Positions 1-64,000 of a DNA stretch of 64,000 nucleotides are shown in pieces. The notes under the pieces were generated by a model. It had not been told where the DNA came from. It did not search any database and worked only from the letters and a program-made list of their open reading frames with translations. Positions within the stretch are counted from its first letter, which is position 1; each line of letters starts with the position of its first letter. Origin of the DNA: an uncultured Bacteroidales bacterium (GTDB lineage Bacteria; Bacteroidota; Bacteroidia; Bacteroidales; Bacteroidaceae); assembly GCA_902781515.1 (NCBI GenBank), contig CACZJU010000004.1, positions 159,088 through 223,087 of the forward strand. Direction: 5' to 3'. Made by a program: the position numbers and the translations under genes.

Positions 1-2
1 AC

Positions 3-104
3 AATCTTGTAAAGGCTACGATTGCTGCACTGTCTGAGATGCGTGATGCAAAGACTGTTGCCGCTCAGCGTGGTGTAAGTCTTGAAAAAGTATTTAGAGG
101 ATAA
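3..104 (+). CDS. rpsE: 30S ribosomal protein S5, C-terminal end only
   Basis: Only the last 33 codons lie in the window; the gene begins upstream. The tail matches the end of uS5, with the LVKATIAAL segment and a final SLEKVFRG. S5 is a small-subunit protein involved in decoding accuracy. The stop is followed within 15 bases by the rpmD start, as expected inside the spc-type ribosomal operon. The identification rests on a short piece but is strongly supported by the genes that follow. Confidence 0.9.
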
Positions 105-118
105 AGGAGGTTTACACT

Positions 119-295
119 ATGGCAACAATCAAAGTTAAGCAAGTAAGAAGTCGTATTCATGCTCCGCGCTATCAGAAGGCCACTCTCGATACACTGGGCC
201 TGCGCAAGCTGAATCACGTAGTTGAGATTGAGGATAATGCCTCTAACCGCGGCTTAATCCAAACCGTTCATCACTTGGTAAAAGTGGTTGACTAA
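119..295 (+). CDS. rpmD: 50S ribosomal protein L30
   Basis: A 58-residue protein starting MATIKVKQVRSRI, the usual length for bacterial uL30, a small protein of the large ribosomal subunit. A strong Shine-Dalgarno-like AAAGGAGG lies at 104-110, unusual for Bacteroidetes, where such sites are generally weak; it fixes the start. It sits between rpsE and rplO, the conserved order. Confidence 0.95.
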   Translation: MATIKVKQVRSRIHAPRYQKATLDTLGLRKLNHVVEIEDNASNRGLIQTVHHLVKVVD

Positions 296-326
296 TTACA
301 AATCAACATTTAATTCGGTAGAAATT

Positions 327-770
327 ATGAAACTAAATAATTTGAAACCCGCTGTAGGTTCTACTCATTCTTCGCGTCGTATTGGTCGCGGACCAGGCTC
401 TGGTTTGGGTGGTACCTCTACTCGTGGTCATAAGGGTGCAAAGGCTCGTTCAGGCTATTCGCGCAAGATTGGCTTCGAGGGTGGTCAGATGCCTCTGCAG
501 CGTCGTCTGCCTAAGTTCGGCTTTAAGAATATCAATCGTGTAGAGTATCAGGCTGTAAATCTTTCCACCCTTCAGGCATTGGCTGATAAGGGTATTACCA
601 CTATTGGTCTTGCAGAACTGAAAGAGAACCGCGTAATTAAGGGCGGTGAATTGGTAAAGATTCTGGCTAATGGTACATTGACTGCAAAGGTTGATGTTAC
701 TGCCAATGCATTCTCTGCTGCCGCAGAGGTTGCCATACAGAATGCAGGTGGTACGGTTACTAAATTGTAA
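327..770 (+). CDS. rplO: 50S ribosomal protein L15
   Basis: uL15 of 147 residues starting MKLNNLKPAVGSTHSS at the ATG at 327. An in-frame TTG at 288 overlaps the end of rpmD and gives a non-conserved extension, so the inner ATG is preferred. The glycine/arginine-rich N-terminal arm (GRGPGSGLGGTSTRGHKG) that threads into the large subunit is clear. secY follows 11 bases later. Confidence 0.95.
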   Translation: MKLNNLKPAVGSTHSSRRIGRGPGSGLGGTSTRGHKGAKARSGYSRKIGFEGGQMPLQRRLPKFGFKNINRVEYQAVNLSTLQALADKGITTIGLAELKENRVIKGGELVKILANGTLTAKVDVTANAFSAAAEVAIQNAGGTVTKL

Positions 771-781
771 TAACTGATATT

Positions 782-2128
782 ATGAAGTTTGTAAAGACAA
801 TAAAGAACATTTGGGCTATTGAGGACCTTCGTTCGAAGCTCCTCGTTACCCTCTTGTTTGCCACGATTTATCGTTTTGGTTCGTTTGTAGTACTTCCCGG
901 TATTAATCCCGAGAAGTTGACGGCCTTGCGTGAGCAGACCAACGAAGGCCTTATGTCTTTGTTGAATATGTTCTCGGGTGGTGCCTTCTCAAATGCATCT
1001 ATGTTTGCATTGGGAATCATGCCCTACATTTCAGCTTCTATCGTTATTCAGCTTTTAGCCGTTGTACTTCCGTATTTCCAGAAAATGCAGCGTGAGGGCG
1101 AGAGTGGCCGTCGTAAGATTAACCAGTATACTCGTTATCTGACGATTTTCATTCTTGTCTTCCAGGCACCATTCTATCTGATGAACCTTAAGATGCAAGC
1201 ACCAGGTGCTTTGGCACCCAACGTGTCATGGACGATGTTCATGTTTACTTCTACCATTATTTTGGCAGCAGGTAGTATGTTTATTCTGTGGCTCGGTGAA
1301 CGCATCACTGATAAAGGTATCGGCAATGGTGTATCCTTGATTATTATGCTGGGTATTATTGCCCGTTTGCCTCAGGCATTCAGTCAAGAACTTGTTTCTC
1401 GCTTTACTGCTCTTACAGGTGGTGGATTGATAATGTTCTTGATTGAACTGATAATCCTCTTTGGTACAATTGTTGCAGCCATAATGCTTGTTCAGGGAAC
1501 ACGTAAAGTTCCTGTGCAATATGCTCAGCGTATGGTTCGTGGACAGCAGGTTGGTGGTGCACGTCAGTATATCCCCTTGAAGTTGTTCGCAGCAAATGTG
1601 ATGCCAATTATCTTTGCACAGGCAATTATGTTCATCCCTTCTACTTTAATCGGTTTCATTGCCGAGGGTAGTAGCTTCTGGACACGTGTTGCAATGGTAA
1701 TGTCGGATTACACAAGTTGGCAATATAATGTCGTATTTGCAACACTTATTATTGCATTTACACTGCTGTATACAGCTATTACGATGAACCCTGTTCAGAT
1801 GGCTGAGGATATTAAGCGTAATAACGGTTTTATTCCTGGAATACGTCCAGGAAAGGCAACTGCTGATTATCTGGATGAAATAATGACCCGTATCACATGG
1901 CCAGGCTCTCTCTTCCTTGCTTTCATCGCATGTATGCCGGCATTTGCTGGTTTGCTGAGCGTGAAGCCAGAGTTTGCTCACTTCTTCGGAGGAACATCAC
2001 TGCTGATTCTCGTCGGTGTGGTGTTGGATACCCTGCAGCAAATTGAGAGCCACCTGTTGATGAGGCATTACGACGGCTTGCTGAGTTCTGGTAGAATTCA
2101 TGGTCGTAATGGTGTTTCTGCCTACTAA
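782..2128 (+). CDS. secY: Protein translocase subunit SecY
   Basis: The 448-residue channel subunit of the SecYEG translocon in the inner membrane. The sequence has ten likely membrane helices, the conserved GIMPYISASI segment (about residues 79-88) and the cytoplasmic loop QREGESGRRKINQYTRYLT. It is embedded in the ribosomal operon as in most bacteria. The window has six or more products with signal peptides, so this is the entry route for them and for later type IX export. Confidence 0.98.
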   Translation: MKFVKTIKNIWAIEDLRSKLLVTLLFATIYRFGSFVVLPGINPEKLTALREQTNEGLMSLLNMFSGGAFSNASMFALGIMPYISASIVIQLLAVVLPYFQKMQREGESGRRKINQYTRYLTIFILVFQAPFYLMNLKMQAPGALAPNVSWTMFMFTSTIILAAGSMFILWLGERITDKGIGNGVSLIIMLGIIARLPQAFSQELVSRFTALTGGGLIMFLIELIILFGTIVAAIMLVQGTRKVPVQYAQRMVRGQQVGGARQYIPLKLFAANVMPIIFAQAIMFIPSTLIGFIAEGSSFWTRVAMVMSDYTSWQYNVVFATLIIAFTLLYTAITMNPVQMAEDIKRNNGFIPGIRPGKATADYLDEIMTRITWPGSLFLAFIACMPAFAGLLSVKPEFAHFFGGTSLLILVGVVLDTLQQIESHLLMRHYDGLLSSGRIHGRNGVSAY

Positions 2129-2137
2129 GGAGTATCT

Positions 2138-2920
2138 ATGAAGATATTTCTGAAGACAGAGGACGAGATTGAATTGATGAGGGCGGCCAACCTTATGGTA
2201 GGTGCCACGCTCGCAGAGATAAGAAAGGCAATTAAGCCTGGGGTGACAACCCGTCAACTCGACAAGATTGCCGAAGAGTACATAAGAGACAATGGAGCGG
2301 TTCCCACTTTCAAGGGATTTCCGAATCCATGCGGTGGTGAAGCGTTTCCTGCGTCGATATGTACATCTGTAAATGATGAGGTAGTACACGGTGTGCCTAA
2401 CGACACGCCTCTCCGTGAAGGAGATATCGTTTCGGTTGACTGTGGAATCCTGCTGAATGGTTATAATGGTGACTCCTGCTACACATTTAGTGTAGGTGAA
2501 AACTCGGAGGAGGTTAGACAGTTGCTTCAGACCACAAAAGAAGCTTTGTATCGAGGTATCGAGACAGCTTTACCTGGACGACGAATAGGAGACATCGGAT
2601 ATATGGTGCAACAGCATTGTGAAGCTCATGGTTTTGGTGTCGTACGCGAGTTCGTTGGTCATGGCATTGGGCAACAGATGCATGAGGATCCTCCAGTCCC
2701 CAACTATGGACGACGTGGTAATGGTCCCCAGATTAAAAATGGTCTGTGCATAGCCATTGAACCTATGATTACTATGGGTAGTCCTAAGGTTTATCTTACT
2801 AGCGACCGTTGGACGGTGAAGACACAAGACGGTAAACCGGCAGCCCATTTTGAACACACCATAGCAATACATCAGGGCAGGGTAGACATCCTCTCCTCGT
2901 TTGAAGAAATAGAAGAATAG
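2138..2920 (+). CDS. map: Type I methionine aminopeptidase
   Basis: A 260-residue enzyme that removes the initiator methionine from new proteins. The metal-binding residues typical of the family are visible: Asp in VSVDCGI, Asp in YNGDSCYT, His in GHGIG, Glu in IAIEPMI and Glu in HFEHTIAI. The TFKGFPNPCGGEAFPASIC segment also fits. The start is 10 bases after the secY stop, the conserved secY-map-infA arrangement, so it is co-transcribed with the translation genes. Confidence 0.97.
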   Translation: MKIFLKTEDEIELMRAANLMVGATLAEIRKAIKPGVTTRQLDKIAEEYIRDNGAVPTFKGFPNPCGGEAFPASICTSVNDEVVHGVPNDTPLREGDIVSVDCGILLNGYNGDSCYTFSVGENSEEVRQLLQTTKEALYRGIETALPGRRIGDIGYMVQQHCEAHGFGVVREFVGHGIGQQMHEDPPVPNYGRRGNGPQIKNGLCIAIEPMITMGSPKVYLTSDRWTVKTQDGKPAAHFEHTIAIHQGRVDILSSFEEIEE

Positions 2921-2939
2921 TTAAATAAACACATTAGAA

Positions 2940-3158
2940 ATGGCAAAACAGTCCGCAATAGAACAAGATGGGGTTATCGTTGAATCTTTATCCAACGCCA
3001 TGTTTCATGTAGAGTTGGAGAATGGTCATGAGATAACGGCGCATATCTCAGGAAAGATGAGGATGCACTACATCAAGATTCTGCCAGGCGACAAGGTTAA
3101 GGTCGAAATGAGTCCGTATGATTTATCGAAGGGCCGTATAGTATTCAGATACAAATAA
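2940..3158 (+). CDS. infA: Translation initiation factor IF-1
   Basis: A 72-residue OB-fold protein starting [20 protein letters not shown], full length for IF-1. It binds the A site of the 30S subunit during initiation. The conserved [19 protein letters not shown] and the final GRIVFRYK are present. It lies between map and rpmJ in the standard order. Confidence 0.97.
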
Positions 3159-3170
3159 AAGAATATCATA

Positions 3171-3287
3171 ATGAAAACAAGAGCATCTATTAAGAAACGT
3201 ACTCCAGAGTGCAAGATTGTCCGTCGTAAGGGACGTTTGTATGTAATTAACAAGAAGAACCCTAAGTTCAAGATGCGTCAGGGTTAA
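3171..3287 (+). CDS. rpmJ: 50S ribosomal protein L36
   Basis: A 38-residue protein starting [17 protein letters not shown] and ending KFKMRQG. It is the short bL36, too small for many ORF finders. One cysteine (Cys14) remains of the zinc-binding set, and RRKGRLYVI replaces the rest, so this looks like a zinc-independent version. It lies 12 bases after infA and 26 bases before rpsM. Confidence 0.95.
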
Positions 3288-3313
3288 TAACATTGCAAGT
3301 AAATAATTGATAT

Positions 3314-3694
3314 ATGGCAATTAGAATTGTTGGTGTAGATTTACCTCAGAACAAGAGAGGTGAAATCGCTTTGACCTATGTGTATGGTATAGGTCGTAGT
3401 AGCTCGGCCAAGATTTTGGACAAGGCTGGAGTTAATCGTGACAAGAAGGTAGTAGACTGGACCGACGACGAGGCAGCCAAGATTCGTGAGATTATTGGAG
3501 CTGAGTACAAGGTTGAAGGTGATCTTCGTAGTGAGATTGCTATGAACATCAAGCGTCTGATGGATATCGGTTGCTATCGTGGTGTACGCCACCGTAATGG
3601 TCTACCCGTTCGTGGACAGAGCACAAAGAACAATGCACGTACTCGTAAGGGTAAGAAGAAGACCGTTGCAAACAAGAAAAAAGCTACTAAGTAA
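3314..3694 (+). CDS. rpsM: 30S ribosomal protein S13
   Basis: uS13 of 126 residues, starting [20 protein letters not shown]. It belongs to the head of the small subunit and contacts tRNA and the large subunit through its basic tail, here [21 protein letters not shown]-like. The [16 protein letters not shown] segment is the family signature. rpsK follows after 11 bases. Confidence 0.97.
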
Positions 3695-3705
3695 TAAGTA
3701 ATAAT

Positions 3706-4095
3706 ATGGCAAAGAAAACAGTCGCAGCTAAGAAAAGAGTGGTGAAGGTTGACGCTATGGGTCAGCTTCATGTACATAGCTCTTTCAACAACATTATTGT
3801 GTCTTTGGCCAATAGCGAGGGGCAAGTAATATCTTGGTCCAGCGCTGGTAAGATGGGCTTCCGTGGTTCTAAGAAGAACACTCCCTATGCAGCCCAGATG
3901 GCCGCTCAGGATTGTGCAAAGGTTGCATATGACCTGGGTTTGAGAAAGGTTAAGGCCTATGTGAAGGGTCCTGGTAACGGTCGTGAGTCTGCCATTCGTA
4001 CTGTACATGGTGCAGGTATCGAGGTTGTAGAGATCGTTGATGTTACTCCACTGCCCCACAACGGCTGCCGTCCTCCCAAGAGAAGAAGAGTTTAA
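3706..4095 (+). CDS. rpsK: 30S ribosomal protein S11
   Basis: uS11 of 129 residues with a lysine-rich N-terminus ([19 protein letters not shown]), the [16 protein letters not shown] core and the C-terminal signature PPKRRRV. It sits on the platform of the 30S subunit near the mRNA exit. The next gene, rpsD, is 111 bases away rather than the 8-26 bases typical of this operon (see the leader entry). Confidence 0.97.
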
Positions 4096-4206
4096 TACAA
4101 ACAGTAGACACAATAGAACTACAGCGACAAACAGGTCTTTTGGCTTACATTTCCTTTCTGTGGCCGCGGCTGCTACCCTGGATGTTCGCTGACAAATATT
4201 AAAATT
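4096..4206 (+). ncRNA. Candidate structured leader of rpsD
   Basis: This 111-base gap is the longest inside the ribosomal operon. It can fold: CAGCGA (4122-4127) pairs with TCGCTG (4186-4191), CAGG (4132-4135) with CCTG (4177-4180), and inside these an arm GGCTtACA (4142-4149) pairs with TGTGGCC (4159-4165) around a pyrimidine loop. S4 represses its own operon through mRNA structures in other bacteria, and I recall that a Bacteroidia S4 leader has been proposed from comparative searches, but cannot verify it here. Function is inferred; the pairings are read from the sequence by eye. Confidence 0.5.
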
Positions 4207-4812
4207 ATGGCAAGATATACTGGACCAAAAACACGTATTGCCCGCCGTTTCGGCGAGCCCATCTTTGGTGCTGACAAGGCTCTCGCTAAGCGTAACTTCC
4301 CTCCTGGTCAGCATGGTAATAACCGCCGTAGGAAGACTTCCGAGTACGGCATCATGTTGGCCGAGAAGCAGAAAGCACGCTATACATATGGTGTGCTCGA
4401 GAAGCAGTTCCGCAACATGTTCGAGAAGGCAGCCCGTACTAGTGGCATCACTGGTGAGATTCTGCTCCAGAACTTGGAGAGCCGTCTCGACAATGTTGTC
4501 TTCCGTCTTGGCATCGCTCCCACTCGCGCCGCTGCCCGTCAGTTGGTTAACCACCGTCACATCACTGTTGATGGTAAGGTTGTAGGTATCGCTTCATATA
4601 GCGTTCAGCCTGGCCAAATTGTAGGCGTTCGCGAGCGCAGCAAGTCTCTCGAGGTCATCGAAGCTGCTTTGGCTGGCTTCAACCACGCCAAGTATCCTTG
4701 GCTAGAGTGGGATCAGAACAGCAAGTCTGGTAAGTTCCTCCACAAGCCAGAGCGTGCTGACATCCCCGAGAATATTAAGGAGCAGTTGATCGTTGAGTTG
4801 TACTCTAAATAA
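4207..4812 (+). CDS. rpsD: 30S ribosomal protein S4
   Basis: uS4 of 201 residues starting [20 protein letters not shown]. It initiates assembly of the 30S body by binding 16S rRNA. The S4 RNA-binding domain runs from about residue 91 ([33 protein letters not shown]). The N-terminal part lacks the four-cysteine zinc site found in some bacteria. Codon use is richer in C-ending codons than neighbouring rpsK, as is common for highly expressed genes. Confidence 0.97.
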
Positions 4813-4822
4813 TTAAATTATA

Positions 4823-5815
4823 ATGGCGATATTAGCATTTCAAAAACCTGAAAAAGTTATAATGTTGGCCGCGGACGAGAAGTACGGCAAGTTCGAGTTT
4901 CGTCCCCTTGAAGGTGGCTTTGGTACTACCGTAGGTAATGCTTTGCGCCGAATACTTCTTTCTTCTTTGGATGGATATGCCATCAACACCATAGCCATTA
5001 ACGGTGTCGAACATGAGTTTGCCACAGTTCCAGGTGTTAAGGAAGATGTCACCAACATTATTCTGAATCTGAAGCAAGTTCGATTCAAAAAATTAGTAGA
5101 CGAATTCGAGAATGAGAAAATTAGCGTCACAGTAGAGAAAACTACAGAACTCAAGGCTGGTGACTTTAATAAGTATCTGACTGGATTTGAAGTGTTAAAC
5201 CCGGAGTTGGTTATTTGCCATTTGGATCCCAAAGCAACGATGCAGATTGAGATTTCCGTTAACAAGGGTCGCGGATACGTGCCCGCTGACGAGAATCGTG
5301 AATATTGCACCGATGTCAATGTTATCCCCATCGATTCAATTTACACTCCTATTCGTAATGTGAAGTACGCAGTTGAGAACTATCGTGTAGAACAGAAGAC
5401 TGACTACGAGAAACTCGTGCTTGAAATCACAACCGACGGTTCCATACATCCGAAGGATGCTTTGAAGGAGGCCGCTAAGATTTTGATTTATCACTTCATG
5501 CTTTTCTCTGATGAAAAGATTACGTTGGAAAATAGCGATGGTGATGGCAACGAAGAGTTCGACGAAGAGGTATTGCATATGCGCCAGTTGCTTAAAACTA
5601 AGTTGGTTGATATGGATCTCAGCGTCCGTGCACTAAATTGTTTGAAAGCTGCAAATGTGGAAACACTGGGCGACCTTGTACAGTTCAATAAGACGGACCT
5701 CCTGAAGTTCCGTAACTTCGGTAAGAAGTCCCTTATGGAACTCGATGATATGTTCGAGCGTCTAAACCTCTCTTTCGGGACCGATATCTCTAAGTATAAA
5801 CTTGACAAAGAATAA
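4823..5815 (+). CDS. rpoA: DNA-directed RNA polymerase subunit alpha
   Basis: A 330-residue alpha subunit. The N-terminal domain (about residues 15-230) carries the dimerisation motif [17 protein letters not shown], and the C-terminal domain (about 250-320) has helix-hairpin-helix elements ([36 protein letters not shown]) that contact promoter DNA and activators. An acidic linker ([13 protein letters not shown]) joins them. It follows rpsD by 10 bases and precedes rplQ by 8. Confidence 0.98.
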
Positions 5816-5823
5816 ACACAAAA

Positions 5824-6318
5824 ATGAGACACAATAAGAAATTCAACCATCTTGGCCGCACTGCATCTCATCGCGATGCCATGCTTTCAAACATGGCCGT
5901 TTCATTGATTATGCATAAGCGTATCAATACAACTGTGGCTAAGGCTAAGGCTCTGCGCAAGTTTGTAGAGCCTCTGATTAATCGCTCAAAGCAGGACACT
6001 ACGGCCAGTCGTCGTGTTGTGTTTGGTTACCTGCAGAATAAGTATGCAGTAACGGAACTCTTTCAGGTAATTTCTGAAAAAGTTGCCGAGCGTCCTGGTG
6101 GCTACACTCGTATCATCAAGACTGGTTTCCGTCAGGGTGATAACGCTGCTACCTGCTTCATCGAACTTGTTGACTTTGACGAAAACATGGCAAAGACAGC
6201 TAAAAAGGCAAAGCGTACTCGTCGTAGCAAGAAGACAGCCACTGAAGCCGCTCCCGTGCAGGAAACTGTAGCAGAGGAAACAACACAGGAAGCTCCTGCT
6301 ACAGAGGCTGCAGAGTAA
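5824..6318 (+). CDS. rplQ: 50S ribosomal protein L17
   Basis: bL17 of 164 residues, starting [20 protein letters not shown]. The core (about 1-120) is the standard L17 fold lining the exit tunnel. A Bacteroidetes-type tail follows: a basic stretch ([14 protein letters not shown]) and then an acidic Ala/Glu/Thr-rich end, which makes it longer than the E. coli protein. It is the last gene of the operon and is followed by a terminator. Confidence 0.96.
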
Positions 6319-6344
6319 ATTCTAATTTGCAACCATACAATGTG

Positions 6345-6384
6345 AGTGCCCTGGCCTATGAAGGCTGGGGCGCTTTATCTTTTT
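6345..6384 (+). terminator. Rho-independent terminator of the ribosomal operon
   Basis: A 12-bp stem (6345-6356 with 6363-6374, including three G-U pairs) around a 6-base loop is followed by TTATCTTTTTT. It lies 26 bases after the rplQ stop. Confidence 0.85.
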
Positions 6385-6407
6385 TAAAAGATAGTATTAC
6401 CATTGTA

Positions 6408-6440
6408 TTTTGCACAATTGTGAAAAATGTAGTATCTTTG
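6408..6440 (+). promoter_or_regulatory. Bacteroidetes-type promoter for the TolC operon
   Basis: TTTTG at 6408-6412, 20 bases, then TATCTTTG at 6433-6440 match the Bacteroidetes -33/-7 elements. The start codon of the efflux operon is 24 bases downstream. Confidence 0.8.
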
Positions 6441-6463
6441 CCCTCGAATTTAATGACAGAATA

Positions 6464-7933
6464 ATGAAACGGTTTATATTTTTCCTTGTTTTCATAATTG
6501 GGGCGTTAGGAATTTCCAGTGCACAACGTATTTTATCGTTGGATAGTTGTCGTTCCATGGCATTGAGGGATAATAAGCAGTTGGCTTCGGCCAGACTTAA
6601 TCAGGATTTGGCGCGCGATGTACACAAGGCTGTACGCACAAAATATCTGCCAAAGGTGGATGCTTTAGGTGGATGGTCGTATATGAATCGCGAAGTCTCG
6701 ATTCTGAATAATGATCAGAAACAGAGTCTTAACAATCTTGGTACTAACGCGCTCAGTGAATTGGCAGCAACGCCTATCGGTACTCAGTTGGCTACAGCAC
6801 TTGCGGGCTTGGGTATTACTCCCACGCTTTTACCTTCCGCTGCTGCTGCGGTTGACCAAAGGGGACAGGGTATTGTAGATGCTTTCCGAACAGACACTCG
6901 TTCGATGTGGGCTGGTACGGTACAAGTGCGACAGCCTCTATATATGGGTGGTGCCATTCGTGCAGCCAATCGTATGGCAGACATTGGTATGGATATGGCG
7001 GAAACGCGCCTCGATCAACAGATACAGGAAACATTGTACGATATAGACAAGACCTATTGGCTTGTAGTATCATTACGTCAGAAACAGCGTTTGGCAGAAA
7101 GTTATCGTGATTTGGTGGTTAAGTTGGATGATGATGTACAGAAAATGATAGGCGAAGGCGTGGCTACACGTGCTGATGGACTGAAAGTGGATGTGAAGGT
7201 AAATGAGGCAGAGATGCAAATCACTCAGGTAGAGAATGGTCTAAGTCTGTCGCGTATGCTATTGTGCCAGTTATGTGGTATGCCATTGGATTCAGATTTT
7301 ATTCTTGAAGATGAAGAACCAAAGGGAGAGGGGTTGAAGATGTCGAGTGAAGAATTAAATATTGAAACAAAAGCCTCTTTTGCAAGACCAGAACTAAGGC
7401 TGCTAGAGTCAGCCGTTACATTGGGTAAGCAGAGTGAGAAACTTGCTATGGCCCCATATTTGCCACATGTGGGGGTTGTGGGCGGTTATACGTTTTCTAA
7501 TCCTAATGTATTTAATGGCTTTGAGCAAAAAGTCGGAGGTATATGGAATGTTGGAGTAATGATACATGTTCCCGTGTGGAACTGGATGGAAGGGAAGTTT
7601 AAGGTGCGTGCTGCCAGAACAGCTACATTAATGGCTAAGCACACACTAGATGAGGCTCGTGAGAAGATAGAATTGCAAGTAAGCCAGAGCCGTTTTAAAG
7701 TTTTGGAGGCAGATAAGCGACTTGTACGTGCACGTAAAAACATAGAAAGTGCCGAAGAAAACCTACGTTGTGCAAATGCAGGTTTTCACGAAGGAGTGAT
7801 GGATGCAACAACTGTAATGCAGGCTCAAACTGCATGGCAGCAAGCTCAGTCGCAATGTATAGATGCAGAGGTCGATTTGCGTATGGCGGAAACGACACTG
7901 CGAAAATCGCTTGGTACATTGACTGCAAATTAA
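6464..7933 (+). CDS. TolC-family outer membrane efflux protein
   Basis: A 489-residue outer membrane channel protein. The ATG at 6464 gives a signal peptide (MKRFIFFLVFIIGALGISSAQ); an earlier in-frame start at 6410 would lie inside the promoter. Two repeated alpha-helical hairpin halves are visible, with the family's ALRDN start motif and the LYDIDKTYWLVVSL and VDLRMAETTLRKSLG helices. It forms the outer part of a tripartite exporter with the HlyD protein and ABC-2 permeases downstream. Substrate is not evident. Confidence 0.9.
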   Translation: MKRFIFFLVFIIGALGISSAQRILSLDSCRSMALRDNKQLASARLNQDLARDVHKAVRTKYLPKVDALGGWSYMNREVSILNNDQKQSLNNLGTNALSELAATPIGTQLATALAGLGITPTLLPSAAAAVDQRGQGIVDAFRTDTRSMWAGTVQVRQPLYMGGAIRAANRMADIGMDMAETRLDQQIQETLYDIDKTYWLVVSLRQKQRLAESYRDLVVKLDDDVQKMIGEGVATRADGLKVDVKVNEAEMQITQVENGLSLSRMLLCQLCGMPLDSDFILEDEEPKGEGLKMSSEELNIETKASFARPELRLLESAVTLGKQSEKLAMAPYLPHVGVVGGYTFSNPNVFNGFEQKVGGIWNVGVMIHVPVWNWMEGKFKVRAARTATLMAKHTLDEAREKIELQVSQSRFKVLEADKRLVRARKNIESAEENLRCANAGFHEGVMDATTVMQAQTAWQQAQSQCIDAEVDLRMAETTLRKSLGTLTAN

Positions 7934-7965
7934 TTTGAAAGATAAAATTAAAAGAAATAATAGAT

Positions 7966-8949
7966 ATGAGCGAAAAGACGCAACACACCAATGTCCTGCT
8001 AGCCGTGCTATGTTTTGCGCTAGTAGTTATTGTAGTAGCCCTTGTGGGATTTTTCACTTTGGGCAATGAACAGGAGTTTATTCAGGGACAAATGGATGTC
8101 ACAGAGTATCGTGTATCAAGTAAGGTTCCCGGACGCATACTTAAGATTTGTAAACATGAGGGTGACTATGTGCATGTTGGTGATACATTGGCAATCTTAG
8201 ATGCACCGGAGGTACGTGCTAAGAGTACGCAGGCAAATGCTGTTGAAAATGCCGCTTCTGCTATGAGTGAAATGGCACAAAATGGTGCTCGTCAGGAGCA
8301 GGTGCAAGGCGCATATCAGTTATGGCAGCAGGCTAAGGCCGCATTGGAGATACATGAGAAGTCATATCAGCGTGTGCAACGTCTGTTTGATCAGGGAGTG
8401 CTTAGTGAACAGAAACGTGATGAGGCTTATGCCCAATATACTGCAGCCCAAGCTCAAGCCCGTGCTGCAGAAAGCCAATATAATATGGCTGTCAATGGTG
8501 CCCGTCGTGAAGAAAAAATGGCAGCGGCAGCTAAGGTTCAGCAGGCCAAAGGTGCTGTGGCTGAGGTTAGCTCATACATTGGTGAAACTGTACAAATAGC
8601 CCAGATGGAAGGTGAAGTAACCGATGTATATCCCCAGGTGGGAGAGTTGGTAGGTACAGGTTCCCCTATTATGAGCGTTGCTGTTATGTCAGATATGTGG
8701 GGCTCTTTTAATGTCCGTGAGGATCAGTTGCAGGGACTGAAGGTCGGTGATGAGATTGAGGCTTATGTTCCTGCTTTTGACAAAAGCCTTAAGATGCGTG
8801 TTTTCTATATGAAGGATCTCGGTTCCTATGCCGTATGGAAAGCTACTAAAGCCAATGGACGTTATGACTTGAAGACTTTTGAAGTAAAAGCCCGACCAAC
8901 GGAGACTTTGGATGGGCTTCGTCCAGGTATGTCCGTGGTTATTAAATAG
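7966..8949 (+). CDS. HlyD-family periplasmic adaptor protein
   Basis: A 327-residue membrane-fusion protein. One N-terminal membrane anchor (about residues 8-30) is followed by a lipoyl half-motif (VSSKVPGRILKICKHEGDYVHVGDTLAILDAPE), an Ala/Gln-rich coiled coil (about 85-190) and the second lipoyl half (GEVTDVYPQVGELVGTGSPIMSV). It bridges the inner-membrane permeases and the TolC protein. It is the second gene of the operon, 32 bases after tolC. Confidence 0.9.
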   Translation: MSEKTQHTNVLLAVLCFALVVIVVALVGFFTLGNEQEFIQGQMDVTEYRVSSKVPGRILKICKHEGDYVHVGDTLAILDAPEVRAKSTQANAVENAASAMSEMAQNGARQEQVQGAYQLWQQAKAALEIHEKSYQRVQRLFDQGVLSEQKRDEAYAQYTAAQAQARAAESQYNMAVNGARREEKMAAAAKVQQAKGAVAEVSSYIGETVQIAQMEGEVTDVYPQVGELVGTGSPIMSVAVMSDMWGSFNVREDQLQGLKVGDEIEAYVPAFDKSLKMRVFYMKDLGSYAVWKATKANGRYDLKTFEVKARPTETLDGLRPGMSVVIK

Positions 8950-8978
8950 CAAATAAAAACAATCCATAGGAATTAGAG

Positions 8979-10139
8979 TTGAAGAGAATTTTTACCATAG
9001 TAAGGCGCGAATTACGCATCCTGCGTAGGAACCATATATACTTGATATTTATGGTGGTGATGCCTATCGTGGCTGTGTTGTTCTTTACATCAATCCTAGG
9101 TAGCGGACAGCCTACGGAGATGCCTGTCGGTATAGTTGATCAAGATTATACAACAGTAACTCGCCGTATGACTCGTCTGCTAGACGCATTCCAAACTACA
9201 AGAATTGCAGGGCAGTACTCCACAGTCAGCGAAGCAAGACAAGCTGTGCAACGAGGTGAGATATATGCATTCTTGTATATTCCAAAAGGTACGTCAGCAA
9301 AACTTTTGGCCAGTCGTAAGCCAACTATCTCGTTCTATTATTCGATGACTTCGATGACAAGTGGATCGCTGCTGTTTCGTGACCTAAAGACCATTTCGTC
9401 ATTGGGTAATGCAGGACTAATGCAGGCAACGTTGCGTATGCGTGGTGCTACAGACGATCAGATTATGACCTATCTTCAGCCAATAACTATCGACCTGCAC
9501 ATGCTAGCAAATCCGACGCTTGACTATAATGCTTACCTTTCAACATCATTGGTACCAGGTGTTCTCACACTATTCTTATTCTTATTGGCTGCCTATTCAC
9601 TGGGTACCGAACTTAAATTTGAGACAGGGCGTAACCTTATGATTGAGGCTGGAGATAATATATGGGTTGCAATCACAGGTAAGACAATGCCATTGTTCAT
9701 TCTGTCGCTTGCCATATTTTATCTCTACGAGTTATATGTTTACTATTTTCTGGGCTTTCCACATTTGGGCGGTCCGTGGCCGATTGTGTGGCTTGGTTTG
9801 TTGACGGTTATAGCTTCAATAGGTTTCGGTATCTTCATGTTCGGCTTACTACCACAGTTGCGCATGTCTATGAGTATCTGTTCTTTGTGGGCAGTGCTGA
9901 GCTTTTCAATGGCTGGTAGCATATATCCTGTCGATAATATGGATGCTCCAATTAGGGCGTTGACATGGTTGTTTCCAATGCGACACTATTTTATGATATA
10001 TCAGGCAGTTGTTTTTAACAACTATTCTGTTTCTGTAGTTTGGATGCATGTTGTCGCATTAGTCGCATTTGCTCTACTTCCGTTATTCACTTTCCCAAGA
10101 ATAAAAAAAGCGCTAAAATACTACGTATATGTTCAATAG
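8979..10139 (+). CDS. ABC-2 type transporter permease (first of pair)
   Basis: A 386-residue inner-membrane permease of the ABC-2/YhiH class. One N-terminal helix (about residues 20-40) is followed by a large periplasmic domain and five or six C-terminal helices, the usual layout. The only plausible start is TTG at 8979, giving MKRIFTIVRRELRIL. The end overlaps the next gene by 11 bases, so the two are translationally coupled. No ATP-binding gene occurs in the operon, so the energy source must be encoded elsewhere or be different. Confidence 0.88.
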   Translation: MKRIFTIVRRELRILRRNHIYLIFMVVMPIVAVLFFTSILGSGQPTEMPVGIVDQDYTTVTRRMTRLLDAFQTTRIAGQYSTVSEARQAVQRGEIYAFLYIPKGTSAKLLASRKPTISFYYSMTSMTSGSLLFRDLKTISSLGNAGLMQATLRMRGATDDQIMTYLQPITIDLHMLANPTLDYNAYLSTSLVPGVLTLFLFLLAAYSLGTELKFETGRNLMIEAGDNIWVAITGKTMPLFILSLAIFYLYELYVYYFLGFPHLGGPWPIVWLGLLTVIASIGFGIFMFGLLPQLRMSMSICSLWAVLSFSMAGSIYPVDNMDAPIRALTWLFPMRHYFMIYQAVVFNNYSVSVVWMHVVALVAFALLPLFTFPRIKKALKYYVYVQ

Positions 10140-11304
10140 GATATATCAGGTTCTATGTGATGTCTGTGAAGTATGGCGTGATGAGATGAAGAACTTCGTT
10201 AGAGACGAAGGTGTCTTTCTCTTCTGTCTGATCATGCCTGCGGTGTATCCTTTGTTGTATGGGTGGATATATAACAACGAATTTGTGCATGAAGTGCCTG
10301 TTGTCGTTGTTGATGACAGTCGTTCTGGTTTCAGTCGACAGTTTATACAAATGGCAGACGCTTCGCCCGATGTGAGAATAATCTTGCGTGCTAACAATTT
10401 GGATGAGGCACGGAATATTGTGGCTCGTCAGGAAGCACGTGGAGTATACTATATACCAGCTGATTTTACTGATGCCATATATGAGGGACGTCGAACATTC
10501 GTAAGCGTTTATACAGATATGGCAATGACGTTACAATACAAGTCGATATATATGACGGCAAGTAATGTGGTTGGTAAGATGAATAAGAATATACGTATCA
10601 GCCGTATGACAAAGCTGACAACCGAGCGGGACGAAGATATATCAGCAGCTCCACTTAATTTTGTAGAGGTGCCAATATTCAATCCTGCAAGTGGTTACTC
10701 TGGATTCATTCTTCCATGTGTCCTTATGCTTGTGTTACAACAGACTCTGATGTTAGGCATCGGTTTATCAGAGGGTACACGCCGCGAACGCCGTCGCCTA
10801 ATCACTGTCGCTCGTACTATTCCAAGTAGAGGTTACGGTATCCGTTTGGCATTTGGTAAAGGTTTGGCTTATTTTATGATCTATTCTATATGGGCTGCAT
10901 ATTTAAGTATCGTTGTGCCTAAAATATTTGGGTTAGTAATGATTGCCCAATGGCGCGACCTTTTAGCTCTAATGTTCCCGTATTTATTGGCCTGTATATC
11001 CTTTGGCCTGATGCTGTCTTGGATGGTGCGTTATCGTGAGAATGTCCTATTGTTGGTGGTGTTCACCTCTGTGCCATTCTTGTTCCTGTCGGGTATCTCA
11101 TGGCCATTGAGTGCCATCCCTGCTTTTTGGCAAGGTGTGGGTGCGTTAATCCCGTCTACTTATGCAATACGTGCTTATGTTCGTATCGCGACTATGGGGG
11201 CCACTATAGGAGACTGTATGCCGGAACTCCATGTACTATGGATACAGGCTGCTGCTTATTTTGCAGCGGCAAGCGTTGTTATGTGGCGTACAAGAAAGGG
11301 ATGA
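10129..11304 (+). CDS. ABC-2 type transporter permease (second of pair)
   Basis: A 391-residue paralogue of the preceding permease with the same layout: N-terminal helix (about 29-48, FLFCLIMPAVYPLLYGWIY), periplasmic domain, then C-terminal helices including LLLVVFTSVPFLFLSGISWPL. The two probably form a heterodimer, like YbhS and YbhR. It ends 1 base before the convergent rlpA gene; no clear terminator separates them. Confidence 0.88.
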   Translation: MFNRIYQVLCDVCEVWRDEMKNFVRDEGVFLFCLIMPAVYPLLYGWIYNNEFVHEVPVVVVDDSRSGFSRQFIQMADASPDVRIILRANNLDEARNIVARQEARGVYYIPADFTDAIYEGRRTFVSVYTDMAMTLQYKSIYMTASNVVGKMNKNIRISRMTKLTTERDEDISAAPLNFVEVPIFNPASGYSGFILPCVLMLVLQQTLMLGIGLSEGTRRERRRLITVARTIPSRGYGIRLAFGKGLAYFMIYSIWAAYLSIVVPKIFGLVMIAQWRDLLALMFPYLLACISFGLMLSWMVRYRENVLLLVVFTSVPFLFLSGISWPLSAIPAFWQGVGALIPSTYAIRAYVRIATMGATIGDCMPELHVLWIQAAAYFAAASVVMWRTRKG

Positions 11305-11305
11305 A

Positions 11306-11809
11306 TCAAGAGCCAATAGTGTCATTGTCCCAGTCTGGGAAGTCCGGGAATTCGTATTTCTTGGCTTCAGGCACGTAATCAAGTTTGATATCGATGAGTT
11401 CTTCAGGTTCTTCATCTTCGAGAGGGTAGGGCACGATGCCGCCTATTTGTGAGGCTACTTTCGTAATCTCCACGGGGGCGTGTCCTTGGAATATGATATC
11501 AAGGTGACGTGCCGCAGCACGACTTAGGTCTATGGTGAAAACATTGGAATAAGGGCCGCGGTCGGTTACTTCCACAACTACAGCATGATTGTTCTTTGGA
11601 TTCACTACTCGCAACCAAGTGCCAAGTGGATAACGACGATGAGCACAGGTGAAACTGTCTTTATTATACGGACGCCCATTTGCCATCTTACGTCCGTGGA
11701 AACGATCGTGGTAATACGATGCAACGCCCCGTTCGGCGCGCCCTTCCATACACATCGTGGAAATGGATAACAGGGCAATGGTCCAAAGTAGTATTTTTGT
11801 GTATTTCAT
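11306..11809 (-). CDS. rlpA: Septal ring lytic transglycosylase RlpA-like protein
   Basis: A 167-residue exported protein with signal peptide MKYTKILLWTIALLSISTMC, then a double-psi beta-barrel: GVASYYHDRFHGRKMANGRPY and VEVTDRGPYSNVFTIDLSRAAARHL contain the conserved elements, including the catalytic Asp in TDRGP. RlpA proteins cleave peptidoglycan glycan strands lacking stem peptides. It lacks the SPOR domain of the E. coli protein and ends in an acidic tail. The start at 11809 is chosen over 11932 because it gives the signal peptide and a promoter lies between them. Confidence 0.88.
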   Translation of the reverse strand: MKYTKILLWTIALLSISTMCMEGRAERGVASYYHDRFHGRKMANGRPYNKDSFTCAHRRYPLGTWLRVVNPKNNHAVVVEVTDRGPYSNVFTIDLSRAAARHLDIIFQGHAPVEITKVASQIGGIVPYPLEDEEPEELIDIKLDYVPEAKKYEFPDFPDWDNDTIGS

Positions 11810-11823
11810 GGTCAAAATCTGTG

Positions 11824-11854
11824 CAAAGTAAATAAAATTATACATATTAAGCAA
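11824..11854 (-). promoter_or_regulatory. Likely promoter of rlpA
   Basis: Read on the minus strand: TTG (11854-11852), 20 bases, then TTACTTTG (11831-11824), one mismatch from TAnnTTTG. It ends 14 bases before the chosen rlpA start. Confidence 0.55.
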
Positions 11855-11916
11855 GTATTTTACCTTTTTTGTACAATATTGCGTTATTATATGAACAACG
11901 TATAAAATAAATTTTG

Positions 11917-11924
11917 TATCTTTG
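11917..11924 (+). promoter_or_regulatory. -7 element upstream of wza
   Basis: TATCTTTG at 11917-11924 matches the Bacteroidetes -7 consensus and lies 29 bases before the wza start. No good -33 element is seen at the expected distance, which suggests a weak or activated promoter. Confidence 0.6.
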
Positions 11925-11953
11925 CCACGCAATATAACGACATTTACTTTTAT

Positions 11954-12811
11954 ATGATTCGAATTATTAAGTATGTATTTGCACTAGTGATGGCGGTCGC
12001 ATTGTTTAGCACCACATCGTGCATGAGTGAGAAGAAAATCGCTTATCTGCAGGGAGCCGATACTTTGTATGCTGTTCCCCAGCAGATAATTCAAGCATTT
12101 GAGTTGGAAATTCAGCCCGATGACGAGCTGGCGATTTCCGTGGACACGAAGAGCCCCGAACTCCTTAGCCCCTTTAACCATAGGACTATGATTGGTAGTG
12201 GTGTTACGAGTAGTTCTTCTAATACTAATACTAGGCAAAGTTCCTATGGTAGCCAAGGTAACTTGCAGAGTCACTTGGCATATTTCTTGGTGGACAAGAA
12301 TGGAAATATCGATTTCCCAATCTTTGGCACAATCAGTACTAAGGGCAAGACCTGCCGTCAGTTGGCAGAGGACTTGCAGGAGCGTTTCCGCAATGGTGAG
12401 GAAAAGGTTTCCGATGCGGTTGTTAGCGTGAAAGTGATGTCCTTTAAGGTTACTGTATTGGGCGATGTAAAAGCTCCAGGTACACAGACCTTCCAAGGCG
12501 AGCGCCTGACTTTGCTTGAGGCTCTTGGACGTGCAGGCGACTTGAATCCTTCTGCTCACCGCAAAGGTGTACTTGTTGTTCGTGAGATTGGTGATAAGCG
12601 TGTTACCTACGAAGTTGACCTGCGTGACCCCAAGTCTATATTCGATAGTCCTGCCTACTATATGCAGCAAAACGACATCGTGTATGTACAGCCCAACAAG
12701 AGTGTTCGTGTGAAGGGCTCTACCGGTTACCTCCTGATTTCTATCGGTGCTACTATTGTTAGTATGCTTGTATCAATTACTTCATTGGTTATTGCCATCG
12801 TGCGCAAATAA
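11954..12811 (+). CDS. Wza-like polysaccharide export lipoprotein
   Basis: A 285-residue outer-membrane polysaccharide export protein. The signal peptide ends in a lipobox (STTSC, Cys23). A poly-export domain (DKNGNIDFPIFGTISTKGKT) is followed by SLBB-like segments (VTVLGDVKAPGTQTF) and a C-terminal hydrophobic stretch (about 258-283). It is paired with the tyrosine kinase/co-polymerase gene that starts 7 bases later. The pair normally sits at the head of a capsule or exopolysaccharide cluster, but no sugar genes follow. Confidence 0.9.
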   Translation: MIRIIKYVFALVMAVALFSTTSCMSEKKIAYLQGADTLYAVPQQIIQAFELEIQPDDELAISVDTKSPELLSPFNHRTMIGSGVTSSSSNTNTRQSSYGSQGNLQSHLAYFLVDKNGNIDFPIFGTISTKGKTCRQLAEDLQERFRNGEEKVSDAVVSVKVMSFKVTVLGDVKAPGTQTFQGERLTLLEALGRAGDLNPSAHRKGVLVVREIGDKRVTYEVDLRDPKSIFDSPAYYMQQNDIVYVQPNKSVRVKGSTGYLLISIGATIVSMLVSITSLVIAIVRK

Positions 12812-12817
12812 AATATT

Positions 12818-15283
12818 ATGGAAACAACAAACAACGTAAACCAGAATTATGCTAATAACGCAGCTGTGGTGAATAATCCGGCGCAAGAAGACGAACCCGT
12901 TATTTCGCTGCGTGAGATATTAGATATGTTCCTGTACAACTGGAAGTGGTTTGTACTTTCAGTATTTGTATGCTGCGGTTTGGGTTATCTGTATCTGAAG
13001 ACACAGCCCAAGGTTTACCAGCGTCAGGCCATGATGTTGGTGAAGGAAGAGGGTATGAGTGGTCGTCGTAGTGCTATGGGTACAGATGCTTTGATGCAGT
13101 TGAATGGTGTCATATCTGGTGCATCAGTTGCCAACGAGGTATATATCCTTAGCAGTTACTTGATAATGAAGCAGGTAGCCAAGGACTTGAAGTTTGATGT
13201 ACTTTATACTCTCGATGGTCGTCTGCGTGATGAGTCTCTCTACGACAATCGTCCATTTACCATCACGTTTGAGGAATCCGACACAATGCATGTATCGGTA
13301 TTTACGGTCAAGGTTCTCAATGAGAAGGAAGTTCGCATTTTTGATTGTGCTGTTTCCGACCTGGCTGGTGTGGAATTCGACGAGACCGTAAAGCTCGGTC
13401 AGCGTGTTAATTCACCGATGGGCGTGTTCACTATTGAGGCTGAGCCCGATTACATTGCAGACTATGTAGACAAGAATATATTCGTAAGCCATATCGATGA
13501 GAAGATGGCTACAAACTACGCTCGTTCTCATGTGAGCACCAGCGAGTTCTCGAAGATGAGTTCACTTGTCGTTCTGACATGTACCGATACCAACACAAAG
13601 CGTGCTGAGGACATTCTGTCGGCAACGCTTGATGCCTATCGTCGCAGTATCGTTGAGGACAAGAATCGGTTGGCACAGAGTACGGCAGACTTTATTGATG
13701 AACGTATCGAACTTATCAGTAGAGAACTGAACGAGGTTGAGAGCAGTATGGCCAATTATAAGCAGAGTAACAACATTGTTGACATCTCGTCAAATGCACA
13801 GGCCTTCCTGCAGCAGAGCAGTTCTGCCCGTCAGCGCACTATTCAGTTGCAGGCTCAGCGTAGCACCGTTCGTTTCATGCTCGACCATCTTAAATCTAAG
13901 AGTCAAGGTAACGGCTTGATTCCTGCTATAAGTGGTGTTGCTGATGCCAGCATACAAGCTCAGATTACTGCGTATAACACAATGATGCTCGAACGCAATC
14001 GCCTGGTAGCTAATTCTGGTGATAACGCGACTCCAATCCGCGAGTATGATACCAATCTGAAGGAGATGAAGGCTGCGATTATCACATCAATGCAGGGCTT
14101 CTTGTCGAGCCTCGATATGCAGGTACGTCAGGCAATTGGAGAAGAGAATCAACTTAAGGGTATGCTTTCTGCTGTACCCCAGAAGGAAAAGAATATGCTC
14201 GATATTGCTCGTCAGCAGGCAATTAAGGAAACCCTCTACACATATCTGTTGAACAAACGTGAGGAAACAGCTTTGCAGTTGGCCATCAGTGAGGCAAACA
14301 TCCGCATCGTTGAGCAGCCATTCGGTAGCGACGCTCCAATCTCACCAAAGAGTTCAATAATAATGATGGGTGCCTTTGCAATGGGTATGATTCTGCCATT
14401 TGGCTTCTTGTACTTCATAAGCCTGTTGAATATGGGTGTTCGTGGTCGTCGTGACGTTGAGAACTACACCACGATACCTGTGATCGGTGAGATTCCTCAC
14501 GTGAAGGAAGGCTTCGACAAGACCAAGATTATGGTAAGCGAGAAGAGTACCGATACATTGAGCGAGTCGTTCCGCCTGTTGCGTTTCAACTTAAGCTTTG
14601 TGAACAAGAATGCCCGTGTTATAATGTTCACCAGTACTATTCCGGGTGAGGGTAAGACATTCATCAGTCGTAACTTTGCCCAGACCTTGGCATTGGCGGG
14701 CAAGCGAGTAGTGCTGATAGATACCGATATCCGTAAGCGTACTCAGACGGCTCTGTATCTGGCTAAGAGTAAGGAAGGTTTGACCTCATACCTGAATGGT
14801 ACTGAAACAGACCTGACGAAATTGATTGTACTAGGTGATGATAAGTACAATGTAGACTTGCTGCCTGCAGGTGTACGTCCACCTAACCCTGCTGAGTTGC
14901 TCATGAGCAGCCGCTTCGATGAACTGATTGAGGAACTGAAGAAGACTTACGACTATATTATCATAGATAACGTACCTGCTCTGGTTGTTGCTGATGCCGG
15001 TATTGTTAACCGTGTGGCTGAGATGACCATCTACGTTATCCGCGACCGTAAGATTGACCGTCGTTATCTGACCGATCTTGAACGTCTGCATCAGGAGAAG
15101 AAGTTCAATAACCTTACCATCCTGCTTAACGACGTACACGTTGAGAAGCGCTCTTATGGCTATGGTTATGGTAACTATGCATACAGCTATCGTTATGGAT
15201 ATGGTTACGGCTATGGTGCTGGTTATGGAAATCCGACTCAGCAGCGTCGTACTCACAGTTTCCGTCGTCGCGATAATCGCTAA
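12818..15283 (+). CDS. Wzc-like polysaccharide co-polymerase / tyrosine kinase
   Basis: An 821-residue inner-membrane BY-kinase. An N-terminal Wzz domain with a first membrane helix (about 42-62) is followed by a long coiled coil, a second helix (about 513-537) and a cytoplasmic kinase. The kinase has Walker A (GEGKT, near residue 609), A' (VVLIDTD, near 631) and B (DYIIIDNVP, near 711). The C-terminus (about 779-805) is a run of Tyr alternating with Gly, the autophosphorylation cluster. Phosphorylation state controls polymer length and export with Wza. Confidence 0.93.
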   Translation: METTNNVNQNYANNAAVVNNPAQEDEPVISLREILDMFLYNWKWFVLSVFVCCGLGYLYLKTQPKVYQRQAMMLVKEEGMSGRRSAMGTDALMQLNGVISGASVANEVYILSSYLIMKQVAKDLKFDVLYTLDGRLRDESLYDNRPFTITFEESDTMHVSVFTVKVLNEKEVRIFDCAVSDLAGVEFDETVKLGQRVNSPMGVFTIEAEPDYIADYVDKNIFVSHIDEKMATNYARSHVSTSEFSKMSSLVVLTCTDTNTKRAEDILSATLDAYRRSIVEDKNRLAQSTADFIDERIELISRELNEVESSMANYKQSNNIVDISSNAQAFLQQSSSARQRTIQLQAQRSTVRFMLDHLKSKSQGNGLIPAISGVADASIQAQITAYNTMMLERNRLVANSGDNATPIREYDTNLKEMKAAIITSMQGFLSSLDMQVRQAIGEENQLKGMLSAVPQKEKNMLDIARQQAIKETLYTYLLNKREETALQLAISEANIRIVEQPFGSDAPISPKSSIIMMGAFAMGMILPFGFLYFISLLNMGVRGRRDVENYTTIPVIGEIPHVKEGFDKTKIMVSEKSTDTLSESFRLLRFNLSFVNKNARVIMFTSTIPGEGKTFISRNFAQTLALAGKRVVLIDTDIRKRTQTALYLAKSKEGLTSYLNGTETDLTKLIVLGDDKYNVDLLPAGVRPPNPAELLMSSRFDELIEELKKTYDYIIIDNVPALVVADAGIVNRVAEMTIYVIRDRKIDRRYLTDLERLHQEKKFNNLTILLNDVHVEKRSYGYGYGNYAYSYRYGYGYGYGAGYGNPTQQRRTHSFRRRDNR

Positions 15284-15301
15284 TGTAGCATACAGAGAAA
15301 G

Positions 15302-15337
15302 GAAAGCCCCGTTCAGGAATGAGCGGGGCTTTCTTTT
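15302..15337. terminator. Terminator between wzc and the metalloprotease gene
   Basis: A perfect 10-bp stem (15302-15311 with 15324-15333, GAAAGCCCCG type) with 12-base loop, followed by TTTT. It serves wzc and, with its A-rich left arm, could also stop transcripts of the convergent metalloprotease gene. Confidence 0.85.
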
Positions 15338-15366
15338 GTGAGTTGCAATGATTGCAACATGCGAAA

Positions 15367-17793
15367 CTATTTGATTACGAGGGCGCGGTCGATTATGTCC
15401 TTCAAGGCTTGGGCATGTGGAGTTGAGGCTGCGGCAAGTTGGCGCTGCAACTGCTTCAAAGCCTGCAAGGCATAAGGACGTAGCATCGTGTTGACGTGGT
15501 TCAAGCGACCTATGAGGTTGTTGACATATTGTTCCTGCAAGGTCTGGCGGTAGGGTGAGAGGTTGCGCTGGTTGACATCCTTCATAATCATACGGCTCAG
15601 GTCTGCCAGATATTCATCGCCTTTGTACAGGTCGTTGAGGTAACCAAGACGGCCTATCAGGCGAGCTACGCCAAGGTTTGCAATGTTTTTTGTCAAGTTG
15701 TTGGGGTCGGCTGTCAAACGCTTAGCGTAGGGGAGGTCACGAAGCCAAGTGGGTTCGGTAAGGATATTACGTTCCACGAACTTCATGGCTTCGAGTTGTT
15801 TCTCGCGAGGTTGGGGACGATAGACATCGCCTTGTTCGTCGATGGTCTTGAACTCTTCGAGTTGACCGCCGATGTTGTTAATAACATGAACGCAATAACG
15901 CTGGAACTGGGTATTAATCTGGTTGTACATAGTTTCCAGGTTCTCGTTGTATATATCGTCTTCAGCATATGTCCAGACGGGAAGGTTCTTGAGCTCGCGC
16001 TTCAGGTTCTTGATGCCGTATTCGCTGGCCTTCATGGCGTTGTCGCTCAGGTCCTCGGTCTGTCGGCGTGGATCATCCTGATAGGTTTCACCATCACCCC
16101 ACCAAAGGCGTGGGTTGCTAGCTACGTTCTCTTTCTTAAACAGGGTTTGCAGGGCTTTGTAGTCCTCGTCTTCGTTCGTTGCATCCAGCGTCGGGGTGTA
16201 GCCCCACTGTATAGCCCAGATGTCGTAGTCATTGATGCGTGGGAATATTTCGTTCTGCGTCATTCCATCCTCGGGCTGAGCCACGTAGTTGAAGCGTGCG
16301 TAGTCCATGATTGAAGGCGTGTGTCCGTGTTCGGCAACCCAAGCTTTGTCGCGCAGTTTCTCCACAGGAACTGTGCTCGATGAACCGAAGTTGTGGCGAA
16401 GTCCCAATGTATGACCCACCTCATGGCTCGATACGAAGCGAATCAGTTGTCCCATAAGTTCCTCGTCATAGTGCATCTTGCGGGCAGCTTCGTCTATTGA
16501 TGAGGCCTGCACCATATACCAGTCATGGACGAGCGACATTACATTGTGATACCAGCATATGTGGCTCTCGAGGATTTCTCCTGTACGAGGGTCGCTGACG
16601 TGAGGCCCGTAGGCATTGGGTATGGGGCTTGCAAGGTATCGGATTACACTATATCGTGCGTCCTCCATCGACATTATGCTGTCCTCGCCTTCAGGCCATT
16701 CGAGGGCATAGATGGCATTTTTGAAACCAGCCTTTTCAAATGCCTTCTGCCAGTCGTTTACGCCCAGAATCAGATACTTGCGCCATTGTTTCGGAGTTGC
16801 GGGGTCGATGTAATAGACGATGGGCTTCTGGGGTTCCACCAGTTCGCCTTGGCGCATCTTCTCCACATCCTGGGGCTTGGGCTCTAAGCGCCAACGGCTT
16901 GCAAAAATCTTTGATTTAACGCGCTGCTGACCGTCGTTATAGCTGTTGAAGCCATGTGTGAAGAATCCCACGCGAGGGTCGTAGTATCGCGGCTTCATTG
17001 GATTAGAGGGTAGCAGGACGAATGATAGGTTCAGACCGAAGGTTGCCTTGCCTGTTGAGCGAACCGATGCCAGTGATGTGGAGTTCGAGTTGTAAGTCTT
17101 CACCATACGAACCTCGGTGTTCATGGGGAAGGTCTTGATATCTTCGATGTACGAGAGGTTAGGCATCATGTTGGCAATCTGGTAGCTTGTCTTCGTAGAC
17201 TTTGTGAGTCCCGTCGTTGGATTGTCCTCGTTGAGGAACTGTGTTACCTTTATCTTCAGCAGACTGTCCTTCTCGCTCTCAATCTTGAACGAGGCGATGA
17301 TAGGGTTCTCGTTCGAGACCGTGATGGCCTTGTTAATCATCTGCGTGGTGTCGCTCACATTGACAAAGAGACGGACGCGCATGAGCAGTTGCTTGTCCAC
17401 GCCTCGCTGGAAATAGACGGTCTGCTGGTTGAGCATTTCGCCGCCGAACTTTCCGCTACCGGCAGGTGTAGAGGTGTAACGTGTAGTCGTAAGGAAGTCG
17501 CGACCGATGAGCGAGTCTGGAATCAGGAAGAACCAGTCGTTTTCGAGTTTCTGCACCTGAAACATTCCCTTACGGTCCACAGATGGCTTGGGAGCAGGCT
17601 TGGGCTGCTGGGCAACGGGTGCGGGCTCTCCCTTCTTTCCCTTCTTGTTGTCCTTCTTTTTGTCGTTTGCCTTTTGCCCTTGGGCCTTTGCGGCTTGCTC
17701 GGTCTTGGCTTTGGCTTTTTCCTTCTTTTCCTTTGCGCTCAGGGTGGGGCATAGTAGTGCCAGCGCAAGGATGATAGTTAGTAGTTTGTTCAT
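15367..17793 (-). CDS. Zinc-dependent metalloprotease (DUF5117/DUF4953 type)
   Basis: An 808-residue exported protein. A signal peptide (MNKLLTIILALALLCPTLSA) is followed by a Lys/Ala/Pro-rich linker (about 21-72), then the core. The zinc motif HEVGHTLGLRH starts at His457, with the three His ligands and Glu458 as catalytic base; a Met-turn-like SIMDYARFNY follows. This is the metzincin-like family common in Bacteroidetes, whose substrates are largely unknown. No type IX tail is present, so it may stay in the periplasm. queA lies upstream on the same strand, with a 23-bp tandem repeat in the gap. Confidence 0.88.
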   Translation of the reverse strand: MNKLLTIILALALLCPTLSAKEKKEKAKAKTEQAAKAQGQKANDKKKDNKKGKKGEPAPVAQQPKPAPKPSVDRKGMFQVQKLENDWFFLIPDSLIGRDFLTTTRYTSTPAGSGKFGGEMLNQQTVYFQRGVDKQLLMRVRLFVNVSDTTQMINKAITVSNENPIIASFKIESEKDSLLKIKVTQFLNEDNPTTGLTKSTKTSYQIANMMPNLSYIEDIKTFPMNTEVRMVKTYNSNSTSLASVRSTGKATFGLNLSFVLLPSNPMKPRYYDPRVGFFTHGFNSYNDGQQRVKSKIFASRWRLEPKPQDVEKMRQGELVEPQKPIVYYIDPATPKQWRKYLILGVNDWQKAFEKAGFKNAIYALEWPEGEDSIMSMEDARYSVIRYLASPIPNAYGPHVSDPRTGEILESHICWYHNVMSLVHDWYMVQASSIDEAARKMHYDEELMGQLIRFVSSHEVGHTLGLRHNFGSSSTVPVEKLRDKAWVAEHGHTPSIMDYARFNYVAQPEDGMTQNEIFPRINDYDIWAIQWGYTPTLDATNEDEDYKALQTLFKKENVASNPRLWWGDGETYQDDPRRQTEDLSDNAMKASEYGIKNLKRELKNLPVWTYAEDDIYNENLETMYNQINTQFQRYCVHVINNIGGQLEEFKTIDEQGDVYRPQPREKQLEAMKFVERNILTEPTWLRDLPYAKRLTADPNNLTKNIANLGVARLIGRLGYLNDLYKGDEYLADLSRMIMKDVNQRNLSPYRQTLQEQYVNNLIGRLNHVNTMLRPYALQALKQLQRQLAAASTPHAQALKDIIDRALVIK

Positions 17794-17837
17794 TTTACTA
17801 TTGTTTTTGGTTTTATATTAGTTATCTTTTGAAAAAA

Positions 17838-17952
17838 GATTAGTAATGTATCGGCCATAAGATTAGTAATGTATGAGGCGAAAGATTAGTAATGTGTGAG
17901 GCATAAGATTACTAATGCGTTTGGCGTGGGATTAGTATTGACGAATCGCCAT
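17838..17952. repeat. Five tandem copies of a 23-bp repeat
   Basis: Units beginning GATTAGTAATG start at 17838, 17861, 17884, 17907 and 17930, an exact 23-base period; the last two are more diverged. The array fills most of the gap between queA and the metalloprotease and runs into the 3' end of queA, where it encodes the final residues. On the minus strand each unit contains CTAATCTT, somewhat like a -7 element. Confidence 0.9.
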
Positions 17953-19162
17953 AGCTTAGGAAACGGAAGTCGTGCGATAGGGCGTAGTCGTAAACGCGAT
18001 GCCAGTCGTCGCCGATGAATGCCGAAACCAGAAGCAGCAGCGTTGACTGTGGTTGGTGGAAGTTCGTTATCATTCGTTCCACAATGCGGTATCGGTAGCC
18101 TGGTGCGATAATAATCTGGGTAGATGCATGCAGCACATCGAGTTCGTTGTCGTCCATGAATTTCAGCAGGGCTGAAAGTGAGTCGAGTACTGATAACTGG
18201 GCAGTTTCAGGCTTTTCGTATGGTTCCCACTGACTTACGTGTGTCTGTCCGTTGCATCCCATCCAGTATAGGCTCTCGAGAGTGCGAACGCTGGTTGTGC
18301 CGACAGCAATAGCACGTCCGCCGTGCTCGATAAGCTTCTCTATCGTATGACGACTGACGGCAATGTGCTCAGTGTGCATATCGTGCCCACCGATGTCCTC
18401 CGACTTCACTGGACGAAACGTACCTGCTCCGACGTGCAGCGTCACCTCCTCGCGCTCAATGCCCCTTATGTCAAGCTCGTCGAGGACACGTTGCGTGAAG
18501 TGCAGTCCTGCTGTGGGAGCAGCCACGCTGCCCTCTATCTTGGAGTAAACGGTCTGATACGTCTGTTTGTCGCTCTCTTCTGTCTCGCGGTTCAGATATG
18601 GTGGAATGGGCAGCTCGCCCATAGCCTCCAGAATCTCTGACCAAGTGTAGTTGCCCGTCCATGAAAACGTAATCAATACCCCCCCTCCATCTCCCACGAG
18701 GGGGAGTGTTTTCCTTTCCCCTACTGGTTGATTGAGAGTGGGTTCCTTCTCAGCCTTTACCTCAATATCTTCTCCGTCAATGCTGACATCGGCGGTCAGG
18801 GGACCTTGCTTCCATTTCTTCAGTCCGCCCACCATGCAGAACCAAGCTGTGCGTCCTCGCTGTGCGAAGTTCTCCTGATATTCGCGAGGCAAGGCTGGTT
18901 CCAAGACCAGAATCTCCACGCGCGCGCCCGTTTCCTTATAAAAATATAGGCGCGCCTGTATCACGCGCGTGTTATTCATCACCAGCAACGAACCCTTTGG
19001 CAGCAGGCTCGGAATGTCATAGAAATGGCGCTCGCTTATCTCGCCTCGGTCGTAGATGAGCAGCTTGCTTTGGTCGCGCTCAGCCAGAGGAAACTTGGCA
19101 ATCCTTTCGTCTGCCAACTCATAGCTATAGTCCTTTATTTGTATTGTTCGTGGGTCAGTCAT
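17912..19162 (-). CDS. queA: S-adenosylmethionine:tRNA ribosyltransferase-isomerase
   Basis: QueA of 416 residues from the ATG at 19162 (a TTG two codons earlier is less likely). It transfers the ribosyl part of SAM to 7-aminomethyl-deazaguanine in tRNA, the penultimate step of queuosine synthesis. Clear motifs are NNTRVIQARL, VAAPTAGLHFT, EVTLHVGAGTFRPV and SYGDSS. It is longer than the usual 340-360 residues because of a Gly-rich insertion (PLVGDGGG, encoded by the palindrome at 18679-18706) and because the last eight or so codons come from the 23-bp repeat array. Confidence 0.95.
   Translation of the reverse strand: MTDPRTIQIKDYSYELADERIAKFPLAERDQSKLLIYDRGEISERHFYDIPSLLPKGSLLVMNNTRVIQARLYFYKETGARVEILVLEPALPREYQENFAQRGRTAWFCMVGGLKKWKQGPLTADVSIDGEDIEVKAEKEPTLNQPVGERKTLPLVGDGGGVLITFSWTGNYTWSEILEAMGELPIPPYLNRETEESDKQTYQTVYSKIEGSVAAPTAGLHFTQRVLDELDIRGIEREEVTLHVGAGTFRPVKSEDIGGHDMHTEHIAVSRHTIEKLIEHGGRAIAVGTTSVRTLESLYWMGCNGQTHVSQWEPYEKPETAQLSVLDSLSALLKFMDDNELDVLHASTQIIIAPGYRYRIVERMITNFHQPQSTLLLLVSAFIGDDWHRVYDYALSHDFRFLSYGDSSILIPRQTH
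18679..18706 (-). repeat. G/C-rich palindromic element inside queA
   Basis: On the minus strand it reads CTCCCCCTCGTGGGAG followed by a G-rich run, and encodes LPLVGDGGG. It aligns with elements at 58862-58892 (in sprA, same frame) and 59952-59989 (after the HU gene). It lies in a non-conserved loop of QueA. Confidence 0.7.
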
Positions 19163-19265
19163 AGACAATAAAATGTAAAAATCGCTACGAAGTTACAAAA
19201 ATATCGTGGAAAAACGTTATATTTGCGTGCGATACTATGTATAAAACCATAAAAACTTATATATC

Positions 19266-22200
19266 ATGAAGCACTTCATCAGTAGTTTGCTTGCCTTCTG
19301 CCTATTGGCTCCGGCAGCTGTGAATGCACAGGATTTGAAACGGGATGCCAATTCCGAGTACAATCCCACCAATTTGCCACCTGAACCGTCACTTGTCAAG
19401 TACGGCAAGGCTTCGAGCCGTCAGAAGGCCCGAGCTTTGGCTCAAGAAACCGGCTTGCCCGACCATTGGAACAATGCCGAAACCAAGTATTTCCCACCCG
19501 TCTTCAATCAGGATGGCGGCTCGTGCGGCTCTGCTTCGCGCATCTGCTATATGTTTACCCACGAGATTAACTCGTATCGCGACGTTGCCAGCAACACGGC
19601 CGAGACCATGTATCCCAGTCACTTCGTATGGCTGCTGACATACGGCAACTCGTCGAAGGACGATTTCGTGACCAACGTCGGAGTGCCCAATGCCCAGACA
19701 TACGGAGGACGTACCTACAGTAAGTACTTTGGCAACCAGGACGAACGCAACGAAGCCTTCGGATGGATGCAGGGCTACGATCGCTGGTATTCAGGTTTCT
19801 TCAACCGTATGACATCCCCCACGCAAAACCCCTATACGCTGGGAACCGAAGAAGGTCGTCTCGCAGCTAAAGCTTGGCTCTACAACCACGCAGGCGACAC
19901 CTCGTACAAGACCGGTGGCCTTATCGGACTTGGCGTTGCATCAGGTGGAACATGGGCATCTATCCCCAAGACCGAGACCAACGACGCTTTGGGAGTCACT
20001 GGAATGTCCTATGTGAAGAAGTGGGGCACAAGTATTGACCACGCTCTGACAATGGTGGGCTACGACGACCGTATCGAGTTCGATATCGATGGCAACGGCG
20101 TCTATGGCGAAGAAGACAAAGACGAGAAGGGCGCTTGGATTATCGTGAACTCATGGGGTTCAGGCTGGTGCAATGGAGGCTTCATCTATTGCCCCTATGC
20201 AATGGCTGGTCCGAGTGTAGATTCCAATGGTAAACTGACAGGCTTCTGGACAGGTGAGCTTTACCACACTCGCAAGGATTATCGCCCCTTCCGCACCATT
20301 AAGCTGAAGATGGACTATACACGTCGCAGCGAACTGTATCTGCAGGCTGGCGTCAGCGCCGACCTCAATGCTACAAAGCCCGACAAACTCATCGCTATGG
20401 ACCACTTCAAGTATGCAGGCGACGGACAAAGTGGAAACACCAACCCTGCACCAGAGGTTCCCATGCTCGGTAAGTGGGCAAACGGCAAGATGCATACCGA
20501 ACCTATGGAGTTCGGCTACGACCTTACCGACCTTTCTGCAGGTTTCGACCGCAGTCAGCCCTTGAAGTATTTCTTCGTTGTCAATACACGTGACTGGGGC
20601 CTTGGCGAAGGTCACATCTACGGGGCAAGCATCATCGACTACGAATACGACCAGGAAGGTCTGGAGACTCCGTTCGACATCACCGATAACAGTGCTGTTG
20701 AGGTTAAGAGTGCAGGTGCACAGACCATCATCAGCGTTATCGTTTACGGTAACTCGTACAACGCTCCTCAGAATGTGACTGTTGCTGACGGACAACTGAA
20801 ATGGGATGCTCCAATACGAACAGGTCACGCTCTTGTCGGCTATACAGTATATGCCGAGGGCGAGAAACTTGCAGACGTTAATACAGAAACATTTGCTTAT
20901 GCTGTTGCCGACGGTACCAACTTTGCTATTACAGCCCGTTACGAAGGCGATGTTGAAAGCCGTCAGGTTTCTGCCACCGCAGCTGTGGTAAAGCCAGCCA
21001 GTAACAATCAGGTTGCCTTTACTGGTGGCGGTTTCAGTATTCCCGACATATTCACTTCAAAATACGAGGAGTGCACCATCGAATACTACATCAAGCCCAA
21101 TAGCCTGACTAACTACAACAATATGTTCGGTCCAGGGTGGGGCACTTTCCACGGACATTGCAACTCTGGTGGAGCTATGTCTATCGGATGGAACACAGGT
21201 AACGACCGTATCGCTTCAACCAGCAGTACCCTCAAGACTGGCACATGGACTCATGTTGCAATTGTAGTCAATGGCAACAAGATGACGGCGTATTTCAATG
21301 GCTCCAGCGTAGGTTCGGTAACCAGTTCCAATTATAGCGGTGTTGGCGGTTTCGGCAACCTTGTGTTCACAGGCAGCGGCAACAATGCCCAGAATGCCAC
21401 TTACGATGAGATTCGTATTTGGAATCGTGCACGCACTGCAGCGGAGGTAAAGGCAGTGTACAATCGTGAATTCTATGGCGATGTAATGCCCGAAGGCCTG
21501 ATAGCCTACTTTAAGGGCGACGTTTTTGAAAGCGATGGTAAGTCGTATCTGCGCGACTGCGTCGGCGGTCATCATGCTTTGCTAACTAACAAGTTTAGCA
21601 GTACAACCAGCACTTCGCCAACTCTCTCTCGTCCGAAAGATAATACCAATATCCTTTCCATTGATGCTCCTACCGGAGATGTACAGGCTAACGTTCCTGT
21701 AACCTTGACGGCAACACGCGGCGATGCCATTCGTCGTCTTGTATGGAGCATTCCTGAATTGAACATCACCGACTGGCACATTACCAGTCCTACCGTTGTG
21801 TTCCCACAGGCTGGCACATACACCGTAAAACTTTCAGGTTTCGACTATGAAGCCGATGCAAAGGTAACGGCCTCAAATCCTAATCCTGCCGACCGCGAGG
21901 CTACCGATGAACTTGTGCTGAACGTAGGTAGTGCTCCTGCCCTCGATGCTTCGTTCAGCGTAAGTGCTGCCGAGGTACCCAGCGGTGAGCACGTAAGCTT
22001 CCAAGTTGACAACTTCGTACAGGGCTACGTCTATACCTGGTCAATGCCCGGAGCCGATGTCGAGACCGCTTGCACTCCTATCGCAGGTGCTACGTTCCAG
22101 AAGCCCGGTGACTATGAGGTAACTCTGACTGTAACAGCACCTACAGGCGAAAATACCAAGAAGAAGCAGACGGTGAGCGTAACAGAAGTTGTGCCCCTGG

Positions 22201-23270
22201 CAGACTTCGAGGTTTCGGAGGCAATAATCATGAACAATGAAACAACAACATTGAAGGACCTTTCGAAGCATTATCCCACAAGCCTGAAATGGACTATTGA
22301 CAACGGCGTGCAGAAGACCATAGTGAATGGTGGCAGCAGTTTCGACTTTACTCCTGCGGAACCAGGTGTTTATGATGTGACGTTGGAAGCTACTAATGGT
22401 AAGGGAACAAATACTGTTACTATGGAACGAGCTGTCATAGTTACAAATGCCGATTCAAAGAATGGTTTGACGTTTACTCCAGAAGGTGCGACAGTAACTA
22501 TCTCGAAGCCCATAACTGATGCCACATCAATAACGAGGCTGACTATAGACTGGTGGATGAATGTCGAGAAGTTGAGTGCTCAATCCATTCAGCTCGGCGA
22601 GTCTTCGTCGATGGTCATCATGTCAACTCCAACCGGACAGATGTCTTTCTACGCCGGCGGCAAGTCCGTAAGCAGCACCGCGGACTACATCATTCCCGGC
22701 CAGTGGCACCATTATGCAGTCATGTATAATGCTGGCACAGTAACATTCTTCCGCGATGGCAAGAAAATTAATACTCCATCGACAAAGGTGGCTACAACGA
22801 TTACCCGTCCTGCTACATTTGCAATTACATCTTCAGGCAGCATCGATGAGTTCCGTATTTGGGAGAACACCACTACAGAAAATATTCTGAAGTCTATCAT
22901 TAACCAGCCAATGGACGATCCCGAGTACTACATCACAGGTGATAAGAAGAACTATAAACTGCGCGTTTACTACCAGTTCAACCAGAGTAGTGGAGATGTT
23001 CAGGATTTAACTTCATACGAGAATACAGGTGTTCGTTCGGGCTTTGGTCCCGAAGGTGATGCCTGGGGTCTTTCGAAGGGCGTCTTCTGTCTGAACTTCA
23101 ATTCGAGACTGCCGAACATCGTTGTTGATGGAATCAATGAAATCAATAATGGAGAATTGGTAATTGATAATGCCCGTAAGGGAGTGTTCGACTTGAGCGG
23201 CCGCCGTATTACAGGCACGCCGAAGCCAGGTCTCTATATCATCAACGGTAAGAAGAGGGTAGTAAGATAA
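19266..23270 (+). CDS. Secreted papain-like (C1) protease with LamG and PKD domains, T9SS cargo
   Basis: A 1,334-residue exported protein. After the signal peptide (MKHFISSLLAFCLLAPAAVNA) comes a C1 peptidase domain with catalytic Cys87 (QDGGSCGSA), His259 (DHALTMVGYDD) and Asn295 (VNSWGSGW). Then follow a LamG-like concanavalin fold (about 585-740), PKD-like repeats (about 790-1060), a second LamG-like domain (about 1070-1230) and a type IX sorting tail (FDLSGRRITG...GLYIINGKKRVVR). It is probably anchored on or released from the cell surface. A TATATTTG -7 element lies at 19218-19225. Confidence 0.88.
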   Translation: MKHFISSLLAFCLLAPAAVNAQDLKRDANSEYNPTNLPPEPSLVKYGKASSRQKARALAQETGLPDHWNNAETKYFPPVFNQDGGSCGSASRICYMFTHEINSYRDVASNTAETMYPSHFVWLLTYGNSSKDDFVTNVGVPNAQTYGGRTYSKYFGNQDERNEAFGWMQGYDRWYSGFFNRMTSPTQNPYTLGTEEGRLAAKAWLYNHAGDTSYKTGGLIGLGVASGGTWASIPKTETNDALGVTGMSYVKKWGTSIDHALTMVGYDDRIEFDIDGNGVYGEEDKDEKGAWIIVNSWGSGWCNGGFIYCPYAMAGPSVDSNGKLTGFWTGELYHTRKDYRPFRTIKLKMDYTRRSELYLQAGVSADLNATKPDKLIAMDHFKYAGDGQSGNTNPAPEVPMLGKWANGKMHTEPMEFGYDLTDLSAGFDRSQPLKYFFVVNTRDWGLGEGHIYGASIIDYEYDQEGLETPFDITDNSAVEVKSAGAQTIISVIVYGNSYNAPQNVTVADGQLKWDAPIRTGHALVGYTVYAEGEKLADVNTETFAYAVADGTNFAITARYEGDVESRQVSATAAVVKPASNNQVAFTGGGFSIPDIFTSKYEECTIEYYIKPNSLTNYNNMFGPGWGTFHGHCNSGGAMSIGWNTGNDRIASTSSTLKTGTWTHVAIVVNGNKMTAYFNGSSVGSVTSSNYSGVGGFGNLVFTGSGNNAQNATYDEIRIWNRARTAAEVKAVYNREFYGDVMPEGLIAYFKGDVFESDGKSYLRDCVGGHHALLTNKFSSTTSTSPTLSRPKDNTNILSIDAPTGDVQANVPVTLTATRGDAIRRLVWSIPELNITDWHITSPTVVFPQAGTYTVKLSGFDYEADAKVTASNPNPADREATDELVLNVGSAPALDASFSVSAAEVPSGEHVSFQVDNFVQGYVYTWSMPGADVETACTPIAGATFQKPGDYEVTLTVTAPTGENTKKKQTVSVTEVVPLADFEVSEAIIMNNETTTLKDLSKHYPTSLKWTIDNGVQKTIVNGGSSFDFTPAEPGVYDVTLEATNGKGTNTVTMERAVIVTNADSKNGLTFTPEGATVTISKPITDATSITRLTIDWWMNVEKLSAQSIQLGESSSMVIMSTPTGQMSFYAGGKSVSSTADYIIPGQWHHYAVMYNAGTVTFFRDGKKINTPSTKVATTITRPATFAITSSGSIDEFRIWENTTTENILKSIINQPMDDPEYYITGDKKNYKLRVYYQFNQSSGDVQDLTSYENTGVRSGFGPEGDAWGLSKGVFCLNFNSRLPNIVVDGINEINNGELVIDNARKGVFDLSGRRITGTPKPGLYIINGKKRVVR

Positions 23271-23288
23271 CCATCAAACACAATACAG

Positions 23289-23324
23289 AATAAAGCCCGA
23301 CTGAAATCTCAGCCGGGCTTTATT
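23289..23324. terminator. Bidirectional terminator
   Basis: A perfect 11-bp stem (AATAAAGCCCG at 23289-23299 with its complement at 23314-23324) between two convergent genes. T-rich sequence on both sides suggests it works in both directions. Confidence 0.85.
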
Positions 23325-23344
23325 ATTTACGTTGTTTAAGTTTG

Positions 23345-26128
23345 TTACTTAACCACGAGTTTCTTACCACCTACAATGTAGAGACCCTTTGGCAGGCCCT
23401 CAACAGAGGTGTTGCGACGCAGTAGTTGACCATTCAGACTGTAAACACCTGCAGCAGCCTTAACAGCCTTAGCTTCTACGGCAGGAGCAGTAATGGCTGT
23501 GGGCTCGTATGCTCCGTAGTAGAACAGGTTGAAGTAATCGAAGAAAGGCATAGAACCGTTTGTGCTGGCAATCTCAACACGGAAACCAATCTTGATGTCG
23601 CCCTTCTCATCCAAAGAGAATGGAACGTATGTGTCGTAGTAGTCATTGTCGGCCTTCAGCATGTTGTCCATCAATGTTCCGTTACCATGACGATAGTCAT
23701 AGTCATTGGTCATAGCCAACATGTTTTCCAGAGTCAGGCCCTTTTCCTCATCAACATAGAAGAACGGGTGGATAAGAGCACTGTCATTGTTGGCATATAC
23801 GCTGTAGTCAGTGGCAATAGTGCCCTTCTTTTCATCGGTGTATTCGTCAACCCTGTATGAACCACCAAGACGGATGGCAGCGCGAACCTTCAGCAGGTAG
23901 TTACCGGCAGGCATGCCTGTGATTGTCTGATATACATCCTGAACAAGAGAAGTAGGACCGCTTGAACCGAACCACCAGCTTACGCAGTCTGTGCCAGTAG
24001 GCAGTACCATGTTTTCGGGATCTGTGAGACTCCAGCCAGCAGCATCTGTGTCGAAGTTGGGATTAACAAGCATGTTGGTGAAGTCAAAGTTGTTTCCCTG
24101 CTTTGGAGATACACCGCAGAGGTAGAAGTCCTTAATAGCCTGTTTGATTTCCACTACTGTCTGTTCTACCAATTCGGCAGGAATGCCTGCAGGACTGGCA
24201 ATGATGCTTTCACCCTCAGTAATCCATACAGATATTTGTTCCTTGCTGATGTCAACACCATTGGCGTCAACGCTTTCTACCAAAGCCTTAGCTTCAGCAA
24301 CGGCATCCTTCAGGTCTTCAAGAATCTGTCCTAACTCGGCAGCAGCCTTGTCAGCCATATACTTGTCCTTAGGACCAACGAACTGCAGTTCAACCTCGTC
24401 CCATGCAATCCAGTTGGCTGTGGTTGTAGCATCGATGTACAGACCGAAAGTCAGTTCCTGACCTTCGGCAGTTGTTTCCATTTCGAGTGTGTAAACCTCA
24501 GCAATACCATTACCGGTATGAACGTCAACACTCTTATCGTTGAGGCGAATCTGTACACCAGTTACTGGGGTGCTAACGTCGCTCTGCTGAACAGCAACGG
24601 CAGATGCCTTCAAGATGTAATATCCAACGGGGAGTGGCTTGCCATTGGGCAGAGTAGTTACAGTCTGCGTAGCATAGTTCTCCTGACCATAGGCATCAGG
24701 ATTCTTCACCCAGCATTCCATGAAGGGTTTTGTGAAACCTGTAACATTACCGCTGGTGTTGATGTGCAGGGCAGGATTAGCAGTTCCGCCATTGAGACAG
24801 GTCCAACCATTCATGCTTGACATATCGCCGTTAGTGATAACATTGGCGGGGTGTGCATAGCTGGCATTTCCCATGCGGAATTTATCCATAGCCTCGTTCA
24901 ATGCAGCTCTTGCATTGTCGAATGGTTCGTCAACCATTTGGTCGAAATAATTATAGTCTGGATCAGCCGTAAAGTTTTCTATAGTCTGCGACATAACACC
25001 CTTGGCGGTATTAATGGCTTGCTGGAATTCCTCCAGTCCCTCGGGCATTGTCTTTGCCAGTTCCTCGGCATCGGCTATAGCCTTCTGCAGACGGGCATAC
25101 GAGGTGTTAATAGTATTGTATTTCTTAACCTCATCGTTCAAAGTGGTTGTTGCTTCTTCCAGAGTTGTGAGGTCGCTGTTTTCATCTTCAACCGTTAATT
25201 GAGCGTCATCGATAGCATCCTGCAGTTCGCTCTTGTAGAATACGGCGTTGTCGCGTTCCTTAGCCTCTTTGGCAGCTGTAATGGCGGCGGTCAGAGTCTC
25301 GCGTGCAGCAGCAATTCTTTCTACGTCCATTGATGCGTTCCAGTCGTCTTCGGAACCTACATAGTATAACTTCACGTTGTCGATAACCACCCAGTTTACA
25401 TTGGGGTGATTGAATCGGAAACCAATGGTCAGGGTCTCATCTTTTTCAATGTCCACGTCAACACCGAAGTTTACACCTGCTTCCATACCGAGCTTTGTTG
25501 TGCCGAACTCGCGTACTTGCTCATTTGCGTAGATTTCAAGACCATCGCTCTCTTCTGGATTGTCAGCACCTTGGAAGCAAGCTAAGATATCAACTGTCAG
25601 ACGATAGTGACCAGCAGGCAGACCTGCAATGTCCTGATGGATATCACCGTCGCTGTTCAGCACGTTTTTACCATTATTACTGTTTGCCCACTGCTCAGCA
25701 AAATATGATATTGTTGTTGAGCTGGTGCTGGCAATGTTGTTGTTTCGGCTGTTCTGCTTCATGTTTGTGGATACCCAGCCGGTGATGTTGGTGGCATTGG
25801 TGGCATCCTTGTTGAAAGTCTGGTTTTGCACTTTCTCTGTTGCATCAATGGCGTTCTCTGCGATGAATGCATCGATAGCTTCCTGCAGGGCGATGATTAT
25901 AGAGCGAACGGTTTCATCGTCTTCTGCATTCTCGGCATCAGTTTTTGCTGTGGAAATAGCAGCTTCGAGGCCGCTCTGACCTGATGCATAACTATCGCAA
26001 TTTAACATGTAGGTGGCGTCTTCAATGACTGCCATCAATGACTTTTTGTGGACGATGGTTTCGTCCTGTGCCCATAGACCTGCTGTTGTGAACAAGGCCA
26101 GGGCCATTAGAAGTAATTTTCTCTTCAT
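23345..26128 (-). CDS. Large FIVAR-repeat secreted protein with T9SS tail
   Basis: A 927-residue exported protein of unclear function. A signal peptide (MKRKLLLMALALFTTAGLWAQ) is followed by alternating helical FIVAR-like modules (for example about 28-95, 275-420 and 595-670) and jelly-roll, carbohydrate-binding-like domains (about 100-260, 430-590, 680-870). The tail YSLNGQLLRR...GLYIVGGKKLVVK is a type IX sorting signal. Such architecture suggests binding of glycans at the cell surface. It is the last gene of a minus-strand run SGNH esterase-CotH-xth-this gene. Confidence 0.75.
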   Translation of the reverse strand: MKRKLLLMALALFTTAGLWAQDETIVHKKSLMAVIEDATYMLNCDSYASGQSGLEAAISTAKTDAENAEDDETVRSIIIALQEAIDAFIAENAIDATEKVQNQTFNKDATNATNITGWVSTNMKQNSRNNNIASTSSTTISYFAEQWANSNNGKNVLNSDGDIHQDIAGLPAGHYRLTVDILACFQGADNPEESDGLEIYANEQVREFGTTKLGMEAGVNFGVDVDIEKDETLTIGFRFNHPNVNWVVIDNVKLYYVGSEDDWNASMDVERIAAARETLTAAITAAKEAKERDNAVFYKSELQDAIDDAQLTVEDENSDLTTLEEATTTLNDEVKKYNTINTSYARLQKAIADAEELAKTMPEGLEEFQQAINTAKGVMSQTIENFTADPDYNYFDQMVDEPFDNARAALNEAMDKFRMGNASYAHPANVITNGDMSSMNGWTCLNGGTANPALHINTSGNVTGFTKPFMECWVKNPDAYGQENYATQTVTTLPNGKPLPVGYYILKASAVAVQQSDVSTPVTGVQIRLNDKSVDVHTGNGIAEVYTLEMETTAEGQELTFGLYIDATTTANWIAWDEVELQFVGPKDKYMADKAAAELGQILEDLKDAVAEAKALVESVDANGVDISKEQISVWITEGESIIASPAGIPAELVEQTVVEIKQAIKDFYLCGVSPKQGNNFDFTNMLVNPNFDTDAAGWSLTDPENMVLPTGTDCVSWWFGSSGPTSLVQDVYQTITGMPAGNYLLKVRAAIRLGGSYRVDEYTDEKKGTIATDYSVYANNDSALIHPFFYVDEEKGLTLENMLAMTNDYDYRHGNGTLMDNMLKADNDYYDTYVPFSLDEKGDIKIGFRVEIASTNGSMPFFDYFNLFYYGAYEPTAITAPAVEAKAVKAAAGVYSLNGQLLRRNTSVEGLPKGLYIVGGKKLVVK

Positions 26129-26157
26129 ACTTTTGTTTTGTTAATTAAAAAAATAGG

Positions 26158-26919
26158 TTAGTTGATGTTGTTAATAATTATTTCCACGGGGCAGTGGTCG
26201 CTGCCCATGATTTCGTTGTGTATAGAGGCAGACTCGAGTTGAGGTACGAGCCTGTTGCTCACAATGAAGTAGTCGATACGCCACCCTGCATTCTTCTCAC
26301 GGGCGTGGAATCGGTAGCTCCACCATGAGTATGATCCTTCGAGGGTGGGGTAGAAGTGACGGAACGAATCGGTGAATCCGCTTCCGAGCAGTTCAGTCAT
26401 CTTCTCGCGTTCTTGGTCGGTGAAGCCTGCGTTCTGACGATTCGACTTGGGATTCTTCAGATCTATCTCTTCGTGTGCCACGTTGAGGTCGCCGCAGAGG
26501 ATTACGGGCTTCTTGGAATCCAACGCAAGCAGGTACTGTCGGAAGTCGTCCTCCCACTTCATACGATAGTCCAGTCGCTTCAGTCCGTCCTGACTGTTTG
26601 GTGTGTAGCAGCATACAAGGTAGAAGTCTTTGTACTCCAACGTGATGAGACGCCCTTCGTGGTCGTGCTCGTCAACTCCCATTCCGTACTTCACGGAAAG
26701 TGGTTGGTGCTTTGTAAATATTGCAGTTCCTGAATACCCTTTCTTTTCGGCGTAGTTCCAATACGACTGGTAGCCAAGGAATGGCAAATCCAATTGTCCT
26801 TCCTGCATTTTTGTTTCCTGCAAGCAGAAGAAATCTGCATCCAGCGACTCAAAGGCTTCGGCAAAGTTTTTGCCTACTACGGCTCGCAAGCCGTTTACGT
26901 TCCATGAAATAAACTTCAT
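26158..26919 (-). CDS. xth: Exodeoxyribonuclease III
   Basis: A 253-residue AP endonuclease/3'-exonuclease of the EEP fold. Conserved residues are visible: Asn in WNVNGLRA, Glu in CLQETK, CGDLNVAH, the FTDSFRHFYP segment, and GSDHCPVE with the catalytic Asp-His. It repairs abasic sites in DNA. Its start overlaps the CotH gene stop by 4 bases (ATGA), an unexpected coupling of a repair enzyme to a secreted-protein gene. Confidence 0.95.
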   Translation of the reverse strand: MKFISWNVNGLRAVVGKNFAEAFESLDADFFCLQETKMQEGQLDLPFLGYQSYWNYAEKKGYSGTAIFTKHQPLSVKYGMGVDEHDHEGRLITLEYKDFYLVCCYTPNSQDGLKRLDYRMKWEDDFRQYLLALDSKKPVILCGDLNVAHEEIDLKNPKSNRQNAGFTDQEREKMTELLGSGFTDSFRHFYPTLEGSYSWWSYRFHAREKNAGWRIDYFIVSNRLVPQLESASIHNEIMGSDHCPVEIIINNIN

Positions 26920-29621
26920 CTTCCTACTGCAATCTTTTTACCATTAACAATGTATATGCCAGGCTGCAGTCCATCGGCAAATCGACTATAGGGCACAGCG
27001 CGGCGTAAGAGCATACCATTAATATTATATACGTTAACACGTCGTTCGCCTAGTTCCGTTACATCTATTATCTTTGTTGGTGTGCCGTAATCGTCCTCTT
27101 CAGGGTCAATGATATCGTCAGACAGGTCATAGACATCGAGATTCTTATAGATGTATTCGGCACGTTTCCGTAGCCAACTCTTTGCATTCGTCGTGTGTGT
27201 GGCGTAGTTCTTTCCGTCACCCCATCCCGTCCTCGTATATTTATATCCATCGTAGTAAATGGAATTATCCACACCGCTTTGGTTGTGTTCCAAAGACAAG
27301 CGGGCAAACTGGAAGTAGTCGTCGCAGTATTCGATAAGTTCCTCCATGCGTCCGTCGTTCATGAAATGGTGCCACAGGCGGTAGTATTCCTTCTTCACCT
27401 TCTCGCTGCCGCGTAGCAGGTCGCGGAAGAAGGGATAGCCCTTGTTGCTACTGGACATATAATAGAATAGGTCTATGTCAGCAGCTGTAACAAAGTAGTT
27501 GTGTCCGCGTTCGTAACCGAACGACCAGTCGAAGTCCCATACCGGACCGAGGTTCCAAAGCGAGTCAGGCGATGTGATATCTGTGTTATAGATGAACCAG
27601 CTCTTTGCGTGCATCAGTTCCTCGTTGCGTACTAGGTCAGTCACGAACATTGCGCTTACCACGCTTTCTACATCGAACTTGGCATTCTCGCAGTCGTACT
27701 TCACATCGTATGTCAGTGCGTTGAATGCTCTCATAATCTGTGTGCTGGTGAGATTGTCAGGTTCACCGTCTTCGAGATCCGGCTCTTTTATCTTTGTCTT
27801 TATACCGTAGCTTGTCTCGTTGTAGATGGTTTCGTCAGTATATGTGTCGAGTTCTAGCATCACGGCATTGGTCTCGTCCTTGATGTCGATGCTGTTATTG
27901 CTGAATCCGGTCTTTTCAGTAAAGTTGTATGAGCCGCGATACTGGTTGTTGACGTATAGTTCCACTGGTACAATGTGGTTGCAGCCGCGCGTCTCCACCA
28001 TATCTGCCACCTTCATAGCTATGGCGTTGGTGGTCATGGAGCCTTCCTGTTTGTTGCAGAGCAGTACCCACGACTTACCACCCGTCATGCCAAGCGGTTT
28101 CTGCTTCTCATTAAACTTCAGACGGTAGGGGTTCTTGCTGTCGTAGCCGTCGTACCATGTGGAGTTTCCGCGACCTTTAATTTTCACAGCCATTTTCTCC
28201 AAATCGGGATAAACACCGCCGCCGTCAATCTTTATTTGAGCGTCCTCATAGTAGGTCTTTCCATATCGGCCTATCCACATGTTGTTGTTCCACGTCGTGC
28301 TGTCGCCAAACCAGATATCGATGCGCGGCACCTTGTATTCCGTTGTGGAGTGGTCGGTCAGGAAATCCACTGTCACCTCATAGTCTGTGCCGTAGGGCTG
28401 GAATCCTTTTTTGTATTCAGCAGGCGATATGAGTATTGGCTCAGAGCTACCGTGACTGGGGTTCTCTACTACGCTATAGAGCGCAAATTCGCTGAATACC
28501 AAGTAGTTCTTGCGCTGTGCTTCTGTCAACTGCAGACGCATATATTTATAAGAGGTATTCCAGGTTATTACGGGACTGGTGTATGTTGCATCAGTTGTAG
28601 TGGGCAGATTGTCATCGTTAGCTGTGAATGTCTTCACATTCACCCATGAAGTGCCGTTAGTGCTGGCTTGCAGTATGAGGCCCAGAGGTGCGTAACTTCC
28701 GTTGTTGCGAGTGATATACTCGAACTTCAGGTTCTCCATAGTCTCCGGCAGGTTAATCTGCAGGTATGGCCATTCGCTTACTCCGTCACCGTAGTATGCC
28801 CCTTCGTACCAGTTGAGCTTGGGATAGGTCATATTGTCACCATAGGTAGAGTGGAAGATGGTGTTGTGGTTGCCATCGAGCATATTGCCCAGATAGTCAG
28901 AATGGTTAGTTGGGGCATTGGTCGAAAGCATACTCTCAGTCAGTTCCACCTTGGTGCTTATCCACTCGTCCTCATAGTCGGGAATGCTCCATTCTTCGTT
29001 CTTTGTCTTCTTTACTTTATATACAAACTGGTCGGGGTAGGCCAGAGTGTAGTGAATGGGTTTGTCGAAGCGCAATCGTGTTTCTTTGCTATGCTGACGT
29101 ACACCATCGATATAAGCCTTCACATCGTCGGGTAGTTTGAACGAAGGTGTCAGTCGCTTACCAATGCAACCTACAGCAACGGTCACTTTGTGGTTGATAC
29201 TGTCTATCACGCCTTCGGCATCGGTAAAGAGCTGGTCGTTGAACTTATTGTTAAACTTGTAACTCTCGAAGTTAGGCAGTTTGCCTTTATACTCCGTTGT
29301 CTCGCTCTGAACGCGTGCTTTGGCAATCGTGACAGTGGTGTCGCCCTTCAACTTGAAGTAGATGAGGCCGTTTTTCTCCTCACGTCCTTCGATATATTTC
29401 TTTGGGAATATCATTGATGAGCCGTCGTCAAGTGTAAAGAAGATACAATCTCCTATCTCGTTGTCTTCCTCTTCCTCCTCTTGTGCGCTTTCTTCAATCT
29501 TTGCCTTCAGGGCTGCTGTCGTGGGATTGGTGGTTGTGGTGAATTGTGGTTTTGTCCAACTGATGGCTTGCAGCATTGTGCACAGCATCAGAGCCAGTAT
29601 TGATAAGTAGAGCTTTCTCAT
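26916..29621 (-). CDS. CotH-like secreted kinase-fold protein with T9SS tail
   Basis: A 901-residue exported protein. After the signal peptide comes an N-terminal beta-rich part, an F5/8C-type (discoidin-like) domain at about 230-385, then the CotH domain at about 430-790 with RGNSTWYDGYDSKNPYRLKF, GKSWVLLCN, VPVELYVNNQYRGSYNFTEK and GPVWDFDWSFGYE. CotH proteins share the protein-kinase fold; one from Bacillus phosphorylates spore coat proteins. The tail YNINGMLLRR...GIYIVNGKKIAVGR marks it for type IX export. Confidence 0.85.
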   Translation of the reverse strand: MRKLYLSILALMLCTMLQAISWTKPQFTTTTNPTTAALKAKIEESAQEEEEEDNEIGDCIFFTLDDGSSMIFPKKYIEGREEKNGLIYFKLKGDTTVTIAKARVQSETTEYKGKLPNFESYKFNNKFNDQLFTDAEGVIDSINHKVTVAVGCIGKRLTPSFKLPDDVKAYIDGVRQHSKETRLRFDKPIHYTLAYPDQFVYKVKKTKNEEWSIPDYEDEWISTKVELTESMLSTNAPTNHSDYLGNMLDGNHNTIFHSTYGDNMTYPKLNWYEGAYYGDGVSEWPYLQINLPETMENLKFEYITRNNGSYAPLGLILQASTNGTSWVNVKTFTANDDNLPTTTDATYTSPVITWNTSYKYMRLQLTEAQRKNYLVFSEFALYSVVENPSHGSSEPILISPAEYKKGFQPYGTDYEVTVDFLTDHSTTEYKVPRIDIWFGDSTTWNNNMWIGRYGKTYYEDAQIKIDGGGVYPDLEKMAVKIKGRGNSTWYDGYDSKNPYRLKFNEKQKPLGMTGGKSWVLLCNKQEGSMTTNAIAMKVADMVETRGCNHIVPVELYVNNQYRGSYNFTEKTGFSNNSIDIKDETNAVMLELDTYTDETIYNETSYGIKTKIKEPDLEDGEPDNLTSTQIMRAFNALTYDVKYDCENAKFDVESVVSAMFVTDLVRNEELMHAKSWFIYNTDITSPDSLWNLGPVWDFDWSFGYERGHNYFVTAADIDLFYYMSSSNKGYPFFRDLLRGSEKVKKEYYRLWHHFMNDGRMEELIEYCDDYFQFARLSLEHNQSGVDNSIYYDGYKYTRTGWGDGKNYATHTTNAKSWLRKRAEYIYKNLDVYDLSDDIIDPEEDDYGTPTKIIDVTELGERRVNVYNINGMLLRRAVPYSRFADGLQPGIYIVNGKKIAVGR

Positions 29622-29640
29622 GATATTTCTCCTTTCCTCA

Positions 29641-31299
29641 TTATTTCAGGTATTTAGCCAGTTCGCTGTTTGCTTGTCGCAGTCCCTTGGCAATGCCTTG
29701 AGCATTGAGCTGGGCACCCAGTTTACTGGTGTGTGTATGGTCTTTCTTGTAGTATGCTTGTGCCTTTTCCTGTCCCATTTCATCGAGGGCGTCGGCTGTG
29801 ATGTTGTGGAGGTCGATGAACGAGACTCCAGTCAGTTCCACAATGTCGCGATACCAACGTCCGAACGAGTCATTACGACGTTCAATCTTTCCCTTTCCCC
29901 ACTTGTTCTTCTGTCCGTCGCCCCATTCATTTCGTGGTGTCAGACTTACCAGAATCGGTGTTGCTCCCTTTTCGCGAACATCGTCAATCATCTTTCGCAG
30001 ATACCATCCGAAGGTGTACACCACCTCGTTCCATACCTCTTTATCTGTACGTACGCGATAGACGTGGCTTGAGTCGGCAGTTCCGGTGATGTCGTTGCGG
30101 GCCTTACCGTTTGCCAGTTCATTGCCTGCATCGTTGTGTCCGAACTGAATCAGCACGAAATCGCCAGGGTGAACGTCGTTAATTACCTTGTCCCAGCGAC
30201 CTTCGCGCAGGTATGAGCGGCACGAGCGTCCTGCCTGTGCCGAGTTCTGTATTACAATTTTGTCTGTATCGAAGATGGTGGCAGCCTGACTTCCCCAGCC
30301 CCACATTCCGTCTTCATCTTTGTCTTCGTTCTTTACTGTGGAGTCACCTGTGATGAACACCACGGGCTTGCCCTTCTGGCGCTTCACACCTGTGGTGGGG
30401 CGCTCTGGGCGCATCATTGCCTTCAGGGGCTCCACCTCGTGATGGTTACATTGTAAGAGTCCGTCGGCTGCCGAACGTGCATTCAGTTGTGCTCCGAAAG
30501 CCGATGTGTGAATATGGTCGAGGTAGAAATGGTAGTTGAATTTCCATTCTGACATACGTTCGTACTTGCGTGCCGATATCTCGTTGAGGTCAACAAAGGG
30601 GCAGTTCAGCTCTTCTGCAATCTGTCGTGCCCAAAGGCCGAAGGTGTCATTCACGCGAACCACATGTCCTTTCTTTCCTGGTACATAGGCATTTCGTGGA
30701 GTCAGACTCATGAGTATGGGGTGTGCTCCAAGTTCGCGTGCCTCGCGGACGAAGCGGCGCATATATTCGCCGTAGGAATAAACGGTTTCCTTTACGCCAG
30801 TCTCTTTGATGGTAACTTCAAGGCTGTCGGTTGCAGAAATACCGCGTATTGTGGCACGTGCACGACCTGAGTCGAACGGACCGTTGTCGTTGTGTCCTAA
30901 TTCTATAATAACATAGTCGCCTGGGCGTATTCCTTTCTTCACGTCAGGCCAAAGACGGGTGTAGAACGTACGACTGCTGGTGCCTCCTAATGCCTGGTTC
31001 TCAACGGTAATCTTGCTTTCATCGAAATACTGGTGGGCAAAATATCCCCATCCCCACTGACCGTTATCGCCGTTTCCCATGGTGCCGGTGCGCATTGTGG
31101 AGTTACCAACGAGGAATAGCACGGGATTCGTTCCCTTGCGGCTACTTCCAGCCACTGGACGTGCCGTTGCAGCCTTCTCCAACGAGTCGAGTGTGAGGTC
31201 AACAACCTTGTTCACGTCCTCCATCGGACGGTAGTTGTCTTGCGCCCAACCGGTAAGGCTTGCGCATATCGTAATAAGTGAAAAAACTACTCTTTTCAT
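29641..31299 (-). CDS. Tandem SGNH esterase (rhamnogalacturonan acetylesterase-like)
   Basis: A 552-residue exported protein with two complete SGNH/GDSL domains. The first has Ser67 (GNST), the GGTSSRT and GHND blocks and Asp261/His264 (DHIH); the second has Ser320 (GDST), AGRSCRS, GHND and Asp520/His523 (DHTH). Relatives remove acetyl groups from pectin or xylan. Both triads are intact, so both halves should be active. Signal peptide MKRVVFSLITICASLTGWAQ; no type IX tail is present. It lies 19 bases upstream of the CotH gene. Confidence 0.87.
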   Translation of the reverse strand: MKRVVFSLITICASLTGWAQDNYRPMEDVNKVVDLTLDSLEKAATARPVAGSSRKGTNPVLFLVGNSTMRTGTMGNGDNGQWGWGYFAHQYFDESKITVENQALGGTSSRTFYTRLWPDVKKGIRPGDYVIIELGHNDNGPFDSGRARATIRGISATDSLEVTIKETGVKETVYSYGEYMRRFVREARELGAHPILMSLTPRNAYVPGKKGHVVRVNDTFGLWARQIAEELNCPFVDLNEISARKYERMSEWKFNYHFYLDHIHTSAFGAQLNARSAADGLLQCNHHEVEPLKAMMRPERPTTGVKRQKGKPVVFITGDSTVKNEDKDEDGMWGWGSQAATIFDTDKIVIQNSAQAGRSCRSYLREGRWDKVINDVHPGDFVLIQFGHNDAGNELANGKARNDITGTADSSHVYRVRTDKEVWNEVVYTFGWYLRKMIDDVREKGATPILVSLTPRNEWGDGQKNKWGKGKIERRNDSFGRWYRDIVELTGVSFIDLHNITADALDEMGQEKAQAYYKKDHTHTSKLGAQLNAQGIAKGLRQANSELAKYLK

Positions 31300-31323
31300 A
31301 CGTCTTTTTTAGAAAAATCACCC

Positions 31324-31331
31324 CAAAGGTA
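31324..31331 (-). promoter_or_regulatory. -7 element upstream of the SGNH esterase gene
   Basis: TACCTTTG on the minus strand matches the Bacteroidetes -7 box, 24 bases before the start. No convincing -33 element was found at 19-21 bases. Confidence 0.5.
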
Positions 31332-31372
31332 CAAATAATAATTGGAACAATTATAATTTGAGGGCAAAAAAC

Positions 31373-32035
31373 CTAAAAAAGAACGATATCGCCTCCGTCG
31401 CTCGATGTGTATTTTTTGAGAAGTTCTTGAATATACTCGGCACAGGCTATGGTGTTCTCCTTGTTGCCGTCGTAACCGTTGACTATGCACAGCAGTCGGG
31501 TGGTGGAGAGCGAAAGTTTCGTACGCTCATTGTCGCTGGTTGGTGTTGCAATTCCGCCAATTTCATCGCGCCAAACTGGCATTCCTGCAATATTCAGCGG
31601 TCCGCGTCCAATGCCCTCATAAGGTTCACCCTCACGCCCTATTCCAAGTTCCAATGTGTCGCCGCTCACAAGGTCGGCATCCAGTCCGCTGATGCTGTAT
31701 CCGTAGGCTATGGATGCCAGATTAATGAGATCCACCACCGTGTTCACTCTGTATAGGTCGTTGCCCTTTAATGTGCGGCGCACCAGCGCTTCACCTGACG
31801 GACGGTATCGGCTTGGGTCTTTGCCGCATCGTTTATACACCTCTCGCGTAGCCTCAATTGAGGGCATTTGCTTGATGCTGTCGGGGGTGTATCGCGTGCG
31901 ATATTCTTCGATAAAACCATCGATTTCTTTCCATAATGCTGCATCGCTGTCAGTATTCTTAACAGACGCAACGACAGCGGCACCTGTCATTTGCGGGCAC
32001 CGCTGTCTGATTTCTTCACAAACTTTAAACTCCAT
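31373..32035 (-). CDS. B3/B4 tRNA-binding domain protein
   Basis: A 220-residue stand-alone B3/4 domain, like the one in the beta chain of phenylalanyl-tRNA synthetase. Typical features are SIEATREVYKRCGKDPSRYRPSGEALVRR, DLINLASIAYGYSISGLD and the C-terminal ...TRLLCIVNGYDG. Free-standing members are thought to act in tRNA proofreading or related roles, but this is not settled. It lacks a signal peptide, so it is cytoplasmic. Confidence 0.8.
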   Translation of the reverse strand: MEFKVCEEIRQRCPQMTGAAVVASVKNTDSDAALWKEIDGFIEEYRTRYTPDSIKQMPSIEATREVYKRCGKDPSRYRPSGEALVRRTLKGNDLYRVNTVVDLINLASIAYGYSISGLDADLVSGDTLELGIGREGEPYEGIGRGPLNIAGMPVWRDEIGGIATPTSDNERTKLSLSTTRLLCIVNGYDGNKENTIACAEYIQELLKKYTSSDGGDIVLF

Positions 32036-32066
32036 TTATTAACCTTTTTATTATTTGAGGAATAAA

Positions 32067-32209
32067 GGAGTTAAAGAAGTTATCGCTTCGCTCGTCCTTC
32101 GGACAGTAGTTAAAGACGAATGTATTAGACTCCCTGAATCACACAAGCTACAAACGTATCGTCCTTTAACTTCTTTAACTTCTTTAACTCCTTTAACTTC
32201 TTTAACTCC
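32067..32209. repeat. MITE-like element, family copy A
   Basis: A 143-bp element with perfect 15-bp terminal inverted repeats (GGAGTTAAAGAAGTT at 32067-32081 and its complement at 32195-32209). Positions 32079-32164 match 60624-60709 (reverse strand) at 78 of 86 bases. Positions 32165-32209 are five tandem 9-bp units of the CTTTAACTT type. No gene is inside. It fills the gap between the B3/4 gene and the lipoprotein gene and touches the stop codon of the latter. Confidence 0.85.
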
Positions 32210-32808
32210 TATTTCTTCAACTCATTCACTCCTCTTGTGCAGTGCAGCTCCTCAGTGCTTGTGGGCTCGCTTGCGATGCTGTCAGTTTTGATGCTGTCAG
32301 TAGCTTCGTCCCAGATGTCACCCATTGTATTCTCCTTAGCGTAGTAGAAGTAGTCGCAGAGGGAAGCATATTCGCTGTAGTAGTGCTCGTAGTTCTTCAG
32401 GCGGAACTTTGTGGAATCGTACTTGCCGTCCATGTAACCGGTGAAGTAATTGTCGTTGATGCGATAGTCGCGGATGGCGCAGTCGAGAGATGGGTCGTCG
32501 AAGTACAGATATATTGTGCTGCCGATGATTTCGTAGTCGAAGTAATGAGTTACGCGATACGAATAGAGGTAGTCGGTCTGAACTCCACGTCCTTTGCGGT
32601 ATCCCCAGCCCTGTGGCATGAACTCTATTTCAGAGCTGCTGCACTTGGTGCCGTTAATCCACATATCGAGGTCGCCGAACCAGCGTCCGCTTACATCGAA
32701 GCCGACAGCTTGTTCCATCTCAAATTCGCAACTTGTGAAACCGAAGAGTGCCACGAACATCATTCCCATGATCCAAAGATTTTTCTTCATTGTCGTAATA
32801 GTCTTCAT
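32209..32808 (-). CDS. Hypothetical lipoprotein
   Basis: An exported lipoprotein of about 199 residues from the ATG at 32808 (an ATG at 32790 is an alternative); the lipobox is FTSC. The body is rich in Tyr, Asp and Phe and looks like a small beta-barrel or lipocalin-like fold (GRWFGDLDMWING, VTHYFDYEIIGSTIYLYF). No family is recognised. Its stop codon abuts repeat copy A. Confidence 0.7.
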   Translation of the reverse strand: MKTITTMKKNLWIMGMMFVALFGFTSCEFEMEQAVGFDVSGRWFGDLDMWINGTKCSSSEIEFMPQGWGYRKGRGVQTDYLYSYRVTHYFDYEIIGSTIYLYFDDPSLDCAIRDYRINDNYFTGYMDGKYDSTKFRLKNYEHYYSEYASLCDYFYYAKENTMGDIWDEATDSIKTDSIASEPTSTEELHCTRGVNELKK

Positions 32809-32841
32809 AGTCGTAAGTGTTAAATGTTTGTTTTGATGTTG

Positions 32842-32872
32842 CAAAGTTACGACCATTTCTTTCCACTACAAA
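32842..32872 (-). promoter_or_regulatory. Promoter of the lipoprotein gene
   Basis: On the minus strand: TTTG (32872-32869), 19 bases, TAACTTTG (32849-32842). Both elements match the Bacteroidetes consensus. Confidence 0.8.
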
Positions 32873-32975
32873 GGTATTATCCCTAAACCGCAAGGGGAAA
32901 ATCCCTATGGCATATGTGTGGGTGTTAGTTTGCATAAAACTTTGGCATTTGTGCCGTTATGTCGCGTCTTTTTCG

Positions 32976-32983
32976 TATCTTTG
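32976..32983 (+). promoter_or_regulatory. -7 element upstream of etfB
   Basis: TATCTTTG, exact match to the -7 consensus, 45 bases before the etfB start. A TTTG lies 24 bases upstream, slightly too far for an ideal -33 box. Confidence 0.6.
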
Positions 32984-33028
32984 CGGTCGATTTTGCATTA
33001 ATACATTATATAAAAATATATAAGAAGC

Positions 33029-33958
33029 ATGAAATTGAATATCATTGTACTTGCAAAACAGGTACCCGACACACGCAATGTCGGTCCCGATGCCATGACT
33101 CCCGAAGGCACCGTGAACCGCAGTGCGCTGCCTGCTATCTTCAATCCAGAGGATTTGAACGCTCTGGAGCAGGCTCTCCGACTTAAAGACCAATTCCCTG
33201 GCACCACAGTCCACGTGCTCACAATGGGCCCTGGCCGTGCTGCTGAGGTCATCCGCGAGGCTATGTACCGCGGTGCCGACGGCGGTTGGCTCTTGACCGA
33301 CCGTGCTTTCGCAGGTGCCGACACACTGGCTACGAGCTATGCGCTTGCAACGGCTATCAAGCATGTTTGCCCCAATGTCGACCTTATCATCGGCGGTCGT
33401 CAGGCTATCGATGGCGATACGGCTCAGGTAGGTCCACAGGTGGCAGAGAAGTTGGGACTGAACCAAATTACTTACGTGGAGGAAGTTAAAGAAGTTAAAG
33501 AAGTTACAGAAGTTCTTGCTAAGGCAAGCGACCAAGGTCGAGCGAAAGAAGTTATCGCAACGCGTCACATCGATGGGGGAGTGGAGACGGTGGAGAGTCC
33601 GCTGCCTTGCGTGCTGACAGTTAACGGAAGCGCAGCTCCCTGTCGTCCGCGCAACGCTAAGTTGGTGATGAAATACAAGCGTGCCCTTGCTCCATTGGAG
33701 TTGGCTCCTGGCACAAGTTACGAGGACTTGCCCTATGCCGACCAGTATGGCAAGAAGGCATATCTGAAGATTGGTCAGTTGACGACAGCCGACGTGAATG
33801 CCGACCTCGCACAGTGCGGTCTCGCAGGTTCGCCCACCAAGGTAAAGAACGTGGAGAATATCGTCTTCAAGGCGAAGGAAAGTAAAGTGTTAACCGGTAG
33901 CGACGAGGACATCAACGGCCTCGTTCAGGAATTATTGGCAAGTCACACGATTGGATAA
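33029..33958 (+). CDS. etfB: Electron transfer flavoprotein beta subunit
   Basis: A 309-residue ETF beta chain, starting MKLNIIVLAKQVPDTRNV. With EtfA it carries electrons between acyl-CoA dehydrogenases and the quinone pool or other partners. The AMP-binding loop region DLIIGGRQAIDGDTAQVGPQ is present. Residues about 152-176 (VKEVKEVTEVLAKASDQGRA...) are not part of the family and are encoded by a repeat also found at 60702-60760; the conserved RHIDGGVETVE resumes directly after. The stop overlaps the etfA start by one base (TAATG). Confidence 0.95.
   Translation: MKLNIIVLAKQVPDTRNVGPDAMTPEGTVNRSALPAIFNPEDLNALEQALRLKDQFPGTTVHVLTMGPGRAAEVIREAMYRGADGGWLLTDRAFAGADTLATSYALATAIKHVCPNVDLIIGGRQAIDGDTAQVGPQVAEKLGLNQITYVEEVKEVKEVTEVLAKASDQGRAKEVIATRHIDGGVETVESPLPCVLTVNGSAAPCRPRNAKLVMKYKRALAPLELAPGTSYEDLPYADQYGKKAYLKIGQLTTADVNADLAQCGLAGSPTKVKNVENIVFKAKESKVLTGSDEDINGLVQELLASHTIG
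33481..33558 (+). repeat. Repeat-family copy D inserted in frame in etfB
   Basis: A 78-bp (26-codon) segment starting with 9-bp GTTAAAGAA units and two small hairpins (CTTGC..GCAAG and CGACC..GGTCG). Positions 33500-33558 match the reverse complement of 60702-60760 at 56 of 59 bases. The length is a multiple of three and the frame stays open. Confidence 0.85.
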
Positions 33959-34980
33959 TGAATAACGTATTTGTATATTGTGAGCTTGAAGGCACTAAGG
34001 TTGCCGAAGTAAGCCAAGAACTGCTCACTAAAGGCCGCAAACTGGCCAACACGCTGGGTGTGCAGTTGGAAGCCGTGGCTGCCGGCAGCGGTATCACGGG
34101 AAAGGTGGAGAGCCAGATTCTCCCCTACGGCGTGGATAAGTTGCACATTTTCGATGCTGAGGGCCTTGCTCCCTACACCTCGAAGCCTCATACGGCAGTG
34201 CTGGTGAACCTGTTTAAGCAGGAAAAGCCGCAGATTTGCCTGATGGGTGCCGATGTTGTGGGTCGCGACCTCGGACCTCGCGTTTCTTCTGCCCTGCACA
34301 GCGGTCTGACTGCCGACTGCACGGCTTTGGAAATCGGTCCTCACGAGGACAAGAAACTGGGCAAGACCTACGAGAACCTGCTCTATCAGATTCGTCCTGC
34401 CTTCGGTGGTAACATCGTGGCAACGATTGTCAATCCCGAGAACCGTCCCCAGATGGCTACAGTCCGTTCGGGTGTGATGAAGGCCGAGATTCTCGACCCC
34501 AACTACAAGGGGGAGGTCATCGTAGAGGATGTGGCAAAGTTTGTGCCTGAGACAGAGTATGTTACGAAGGTGCTCGATCGTCACGTTCAGGCTGCCAAGA
34601 ACAATCTGAAGGGTGCCAGCATCATCGTGGCTGGTGGTTATGGTGTGGGCTCGAAGGAAGGTTTCGACCAGCTCTATGAACTCGCCAAGGTGCTTCATGC
34701 CGAGGTGGGTGCCAGTCGTGCTGCTGTGGATGCTGGCTTTGCCGACCACGACCTGCAGATTGGTCAGACTGGTGTCACCGTTCGTCCCAAGGTTTATATC
34801 GCCTGTGGCATCAGCGGTGCCATTCAGCATGTTGCTGGTATGAAGGAGTCGGGCATCATCATCTCTATCAACAGCGATGAGAACGCTCCCATCAACACCA
34901 TCGCCGACTACGTCATCAACGGCACCGTCGAAGACGTCGTTCCCAAACTCATCAAATACTACAAACAAAATTCAAAGTAA
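33958..34980 (+). CDS. etfA: Electron transfer flavoprotein alpha subunit
   Basis: A 340-residue ETF alpha chain. The C-terminal FAD-binding domain carries the family signature: IIVAGGYGVGSKEGF, GASRAAVDAGFADHDLQIGQTG, VYIACGISGAIQHVAGM and ISINSDENAPI. It forms a heterodimer with EtfB and is translationally coupled to it. The acyl-CoA dehydrogenase that normally follows directly is here separated by a 526-bp repeat-flanked insertion. Confidence 0.97.
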   Translation: MNNVFVYCELEGTKVAEVSQELLTKGRKLANTLGVQLEAVAAGSGITGKVESQILPYGVDKLHIFDAEGLAPYTSKPHTAVLVNLFKQEKPQICLMGADVVGRDLGPRVSSALHSGLTADCTALEIGPHEDKKLGKTYENLLYQIRPAFGGNIVATIVNPENRPQMATVRSGVMKAEILDPNYKGEVIVEDVAKFVPETEYVTKVLDRHVQAAKNNLKGASIIVAGGYGVGSKEGFDQLYELAKVLHAEVGASRAAVDAGFADHDLQIGQTGVTVRPKVYIACGISGAIQHVAGMKESGIIISINSDENAPINTIADYVINGTVEDVVPKLIKYYKQNSK

Positions 34981-34987
34981 TTTATTG

Positions 34988-35513
34988 GGAAGTTAAGGAA
35001 GTTAAGGAAGTTAAGGAAGTTAAAGGACGTTAGTTTAAGTTGCCGAATATGATTAATACTGTGACATATAGTTTCGAGAATGTCATCGCTTGGCAGAAAG
35101 CACATGACTTTGTACTTTTAACATACAAGGTTACACGGCATTTCCCTGAGGATGAGAAATTCGGACTGACATCACAATTCCGTCGTGCAGCCGTATCGAT
35201 TGAGGCGAATATTGCAGAAGGATACAAGAAATTAAGTAAGGCAGATAAACTCCGCTTCTTCAATATTGCCCAAGGCAGTCTGGAGGAATGCCGCGACTAT
35301 CACGTCCTATCGCGTGACTTAGGTTATCTGTATGCAGATGAATTTGAGTATTTGCATCAAAGTATAGAAGAGGCAAGTAAATTCCTTAATTCATATTGTA
35401 AGGCCATTGTTGATAATGTGGCGATAAAGGATGATAAAATATGACACAAATTATATTGGGGGAGAAAGTATCGTCCTTTAACTTCCTTAACTTCTTTAAC
35501 TTCTTTAACTTCC
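34988..35513. mobile_element. Repeat-flanked element carrying a four-helix-bundle gene, family copy C
   Basis: Terminal inverted repeats of 41 bp (34988-35028 and 35473-35513, 39 of 41 identical) consist of 9-bp GGAAGTTAA units ending in AGGAC. The right boundary GTATCGTCCTTTAAC is shared with copy A. The only gene inside encodes a four-helix-bundle protein. The element splits the etfA-acd pair. No transposase or target-site duplication is evident, so mobility is inferred from structure and from the dispersed partial copies. Confidence 0.7.
35049..35444 (+). CDS. Four-helix-bundle protein (S23/Avd-like)
   Basis: A 131-residue protein of the family first noticed in rRNA intervening sequences and related in fold to Avd of diversity-generating retroelements. 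Typical features are FENVIAWQKAHDFVLLTYKVT, the FGLTSQFRRAAVSIEANIAEGY core, and SLEECRDYHVLSRDLGYL. Such proteins form positively charged rings that can bind nucleic acid. Start at the ATG at 35049; a TTG three codons earlier is possible. It is the only cargo of the inverted-repeat element here; no reverse transcriptase or variable repeat is nearby. Confidence 0.88.
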   Translation: MINTVTYSFENVIAWQKAHDFVLLTYKVTRHFPEDEKFGLTSQFRRAAVSIEANIAEGYKKLSKADKLRFFNIAQGSLEECRDYHVLSRDLGYLYADEFEYLHQSIEEASKFLNSYCKAIVDNVAIKDDKI

Positions 35514-35528
35514 AAAAATAAAAAGATT

Positions 35529-37241
35529 ATGGCAAATTATTATAGTGATATAAAGGAAATCCAGTTCGAACTGGAGAACAGTGCGCTGATGTCGCGCATT
35601 GTGGAGCTCAAGGAACGTCAGTTCGAGGACAAGGACCAGTACGACGAGGCTCCTCAGGACTTTGCCGACGCCATGGACTCGTACGACAAAGTACTGGACA
35701 TCGTGGGCGACATCACTGGCAACGTGATAGCCCCCAATGCTGAGGATGTGGATGCAGAGGGCCCCCATTGCGAGGGCGGTCGTGTGCACTATGCCTCTAA
35801 GACCTACGAAAACCTGCAGGCAATGCGTTCGGCAGGTCTGAACGGTATGACGATGCCCCGTCGCTACGGCGGTTTGAACCTGCCCGTGACAGTCTATACC
35901 GCAGCCAACGAAATCGTCAGTGCTGCCGATGCCGGCTTCGAAAACATCTGGAGCCTTCAGGACTGCATCGAGACACTCTATTGCTTCGGCAACGAGGAGC
36001 AGCGTCAGAAGTACATTCCCCGTGTTTGTGCGGGAGAGACCATGTCGATGGACCTCACCGAGCCCGATGCCGGTAGCGACCTGCAGAGCGTGATGCTGAA
36101 GGCCACCTACGACGAGGAAAACGACTGCTGGCGACTGAACGGCTCTAAGCGTTTCATCACCAACGGCGACTCCGACATTCACCTCGTTTTGGCTCGTTCT
36201 GAGGCTGGCACGCGCGATGGTCGTGGTCTGTCGATGTTCATCTACGACAAGCGCGACGGAGGTGTTGACGTACGTCGTATCGAGAACAAACTCGGTATTC
36301 ACGGCAGCCCAACCTGCGAGCTCGTTTACAAGAACGCCAAGTGCGAACTCTGCGGCGACCGCAAGCTGGGTCTTATCAAGTACGTGATGTCGCTGATGAA
36401 CGGTGCCCGCTTGGGTATTGCAGCTCAGTCGGTAGGTCTTTCTCAGACAGCCTACAACGAGGCTATTGCCTATGCTCGCGACCGTAAGCAGTTCGGCAAA
36501 GCCATCATCGAATTCCCTGCTGTGGCAGAGATGATTTCTAACATCAAGGCCAAGCTCGACGCAGGTCGTGCATTGCTCTATCAGACAGCCCGTTACGTCG
36601 ATATCTACAAGGCTCTTGAGGACATCAGTCGCGAACGCAAACTGGAACCCGAAGAGCGTGCCGAGCTGAAGAAATACAGCCGTCTGGCCGATGCCTTCAC
36701 TCCGCTGGCAAAGGGTATGAACTCCGAGTATGCCAACCAGAACTGCTACGACTGCATTCAGGTGCACGGCGGCAGCGGCTTCATGCTCGAATATGCCTGC
36801 CAGCGCATCTATCGCGATGCACGCATCACCAGCATCTACGAGGGAACCACCCAGTTGCAGACCGTTGCTGCCATCCGTTATGTCACCAATGGCATGTATG
36901 CTCAGGTTATCGAGGAAATGCTCGAAGCACCCGTTGCCGCTGAGTTCGAGGGCTATGTTGCCCGCATCAAGACTATGGCAGAGAAACTGAATGCCTGCAC
37001 CGCTGCTGTCAAGGAGGCTGGGAACGACGAGCTGCACGACCTCTGTGCCCGTCACCTCTACGAAATGACTGGCGACGTCATCATGTCCCTCCTGCTGCTT
37101 CAGAACGCCACTAAGGCTCCTGAACTCTTTGCCAAGAGCCTGCAGGTGTATGTCAACCTTGCTGAGGCCGACGTCGAGAAGAACAACACCCTCGTCGCTC
37201 GTATGACCAGCGAAAGTATCGAGAACTACCGTCAGGCATAA
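35529..37241 (+). CDS. Acyl-CoA dehydrogenase
   Basis: A 570-residue flavoenzyme of the acyl-CoA dehydrogenase superfamily with a C-terminal extension (about 450-570). It oxidises acyl-CoA to enoyl-CoA and passes electrons to ETF, encoded just upstream. Visible motifs: SMDLTEPDAGSDLQ, GSKRFITNGD, YARDRKQFGKAI, QVHGGSGFMLEYACQRIYRDARI and IYEGTTQLQT, where the Glu is the usual catalytic base. The etfBA-acd set is common in Bacteroidales. A terminator follows. Confidence 0.95.
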   Translation: MANYYSDIKEIQFELENSALMSRIVELKERQFEDKDQYDEAPQDFADAMDSYDKVLDIVGDITGNVIAPNAEDVDAEGPHCEGGRVHYASKTYENLQAMRSAGLNGMTMPRRYGGLNLPVTVYTAANEIVSAADAGFENIWSLQDCIETLYCFGNEEQRQKYIPRVCAGETMSMDLTEPDAGSDLQSVMLKATYDEENDCWRLNGSKRFITNGDSDIHLVLARSEAGTRDGRGLSMFIYDKRDGGVDVRRIENKLGIHGSPTCELVYKNAKCELCGDRKLGLIKYVMSLMNGARLGIAAQSVGLSQTAYNEAIAYARDRKQFGKAIIEFPAVAEMISNIKAKLDAGRALLYQTARYVDIYKALEDISRERKLEPEERAELKKYSRLADAFTPLAKGMNSEYANQNCYDCIQVHGGSGFMLEYACQRIYRDARITSIYEGTTQLQTVAAIRYVTNGMYAQVIEEMLEAPVAAEFEGYVARIKTMAEKLNACTAAVKEAGNDELHDLCARHLYEMTGDVIMSLLLLQNATKAPELFAKSLQVYVNLAEADVEKNNTLVARMTSESIENYRQA

Positions 37242-37261
37242 TCCCGATATATCACCAAAGC

Positions 37262-37311
37262 AAAGCTCCCCGCACCACCTTCGGTGCCGGGAGCTTTTCT
37301 TTTATTTTTTG
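37262..37311 (+). terminator. Terminator of the etf-acd operon
   Basis: Long hairpin AAAGCTCCC...GGGAGCTTT with an inner stem (GCACC..GGTGC), followed by a T-rich tract. About 45 bases of it, loop included, are nearly repeated at 59651-59700. Confidence 0.85.
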
Positions 37312-37844
<533 letters not shown>

Positions 37845-40800
37845 ATGAAGACAAAATCGCTCATGAAAATGACCGCTTGGATGGTCATGTTATTCCTGTT
37901 AATCGGTTGGACAAGTGAAGCCTCGGCGTGTAAGTTGGAGGACACCTACCGCTACAACGTGACGTTGGAGGGTACTCACCAGCTGAGGCTGAAGATGCCG
38001 CTCTATGACAAGGACGACTACGACTGCTGGATTGTGGAAGGTACTGTCTATATCCAGCCGGAGGGTGGAAGCAAGGAAACTCTCTTCTACTACGAGTCGC
38101 AAAGAGACATTGACAGTGGCGACTACCTGCCCCGTATCTACAGCTACAGGGGTGTGGACGGTTCGATGATTCTCTATCGTGACCGTGGCTACAGCAATGT
38201 GAGCATTGGCACCAGCAAGGGCAATGAACTCTGCCCGTGTGTGGACAATCAGGACTATGCCATTGTGAACCTGCTGTGGGACATCCCCTATAAGTACCGC
38301 GGCAAGAAGGTGACCATCTCGTGGAGCATCCACCACAATGGTAACATGACCGAGTACAACAAATGGATAAGTATCGATCCCACGACCATATCCATTCCAA
38401 CCGCTCCTCAGTTGCAGCATCCTATGATTATGGATCCTATGATCTCCTACGAGACGGGACATCCTAATCAGATCATGGTGCCCTATATGATTGCAACCAA
38501 CAAATTACAGAAGATGACAGCCCACTATACTGAGGTATATCCATCGGGAAGTGTCAACAGGACGGTCACTCTTCCTACCACAACGTCCGACTTTATGCGT
38601 CTGCCTGCCGACGTGTGTATCAAGGATTTCTATATCGAGTCAACCTATACGGACACGGAGGACAAGACCCAGACCACCCAATCCACCAAGTCCGACCTGC
38701 CGATTCTGCACCATCCGCAAGCTCTCTCCGCTTCCTTGCAGTCAAATGGCAAGGTCATGTTGCGATGGAAGGTCAACAATTTCCAATGGAATGACTTCTC
38801 CAGTACGGACACGTGGGAGATTCAGCGTAACGTGACGGGTGATGCTACCAACGGGCAGTGGACTAGTCTGGGGCAGCTGAACTATGACGAGAAGGAGAGT
38901 GAATTCACTTTCGAGGATGAAAATCTGATGGCCTTCTACCAGCAGGCTCCTGTCTATTATCGGGTACGTCGTGTCATCACAGCTGTATGGGGCTGGACTC
39001 CAGAGAGCGGCTATGCCACCACCATGCTGCCTGCAACGCTTGCGCTACCTGCCATCACCGAGGCAACCGTAAGCCGAAACAGTACCTGGAACGACAACGA
39101 ACACAGCGTGATGCTGAAATTCAAGGGCCGTATGCTGACAGACAACTTTGCCACAGCCACTCCCGAATACGACAAGAACAACTACCTGGTGCTGCGCGAC
39201 TCCACCGACTGGAAACTCTTCGTGCAGCTCGTGAAGGAGGCCAACGGTTCGAAGGACGTAAATGCCATCATGGCTGCCGATATATCTACAACATATTCTG
39301 TAGGTACACTATCCGATGCTCCTTACCAAGGAACGTTTGACGGCAATGGTCATACGCTGACGGTCAATATCACCGATGCTAAAGAAACGGCCTCTGTATT
39401 CTACAAAGTCAAGAAGTGTACGATCAAGAACCTTCGTGTCACAGGTACAATTTCGGGCGGAATGCACTCAGCCGGACTAGTAGCATATGTTGATGGCATT
39501 TCCGCACTCACCATCGAGAACTGCCATATCTCAACACAGATAACCGCAACCGGCAACGCCAATAACGCTCCTCACGCCGGTGGTATTATCGGTCATGGTG
39601 GTTCGGGAACAGTAGCTATCCGCAACTGTCTGTTCGATGGAACGGTCGTTGCCGACAATGTCACCGGAAAGGACATGAACGACAGTTATGTAGGTGCGTT
39701 CTTAGGCTGGGCAGATAATAATTGGAAAATAAATATATCGTACTGCCTTGAACGTGGTACATATATTAATTTCGCACACAACGGTGCCAACTACAAATAT
39801 ACAGGCTCACCAACCTGTTTCGGCGGCACCGGCAACTACAACTCCAACAACTGGGGTGAGACGAATACGGCCATAGGGCTTGCACCCGACCAGTTGGCAT
39901 CGGCATTAAGCAGCAAGTGGAAAGTGGAAGGCGGCACCGTTTTGCCCATTATGAGCACAGATGAAGACGATGCTCACAAGACCCTAATCTGGGACGACCG
40001 TGCCAAGGTAGTGCTGAATACGTATAAATATGTAGAAAACATCGATGACAATGCATTTAGCATCAGCAGCGAAGATGACTGGAATGCCTTTGCGGCAGCG
40101 GTGAAAGCGTCAAAGGGGGACTATGCAGTTAACTGCAAACTGATGACCGATATCACAGTAAGCAAGCCCTTGGAAAAATACTCAGGCTCCATCGAAGGTT
40201 ACGGTCATACCATCACGCTTAATCTCACAGAGTCCAACTTATATTATTCACTCATCCGATATGGCTTTAGTACCATCAACATTCGTAATCTGAATGTTAA
40301 AGGCGTAGTTAATGGTAGCAATTACTGTGCTGGGCTTATTGGGATGTTGGGCAACGACATGGCCAACCTAACTGTCGAAAATTGTCATGTTTCAGCAAAC
40401 ATATCAACATCCAATGATGGTTATGCAGCTGGATTTGTGGCTAATGCGGGCTCTGGTAAAGTAACCCTCCGTAACTGTCTTTTTGACGGAAACGCATCCT
40501 TTACGGGTTTGAACTCTTACTCTATGTTTGCCTCTTTTGTCAACCGCTCTCATAGAACGCAGGATATGACGGTGGAGAACTGTCTGGAGAATGGCACCTA
40601 CAATGGATATAATAATGTAGTAGCCGTTGGCTATTACGATGGAAATAGCCATAAGGCATGGAATGGTGGCATGAACCTTTGGACCTATTCCACCAATGGG
40701 TTCTCTGAAATCAGCCACGTAGGTAGCATCACTCCTGCACAGCTCGCTGCTAATTTGGGCAGTCAGTGGCAGGTGAAGGATGATAAGGTTGTTCCCATTC

Positions 40801-43800
40801 AGGATAATGGTCTTCGCTACACTGAACGCCGTGAACTGACCAACGAGGAACGTAACAAAGGCCAGCTGATTATGGATCTTCAGACCTCGTGCGTTAACCA
40901 TGAGTTCTCTTTGATGGTTGAGCCGGGCGAATCCACCATGCCTCTGTCCGTCGATAGTGAATTGAAGGCAACAAAGACCGAGACGGGCGACCTGGCAGTC
41001 TATAAGTTCGACAACAACGTAGTGATGGGCAATGCCAAGGCCGACACATTGCAGAACGCCGTATCGCTGTCGTGGGAATGCACACGCGGTCAGGCCGACT
41101 TCTACCGCATCAAGCGCTACGATAAGCAGGCGGCCGACCAGGTGGAGACGCTGGAGGACAACTACACACAGACGGCCTACATGGACCGTACCGTTCGTCC
41201 GCAACACACCTACGTCTATATCATAGAGGGTGTGACCCAGTGCGAGGGAGAGAATGTGAGCAAGGCAACGGTTGAAGGCTGCTGCACCCCAACGGGTATG
41301 GTTCGCGGCTACGTGCGTCTGACCAACGGCATCGGACTGCCGGGTTACACGGTTACGGCTACGCCTGTGGGAAACATCGACGGTGCCGAGATACGGACCT
41401 GCGAGACGGACAGCACGGGCTACTTCGAGATTGGCGGACTGGTATATCAGAAGTATGGCGAATACACGCTGACCGTCAGTGACACCACCCGTGTGGCTTC
41501 GTTCGACCCACAGCTCATCAGCTTCGACGAAGATATCAATCTGCAAACCAACATTATCTTCACGCAGACCAACTACTACCTCTTCTCTGGCTACGTGCTC
41601 TACGAAGGCAGCAGTATCCCAGTATCGGGAGTTAGCTTCCTGCGCGACGGAGTTAAGGTGGTGAACTCCAACGGAAAGCCTGTTACCACCGATAATCAGG
41701 GTGCCTTCGAGGTAAGCGTGCCCCAGGGCAGTCACCAGATACAGGTGGTGAAGGACGGACATGTTTTCTTGAACGATGGTTTCTTCATCACACCCGATGC
41801 CAAGCCCGACTCCACATGGCACAACTGGCAGAAGAACGTGAGCGAGATATACCTGTGGGACCAGACGAAGGTGAACCTGCAGGGCCGCGTCGTTGGTGGT
41901 AACGACCAGGGCCTGCTGCCGCTGGGACAGTCGCTTTCGAAGAACAACCTGGGCAAAGACATTACCATTGTGATGCAGTTAGAGGGCGACAACACCTCGT
42001 GGATTGTGCGCGACCAGATGAATGCCTCCGTGACCGAACGCCACGAAGCATACGCCCACGGCAAGAACGACACCACGCAGGTGGATGCCTATCGCCACCG
42101 CATCGAGATTCATCCCGACATGAAGACGGGCGAATACCTGCTGCCCATGTATCCTGTGAAATATAAGGTGACGGAGGTTTACGCACAGGGTTATCCCACC
42201 CTGTTCCAAACGGGAATGGTGAGCGAGACCCTGGACCTGAACAATTACATGGATGGCGACACTGCTACCTACTCGCGAATCTTCCATTCACAGCCCACGC
42301 TGGATGTATGGCAGTTCAACGGCACTCAGGACCGCTACTACGGTATCAGGCAATATACGGCGATGGACAATGCCGGCATACGCGACACAGTGGTGCTGTG
42401 GCGCAAGACCGACGAAGGCGGCAAATATACGCTCGGCTATCCCGTGTTCATGGCTGGTGCCTCGGTTCCGATGTTCTTGTCGGCACGCGAGGAATACCGA
42501 TACAACAACGAGGCTTTCGGTGAACTGGATGTCGTGCAGTTGGACGGCGGACGTGTGATTGCCGACAACCAACTGGTGGGCAACGACCAGACCGACGAGG
42601 TGGAACTGGACGACGAGGGTCAGGGCACATACGTGTTCACGCCGGAGAACCTGACTTTCATGCTCGAGGACGAGATGGCGTTGCGAACGCTGAAGTTCAC
42701 CCTCGAATACGACGGCAGCTTCTACGACATACAACCCATCGAGGCATACATCATGGCTGCGCTGACAAAGCCGCAGGGCAGACGAATCATCGCTGGACAG
42801 AATACGCACCTTATCGACATCCTGCGCGACCCACCAGGTGCCGGCAGTTCGGCATACATAGAGAAGGGCTCCAAGATAAGCTACAGCTACAATGCCGACT
42901 ATAATGTGCAGATGGGTGTCAACATGAAGGTGGGAGTAGGTTCAGGTGCCAATTACTACACCGGTGTATGGGCTGGTGTCGGAAGCGGTACCATTGCCGG
43001 AACCACTGCATCCAGCGACAACCTCGGAAGCCTGTCATACGACCTCGCTACGGCCTATTATCAGGACTGGAACTACGAATACGAGTTTGAGACCAAGGAG
43101 AAGATATCCACAAGCAGCAATGTGAAGGAAGTGGGTATGAACTCCGATATATATATAGGTATGACCGACAACGTCATCGTTGAGGATGCGGTTGCCGTTC
43201 GTGCCGTGAACAGTGCGGCTATGCAGCGTCTGCTTCCTGGAATGGGAGGCAAGACCACGGTCAACGGACATGAGTTCGACGTGACGGGTACAGCCAAGGT
43301 ACTTGCACGCGGATGGGACGCAGAGAAGAAAGATTCTGTATATCTCGTTCGTGACGAGGTGATGCAACTCTCTTCCAAGATAAACAGTACCTTCGCTCAT
43401 TCACAGAGCTACTTGATTACCGAACTTATTCCGACACTCCTACGCACACGCAATGCCTTGCTGATGGATTCAACCACCACAAGCGCTTACGCCCAAGCGT
43501 TGGCAGACAGGATGAAGAGACCGGTCTATGTGAGCAAGGTAGCCCCAAGCAATCCGAGCTTCTCGATGGAGAAATTCTACGACACCTATAAACCGACGGG
43601 CGTGAAAGACGAGTGGCCAGACTCCATAAAGGCACTGAACGCTCAGATAGGCACCTGGGTGGGATTCATCGCTGCCAACGAAAAGGAAAAGCTGGAGGCT
43701 TACGACCTGGTCAAGATATATGATTTCGACGGACGCTCGGAAGTGGAGTACAGCGAGTCGTTCACGACCTCAGAGGGCCTGCACCGCTACTGGAAGATAC

Positions 43801-46800
43801 CGAGTGCGGTGAACCTGACAGGTGAGGACACCTTCAGCAGAAGTACCAGTAACAACTCGAAGTATTCCATGACTAACGATGACGACTATAATATCGTAGC
43901 TGTGGACTTCAAAGCCGGAGGTGTGAAGTTCAGTATCAACATCACTCCGCTCTTCGGTTTCGACTTCAACTACCAGAACGGTAAGAGCGAGGAATACAGC
44001 AAGGAGACCGGTTTCACTCTCTCGTGTGATCGTAAGTCAAGCCTTACGGTTGCGGTCTATAAGACGCGTGAACTCAGTTCCGACAGCATTGCCAAACTTT
44101 CTGCACTGGGAGGTCTGAACACCTTCTACAAGCATGTGGAGGACAACCTTAAGGATATCTACAACGGACGTCCCGGTAGCGGCAATACCACAAGCTACAT
44201 AACCAGCACGACCGATGTGCCGAGATACAGGAACTTAGTGTTCCGCACGCTGGCAGGTGCTACAGGAAGTCCTTGGGAAGAGGAACGCCGGACTATGTTT
44301 TATAATCCCGGAACGGTGCTCGATCAGGGTACGGAGCAAATCAACAAACTGCGTATCTGGACAGAGACCCCAAGCGTATCGAACGTACCATACGGCGAAC
44401 CTGCACGATTCACGCTCTACATGGTCAACGAGAGTGACCTGCCCGATCGCGTGTCACATTCATTCAAATTCTACTCCGACGATGCAGCTAATCCAAAAGG
44501 GGCCAAGATATATATCGACGGTGTGCCTTTGAACGGTGGAGGAGCAGACATCTGGCTCGAAGCCAATGAAGTGATTGAGAAGCAAGTAGAGGTATATGCC
44601 GGAGCCGAATACGACTATGAGAACCTGGCAATTTGCCTCTTCGACGAAGATGACCTTGCACACATCTACACAGCAAACATCTCTGCTCACTATGTGCCGG
44701 CTGCCGGAGCCGTGAACATCTCGAAGCCCGGCGACAAGTGGGTGGTGAACACCGAATCGGCTTATGACGATGATCGTAAGGCATACTATCTGCCTGTGCA
44801 CATTGACGGCTTCGACATAAACTTCCGCAACTTTGACCACATCGAACTGCAGTACAAACTCTCGACCCAGGGCGATAAGGACTGGGTGAACGTATGCTCG
44901 TACTACCCGAATACAGAAGAAGGTGAACGGCTGATGGCACTGGCTTCGGGTGAAAAGAAACTCATGGACCACGACGGATATATAGATGCGTTCTTCTACG
45001 GTGAGAAAGACCCGATAGAGCAGTACTACGACCTGCGTGCCGTAACTTACTGCCGTCACGGCAACGGTTATCTGACACGTTCAAGTAACATACTGACGGG
45101 TATCAAGGACACACGTCGTCCGCAGGTATTCGGCACACCGCAGCCTGTTGACGGAATCTTGGGCATAGGCGATGACATTATGCTGCGCTTCTCAGAGCCC
45201 ATAGCCAGCAACTACCTGTCGCCAGTCAACAACTTTGAGGTAATAGGACAAACCAATTCCAGCAACATATCCCTGTCCACGGCTGTACAGTTCAATGGCG
45301 AGGGCGTTGGTGTTTCGAATGCTTCACGAAATCTCGAAGGCAAGTCGTTTACCGTTGATGTGATGCTTAAACCAGCCGACAACGGCAAGGCAATGACTGT
45401 GTTCTCGCACGGCGAAGAAGGTAAGTTGTTGGAACTGGGTCTTACGGCAGACCGCCGTATGACAGCCGCCATTCAGTACAACGATACTGTGCCTGCTATG
45501 ATTTATACGGCTGACGAACCCTGTCTGTTCGACGGACTGGAAGAGGTGTTCTACATCTTCGACACCGATGTCGAGAATGAAAAGACGAATATCCGCTTCT
45601 ACAACGGAACAGCCAAGGTGGGTGAGTTCGTCTATCCTAACACCTATCAGGGAAATGGTACTATGTTGCTCGGTATGCCGATGATTGATACCATATTGGA
45701 GGAAAGTGAGAACTACGAGGGCGAGATGCTTGAGTTCCGTCTGTGGAATCGCGCACTCACCTCAACTGAAATGAGCAACTATCGTCAGAAGCGTCTTACT
45801 GGCTACGAACTGGGCTTGCTCGACAACTATCCCCTGAACGAGGGTAAGGGCGACTACAGTTACAACCGCACTCAGGGCGGAAGCGACCTCCTGTTGTTCG
45901 GTACCACATGGAAGATGCCTTCGGGTATAGGTATGAAGTTGGACGGCAAGAAGGGATTCCGCCTGAATTCGAGACCTTTCAACCGCTATTCTCACCAAGA
46001 CTACACACTGATGTTCTGGTTCCGCACTCCAGATGCAAACGGTACGCTGCTGGCTAACGGCAAGGCTGTGGACGAACCTGGAGCACAGAGCCACTTCCGC
46101 TTCGGTGTACTGGATGGTGCACTCAGTCTGAATCTGAGTGGAAGGAGCATACAGAGCATGAAATTCGTGGACGACGGACAGTGGCACCATGTTGCCCTTA
46201 CCATAAACCGTTCGCGCAACGTAGGTAACCTCTATGTCGACCAGAAGTTGAGCAACACATTTGCCGTGGATACAATAGGCGGTATCAGCGGTAGCTTGCT
46301 TGCAGCCGGAGCAACTTACACAAGCGGCGAAACCGTAGAAGACGCCATCAACGGTAACATCGACGAAATCTGTATGATGGAAATGGCACTGTCTGAAAAT
46401 GCCCTCAAGTCGTATGCTACCAGCACTCCTAACGGTAAGGAGATGGGTCTGCTGGCTTACCTGAGCTTCTCTGAGAGTCAACGCCAGTCGGACAACGACC
46501 TGCGCCTGATGCCTTCCGGTGTGAGCCTCAAACGCTACAAGGATACCACTACGGGTGAATACACCAGTCAGCGCGATACCATTGTTTCTGACGATGATTT
46601 GGCACGCTGCAGCGACCGCACCATCTATGCTCCAATGCACGACAACCAGAAGATGGAGAACATCAAGTTCTCGTATGTGGCTGATGGTAGCAACCTGCTC
46701 ATCAACCTCGATGTGCCTGAGCCTGATATTGAGAAGACAAACGTATATATCATCGTGAAGGAAGTAGCCGACCTGCAGGGCAACCTGATGGCTTCGCCTG

Positions 46801-48530
46801 CGATGATGGACCTCTACGTCTATCGTAACCCGTTGCGCTGGGGCGACAAGCATCTGAACCTCACGTCTGCGTATGGCGAGGAGCTTACCTTCACGGCAAA
46901 GATTAAGAACTTGAGCGGACGTTCGCGTCGTTTCACTCTCGAAGGTCTTCCTCTCTGGATGACTGCCTCCGAAACCAGTGGCACGGTGGGTGCTCTCGAC
47001 GAGGAGACTGTCACCTTCACAGTTTCTCCTTATATTAATATAGGTAACTTCGAGGAATCTATCAGTCTTGTTGGTGAGGACGGTATGAACGAGCCTCTGC
47101 CCATCAGCTTGAAGGTGCGTGGCGTGAAACCCGACTGGGCTGTCGATGAATCTCTCTTGCACACCAACATCTCTATGAGCCTCGTCGGACAGGTCGTAAT
47201 CGACGATGAAGTGAAACACGATACCGAGGATATGCTGGCAGTCTTCAACGACAGTCATCGTCTGTTGGGTGTGGCACATATCGAATCAAATCCTACTGGC
47301 AATACAAATGAGGGTTTGGCTTATCTGAATATCTACAATGCCGACTACAGCGAATCGGCTCTGAACTTCGAGTTCTTCGATGCTTCAACAGGTGTAATTC
47401 ATGTATTGTTGAGCGATAGGGAACTCAAGTTCAAGAGCGATACCATCATCGGCTCTGCAACTGAACCTGTGAAGTTCGCTGCCAACAACGGCGTGGTGCA
47501 GGCCATTCAGTTGAAGAAGGGGTGGAACTGGTTATCGTTCAACGTAGAGCCTATCAAGAGCACTGTCAAGGAATTGCTGAACAATGCTACGAAGTGGCAG
47601 GTGGGCGATTTCCTGGAGGCCGAGCGTCCCGATGGCACCTTCAGCCTGTTGGGCTACAAGTCGAGCCGTAATCCGTACAATCCCAATTCGCTTATCTACT
47701 CTTGGGACTGCGCAGATTCAGTAGTGACTGTCGATCCGTGCAAGATGTATCGTTTCTACTCCATCGATAACAAGGTGGGCTATGTAGCCGGAAGCAGGTC
47801 TTTCGACCCGATTACCGTTCATAAGGGCTGGAACCGCATAGGCTATATCTCCAGATTGAACTTGCCCATTGGTACGGCTTTGGCTGAGTTTGCCGACTTG
47901 GGTACGGTGGGCGATATCGTCAAGAGCCAGAGCGAGTTTGCAGTGCTCACCACCGATGCTTACGGCAACCGTTCGTGGAGAGGAACCTTGCAGTATCTGC
48001 GCGTAGGCGAGGGCTACATGCTGAAGCACAATGCCGACAACGAAGTCCGATTCTACTATCCCATATACTTCAGCGCATCGCGCTACGGTGGCGTGGGCAA
48101 GAACAAGGCTCCGCGTCACGTCAACACCGGCAGCACCAGCATGACCGTCATTGCCCTTGCCGAGGGCATAGACATTCAGCCGGGCGACCGCCTCACTGCC
48201 TATCGCGGTGCTGAGGTCTGCGGCATTGCCGAGGCCGACCGTCAGGGTCTGTTCTTCCTCAGTGTGGGTAATTGCGATGAGGCTCAGAAGGGCTTGCGGT
48301 TCACCGTTGAGCGCGACGACGAACTGATAGCAGTTACAGACAACAGCCAGTTGAGCTACATACCCGATGCAGCTCTTGGTACTCTCGAAGAGCCTACGGC
48401 TATCCAGTTCCTTTCTACCGACAGCTTCGACGGCGAGGGCTGGTACACGCTCGGCGGCATCAAACTCAATAAGCGTCCTGCCCAGCGTGGTGTCTATCTC
48501 CACAATGGAAAAGTCGTTACGATTAAATAA
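37845..48530 (+). CDS. Giant multidomain surface protein with GLUG and LamG domains, T9SS cargo
   Basis: A 3,561-residue exported protein from the ATG at 37845. Order: signal peptide; fibronectin-like N-terminus; two GLUG-like beta-helix modules (about 494-618 and 781-888), each with the IENCH...GGIIG...IRNCLFDG pattern; carboxypeptidase-regulatory-like domains (about 1150-1318); a long central region of unknown fold; two LamG-like domains (about 2480-2650 and 2705-2860); an Ig-like segment; two KGWNWLSF/KGWNRIGY repeats (about 3223 and 3324); and a type IX sorting tail (YTLGGIKLNKR...GVYLHNGKVVTIK). Probably a cell-surface adhesin or glycan-binding scaffold; no catalytic domain was recognised. 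Confidence 0.85.
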   Translation: MKTKSLMKMTAWMVMLFLLIGWTSEASACKLEDTYRYNVTLEGTHQLRLKMPLYDKDDYDCWIVEGTVYIQPEGGSKETLFYYESQRDIDSGDYLPRIYSYRGVDGSMILYRDRGYSNVSIGTSKGNELCPCVDNQDYAIVNLLWDIPYKYRGKKVTISWSIHHNGNMTEYNKWISIDPTTISIPTAPQLQHPMIMDPMISYETGHPNQIMVPYMIATNKLQKMTAHYTEVYPSGSVNRTVTLPTTTSDFMRLPADVCIKDFYIESTYTDTEDKTQTTQSTKSDLPILHHPQALSASLQSNGKVMLRWKVNNFQWNDFSSTDTWEIQRNVTGDATNGQWTSLGQLNYDEKESEFTFEDENLMAFYQQAPVYYRVRRVITAVWGWTPESGYATTMLPATLALPAITEATVSRNSTWNDNEHSVMLKFKGRMLTDNFATATPEYDKNNYLVLRDSTDWKLFVQLVKEANGSKDVNAIMAADISTTYSVGTLSDAPYQGTFDGNGHTLTVNITDAKETASVFYKVKKCTIKNLRVTGTISGGMHSAGLVAYVDGISALTIENCHISTQITATGNANNAPHAGGIIGHGGSGTVAIRNCLFDGTVVADNVTGKDMNDSYVGAFLGWADNNWKINISYCLERGTYINFAHNGANYKYTGSPTCFGGTGNYNSNNWGETNTAIGLAPDQLASALSSKWKVEGGTVLPIMSTDEDDAHKTLIWDDRAKVVLNTYKYVENIDDNAFSISSEDDWNAFAAAVKASKGDYAVNCKLMTDITVSKPLEKYSGSIEGYGHTITLNLTESNLYYSLIRYGFSTINIRNLNVKGVVNGSNYCAGLIGMLGNDMANLTVENCHVSANISTSNDGYAAGFVANAGSGKVTLRNCLFDGNASFTGLNSYSMFASFVNRSHRTQDMTVENCLENGTYNGYNNVVAVGYYDGNSHKAWNGGMNLWTYSTNGFSEISHVGSITPAQLAANLGSQWQVKDDKVVPIQDNGLRYTERRELTNEERNKGQLIMDLQTSCVNHEFSLMVEPGESTMPLSVDSELKATKTETGDLAVYKFDNNVVMGNAKADTLQNAVSLSWECTRGQADFYRIKRYDKQAADQVETLEDNYTQTAYMDRTVRPQHTYVYIIEGVTQCEGENVSKATVEGCCTPTGMVRGYVRLTNGIGLPGYTVTATPVGNIDGAEIRTCETDSTGYFEIGGLVYQKYGEYTLTVSDTTRVASFDPQLISFDEDINLQTNIIFTQTNYYLFSGYVLYEGSSIPVSGVSFLRDGVKVVNSNGKPVTTDNQGAFEVSVPQGSHQIQVVKDGHVFLNDGFFITPDAKPDSTWHNWQKNVSEIYLWDQTKVNLQGRVVGGNDQGLLPLGQSLSKNNLGKDITIVMQLEGDNTSWIVRDQMNASVTERHEAYAHGKNDTTQVDAYRHRIEIHPDMKTGEYLLPMYPVKYKVTEVYAQGYPTLFQTGMVSETLDLNNYMDGDTATYSRIFHSQPTLDVWQFNGTQDRYYGIRQYTAMDNAGIRDTVVLWRKTDEGGKYTLGYPVFMAGASVPMFLSAREEYRYNNEAFGELDVVQLDGGRVIADNQLVGNDQTDEVELDDEGQGTYVFTPENLTFMLEDEMALRTLKFTLEYDGSFYDIQPIEAYIMAALTKPQGRRIIAGQNTHLIDILRDPPGAGSSAYIEKGSKISYSYNADYNVQMGVNMKVGVGSGANYYTGVWAGVGSGTIAGTTASSDNLGSLSYDLATAYYQDWNYEYEFETKEKISTSSNVKEVGMNSDIYIGMTDNVIVEDAVAVRAVNSAAMQRLLPGMGGKTTVNGHEFDVTGTAKVLARGWDAEKKDSVYLVRDEVMQLSSKINSTFAHSQSYLITELIPTLLRTRNALLMDSTTTSAYAQALADRMKRPVYVSKVAPSNPSFSMEKFYDTYKPTGVKDEWPDSIKALNAQIGTWVGFIAANEKEKLEAYDLVKIYDFDGRSEVEYSESFTTSEGLHRYWKIPSAVNLTGEDTFSRSTSNNSKYSMTNDDDYNIVAVDFKAGGVKFSINITPLFGFDFNYQNGKSEEYSKETGFTLSCDRKSSLTVAVYKTRELSSDSIAKLSALGGLNTFYKHVEDNLKDIYNGRPGSGNTTSYITSTTDVPRYRNLVFRTLAGATGSPWEEERRTMFYNPGTVLDQGTEQINKLRIWTETPSVSNVPYGEPARFTLYMVNESDLPDRVSHSFKFYSDDAANPKGAKIYIDGVPLNGGGADIWLEANEVIEKQVEVYAGAEYDYENLAICLFDEDDLAHIYTANISAHYVPAAGAVNISKPGDKWVVNTESAYDDDRKAYYLPVHIDGFDINFRNFDHIELQYKLSTQGDKDWVNVCSYYPNTEEGERLMALASGEKKLMDHDGYIDAFFYGEKDPIEQYYDLRAVTYCRHGNGYLTRSSNILTGIKDTRRPQVFGTPQPVDGILGIGDDIMLRFSEPIASNYLSPVNNFEVIGQTNSSNISLSTAVQFNGEGVGVSNASRNLEGKSFTVDVMLKPADNGKAMTVFSHGEEGKLLELGLTADRRMTAAIQYNDTVPAMIYTADEPCLFDGLEEVFYIFDTDVENEKTNIRFYNGTAKVGEFVYPNTYQGNGTMLLGMPMIDTILEESENYEGEMLEFRLWNRALTSTEMSNYRQKRLTGYELGLLDNYPLNEGKGDYSYNRTQGGSDLLLFGTTWKMPSGIGMKLDGKKGFRLNSRPFNRYSHQDYTLMFWFRTPDANGTLLANGKAVDEPGAQSHFRFGVLDGALSLNLSGRSIQSMKFVDDGQWHHVALTINRSRNVGNLYVDQKLSNTFAVDTIGGISGSLLAAGATYTSGETVEDAINGNIDEICMMEMALSENALKSYATSTPNGKEMGLLAYLSFSESQRQSDNDLRLMPSGVSLKRYKDTTTGEYTSQRDTIVSDDDLARCSDRTIYAPMHDNQKMENIKFSYVADGSNLLINLDVPEPDIEKTNVYIIVKEVADLQGNLMASPAMMDLYVYRNPLRWGDKHLNLTSAYGEELTFTAKIKNLSGRSRRFTLEGLPLWMTASETSGTVGALDEETVTFTVSPYINIGNFEESISLVGEDGMNEPLPISLKVRGVKPDWAVDESLLHTNISMSLVGQVVIDDEVKHDTEDMLAVFNDSHRLLGVAHIESNPTGNTNEGLAYLNIYNADYSESALNFEFFDASTGVIHVLLSDRELKFKSDTIIGSATEPVKFAANNGVVQAIQLKKGWNWLSFNVEPIKSTVKELLNNATKWQVGDFLEAERPDGTFSLLGYKSSRNPYNPNSLIYSWDCADSVVTVDPCKMYRFYSIDNKVGYVAGSRSFDPITVHKGWNRIGYISRLNLPIGTALAEFADLGTVGDIVKSQSEFAVLTTDAYGNRSWRGTLQYLRVGEGYMLKHNADNEVRFYYPIYFSASRYGGVGKNKAPRHVNTGSTSMTVIALAEGIDIQPGDRLTAYRGAEVCGIAEADRQGLFFLSVGNCDEAQKGLRFTVERDDELIAVTDNSQLSYIPDAALGTLEEPTAIQFLSTDSFDGEGWYTLGGIKLNKRPAQRGVYLHNGKVVTIK

Positions 48531-48531
48531 A

Positions 48532-48990
48532 ATGAAAGATATGAAAAAGACATTATTAGCAATAGCAGCCCTCGCCTTTATGGCGTGGGGCTGCGGCTCG
48601 GAGGAAGAGGTCATACCATCGTTGCAGCAGGGTTGGAATGAACGTCCCACCAATTGGGTTGCTCCCGATAATTCGTCCTTCGACCTACCTCCTATGAGCG
48701 TTCAGGTGCAACTTGGCGACACGCTGGCAGCCTATCAAAGTAGCGCCGATCTCATGTGTGCCACCATTAACGGTGAGATTCGTGCCGTAACGCCGCCGAT
48801 GTCCAACATGGGTGTTGTGTACTATCCACTCACGATAGTGGGTAACAGCAGCGATCAGATGGTGTGCCTGCACTACTATTGCGACCGCCTCCATCGTATC
48901 TACACCATCGAAAACTGGGCACAGTTCGATCCCTCTACCGCTCCCACAGGCGACAGCGGTATCTATCGTCCCAAGTTCGCAGAAAAATAA
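48532..48990 (+). CDS. Small lipoprotein downstream of the giant protein
   Basis: A 152-residue lipoprotein starting 2 bases after the giant gene's stop. The lipobox is AWGC. The mature part begins with Glu-rich sequence and then GWNERPTNWVAPDNSSFDL, with a compact beta-rich body containing VYYPLTIVGNSSDQM. It resembles a small Ig-like domain but no family is recognised. The tight spacing suggests co-expression with the giant protein, perhaps as its surface anchor or partner (inference). Confidence 0.75.
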   Translation: MKDMKKTLLAIAALAFMAWGCGSEEEVIPSLQQGWNERPTNWVAPDNSSFDLPPMSVQVQLGDTLAAYQSSADLMCATINGEIRAVTPPMSNMGVVYYPLTIVGNSSDQMVCLHYYCDRLHRIYTIENWAQFDPSTAPTGDSGIYRPKFAEK

Positions 48991-49032
48991 AATTGAAGAT
49001 TGAAAATTTAAGATTTAAGATTGAAAATTTGA
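48991..49032 (+). repeat. Six tandem heptamers between two genes
   Basis: Six 7-base units (AATTGAA, GATTGAA, AATTTAA, GATTTAA, GATTGAA, AATTTGA) fill the entire gap between the lipoprotein stop and the next ATG; the last A belongs to the start codon. Confidence 0.8.
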
Positions 49033-50468
49033 TGAAAAAAACTTTTTGCGTGATTGTGGCTTTGGCAGTCGCCCTGATTGTCAAGGCCGATAGGATTCTT
49101 TCTATTAATTCTGTGTCGGACTTGATGGCTTTCGCCACTAGTGTTAATAACGGTGACAATTATTCTGGTGCAACAGTAACCCTCAATGTTGATATCTCTC
49201 TTACAGCTCCGGTTGAACCTGTAACCTCAAATTGGTTTCCTATCAGCCCATTTGCTGGCACGTTCGATGGGGGAGGGCACACCATCTCCAACCTTTTCGT
49301 AAACACCGAACACGAATTCGCAGGTCTCTTTGGCGATATTAGTAGTGGTGCCATAGTCAAGGATGTGCATCTCCGCCGCAGTGGTGATGCCTCTATTACT
49401 AGCAAAGCTAATGTAACTCGTTATGTGGGTTCAATAGCCGGTCGTAATGCAGGAACCATCGTGGGCTGCTCTAATTCAGAACCAGTTAGTAGTGGTTCAA
49501 GTACTGTAGATTACGTGGGGGGAATTGTAGGTGAGAACGCCTCTGGTGGAGTGGTTCAAAACTGCTTCAATTTGGGAACTGTCTATAAAGAAGCATCTAC
49601 ATATATAGGAGGTATTGTTGGCAACAATGCTGGCATAGTTCAGAACTGTTTCAACAAGTGCTCAGTCGTTGTTGTTGGTGAGGACGTGAAGAGCTATCCC
49701 GTCTGTGGTAATAATTCCGGTTCGGTTACCGGTTGTTTCTATTCTGGCGGTGCTGCAGGGGATGCTACAGGAGTTGTTTCCCTTGCCAATGCAGACAGTA
49801 ATGATGGGACGCTTTCAACAAACAATGGACAGACGAAGAACCTGCTGCTCAACGATCGTACGTTAAGCACCAGTGGCAACTGGGTTCCCCTCTGCCTGCC
49901 GTTCAGTATTGCGAAGGGCAGCGTCGATGGCTATTCGCCCATTGCTGGAGCAACGGTGGTCGCGCTCAATAGTTCGTCATACAATAGCAGTACTGACAAC
50001 CTTAGCCTTCGCTTTGTCGAGGTCGATGCAATAGAGGCTGGCAAACCATATCTGGTGAAGTGGAACACTGATGTCAGCGGCATCAGCAATCCCGTCTTCA
50101 TGAACGTAATGGTCAGCAACACCACTAACAATGCAGTAACCGATTATGCCGACTTCGTGGGCTGTTTCTCTCCAGTCCTCCTCACTGCAAATGACCAGAC
50201 CGTGCGCTACATCGGTAGCAACAGTACTCTATATTATCCCACGGTCGATGTCAACATCAACATCAACTCATTCCGAGGCTATTTCAAGTTCCACGATTTG
50301 CCTGCCTCTGTCAAGTCCTTCTCCCTTGATTTCGATAACGAAACGGGAATCACTGAGATCACAGAGAAGACAGAGGCCACAGAGGCATGCTATGACATGA
50401 GTGGTCGTCGCATTCTGAAGCCTACAAAGGGTCTGTACATCAAGAATGGCCGCAAAGTGTTGTATTAA
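49032..50468 (+). CDS. GLUG-motif secreted protein with T9SS tail
   Basis: A 478-residue exported protein. The ATG at 49032 gives a signal peptide (MKKTFCVIVALAVALIVKA); earlier in-frame starts lie in the previous gene. GLUG-like repeats at about 70-245 (GTFDGGGHTISNLFV, VGSIAGRNAGTIVGCSN, YVGGIVGENASGGVVQNCFN, YIGGIVGNNAGIVQNCFN) form a beta-helix like those in the giant protein. The tail CYDMSGRRIL...GLYIKNGRKVLY is a type IX signal. Probably an adhesin-like surface protein working with its neighbours. Confidence 0.83.
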   Translation: MKKTFCVIVALAVALIVKADRILSINSVSDLMAFATSVNNGDNYSGATVTLNVDISLTAPVEPVTSNWFPISPFAGTFDGGGHTISNLFVNTEHEFAGLFGDISSGAIVKDVHLRRSGDASITSKANVTRYVGSIAGRNAGTIVGCSNSEPVSSGSSTVDYVGGIVGENASGGVVQNCFNLGTVYKEASTYIGGIVGNNAGIVQNCFNKCSVVVVGEDVKSYPVCGNNSGSVTGCFYSGGAAGDATGVVSLANADSNDGTLSTNNGQTKNLLLNDRTLSTSGNWVPLCLPFSIAKGSVDGYSPIAGATVVALNSSSYNSSTDNLSLRFVEVDAIEAGKPYLVKWNTDVSGISNPVFMNVMVSNTTNNAVTDYADFVGCFSPVLLTANDQTVRYIGSNSTLYYPTVDVNININSFRGYFKFHDLPASVKSFSLDFDNETGITEITEKTEATEACYDMSGRRILKPTKGLYIKNGRKVLY

Positions 50469-50507
50469 TTCTTAATTATTAATTCTTAATTATTAATTCT
50501 TAATTTG
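50466..50507 (+). repeat. Six tandem heptamers after the GLUG gene
   Basis: TAATTCT and TAATTAT alternate, starting with the TAA stop codon of the GLUG gene itself and ending 9 bases before the next ATG. Confidence 0.8.
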
Positions 50508-50516
50508 AATTTTGCA

Positions 50517-50687
50517 ATGAAGAGATATATCAAACCACAGACAGGCATTCACAATATTTGCAGCACTGCCCCCATGCTTACCAGCGTCAGCAACAATATC
50601 AACCTACAAGACGGAGGCGAAGGCAATGGTACTGGTGATTCCGCCCCTGAAGTCCACGAGGACAGAGGCTTCAGCATCTGGGACTAA
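50517..50687 (+). CDS. Short hypothetical peptide
   Basis: A 56-residue ORF starting MKRYIKPQTGIHNIC and ending EDRGFSIWD. No signal peptide and no recognised domain; the second half is rich in Gly, Asp and Glu. Short peptides beginning MKRYIKP are often seen next to secreted-protein genes in Prevotella, from memory. It is followed 4 bases later by a good terminator, which supports it being a real transcript end. Confidence 0.55.
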   Translation: MKRYIKPQTGIHNICSTAPMLTSVSNNINLQDGGEGNGTGDSAPEVHEDRGFSIWD

Positions 50688-50690
50688 CAC

Positions 50691-50716
50691 AAAGAGCACC
50701 TTCGGGTGCTCTTTTC
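50691..50716 (+). terminator. Terminator of the giant-protein/GLUG operon
   Basis: AGAGCACC (50693-50700), TTCG-type loop, GGTGCTCT (50705-50712), then TTT. Confidence 0.85.
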
Positions 50717-50793
50717 ATTTCCACAAGGTCTAGACCCTATAGCCATAAGACCTAGGTCTTGTTGTCAGAAGGGTAAAACGCGATGGGGGAGGG

Positions 50794-51024
50794 TTATTTG
50801 AGTTTGTTCCAGACGAGGAGGAAGACACAGGCGCCGACTACGGCTACTATGAGTTCGCCTGCCCAACTGTAGGCCTGAAGGCCGAACTGCTCGAAGAGCC
50901 AGCCGCCGAGGAAGCCGCCAATGACTCCGAGGAAGAAATTTACGAGGCAGCCCTTGCCCTCACCGTCGGTGAGCTTTGCTGCAATGAATCCTGCAAGGAT
51001 TCCGGTTATTATTCCGATGATCAT
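50794..51024 (-). CDS. GlsB/YeaQ/YmgE family membrane protein
   Basis: A 76-residue inner-membrane protein with three hydrophobic helices (IIGIITGILAGFIAAKL, CLVNFFLGVIGGFLGGWLF, ELIVAVVGACVFLLVW). The family is often labelled transglycosylase-associated and is linked to stress responses, but its biochemical role is not known. Its upstream side holds a long heptamer array. Confidence 0.85.
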   Translation of the reverse strand: MIIGIITGILAGFIAAKLTDGEGKGCLVNFFLGVIGGFLGGWLFEQFGLQAYSWAGELIVAVVGACVFLLVWNKLK

Positions 51025-51035
51025 ATTTTGTGAAT

Positions 51036-51140
51036 GGTTATTGGTTATGGGTTATTGGTTATGGGTTATTGGTTATGGGTTATTGGTTATGGGTTATTGG
51101 TTATTGGTTATGGGTTATAGGTTATGGGTTATAGGTTATA
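51036..51140. repeat. Fifteen tandem heptamers
   Basis: Fifteen exact-length 7-base units, mostly GGTTATT and GGTTATG in alternation, with GGTTATA near the end. The array lies between the GlsB-like gene start (51024) and the end of sprA (51156), leaving only 11 and 15 bases on either side. Confidence 0.9.
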
Positions 51141-51155
51141 ACTCTCCGCTCTCCC

Positions 51156-54100
51156 TTACCTCGTGAGGTTAACCTTCATGCTGAGGCCGAAGTCCTGAGT
51201 GATGGTGGGATAGGCCGATGCGGAGAGCAGGGGAGCGTTGCGCTGGCGGTCGTAGTAGAGACTGAGCGAAATCCAACGGCTGAGGGCGTAGGAGCATTGG
51301 AACGATGCCTTTATGGCCTTGTTGCCGGAGGTGGCTTCGGTGAGTCCTGTCTGTATGTCGCGGCGCAGAGCGTCCTGATTGCGGAACGAGAAGTCGAACG
51401 AGAGGTTCAGGGCGTGGGCGAAGTTGCTCTTGCCGCCAGACTTCTTGCCGGTGGAGGTATTCTGGTTCTTGTCGTCAGTCTTTTGTCCTTTTCCCTTATC
51501 CCCTTTGCCTTTAGCCTTTTGACTTCTGCCCTTGAAGAGTGAGCGGAACTGGAAGTCATCGATCTTGTAGCCCCAACCGAATACTGCATCGCGCGACGAG
51601 GTCTCGTTGATTTGTGCTGAGGTCATGGAGAGGGTGATGACGCGTGTGGTGCGATATTCAACCTTGAAGCTCATGTTGTTGTTGAGCGTGACGTTGAGAC
51701 CTGCCAGAGGGCTGAACGACTCGTTGATGCTGACGGTGGAGATGTCGTAGGGCGACGAAGGCACGTAGGTACCTGTGGTGGTGTTCTCCACGAAGCCGAG
51801 GTCGCTGCCCGTGAAGGCTTGCAGCCACGAAGAGTAGGTGTTGTAGGAACCGATGCTGTAAACCGACTTGTAGCCGTGAGTGATGTTGACGGACTTGAAG
51901 TGGTCGCGGAAGAAGGGCAGGGTGGAGAGACCGCGATATGTTAGCGTCCAGTTGGGCAGCATCTTCAACAGGGACGGGAATACGTCGAGGCTCGACTTGT
52001 GAGGATTGCCGCCGGTGTAGGCTGCCAGGAAGGCAGGTATCATGACGTCGCTGGAATACATTCCTACGGTACCGTTGGCAGGGTCGAAGGTGCCGCTGTA
52101 GCCTGAGCCCTGCGGATAGGTGACGCCCTGATAGCGGTTCTCTACGCGCTGCTGATAGATGGGCAGGTAGCTGCAGAACTTGTTGAAGGTCTTGGAGCGA
52201 TAGCCGTTGTGAGCATTGCCGTGACCTCCGAAGGCCGATTTCAGCGAGATTGTGGTCATGTTGAAGGAACCCGTCTCGGTGGTTGGGTTGCCCTTATACA
52301 TATATTGTATGGACTGGCTCTTGTTGCGAGTGTTGGACATCGAGATGTCAATCTTCAGGTCGGTGAATGGCTCCAGCGATGCCTTTATCTGAAGGTCTTC
52401 GGTGTTGCTGGTGGTGGCAGGTGTGGAAACGTTGTCGGCACAGAGCAGCCAGCCGCGCTCCTTGGCTTGGTCGATGTATGAGTCATCCACAAGTCCGAAG
52501 GCATATTTCAGTCCGGGCTGGAAGCCTCCAATGCCGCGGCGCTGACCGAGCATGCTGCCCACGTTGGGAAGGAAGCCTGGCAGAGCGAGTGAATATGTGT
52601 TGCGGTAGGACACGCTGACGTTGCGCAGCATCATGGCGAAGCGTGCTGCGGCCTGTGCTGCAGAGTACCACTTCTCGTCTTCGAGCTTGGGTTTGGCAAC
52701 AACGTTGACGCGCACTTTCATGGAGTCGAGGTTCTTGACGAGTATCTTGTTTTCGTCGAGCTTCTTGTACTTCAGCTTGTATTCGTGACCTGCAGAGTCG
52801 CGAGCGGTGACGATGATACGCTTCGACTTCTGGTTGTGAGTGATCGTAGTGGTGGTGTCGCGTCGCAGGGTGATGTCGCCGGCATAGCCCTTCTGCTGCT
52901 TGCTCTTCTGCTGGCTCACTCCCTTGGCGTTGGTCTGCTTCTGGGGTGTCTTGCTCTTCTGCTGTGCCAGGATGCTGTCGAGGGGCACACCCTTCTCCTT
53001 GGCTTCCTGCTTTGCCTTTTCGAGTTCGGCCTTGCGCTGCTCGGCTTCTTTCTTCTTCTTTTCGTCGGCCTTCTTTTTCTCGTCGGCTTTCTTCTTGGAA
53101 GCACTCTTTGCCTTGGAGGCTGTGAAGCGTTTGTTGGCTTCCTTCAGGAAGTTGGAGTGGTTGTAGAGCGTTTCCATTGCCAGCTTACCGTTTCCGTTGA
53201 TGGTGCGCTGGGTGTTGATGTTGTTGCCCAGCGTGCTGCCGTCATCGAGCTCGGCACCGCGGCGCCACGAATAATTGGCAGAGTAGGAGGCATCGGCCGT
53301 AATCCAGTCGAGTGCAGGTATCTTGTTGATGGGCAGTTTGTATGATAGCTGCGAGGTCTGACTGTAGTCGAGCGGACGACCAAAGTGTCGCAGACTTATC
53401 TTAATGGAGTCTTTCCAAGCCTGATACTGGTCGGGATATAGGTCTTTGTTGACAGGACCGTAGGGCTCCTCAATCTCGGCATGGGTGCCGCTCTGGAACG
53501 AGAAGTGGAGCGACTTGAATATGTCCCACTTGAACGAGAAGTCGCGGTTCCACAGGAACGACTGCGAGAAGGTTACAGGAATGCTCTGCGTGTTCTCCAT
53601 ATTCTCCACGTCGCGCTCCTGCAACTCGTAGTAGGTGCGCGTGAGGTCGGTGTTGAACGTGATGCTCTGAGGGAAGTAAGTGAGGTTCTGGTCCTTTACA
53701 ATCTGCAACCACTTCGACTTTGACTTGAGGTTCTTGAAGGGTTCCCATGCCTTCCAGTTGGGACTCCACGAGTAGTTCATGCCGGCACGCCACGAGCGGT
53801 CGTATTCATAGACGGTGGTCACACCCTCGCGAGTGGTGCTCTGGCGCGAATAGTTGAAGGTGAAGTTGGCTGGGTCGTAGGGCATCGGGTGCTTCTGTGT
53901 GGCAATGTTGACCTTTATGCCGGAGAACGACAGATTGCGCTGTGTCTGCTTCGTGGTGGTGAGCGAACGCAGCGAGTCCTTTTCCTGCTTGGTCTGCAAT
54001 GCATCGAGGGCGTCGCTCAGGAGCATATCGGTGTCCAGCGGATTATACTTGGGCTTCACCGTTTCCTGACTGAAGCTGTGATATACGGGCAGGTTTATCT

Positions 54101-57100
54101 TTGCCTTCTCTGGGAATAGTCTGCCGAGGTTGAACTGAGAGGTTACGGAATAGTTGTAGGAGTCCTCGTCCTTGCGGTCGGCAACGCTCTGTTCGATGCC
54201 ACCGAAACCTGCTGTCTCTACGTGACCCGTAGCATTCACGCTGCCGAGGTCGGAGAGCTGGATGTTGAGCTGTCCCTGTGCTGCCCAACCGCCATCGTTT
54301 GTGAATTCCTGCAGACGAAGTTCGTTAGCCCACACCTCTACGCTCTTCACCGTGCGACCATTGTTGCGGACACCAATCATTATGGTCTTTACCTCACCGA
54401 GCGTGGGGTTACCCATGATGGAAATGCGATTGTTGGGACTGTTGTCATCGTAGCTCTGGAACAACTGGTTGAACGATGTGAGACCGAGACTCTTCTGCTT
54501 ATTGCGTTCCTTCTTGAGGTTGGTGAGGATGTCGAGGTCGATGTTTATCATGTTCTCGACAGGCCATACGGCACGACAATCGACGGGCGAGAATCGGTCG
54601 TAGTTGCCTTCGGGAGTCAGCGTCAATGGCACTTCGTATTCGTAGAAGTTACTCTTGTAGTCTGAGCCCAAGCGCAGGAAGACACTCGTTTCGCCGTCCT
54701 GCAGACTTGTGATGTCATTCATCAGAGCATTGGCGTGAACGAAGAGCTGCAGGTGCTTGTACTGACGCATATCGTAGTTACAGTTTTTATAGACAGCCTT
54801 AGCATCGCCTGGCGACAGATTCTCAACGGCCATAGACAGGGCCTGCTCGTTCTCCTCCACAAGCTGACTCTGACCTGGGTCGGTGACGCGACTGATGCCA
54901 GGAGGCAAGACGTAGTTGACGGGCTGCTTGCTGCTGTTCTCCTCGATGTTGACGGTGCTGACGGTCATGGTGGCACTGGTGGACGGAGCCTCACCTGTGT
55001 AGAGTCCTTGTTCGTAGCTGCGCCAGTCGCCGTGCACGAGGTCGAGGGTTGCCAGACGCATCACCACTGATTCCTCGAAACCCGTCAGGAACATTCGTAT
55101 GAATCGGATGCTGGTGAAGTCGTTGATGTTGCCGACCTTCGATTCGTAGTCATAGAGAGGCACGCGGAACAGGTACCAGTTGACTTCTTCCTTGTTGCCA
55201 TTACGCAGGGTAGCAGTGTAAACACGCTTATCGACAATGTGGTTGCGACCTACTACAAGGTCCTCTGGGCGCACGGAAACATGGTACTGGAAATACTTCT
55301 CGTATTCGTTGAGGGTGAAGTCCTGATTCAGGTCCTCCACATCGGGAGTGGTCTTGTAGGCCGTCTCGTAGCGTTCAGGAGAATTGTTTGAATCGGGAGA
55401 GTTGCCTTCTGGCATGTTTATGCGCTTGTAGCGGTCGAGAATAGAAGTGCGCGCAGCATCGAAGTCGCTGCCGCGATAGTAGTGGTAGTCGTCGCCTGCA
55501 GGGTCGGCATAGAGCGAGTCATAGACTTGGGCATTCACCTTGCCCTGCATCTGCTGCAGATAGTCGGCATAGGCTCCGAAGGTGCGTTCCTGCTCTGATG
55601 TCAGACCGTTGAAACCGGTGTCCTGTGCCGAACGTGCTCCACCCTCGTTGTTGAAGGCGTAGGTGACGCTGGTGGTTGTGGGCACGCGACCCCAATTAGT
55701 CTCTGTGTAGTATGAGGCATCGCCGTCGATTGGCATTCCGCTCTCGAAGAATTTCTTTCCGTCCTTGAGAATATCCTCCGACATTTCGCCGAGGTTGATG
55801 TAGAAGTCTCCACCGTGGTTGCCGGGCTGGTCGCGGTTGTAGATGAAGGGGTCGAGCATCCAGAATTCGATGTACTGGACATTCATGGTCTCGAAGTCGG
55901 TGTTGTCCATCTTGCGCATCATACCGCCCCATTTGTCGGATGGACGCAGGAAATGACCGTTGGCATCAACGTCGGTGGAAAGGTTGTAGGCACCACGCTC
56001 GTAGGGATAGAATGCCAGGTTGAGCACGTTGAGCGACGTTGCCGACTGGTAGCTGTTCTGAGCCTTCTGAGGATAGAGCTCGCGTTCGTAAACCTCACGC
56101 ACATAGTGGTTCGAGAGCTGTTCCATGTCGCTCTTGATGTGGCTGGGAGTGAGGGTACTGCTGCGGCGTGTGAAGAGAGGGTCAACGTAGTACCAAGCCA
56201 ACAGGGCACGGTTGTAGCCGTAGCGAACATCGTCGGTGAGTCGGCTTTCGGGGAACATGGAAGGCGTGCTTGCCTGTGTCCAGTATTGAGGCGTGGTGAG
56301 CGATTCCTTATAGGACGAGTTCTCGAAGTCGTCGAGATACGATGCGTTGCCCTGCACCTTCTTGTTCTGTCCTGCTATTAACTGGGCAAACTCGGCATTG
56401 AAGGTTATCTGGCTGGGCTGCGTGGCGTGGATGAGCGGCAGCTTGTCGAAGATGTTGGTAAGCCACTGACTTTTGCGCTTCCACGAAATGTGAGCTCCCC
56501 ACAGAGTGTTCTTCAGCGGTTCGTTGCCCATGCTCACCTTGGTGGTCATCGGCTGTTCGTTGAGGAACATCAGCGAGGTTCCGATGGTGAAGTCTTTGGA
56601 CAGTTCGTAGTCGAGGTTCACACCCAACATGGTCTTGCGCTGCATTCCGTAGTTGTCGTTCGACTCAACGGAGGCGCTGACATTGGTGCCGGCATCTATG
56701 ATGCTTTGGTTGATGATGGTCACGATGCCCATGTTGTAATCGACGGTGTAGTCGGTGTTCTCGGTCAAGGTCACACCGCCTGCACTTACCACCACGCTTC
56801 CCTGTGCGATGTTGGTGGCTCCGAGGTCTATCTGGCTGCCGTTGGTGCCTTTGTACTGACCTGTTATGAGGAACTTGTCGTGCTCGGCTATCTGTTTGGC
56901 TACAGTCTTGGTGCTGTCGTAGAGTTCGTAGAAGCAGTAGCGGTCGGCTAACGGGTCGTTGTTAATCCACTGACGAAGGTGCTGACCAAAGGGCTCTGCC
57001 ACTGGGAAATAGATGCGTCCCTTGCGGATGGTGTAGCCTTCAACAAAGTCGAACTGACCGTTGGGGTTGGCTTTGTTGTTATTGTCCAGGCGGTCGAGGT

Positions 57101-58958
57101 TCATGGCTCGCAGCAGGGTAGTGGTCTTCAGGTTCTGCTCTGGAAGATAGGTGATATAGACGCCGCTGGAGTCGCTCTGATACTTGATGTCGAGACGGAA
57201 CTTCTCCTTCGACACGCTGGTGGCTCCAAGACTATATACGTTCTTCATCATCAGTCGCCAAGTGGGCAGATAGGGACTTCCGCTGGAGGGCTTCAGCAGT
57301 TTTACGAACAGGGCCTTGGAGTTGTCTGTGACATCGGCGCTGAACTCACCCACTTGGTACGTTTGTCCGTTGTAGGTGTATTCGTAGGCGATACCCAGCA
57401 CATCGTCGGTCTGCAGGGTGCTGTTGAGCGAGATGTAACCGAGGGAGGGACTGAAATAGTATTCGGAAGAGGTGAGCAGGCGCGCGCTCTGCAGCTTTTC
57501 GTAGTCCTCGCCGCCTATGAGGCCGTAGCCATCGAGTTTCTGTGTGGTCTGACTGATGTCGCGGGCATCGTCCAAAGCGCCCACCATAGTCTGGTATTCA
57601 CTGTTCGACTTGTTGGAGGGCACGTTCACAGAACCAGGAGTCCATAGAGCGGAATTACCGATATAGTCGTGCTCGCCAAGGTCGGCAAGCGCGATGATGT
57701 TACGATTGTTGGCAGCGTTCGAAGTCTTGTTGGTTACCCACACCTCCACACGGGTGATATTGATGCCGCTGGCAATGGTGGGTAGCGTCTTCATGCTGTG
57801 GTCGTACTGCTGGTAGAAATAGTGTGAGAGGAAGAAGTGACGGTTTTCCTCGTAGTTTGTTGCAGAGAACTCGAAGGCGTTGGTGGAGCCGCCGCCTTTC
57901 GACGATACACTCTTTGTGGCACTCTTCTTCTGGCTGACCACTGTCTGCATCTTCAATCGGCCGAACTGTACGTCTGTGCGAAGACCAAACAGACTGCTGA
58001 CACCAGGGATAAGGCTGTTGTTGGAAGGGAAAGACACGTTACCGGCTTCCACAAGCTTGATAATCTCGTCTTCCTTACCGTCGTATTTCAGTTTCAGGTC
58101 CTGAGCATCGAAGTCGAAGGTGGCATCAGTGTTGTAGTTGAGTCGCATCTTTATCTTGTCACCCACACTACCCGTCAGGTTCAGATTTATCTTTTCGTCG
58201 AAGTCGAAACCTGTTGTCTTGCGACGATTGGCAGCAAGCGAGGGGTTGTTTACCTTCTTGCTGTTCATACCAAGTTTCAGTTCGGCAGAACCTTGAGTCT
58301 TGATTTGCACACCACCAGGACCGAATATCTTCTCGGCAGGACCGAGGTCGAAGTGCATATCTGTGAAGTCGAACTTTGATTTACCCTTCGATTCGAACAG
58401 CTCGGCATTTCGGTCGCGGAAATATCGTTGCATGCTCTGCTTCATGGTCCACTGACGATATTCGTCGGGAGTCATGAGCAATGGGGTGGTAAGGTAGCTG
58501 CTGGTAAGTCCGAGCTGAGTCTGCTGACTATTGGTGAAACCAAGTCCGCTGGCAGTTCCAGTGCTTGTAACATTGGTGGCATTGCGGCTTTGGTTGCGCT
58601 TGTCAACAGCTTTGCTTGTGGTGGTCTTGCTGCTTGCGCTCGATGATTGCTTGTTTGTGGTGCCTTTGGCACTCTGGCGTTGGGACAGCGTGGTACCCAC
58701 CTGATAGGTGTTCTCCTTTTCGTCGTAGGAGACCTCAGTTTGAAGGTTCTCAGGGTCTTGCAGGTCTATGGCTCGCTTCTTCGCATCTTTCTCCGTTTCT
58801 ACAGCCGTGCGCCTAACCGTATATCGCGGCTTCTTCTGCGTCGCCGTATCCTTGGGAACGGCCTCCCCCTGTCCCCCTCCCAAGGCGGGGGCATGAGCCG
58901 CCATCACCGTCGTGGCAATGGCTATAAACAGACCTAATATGATGTTCCTACCCTTCAA
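51156..58958 (-). CDS. sprA: Type IX secretion outer-membrane translocon SprA (Sov)
   Basis: A 2,600-residue protein of the SprA/Sov family, the giant outer-membrane beta-barrel through which type IX cargo leaves the cell. Matching features are its size, the N-terminal FGPGGVQIKTQGSAELKLGM region and the adjoining ruvA, as in Porphyromonas. The start is TTG at 58958, giving a signal-like MKGRNIILGLFIAIATTVMAAHA. Two parts look added: a Gly-rich LGGGQGEA from a palindromic repeat (58862-58892) and a Lys/Glu/Gln-rich segment at about 1943-2030. It would export the five tailed proteins of this window. Confidence 0.95.
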   Translation of the reverse strand: MKGRNIILGLFIAIATTVMAAHAPALGGGQGEAVPKDTATQKKPRYTVRRTAVETEKDAKKRAIDLQDPENLQTEVSYDEKENTYQVGTTLSQRQSAKGTTNKQSSSASSKTTTSKAVDKRNQSRNATNVTSTGTASGLGFTNSQQTQLGLTSSYLTTPLLMTPDEYRQWTMKQSMQRYFRDRNAELFESKGKSKFDFTDMHFDLGPAEKIFGPGGVQIKTQGSAELKLGMNSKKVNNPSLAANRRKTTGFDFDEKINLNLTGSVGDKIKMRLNYNTDATFDFDAQDLKLKYDGKEDEIIKLVEAGNVSFPSNNSLIPGVSSLFGLRTDVQFGRLKMQTVVSQKKSATKSVSSKGGGSTNAFEFSATNYEENRHFFLSHYFYQQYDHSMKTLPTIASGINITRVEVWVTNKTSNAANNRNIIALADLGEHDYIGNSALWTPGSVNVPSNKSNSEYQTMVGALDDARDISQTTQKLDGYGLIGGEDYEKLQSARLLTSSEYYFSPSLGYISLNSTLQTDDVLGIAYEYTYNGQTYQVGEFSADVTDNSKALFVKLLKPSSGSPYLPTWRLMMKNVYSLGATSVSKEKFRLDIKYQSDSSGVYITYLPEQNLKTTTLLRAMNLDRLDNNNKANPNGQFDFVEGYTIRKGRIYFPVAEPFGQHLRQWINNDPLADRYCFYELYDSTKTVAKQIAEHDKFLITGQYKGTNGSQIDLGATNIAQGSVVVSAGGVTLTENTDYTVDYNMGIVTIINQSIIDAGTNVSASVESNDNYGMQRKTMLGVNLDYELSKDFTIGTSLMFLNEQPMTTKVSMGNEPLKNTLWGAHISWKRKSQWLTNIFDKLPLIHATQPSQITFNAEFAQLIAGQNKKVQGNASYLDDFENSSYKESLTTPQYWTQASTPSMFPESRLTDDVRYGYNRALLAWYYVDPLFTRRSSTLTPSHIKSDMEQLSNHYVREVYERELYPQKAQNSYQSATSLNVLNLAFYPYERGAYNLSTDVDANGHFLRPSDKWGGMMRKMDNTDFETMNVQYIEFWMLDPFIYNRDQPGNHGGDFYINLGEMSEDILKDGKKFFESGMPIDGDASYYTETNWGRVPTTTSVTYAFNNEGGARSAQDTGFNGLTSEQERTFGAYADYLQQMQGKVNAQVYDSLYADPAGDDYHYYRGSDFDAARTSILDRYKRINMPEGNSPDSNNSPERYETAYKTTPDVEDLNQDFTLNEYEKYFQYHVSVRPEDLVVGRNHIVDKRVYTATLRNGNKEEVNWYLFRVPLYDYESKVGNINDFTSIRFIRMFLTGFEESVVMRLATLDLVHGDWRSYEQGLYTGEAPSTSATMTVSTVNIEENSSKQPVNYVLPPGISRVTDPGQSQLVEENEQALSMAVENLSPGDAKAVYKNCNYDMRQYKHLQLFVHANALMNDITSLQDGETSVFLRLGSDYKSNFYEYEVPLTLTPEGNYDRFSPVDCRAVWPVENMINIDLDILTNLKKERNKQKSLGLTSFNQLFQSYDDNSPNNRISIMGNPTLGEVKTIMIGVRNNGRTVKSVEVWANELRLQEFTNDGGWAAQGQLNIQLSDLGSVNATGHVETAGFGGIEQSVADRKDEDSYNYSVTSQFNLGRLFPEKAKINLPVYHSFSQETVKPKYNPLDTDMLLSDALDALQTKQEKDSLRSLTTTKQTQRNLSFSGIKVNIATQKHPMPYDPANFTFNYSRQSTTREGVTTVYEYDRSWRAGMNYSWSPNWKAWEPFKNLKSKSKWLQIVKDQNLTYFPQSITFNTDLTRTYYELQERDVENMENTQSIPVTFSQSFLWNRDFSFKWDIFKSLHFSFQSGTHAEIEEPYGPVNKDLYPDQYQAWKDSIKISLRHFGRPLDYSQTSQLSYKLPINKIPALDWITADASYSANYSWRRGAELDDGSTLGNNINTQRTINGNGKLAMETLYNHSNFLKEANKRFTASKAKSASKKKADEKKKADEKKKKEAEQRKAELEKAKQEAKEKGVPLDSILAQQKSKTPQKQTNAKGVSQQKSKQQKGYAGDITLRRDTTTTITHNQKSKRIIVTARDSAGHEYKLKYKKLDENKILVKNLDSMKVRVNVVAKPKLEDEKWYSAAQAAARFAMMLRNVSVSYRNTYSLALPGFLPNVGSMLGQRRGIGGFQPGLKYAFGLVDDSYIDQAKERGWLLCADNVSTPATTSNTEDLQIKASLEPFTDLKIDISMSNTRNKSQSIQYMYKGNPTTETGSFNMTTISLKSAFGGHGNAHNGYRSKTFNKFCSYLPIYQQRVENRYQGVTYPQGSGYSGTFDPANGTVGMYSSDVMIPAFLAAYTGGNPHKSSLDVFPSLLKMLPNWTLTYRGLSTLPFFRDHFKSVNITHGYKSVYSIGSYNTYSSWLQAFTGSDLGFVENTTTGTYVPSSPYDISTVSINESFSPLAGLNVTLNNNMSFKVEYRTTRVITLSMTSAQINETSSRDAVFGWGYKIDDFQFRSLFKGRSQKAKGKGDKGKGQKTDDKNQNTSTGKKSGGKSNFAHALNLSFDFSFRNQDALRRDIQTGLTEATSGNKAIKASFQCSYALSRWISLSLYYDRQRNAPLLSASAYPTITQDFGLSMKVNLTR
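58862..58892 (-). repeat. G/C-rich palindromic element inside sprA
   Basis: On the minus strand CCCCCGCCTTGGGAGGGGG, then CAGGGGGAGG. It encodes PALGGGQGE just after the signal peptide, in the same frame as the related element in queA. Confidence 0.7.
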
Positions 58959-58981
58959 TTTTCAATTTTCAATTTTCAATT
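58954..58981. repeat. Four heptamers at the sprA start
   Basis: Four TTCAATT units (ATTGAAA on the coding strand) fill the gap between the ruvA stop (58985) and the sprA TTG start, which lies inside the last unit. The TTG 21 bases upstream in the same frame meets a stop after five codons. Confidence 0.85.
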
Positions 58982-58984
58982 AAC

Positions 58985-59578
58985 TCATAAGAGTTTCAAT
59001 GCTTGCTTGATGATTTGCTCGACAGGCATTGACGGGTTATCTGACAAAAGTTTGTTCACCACCTTCGCAGACGGGGCAGGACTGAAGCCAAGCATAGTCA
59101 GCGCAGCCACAGCCTCCTGCTGCACCTCGCTGTTGACGGATGTTGCCTGTGTTGCCGATGAACTTGGAGTGATGTCGAGTCCAAGAATCTTGTCGCGCAG
59201 GTCAACAATGACACGCTGGGCGGCTTTAGGCCCAATACCTTTCACGCCTTTCAGTGCACGGTCGTTGCCGCTGCTTATGATATCCACCAGTTCTGCTGGA
59301 GTGAAGGCCGAGAGAATCATGCGAGCCATAGCTGCACCAATGCCGCTGACACTCGTCAACTGGAGGAAGAGCTCACGCTCGCTCTTCGTGGCAAAACCCC
59401 ACAGTTGGTGGGCATCCTCACGAATCACCTCTACGACATAGAGCTTCACTTCGTTGTGTCCTTGTATTGAAGAAAAAGTGCCCAGACTGATGTTCAGCCC
59501 GTAGCCCACACCTTGGCATTCCACCACTGCAAGAGCAGGTGTCAGCTCTGCCAGAGTGCCTTTTATGTATTCAATCAT
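58985..59578 (-). CDS. ruvA: Holliday junction DNA helicase subunit RuvA
   Basis: RuvA of 197 residues from ATG at 59578 ([20 protein letters not shown]). It binds four-way junctions and loads RuvB for branch migration. Domain I is the OB fold (1-65); domain II has two helix-hairpin-helix motifs ([39 protein letters not shown]); domain III (about 145-197) is the RuvB-binding end. It sits next to sprA, a linkage known in other Bacteroidales. Confidence 0.95.
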
Positions 59579-59592
59579 ATACTCAGTATTAC

Positions 59593-59617
59593 GCGTTATA
59601 TACCTATAATATAACGC
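59593..59617. promoter_or_regulatory. 25-bp dyad upstream of ruvA
   Basis: GCGTTATAT (59593-59601) and its exact complement ATATAACGC (59609-59617) with a 7-base spacer, 15 bases before the ruvA start. It could be an operator; no regulator is identified. Confidence 0.4.
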
Positions 59618-59648
59618 ACGCACGCGGCTTTTATTGTATTACACCGCG

Positions 59649-59687
59649 AAAAAGCTCCCCACACCACCTTCGGTCAGGGAGCTTTTT
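59649..59687. terminator. Terminator-like hairpin before ruvA
   Basis: AAAAAGCTCCC (59649-59659) pairs with GGGAGCTTTTT (59677-59687). It would end the minus-strand HU-smalltalk transcript. The T-rich tail is longer on the plus strand, although no plus-strand gene precedes it, and the whole unit resembles 37262-37311. Confidence 0.7.
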
Positions 59688-59722
59688 CTTTTACTTTTTA
59701 CTTTTTAATTTTTACTTTTCCA

Positions 59723-59842
59723 TTAGAGGAGTCCGAGGGCGTTGCTGGCTTGTACTGCTCCTGCGCCGCCGAATGCGGCTATGATGGCGGTCGCCAGTTT
59801 CCACAGGAACTTAATCAATTGTCGCTTTGTTTCTTGTTTCAT
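59723..59842 (-). CDS. Smalltalk family protein
   Basis: A 39-residue peptide starting MKQETKRQLIKFLWKLATAI and ending SNALGLL, with one hydrophobic helix (KFLWKLATAIIAAFGGAGAV). It matches, from memory, the short Bacteroidales peptides called smalltalk proteins, often found near HU-like genes. Function is unknown. It lies downstream of the HU gene on the same strand, separated by a heptamer array and a palindrome. Confidence 0.75.
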   Translation of the reverse strand: MKQETKRQLIKFLWKLATAIIAAFGGAGAVQASNALGLL

Positions 59843-59855
59843 GGCATTTAATAAA

Positions 59856-59950
59856 GTTTAGAGTTTAACGTTTAGAGTTTAGAGTCAGTTGTGGAGTTTA
59901 AAGTTTAGAGTTTAAGGTTTAGAGTTTAGAGTCAGTTGTGGAGTTTAAAG
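59856..59950. repeat. Heptamer array between HU and smalltalk genes
   Basis: Units GTTTAGA, GTTTAAC, GTTTAAA and similar, interrupted twice by GTCAGTTGTGGA, giving a larger period of about 45 bases. It lies just upstream of the smalltalk start. Confidence 0.85.
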
Positions 59951-59951
59951 T

Positions 59952-59989
59952 CCCCCCCCTCCCCCTCGGGGGAGGGTCGGGGAGAGGGG
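59952..59989 (+). repeat. G/C-rich palindromic element after the HU gene
   Basis: C-run, then CCCCCTCGGGGGAGGG, then GGGGAGAGGGG; it ends 1 base before the HU stop codon (59991-59993). It is the intergenic relative of the elements in queA and sprA. Confidence 0.75.
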
Positions 59990-59990
59990 T

Positions 59991-60494
59991 CTACTCGGTC
60001 TGGTCGTCGCCGTCGCCGTTGTCGTCGCCTTCGGTGGGGGTGACACCCAGCTCGGTATTGATGGCTGCCTTCTCCTCCTTGCGGGCCTTAGCCTGCTGCT
60101 CGCGGGTGGTCACGTAGTTGAACTCGGCTTCGCTCAACAGGTCGGAGAACTCGCTACCACGGTCCCAGCGCACGTTCACGGCCTTGATATGGGCAGAGGG
60201 GTTGAAGTCGTCGGCGCTGTCCACACCCTCGCTGCTGATGGTGCAGTAGAACGAACCCATCTCGCCCAGATTCACCTTCTTGCCTTCCAGCAACTGCTCA
60301 CGGATGCAGTCAACGGCCTTGGTCAGCACACCTACGATGATGTCGCGGGTGTAGGGCGAGCCGTGCACCTGGATGTGCTTCGCCAGCTTCAGGATGTCAA
60401 TTACTTCGGTGCTCTGCGCGTTGGCATACACCTTCATTTCACTGTTCTTCTCACTTGGATTGGACTTACGAAGTCCCAAACTGTAGTTAATCAT
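59991..60494 (-). CDS. HU-family histone-like DNA-binding protein
   Basis: A 167-residue HU-related protein of the Bacteroidetes type with extended ends. The HU fold runs from about residue 20 to 125 (DILKLAKHIQVHGSPYTRDIIVGVLTKAVDCIREQLLEGKKVNLGEMGSFYCTI). The C-terminus is charged and ends in an Asp/Gly-rich acidic tail (EGDDNGDGDDQTE). Such proteins bend and bind DNA; several copies per genome are usual in Bacteroidales. It is followed by the smalltalk gene. Confidence 0.9.
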   Translation of the reverse strand: MINYSLGLRKSNPSEKNSEMKVYANAQSTEVIDILKLAKHIQVHGSPYTRDIIVGVLTKAVDCIREQLLEGKKVNLGEMGSFYCTISSEGVDSADDFNPSAHIKAVNVRWDRGSEFSDLLSEAEFNYVTTREQQAKARKEEKAAINTELGVTPTEGDDNGDGDDQTE

Positions 60495-60498
60495 AGTT

Positions 60499-60540
60499 GG
60501 TTAATGGTTAATGGTTATTGGTTAAGGGTTAATGGTTAAT
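60499..60540. repeat. Six tandem heptamers upstream of the HU gene
   Basis: GGTTAAT, GGTTAAT, GGTTATT, GGTTAAG, GGTTAAT, GGTTAAT. It begins 5 bases before the HU start codon (60494). Confidence 0.9.
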
Positions 60541-60550
60541 GAAATTTTTT

Positions 60551-60835
60551 GGAGTTATGCGCTTCGCGCTGGAGTTATGTGCTTCGCACGGAGTTATGCA
60601 TCGCTTCGCTCGCGGAGTTATAGGGACGATACATTTGCTGGTTGCGTGATTTAGGGAGTCTAATACATTCGTCCTTAACTCCTGTCCGAAGGACGAGCGA
60701 AGCGATAACTCCTTTCGCTCGACCTTGGTCGCTTGCCTTAGCAAGAACTTCTTTAACTCCGTAGCCGGAGGCTGCCCGGCTTTCAAGAGGAAGACGGGCG
60801 TCTTGCCGGCATAAGACCTGCGTCTTCCGCTTTCA
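60551..60835. repeat. Hairpin mosaic, repeat-family copy B
   Basis: Units of GGAGTTAT followed by a small hairpin repeat three times from 60551 (GCGCTTCGCGC, GTGCTTCGCAC, CGCTTCGCTCG). A core at 60614-60712 has GGAGTTAT/ATAACTCC ends and matches copy A (86 bases, 8 mismatches). 60702-60760 matches the repeat in etfB. Further hairpins (GTAGCCGG..., GAAGACGGGCGTCTTG...) continue to about 60835. An 85-codon ORF across it is not considered real. Confidence 0.8.
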
Positions 60836-61202
60836 CATATAATAGATACAAAGTGCGTGCCAAAATACTATGTATTTTGAATTGTCAGTCTTTCTGCAAT
60901 TCTGCCAACCCATCTGCCAATATGACTGTCAAACAGACACTACAACACTACAACGCTATGACGCTATGACGTTTATGTTTTGCAGTACAACCCTGACTAT
61001 ATATTACAACCTATATTATATATTATAATATAATATATAATATAAATATAATACTTATAAATTGTAATTATGCCTAACCACTTGTTTGTTAAAATCCAAA
61101 TGTTGTTGCGTTGGTGTGTTGTTGCGTTGTAGCGATATATTTCGCTGCTTTTTTGACCTTATCTAAAAACTTTTTCGTATCTTAGCAGCCAGAATGCGCC
61201 CT
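60836..61202. other. Gene-free AT-rich region before the restriction locus
   Basis: No gene is seen. Short repeats of the ACTACAAC/GCTATGAC type (about 60949-60976) face complementary GTTGCGTTG/GCGTTGTAGCG (about 61105-61132) across an A/T core (60998-61060), similar in plan to 37360-37597. A near-consensus -7 box TATCTTAG lies at 61178-61185. Confidence 0.6.
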
Positions 61203-61257
61203 CGCGCACATCACACATGGAAAACTAGAGGAAAAAATACATAACTATATATGGCAA
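61203..61257 (+). repeat. 55-bp direct repeat, left copy
   Basis: Identical to 62711-62765. It contains the leader and the first seven bases (ATGGCAA) of the gene at 61251. Confidence 0.9.
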
Positions 61258-61454
61258 AGAAACAGAAAGATACTACTTCTCAGTCCACTGTTCCGAAGTC
61301 TGCGCAGGAGCTGAAGCTGGAAGGAGTACAGAATTTGTACAACTTCCTGTTTGAGGCTATCAAACCTTATACCGAGGTGCTAGCAGAATTCAAGACTGCT
61401 TACGAAGAAGTGAAACTTCGTGAAGCAGAATTTAGAAAAATAATAGATGCTTAG
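61251..61454 (+). CDS. Small hypothetical protein at the restriction locus
   Basis: A 67-residue protein starting MAKKQKDTTSQSTVPKSAQ. The N-terminal 20 residues are polar; the rest (LEGVQNLYNFLFEAIKPYTEVL...VKLREAEFRKIIDA) is predicted helical, perhaps a coiled coil. No family recognised. It overlaps the following nuclease gene by 8 bases, so the two are probably made together. Confidence 0.6.
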   Translation: MAKKQKDTTSQSTVPKSAQELKLEGVQNLYNFLFEAIKPYTEVLAEFKTAYEEVKLREAEFRKIIDA

Positions 61455-62504
61455 GCCGATGGAAGAGATTGTTAATAAAAACAACGAAATAGTCTTGTTC
61501 AACGATGTCTGTAACATTATAGATCAGACTCGTAATAAGATTGCAGTATACGTCAATACAGAGGTATGCCTTACCAACTGGTATGTGGGTAAGCGTATTA
61601 AGGAAGATGTGCTATATAATCAGCGAGCTGAATACGGAAAACAGATACTCAAAAATCTTTCCAGAAGATTAACCGAACAGTACGGAAGTGGTTGGAGCAT
61701 CTACAAACTGCAACATTGTGTACGCGTGCGTACACTTTTACCGAAGATGAAATTGTGTACGCCACTCGTACACAATTAAGCTGGACGCATCTTCGTTCTC
61801 TAATGGGAGTGAAAGATTCCCTTGAAAGACAGTTCTATGCACAAATGTGTACGATAGAACATTGGGATACCCGTACCTTGGACGAGAAGATAGATCAGCA
61901 ACTGTACCAGCGCACAGCCATAAGCAGAAAACCAGAAGAAGTCATTAAAAAAGAGCTTCAGGAAGCAAGGAACAATAATCAGCTACTACCAGATATGGTC
62001 TTTAGGAGTAGCTATATACTTGACATGCTTGGCTTGCCAGATGTGTTCTCTGAAAGCGACCTGGAAGCCGCGATTATCACGCAGATTGAAGACTTTATCA
62101 AAGAGTTAGGCTCCGATTTTACATTCGTGGCACGCCAGAAGCGTATTACTGTCGATGCTGTAGATTATTACATCGATCTGCTATTCTTCCATAGGGAATT
62201 GAGACGCTTGGTTGCCATCGATTTGAAACTGGGTAAATTCAAGCCAGAATATGAAGGACAAATGCTGCTTTATCTTAGGTATCTCAATCAAAACGAGAAG
62301 AAGCCATGGGAAGAGTCACCTATAGGTCTTATTCTGTGTTCGGAAGGAAATACTGAGCACGTTGAATATCTCATGCTGGATGAAAACAGCCCTATAAAAG
62401 TCGCTCAATATTACACCCAACTTCCCGACAAGAAGCTTTTGGCAGCCAAATTGAAGAAAGCCATCGCTATAGCAAGAGAACAATCCCAAGCTCATAAAGA
62501 ATGA
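61447..62504 (+). pseudogene. YhcG/DUF1016 family PDDEXK nuclease, frameshifted
   Basis: Two overlapping reading frames make one protein. The first (61447-61779) holds the DUF1016 N-terminal domain (NWYVGKRIKEDVLYNQRAEYGKQIL). The second (from 61692, used from about 61730) continues with YTFTEDEIVYATRTQLSWTHLR and the nuclease domain (VDAVDYYIDLLFFHRELRRLVAIDLKLGKFKPEYEGQM), whose Asp, Glu/Asp-x-Lys residues look intact. The switch lies in or near the palindrome GTGTACGCGTGCGTACAC (61717-61734) and needs a -1 shift. It may be a broken gene, a sequencing error or programmed shifting. YhcG proteins often accompany type I restriction genes. Confidence 0.8.
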
Positions 62505-62686
62505 ACAACATGAAGGAAGAACATAAGAATACACTATACCGTCGAGCAGACGAGACAATCTCATTGGACGAACTGAAATCGTTCCTCTGGGGTGCTGCCA
62601 CTCGTCTGCGCGGACAGATAGATGCTGCCGGCTATAAAGAATACATTTTGGGGCTTTTGTTTTTCCCTCTAAAAATTAATTCGTAA
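62501..62686 (+). pseudogene. Type I restriction methylase (HsdM) N-terminal fragment
   Basis: About 50 codons resembling the start of HsdM (LDELKSFLWGAATRLRGQIDAAGYKEYILGLLFF) end abruptly in PLKINS and a stop. It overlaps the nuclease gene by 4 bases (ATGA). It is not a copy of the hsdM at 62759, whose N-terminus differs, so it is the relic of a second type I system cut off at the leader duplication. Confidence 0.75.
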
Positions 62687-62710
62687 ATTCGTAGCCAGAA
62701 TGTGCATACG

Positions 62711-62765
62711 CGCGCACATCACACATGGAAAACTAGAGGAAAAAATACATAACTATATATGGCAA
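62711..62765 (+). repeat. 55-bp direct repeat, right copy
   Basis: Identical to 61203-61257; it covers the leader and first seven bases of hsdM. Similarity continues with gaps upstream to about 62669. Confidence 0.9.
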
Positions 62766-64000
62766 CGAATCAACAGAGAGAGGAACTGCATCGCACTATA
62801 TGGAGCATGGCCGATGAACTGCGTGGAGCAGTGGGCGGCTGGGAGTTCAAGGCATACGTGCTTGGTACATTGTTCTATCGTTTTATCTCAGAAAACCTGA
62901 CCGACTACATCAACACCTTGCAGAAGGAAGCAGGTGTGGAGGGCTTCGACTACGCTCAGATGAGTGACGAGGAGGCGGCTCCTGCTCGCGACCAGATGGT
63001 GCAGGAGAAGGGTTTCTTCATCCTGCCTTCGCAACTCTTCCAGAATGTCTGCAAGACGTGCGACAAGGATGAGAACCTGAATATGACCCTGTCCCAAATC
63101 TTCCGCGATATTGAAGGCTCTGCCATCGGTACTGAATCTGAAGATGACATGAAGGGGCTGTTCTCGGACTTCAATGTGGACAGTTCGCAGTTGGGAGGCG
63201 ATGTCAGGACGCGTAACAAGTTGATAGCAAAGGTGTTGCTGAAGGTTCGCGATATGGACCTCGGAACAGGTTTCGAGCAGAACAAGATAGACGCCTTTGG
63301 CGATGCCTACGAGTTCCTGATGACGATGTACGCCAGCAGTGCCGGCAAGTCGGGAGGCGAGTTCTTCACGCCTCAGGAGGTCTCGGAACTGTTGGCACGC
63401 CTCGTGGCAGCCGATGGACATGAGATACGCAGTGTCTATGACCCTGCCTGTGGTTCTGGCTCTTTGCTGCTGAAGTTCTCGAAGACGATTGGTAAGGAGA
63501 ATCCCGCCCTGAAATACTACGGGCAGGAGATTAACCCCACCACCTACAACCTTTGTCGTATCAACATGTTCCTGCATAACATCAACTACGACAACTTTGA
63601 CATTCAGTTGGGCGACACGCTGCTCAATCCGCTACATCGCGACTTTGAGCCGTTTGATGCCATCGTCTCCAATCCCCCCTACAGCATCAAGTGGGAAGGT
63701 TCGAAGAACCCCCTGCTCATCAACGACGACCGCTACAGTGGTCCCGGTGTGCTTGCGCTCAGCAGTCTTTCCGAGAGTGGCACAGCCGCCATCGTAGAGT
63801 TCCCTGGCGTGCTCTATCGCGGAGGCAAAGAGCGCAGTATCAGGCACTGGCTCATCGAAAACAACTTTGTGGATACCATCATCCAGTTGCCCTCCAACCT
63901 TTTCTTCGGCGTGGGCATAGCCACCTGCATCATCGTCCTGCGCAAGGGCAAGCGACCCGACAATCGTGTGCTCTTCATCGACGCCTCTCGTGAGTTTGTG
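62759..64000 (+). CDS. hsdM: Type I restriction-modification methylase subunit HsdM, partial
   Basis: The first 414 codons of an N6-adenine methylase; it runs off the window end. An N-terminal helical domain (about 1-130) precedes the SAM-binding domain with motif [14 protein letters not shown] (from residue 228) and catalytic NPPY (from 305). After VLA (residue 333) the sequence goes straight to [15 protein letters not shown]; the usual PKSKAD.AF..H segment of about 13 residues is missing. It starts inside a duplicated leader. hsdS and hsdR are expected downstream but are not visible. Confidence 0.9.

Follow-up and report, generated by a model that had tools for sequence, protein, structure and literature searches.

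What is a single small gene, enclosed by long inverted repeats, doing between two genes that are direct neighbours in some related genomes? The question is raised by an element of ~0.53 kb in the window, that is, the whole stretch of 64,000 nucleotides from an uncultured Bacteroidales bacterium that was analysed. The element and its neighbours, for which the putative names of the preliminary description are kept, are as follows:

33958..34980, + strand: putative etfA, upstream neighbour
34985..35036, + strand: left arm, (GGAAGTTAA)n array and inner end AAAGGACGTTAG
35049..35444, + strand: four-helix-bundle (S23 / PF05635 / TIGR02436) gene, 131 aa from ATG
35465..35516, + strand: right arm, inner end TATCGTCC and (TTTAACTTC)n array
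35529..37241, + strand: putative acd, downstream neighbour

A four-helix-bundle gene within a hairpin

The preliminary description reported inverted repeats of 41 bp built of 9-bp units, and this is borne out. The core of the arms (34988-35028 / 35473-35513) is complementary at 39/41 positions and the full-length arms (34985-35036 / 35465-35516) at 47/52, with a repeat unit of 9 bp according to TRF. The arms enclose one gene, which runs from the ATG at 35049 to the stop at 35444. Its assignment to the four-helix-bundle family, also made in that description, agrees with the matches of its product to PF05635 (3e-36, 124 bits against a curated cut-off of 33.8) and TIGR02436 (2e-34, 118 bits against a curated cut-off of 24). 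RNA folding of the element predicts a stem of ~42 bp whose loop contains the gene (z = -9.1). The adjacency of etfA and acd elsewhere is likewise found, the two genes being separated by 2-14 bp in 12 of the 32 genomes read. Overall, the initial observation is confirmed. Further downstream, the window contains a large open frame of 3571 aa (37815-48530), a surface protein by appearance only.

Inverted arms around genes of the S23 family

If the arms belong to the gene, homologues should usually be flanked by inverted repeats, and the preliminary description named repeats of the GTTAAAGAA type. PF05635 matches are found in 126 out of 139 genomes of the genus, with at most 17 per genome. Our genus sample comprised 30 loci from the PF05635 search, 60 stretches taken in list order (one entry skipped) and four places in the window's own genome. 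An iterated profile detected 99 genes in this sample, none of which is the copy of the window itself; 93 of them, with at least 200 bp of flank on each side, were scored by the strongest inverted match that could be made between their flanks of 400 bp, using a cut-off of 14, and the remaining six, with short flanks, were dropped. A score of at least 14 was obtained for 84 of the 93 genes, compared with 2/456 control windows of the same size from the same loci. The nine genes below the cut-off are those of L039, L042, L062, L087, L090, L107, L108 and L129 and one of L105. The arm units are mostly 7-12 bp long and have many sequences, among them GTTGACGA, GGTTATAA, GTAGTTAA, GTTTAAA and GGTTAGC; at some genus loci the arms consist of compound units, GGTTAAT plus a small hairpin.

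The arrangement extends well beyond the genus. In a wider scan, an alignment of 24 such proteins was searched against genome contigs. It found at least 585 relatives, of which the 80 best were kept, and 75 of these had enough flank for scoring. Inverted arms scoring at least 14 are present at 55 of these 75 loci (8/400 controls), and 40 loci exceed the control 99th percentile of 17.5. Judged by their record titles, the loci that pass come from Bacteroidota, Planctomycetota, Acidobacteria, Chloroflexi, Verrucomicrobia, Nitrospirota, CPR bacteria and a Lyngbya, among others; a Methanophagales locus, with a score of 14.5, is marginal. In ten further-sampled genomes, each with 4-10 matches, 16 of 30 loci pass and 14 score under 14, compared with 0/60 controls; 9 of the 30 overlap the 75-locus set, and 14 of the 21 non-overlapping loci pass. 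Among plasmids, 25 records have a match, and in the 12 that were read, all cyanobacterial, every locus scores at least 14.5 (12/12, against 1/60 control windows). Several of the plasmid copies lie inside operons, for example those in CRISPR operons at cas10-cmr3 and cas6-cas4 junctions (L376, L377); on a related plasmid, from PCC 7002, the family gene is absent from the cas10-cmr3 junction.

Flanking by inverted repeats is thus as common as had been expected (84/93, 55/75 and 12/12 loci in the three samples), but the flanking units are many and different, not GTTAAAGAA alone. A single repeat family, GTTAAAGAA, is ruled out as a full account by this diversity of units. A search for a 5-mer common to the inner ends across clades gave a weak result (best 8/85), and GACRATAG-like inner ends are found within some clades only.

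Filled and empty junctions

The preliminary description also suggested a comparison of empty and filled etfA-acd junctions. The acd gene was found in 115 of the 139 genus genomes, and the junction was read in 32 genomes, the window's own included, covering the 30 best loci and two additional ones. Besides the 12 empty junctions, 11 are filled by an S23-family element, one of them with a broken gene, and these elements have four arm types. A different, G/C-rich hairpin insert is present in eight genomes and nested other arrays in one. Gene-less hairpin inserts of the CCCTCCCC...GGGGAGGG type at this junction are 135-162 bp long at L133, L135, L136, L145, L153 and L154 and 498 bp long at L148 and L149. 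The G/C-rich hairpin inserts are a second kind of element using the etfA-acd hot spot.

In a tree of 33 proteins, including ten of the 11 etfA-acd copies, the etfA-acd proteins do not form a single clade, and there are six changes of the site label. The clade with the window protein (support 0.98) also holds proteins of G011, G093, G032, G085 and G091, encoded on contigs other than the acd contigs of these genomes, and the nearest grouping of the window protein is with G011 and G106 (support 0.74). Deep nodes of the tree are weak, and the six label changes might include losses or exports from an old insertion besides gains. A second junction, between putative permease and ABC ATPase genes (named by sequence reading), is the site of the second copy in the window's own genome. 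It is empty (0-2 bp) in 14 of 30 genomes and contains the gene, with two arm types, in four; the other 12 have other inserts of 69-164 bp that are repeat-rich by eye.

On cyanobacterial plasmids, one site, A, carries the element in two Trichormus records and one Scytonema record; six records span the site at 97-98% identity but lack the gene. Compared with the two empty records that were read, the gain consists of the element and a second copy of GTAAT, i.e. a 5-bp direct repeat. At the same junction, a gene-less mini-element with TAATTAA on its flanks is present in Brasilonema and a decayed copy in Nostoc C052. Site B is compatible with a TTCTA repeat but ambiguous, since the arm unit itself contains TTCT; no clean direct repeat is present at sites C, D and E, leaving a clean one at one of the five sites only. 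Site B is empty on another plasmid of the same strain, and that plasmid carries a different family member, with AAAAGGG-type arms, at the next junction. Furthermore, three Nostocales plasmids (L395, L396, L397) contain, at three places, mini-elements of 182-221 bp that belong to one family with a conserved interior.

Mobility had been proposed for the element in the window, and the junctions support it in part. Sequence comparison shows arms and gene together, as one block, at junctions where relatives have no insert; this is seen for several sites and several lineages of the element, consistent with gain as a unit. On the other hand, no recent jump was detected among 51 gene pairs at ≥80% nucleotide identity: at least one flank is conserved in each, and the eight pairs without a match on one side have a contig end nearby.

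Arms and gene lineage

We compared 86 elements with arms, defining a site as different if no homologous flank ORF was found; some flanks are just ~1 kb, and a few of the 'different' sites may be identical. For different-site pairs, protein identity and arm similarity are correlated (Spearman 0.27, compared with a maximum of 0.115 in 500 permutations). Common arms are shared by 51% of the 39 different-site pairs with protein identity above 0.7 and by about 0-1% of those below 0.4. Such co-variation across sites supports the earlier proposal that gene and repeats form a linked system. For pairs at the same site, the two arms of an element match each other better than those of the relative in 113/114 pairs at 45-70% identity and in 39/67 pairs at 70-90% identity; for all same-site pairs below 0.9 identity the own-arm match is the better one in 152/181. 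Re-insertion would account for this pattern, and so would joint turnover of a stem. The left arm is G-rich in 81 of the 86 elements, and gene and arms have a fixed relative direction. Moreover, neighbouring ORFs, chosen by length alone and with sites common by descent counted more than once, are co-directional with the element on both sides in 58 out of 79 cases and opposite on both sides in two.

Gene-less arrays

Three gene-less relatives of the element had been noted in the window:

32063..32210, no strand assigned: gene-less inverted pair with the same 9-bp arrays as the element; inner end GACGAATGTATTAG on the left
33482..33555, + strand: gene-less array and small hairpins, in frame within putative etfB
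60551..60712, no strand assigned: gene-less set of compound units (GGAGTTAT plus small hairpin); inner motif GGGACGATAC...TTCGTCC

The arms of the pair at 32063-32210 are complementary at 20/20 positions with a spacing of 93 nt. The third is a gapped inverted set with an IR score of 13, below the cut-off of 14, and is missing from the automated repeat listing. The insertion within etfB has counterparts in the genus. In an alignment of 20 sequences, made without G052, which gave no etfB, the loop is short in 12 and longer, in frame, in seven (G000, G076, G031, G091, G131, G087 and G127), with at least three kinds of insert. Arrays of the 9-bp unit without the gene are present at several other places in the window's own genome, where another copy of the element (L037:2500-2960, on C12) has a different unit, ACCATTT, and also has inverted arms (score 23.5).

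Other arrays are present as well. A (TGGTTAT)15 array of another heptamer family occupies positions 51035-51139 of the window, and six heptamer arrays with differing units (48988-49030, 50463-50505, 58954-58981, 59689-59719, 59852-59951 and 60486-60541) fall within its last 16 kb. At L082 and L034:2470-3050 the arrays consist of compound units, each made of a short word of the GTTA type and a small hairpin, and look as if they had grown by template switching.

Across the 139 genomes, GTTGACRA arrays are found in 55 and arrays of GAAGTTAAR, the window's own unit, in 31; the reversed-pattern control gave zero in the genomes listed. In genomes with a matching gene (≥70% identity) the array is present in 8/8 versus 47/131 cases for GTTGACRA and in 6/8 versus 25/131 for GAAGTTAAR, counts that include the arms of the element itself. 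More than ten matches are found in 5/8 genomes with the gene versus 18/131 for GTTGACRA (p 0.003) and in 1/8 versus 4/131 for GAAGTTAAR (p 0.26). Array numbers, which had been expected to track the gene, do so for GTTGACRA, also with the arms allowed for (p 0.003-0.005), but not for GAAGTTAAR (p 0.07-0.26). In addition, the G035, G010, G023 and G018 assemblies, which are 75-84% complete, have 116-246 GTTGACRA array matches per genome and no gene of the GTTGACRA lineage at ≥70% identity. The link of the protein to gene-less copy number is weak. At two example loci, L279 and L282, both arms and the inner ends GGACRATA / GTCCTTTAAC are kept around 34 and 50 nt, respectively. Together with the mini-element at plasmid site A, these loci bear out the proposed gene-less copies, which have ends of the same kind.

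The protein and its possible partners

The AlphaFold model of the window protein has four helices (mean pLDDT 91). The nearest solved structures, 2GSC and 2RLD, contain five chains each, and 2GSC is described as a homopentamer (PMC4990558). The next fold matches are to Avd, alone and in complex with the reverse transcriptase of diversity-generating retroelements (DGRs) (4DWL, 8UB7; TM ~0.7, best 0.74; Foldseek E 0.014-0.02; identity 10-12%), and the Avd profile is matched below threshold (2e-8, 34 bits compared with a curated cut-off of 80). The Avd-like fold suggests that the protein might form a nucleic-acid-binding ring; the median pI, 6.5, is neutral and does not help this idea. Profile and fold searches with the window protein found only S23/Avd-type matches and no tyrosine transposase profile, and a search of ORFs and profiles within the element found no transposase. 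According to PMC4990558, the function of the S23 protein is not known, and for the one intervening sequence studied there its authors conclude that production of the S23 protein in vivo is improbable.

RVT_1 has no match in the window's own genome (86% complete). It is found in 42 of the 139 genus genomes, with no relation to the counts of the family (p = 0.74) or of GTTGACRA arrays (p = 0.99), and a reverse transcriptase as a required resident partner is unsupported. Carriage by phages was considered too; a tblastn search of 50,697 phage records with the window protein found nothing at 1e-5.

Proposed mechanism and alternatives

The best reading of the element is as a member of a family of mobile elements that lack a transposase, have satellites resembling MITEs and REPINs, and share the architecture of the intervening sequences (IVSs) of 23S rRNA. 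In such an element, two inverted arrays of tandem units, mostly of 7-12 bp, form the stem of a hairpin, and its loop contains an S23-type gene. Genome comparison shows that the element is gained as a block, mostly at operon-internal gene junctions and along the direction of transcription, and that it decays in place; gene-less arrays and mini-hairpins of the same units are present around the genome. The Avd-like protein, probably a pentamer, would recognise the arms of its own element when these are folded as RNA or as single-stranded DNA. It would promote copying of the arms both in cis and, for gene-less copies, in trans, and host enzymes would carry out cutting and joining. If the protein recognises its own arms and promotes their copying, unit and protein should co-evolve. 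Its mode of working would be that of a RAYT plus REPIN, minus the transposase. As to whether the stretch in the window is indeed a copy of such widespread, very small mobile elements, with an S23-type protein that recognises the arms and acts with host enzymes, we regard the case for and the case against as evenly balanced. The firmest support comes from the arm counts in the genus, in other genomes and on plasmids, from the comparison at plasmid site A and from the protein tree; the part played by the protein, the one clean direct repeat and the incomplete tie between gene and array number are the weakest points.

A different reading takes the arms to be a non-autonomous repeat, moved by another enzyme (an IS transposase or a reverse transcriptase) or generated by replication slippage, with the gene as a passenger or tolerance factor, e.g. 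an RNA chaperone sparing the operon from the hairpin. Such a role would suit the array-rich genomes without a matching gene, the GAAGTTAAR arrays, which show no excess with the gene once the arms are allowed for, and the co-directional placement of the gene within operons (58/79 compared with 2 opposite), as well as the neutral pI and the restriction of profiles and folds to the S23/Avd type. It is at odds with the travel of gene lineage and unit together between sites and with the arms flanking the S23 family far more often than they flank control windows; moreover, reverse-transcriptase genes are unrelated to the family counts (p = 0.74). We consider this reading somewhat doubtful, though a serious competitor.

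The protein could also act as a cofactor in the manner of Avd, passing the hairpin RNA on to a reverse transcriptase from elsewhere, with the element spreading via cDNA. Among folds of known context that of Avd is the nearest (8UB7/4DWL, TM ~0.7), and Avd is matched, below threshold, at the profile level (2e-8); the arms fold strongly as RNA, and the orientation of the element follows transcription. Nevertheless, the lack of an RVT_1 match in the window's own genome, at 86% completeness, and the independence of family and array counts from the 42 RVT_1-positive genomes of the genus (p = 0.74, 0.99) make this retro-type spread unlikely. Finally, that the element is not mobile now but an old regulatory hairpin gene, inherited by descent with arms drifting under a pairing constraint, would agree with the conservation of sites among close relatives and with the better own-arm match in 152/181 same-site pairs below 0.9 (39/67 at 0.7-0.9), but is very improbable given the empty junctions, the non-monophyly at one junction and the element plus direct repeat compared with empty plasmids at 97-98% identity; the site A sequences already strain it.

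Relation to known elements and significance

The preferred reading, a mobile element family lacking a transposase, can be set against several known systems. In the IVSs of 23S rRNA, as here, an S23/four-helix-bundle ORF lies in a stem loop formed by terminal inverted repeats, with an IVS stem of 28 bp (PMC4990558). An IVS of 428 nt, compared with ~530 here, is described in the same source, where IVSs are called selfish. By contrast, IVSs are inserted in helices of rRNA, from which RNase III excises them (PMC4990558), whereas the present element lies between two protein genes, has stems of tandem short units and is accompanied by gene-less satellites. REPINs and RAYTs resemble the present system in their inverted hairpin doublets, dispersed gene-less copies and repeats beside the gene, and also in having one repeat flavour per protein (PMC3116915). 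Here, dispersed inverted doublets related to the flanks of the gene are present, with patchy counts and a link to the gene for one of the two units. RAYTs, however, are IS200/IS605-like tyrosine transposases (PMC3116915), in place of which we find a four-helix bundle, and tandem units. MITEs, including Rickettsia palindromic elements, are small and gene-less, have inverted ends and insert in frame into coding genes (PMC10969869), as in the etfB loop; no transposase was found inside the element here. The Avd protein of DGRs has the same fold (4DWL, 8UB7; TM ~0.7), but the window protein scores below the curated Avd cut-offs, and no reverse transcriptase was found in its genome (86% complete).

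Cyanobacterial STRRs are dispersed heptamer arrays. TAACTGA heptamer repeats likewise form dispersed arrays, with no evident transmission mechanism according to PMC4679880, and the same organisation is described for the GGGAATC repeats in Xanthomonas and the GGGGA(C/T)T repeats in Nostoc (PMC4692102). In X. campestris, from which the solved relative 2GSC also comes, the latter source counts 70 convergent pairs. The terms 'four helix' and 'S23' are absent from the main texts of PMC4679880 and PMC4692102, and among the open-licence PMC papers listed by the literature searches none links the S23 family to short tandem arrays. The arrangement is general and, as far as open papers show, has not been described as such.

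The S23/four-helix-bundle family has many members (at least 585 loci) and, according to PMC4990558, no known function, and the origin of the heptamer arrays of cyanobacteria, Xanthomonas and Beggiatoaceae is not settled. Tentatively, and with more reserve than for the element in the window itself, we propose a new class of ~0.5-kb elements, ranging from Bacteroidota to Cyanobacteria, Planctomycetota, CPR bacteria and perhaps archaea, in which a four-helix-bundle protein without a known nuclease domain would mobilise hairpins of tandem units; the class could be the source of many heptamer-type arrays, and the IVSs of rRNA could be members that landed in rRNA. The association of gene and arrays provides a testable role for the protein and a possible source for the repeats, and suggests a mobile element whose sole gene is no recognisable transposase. 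It would help to explain both the in-frame insertion of repeats into coding genes and the differences in operon junctions between related species.
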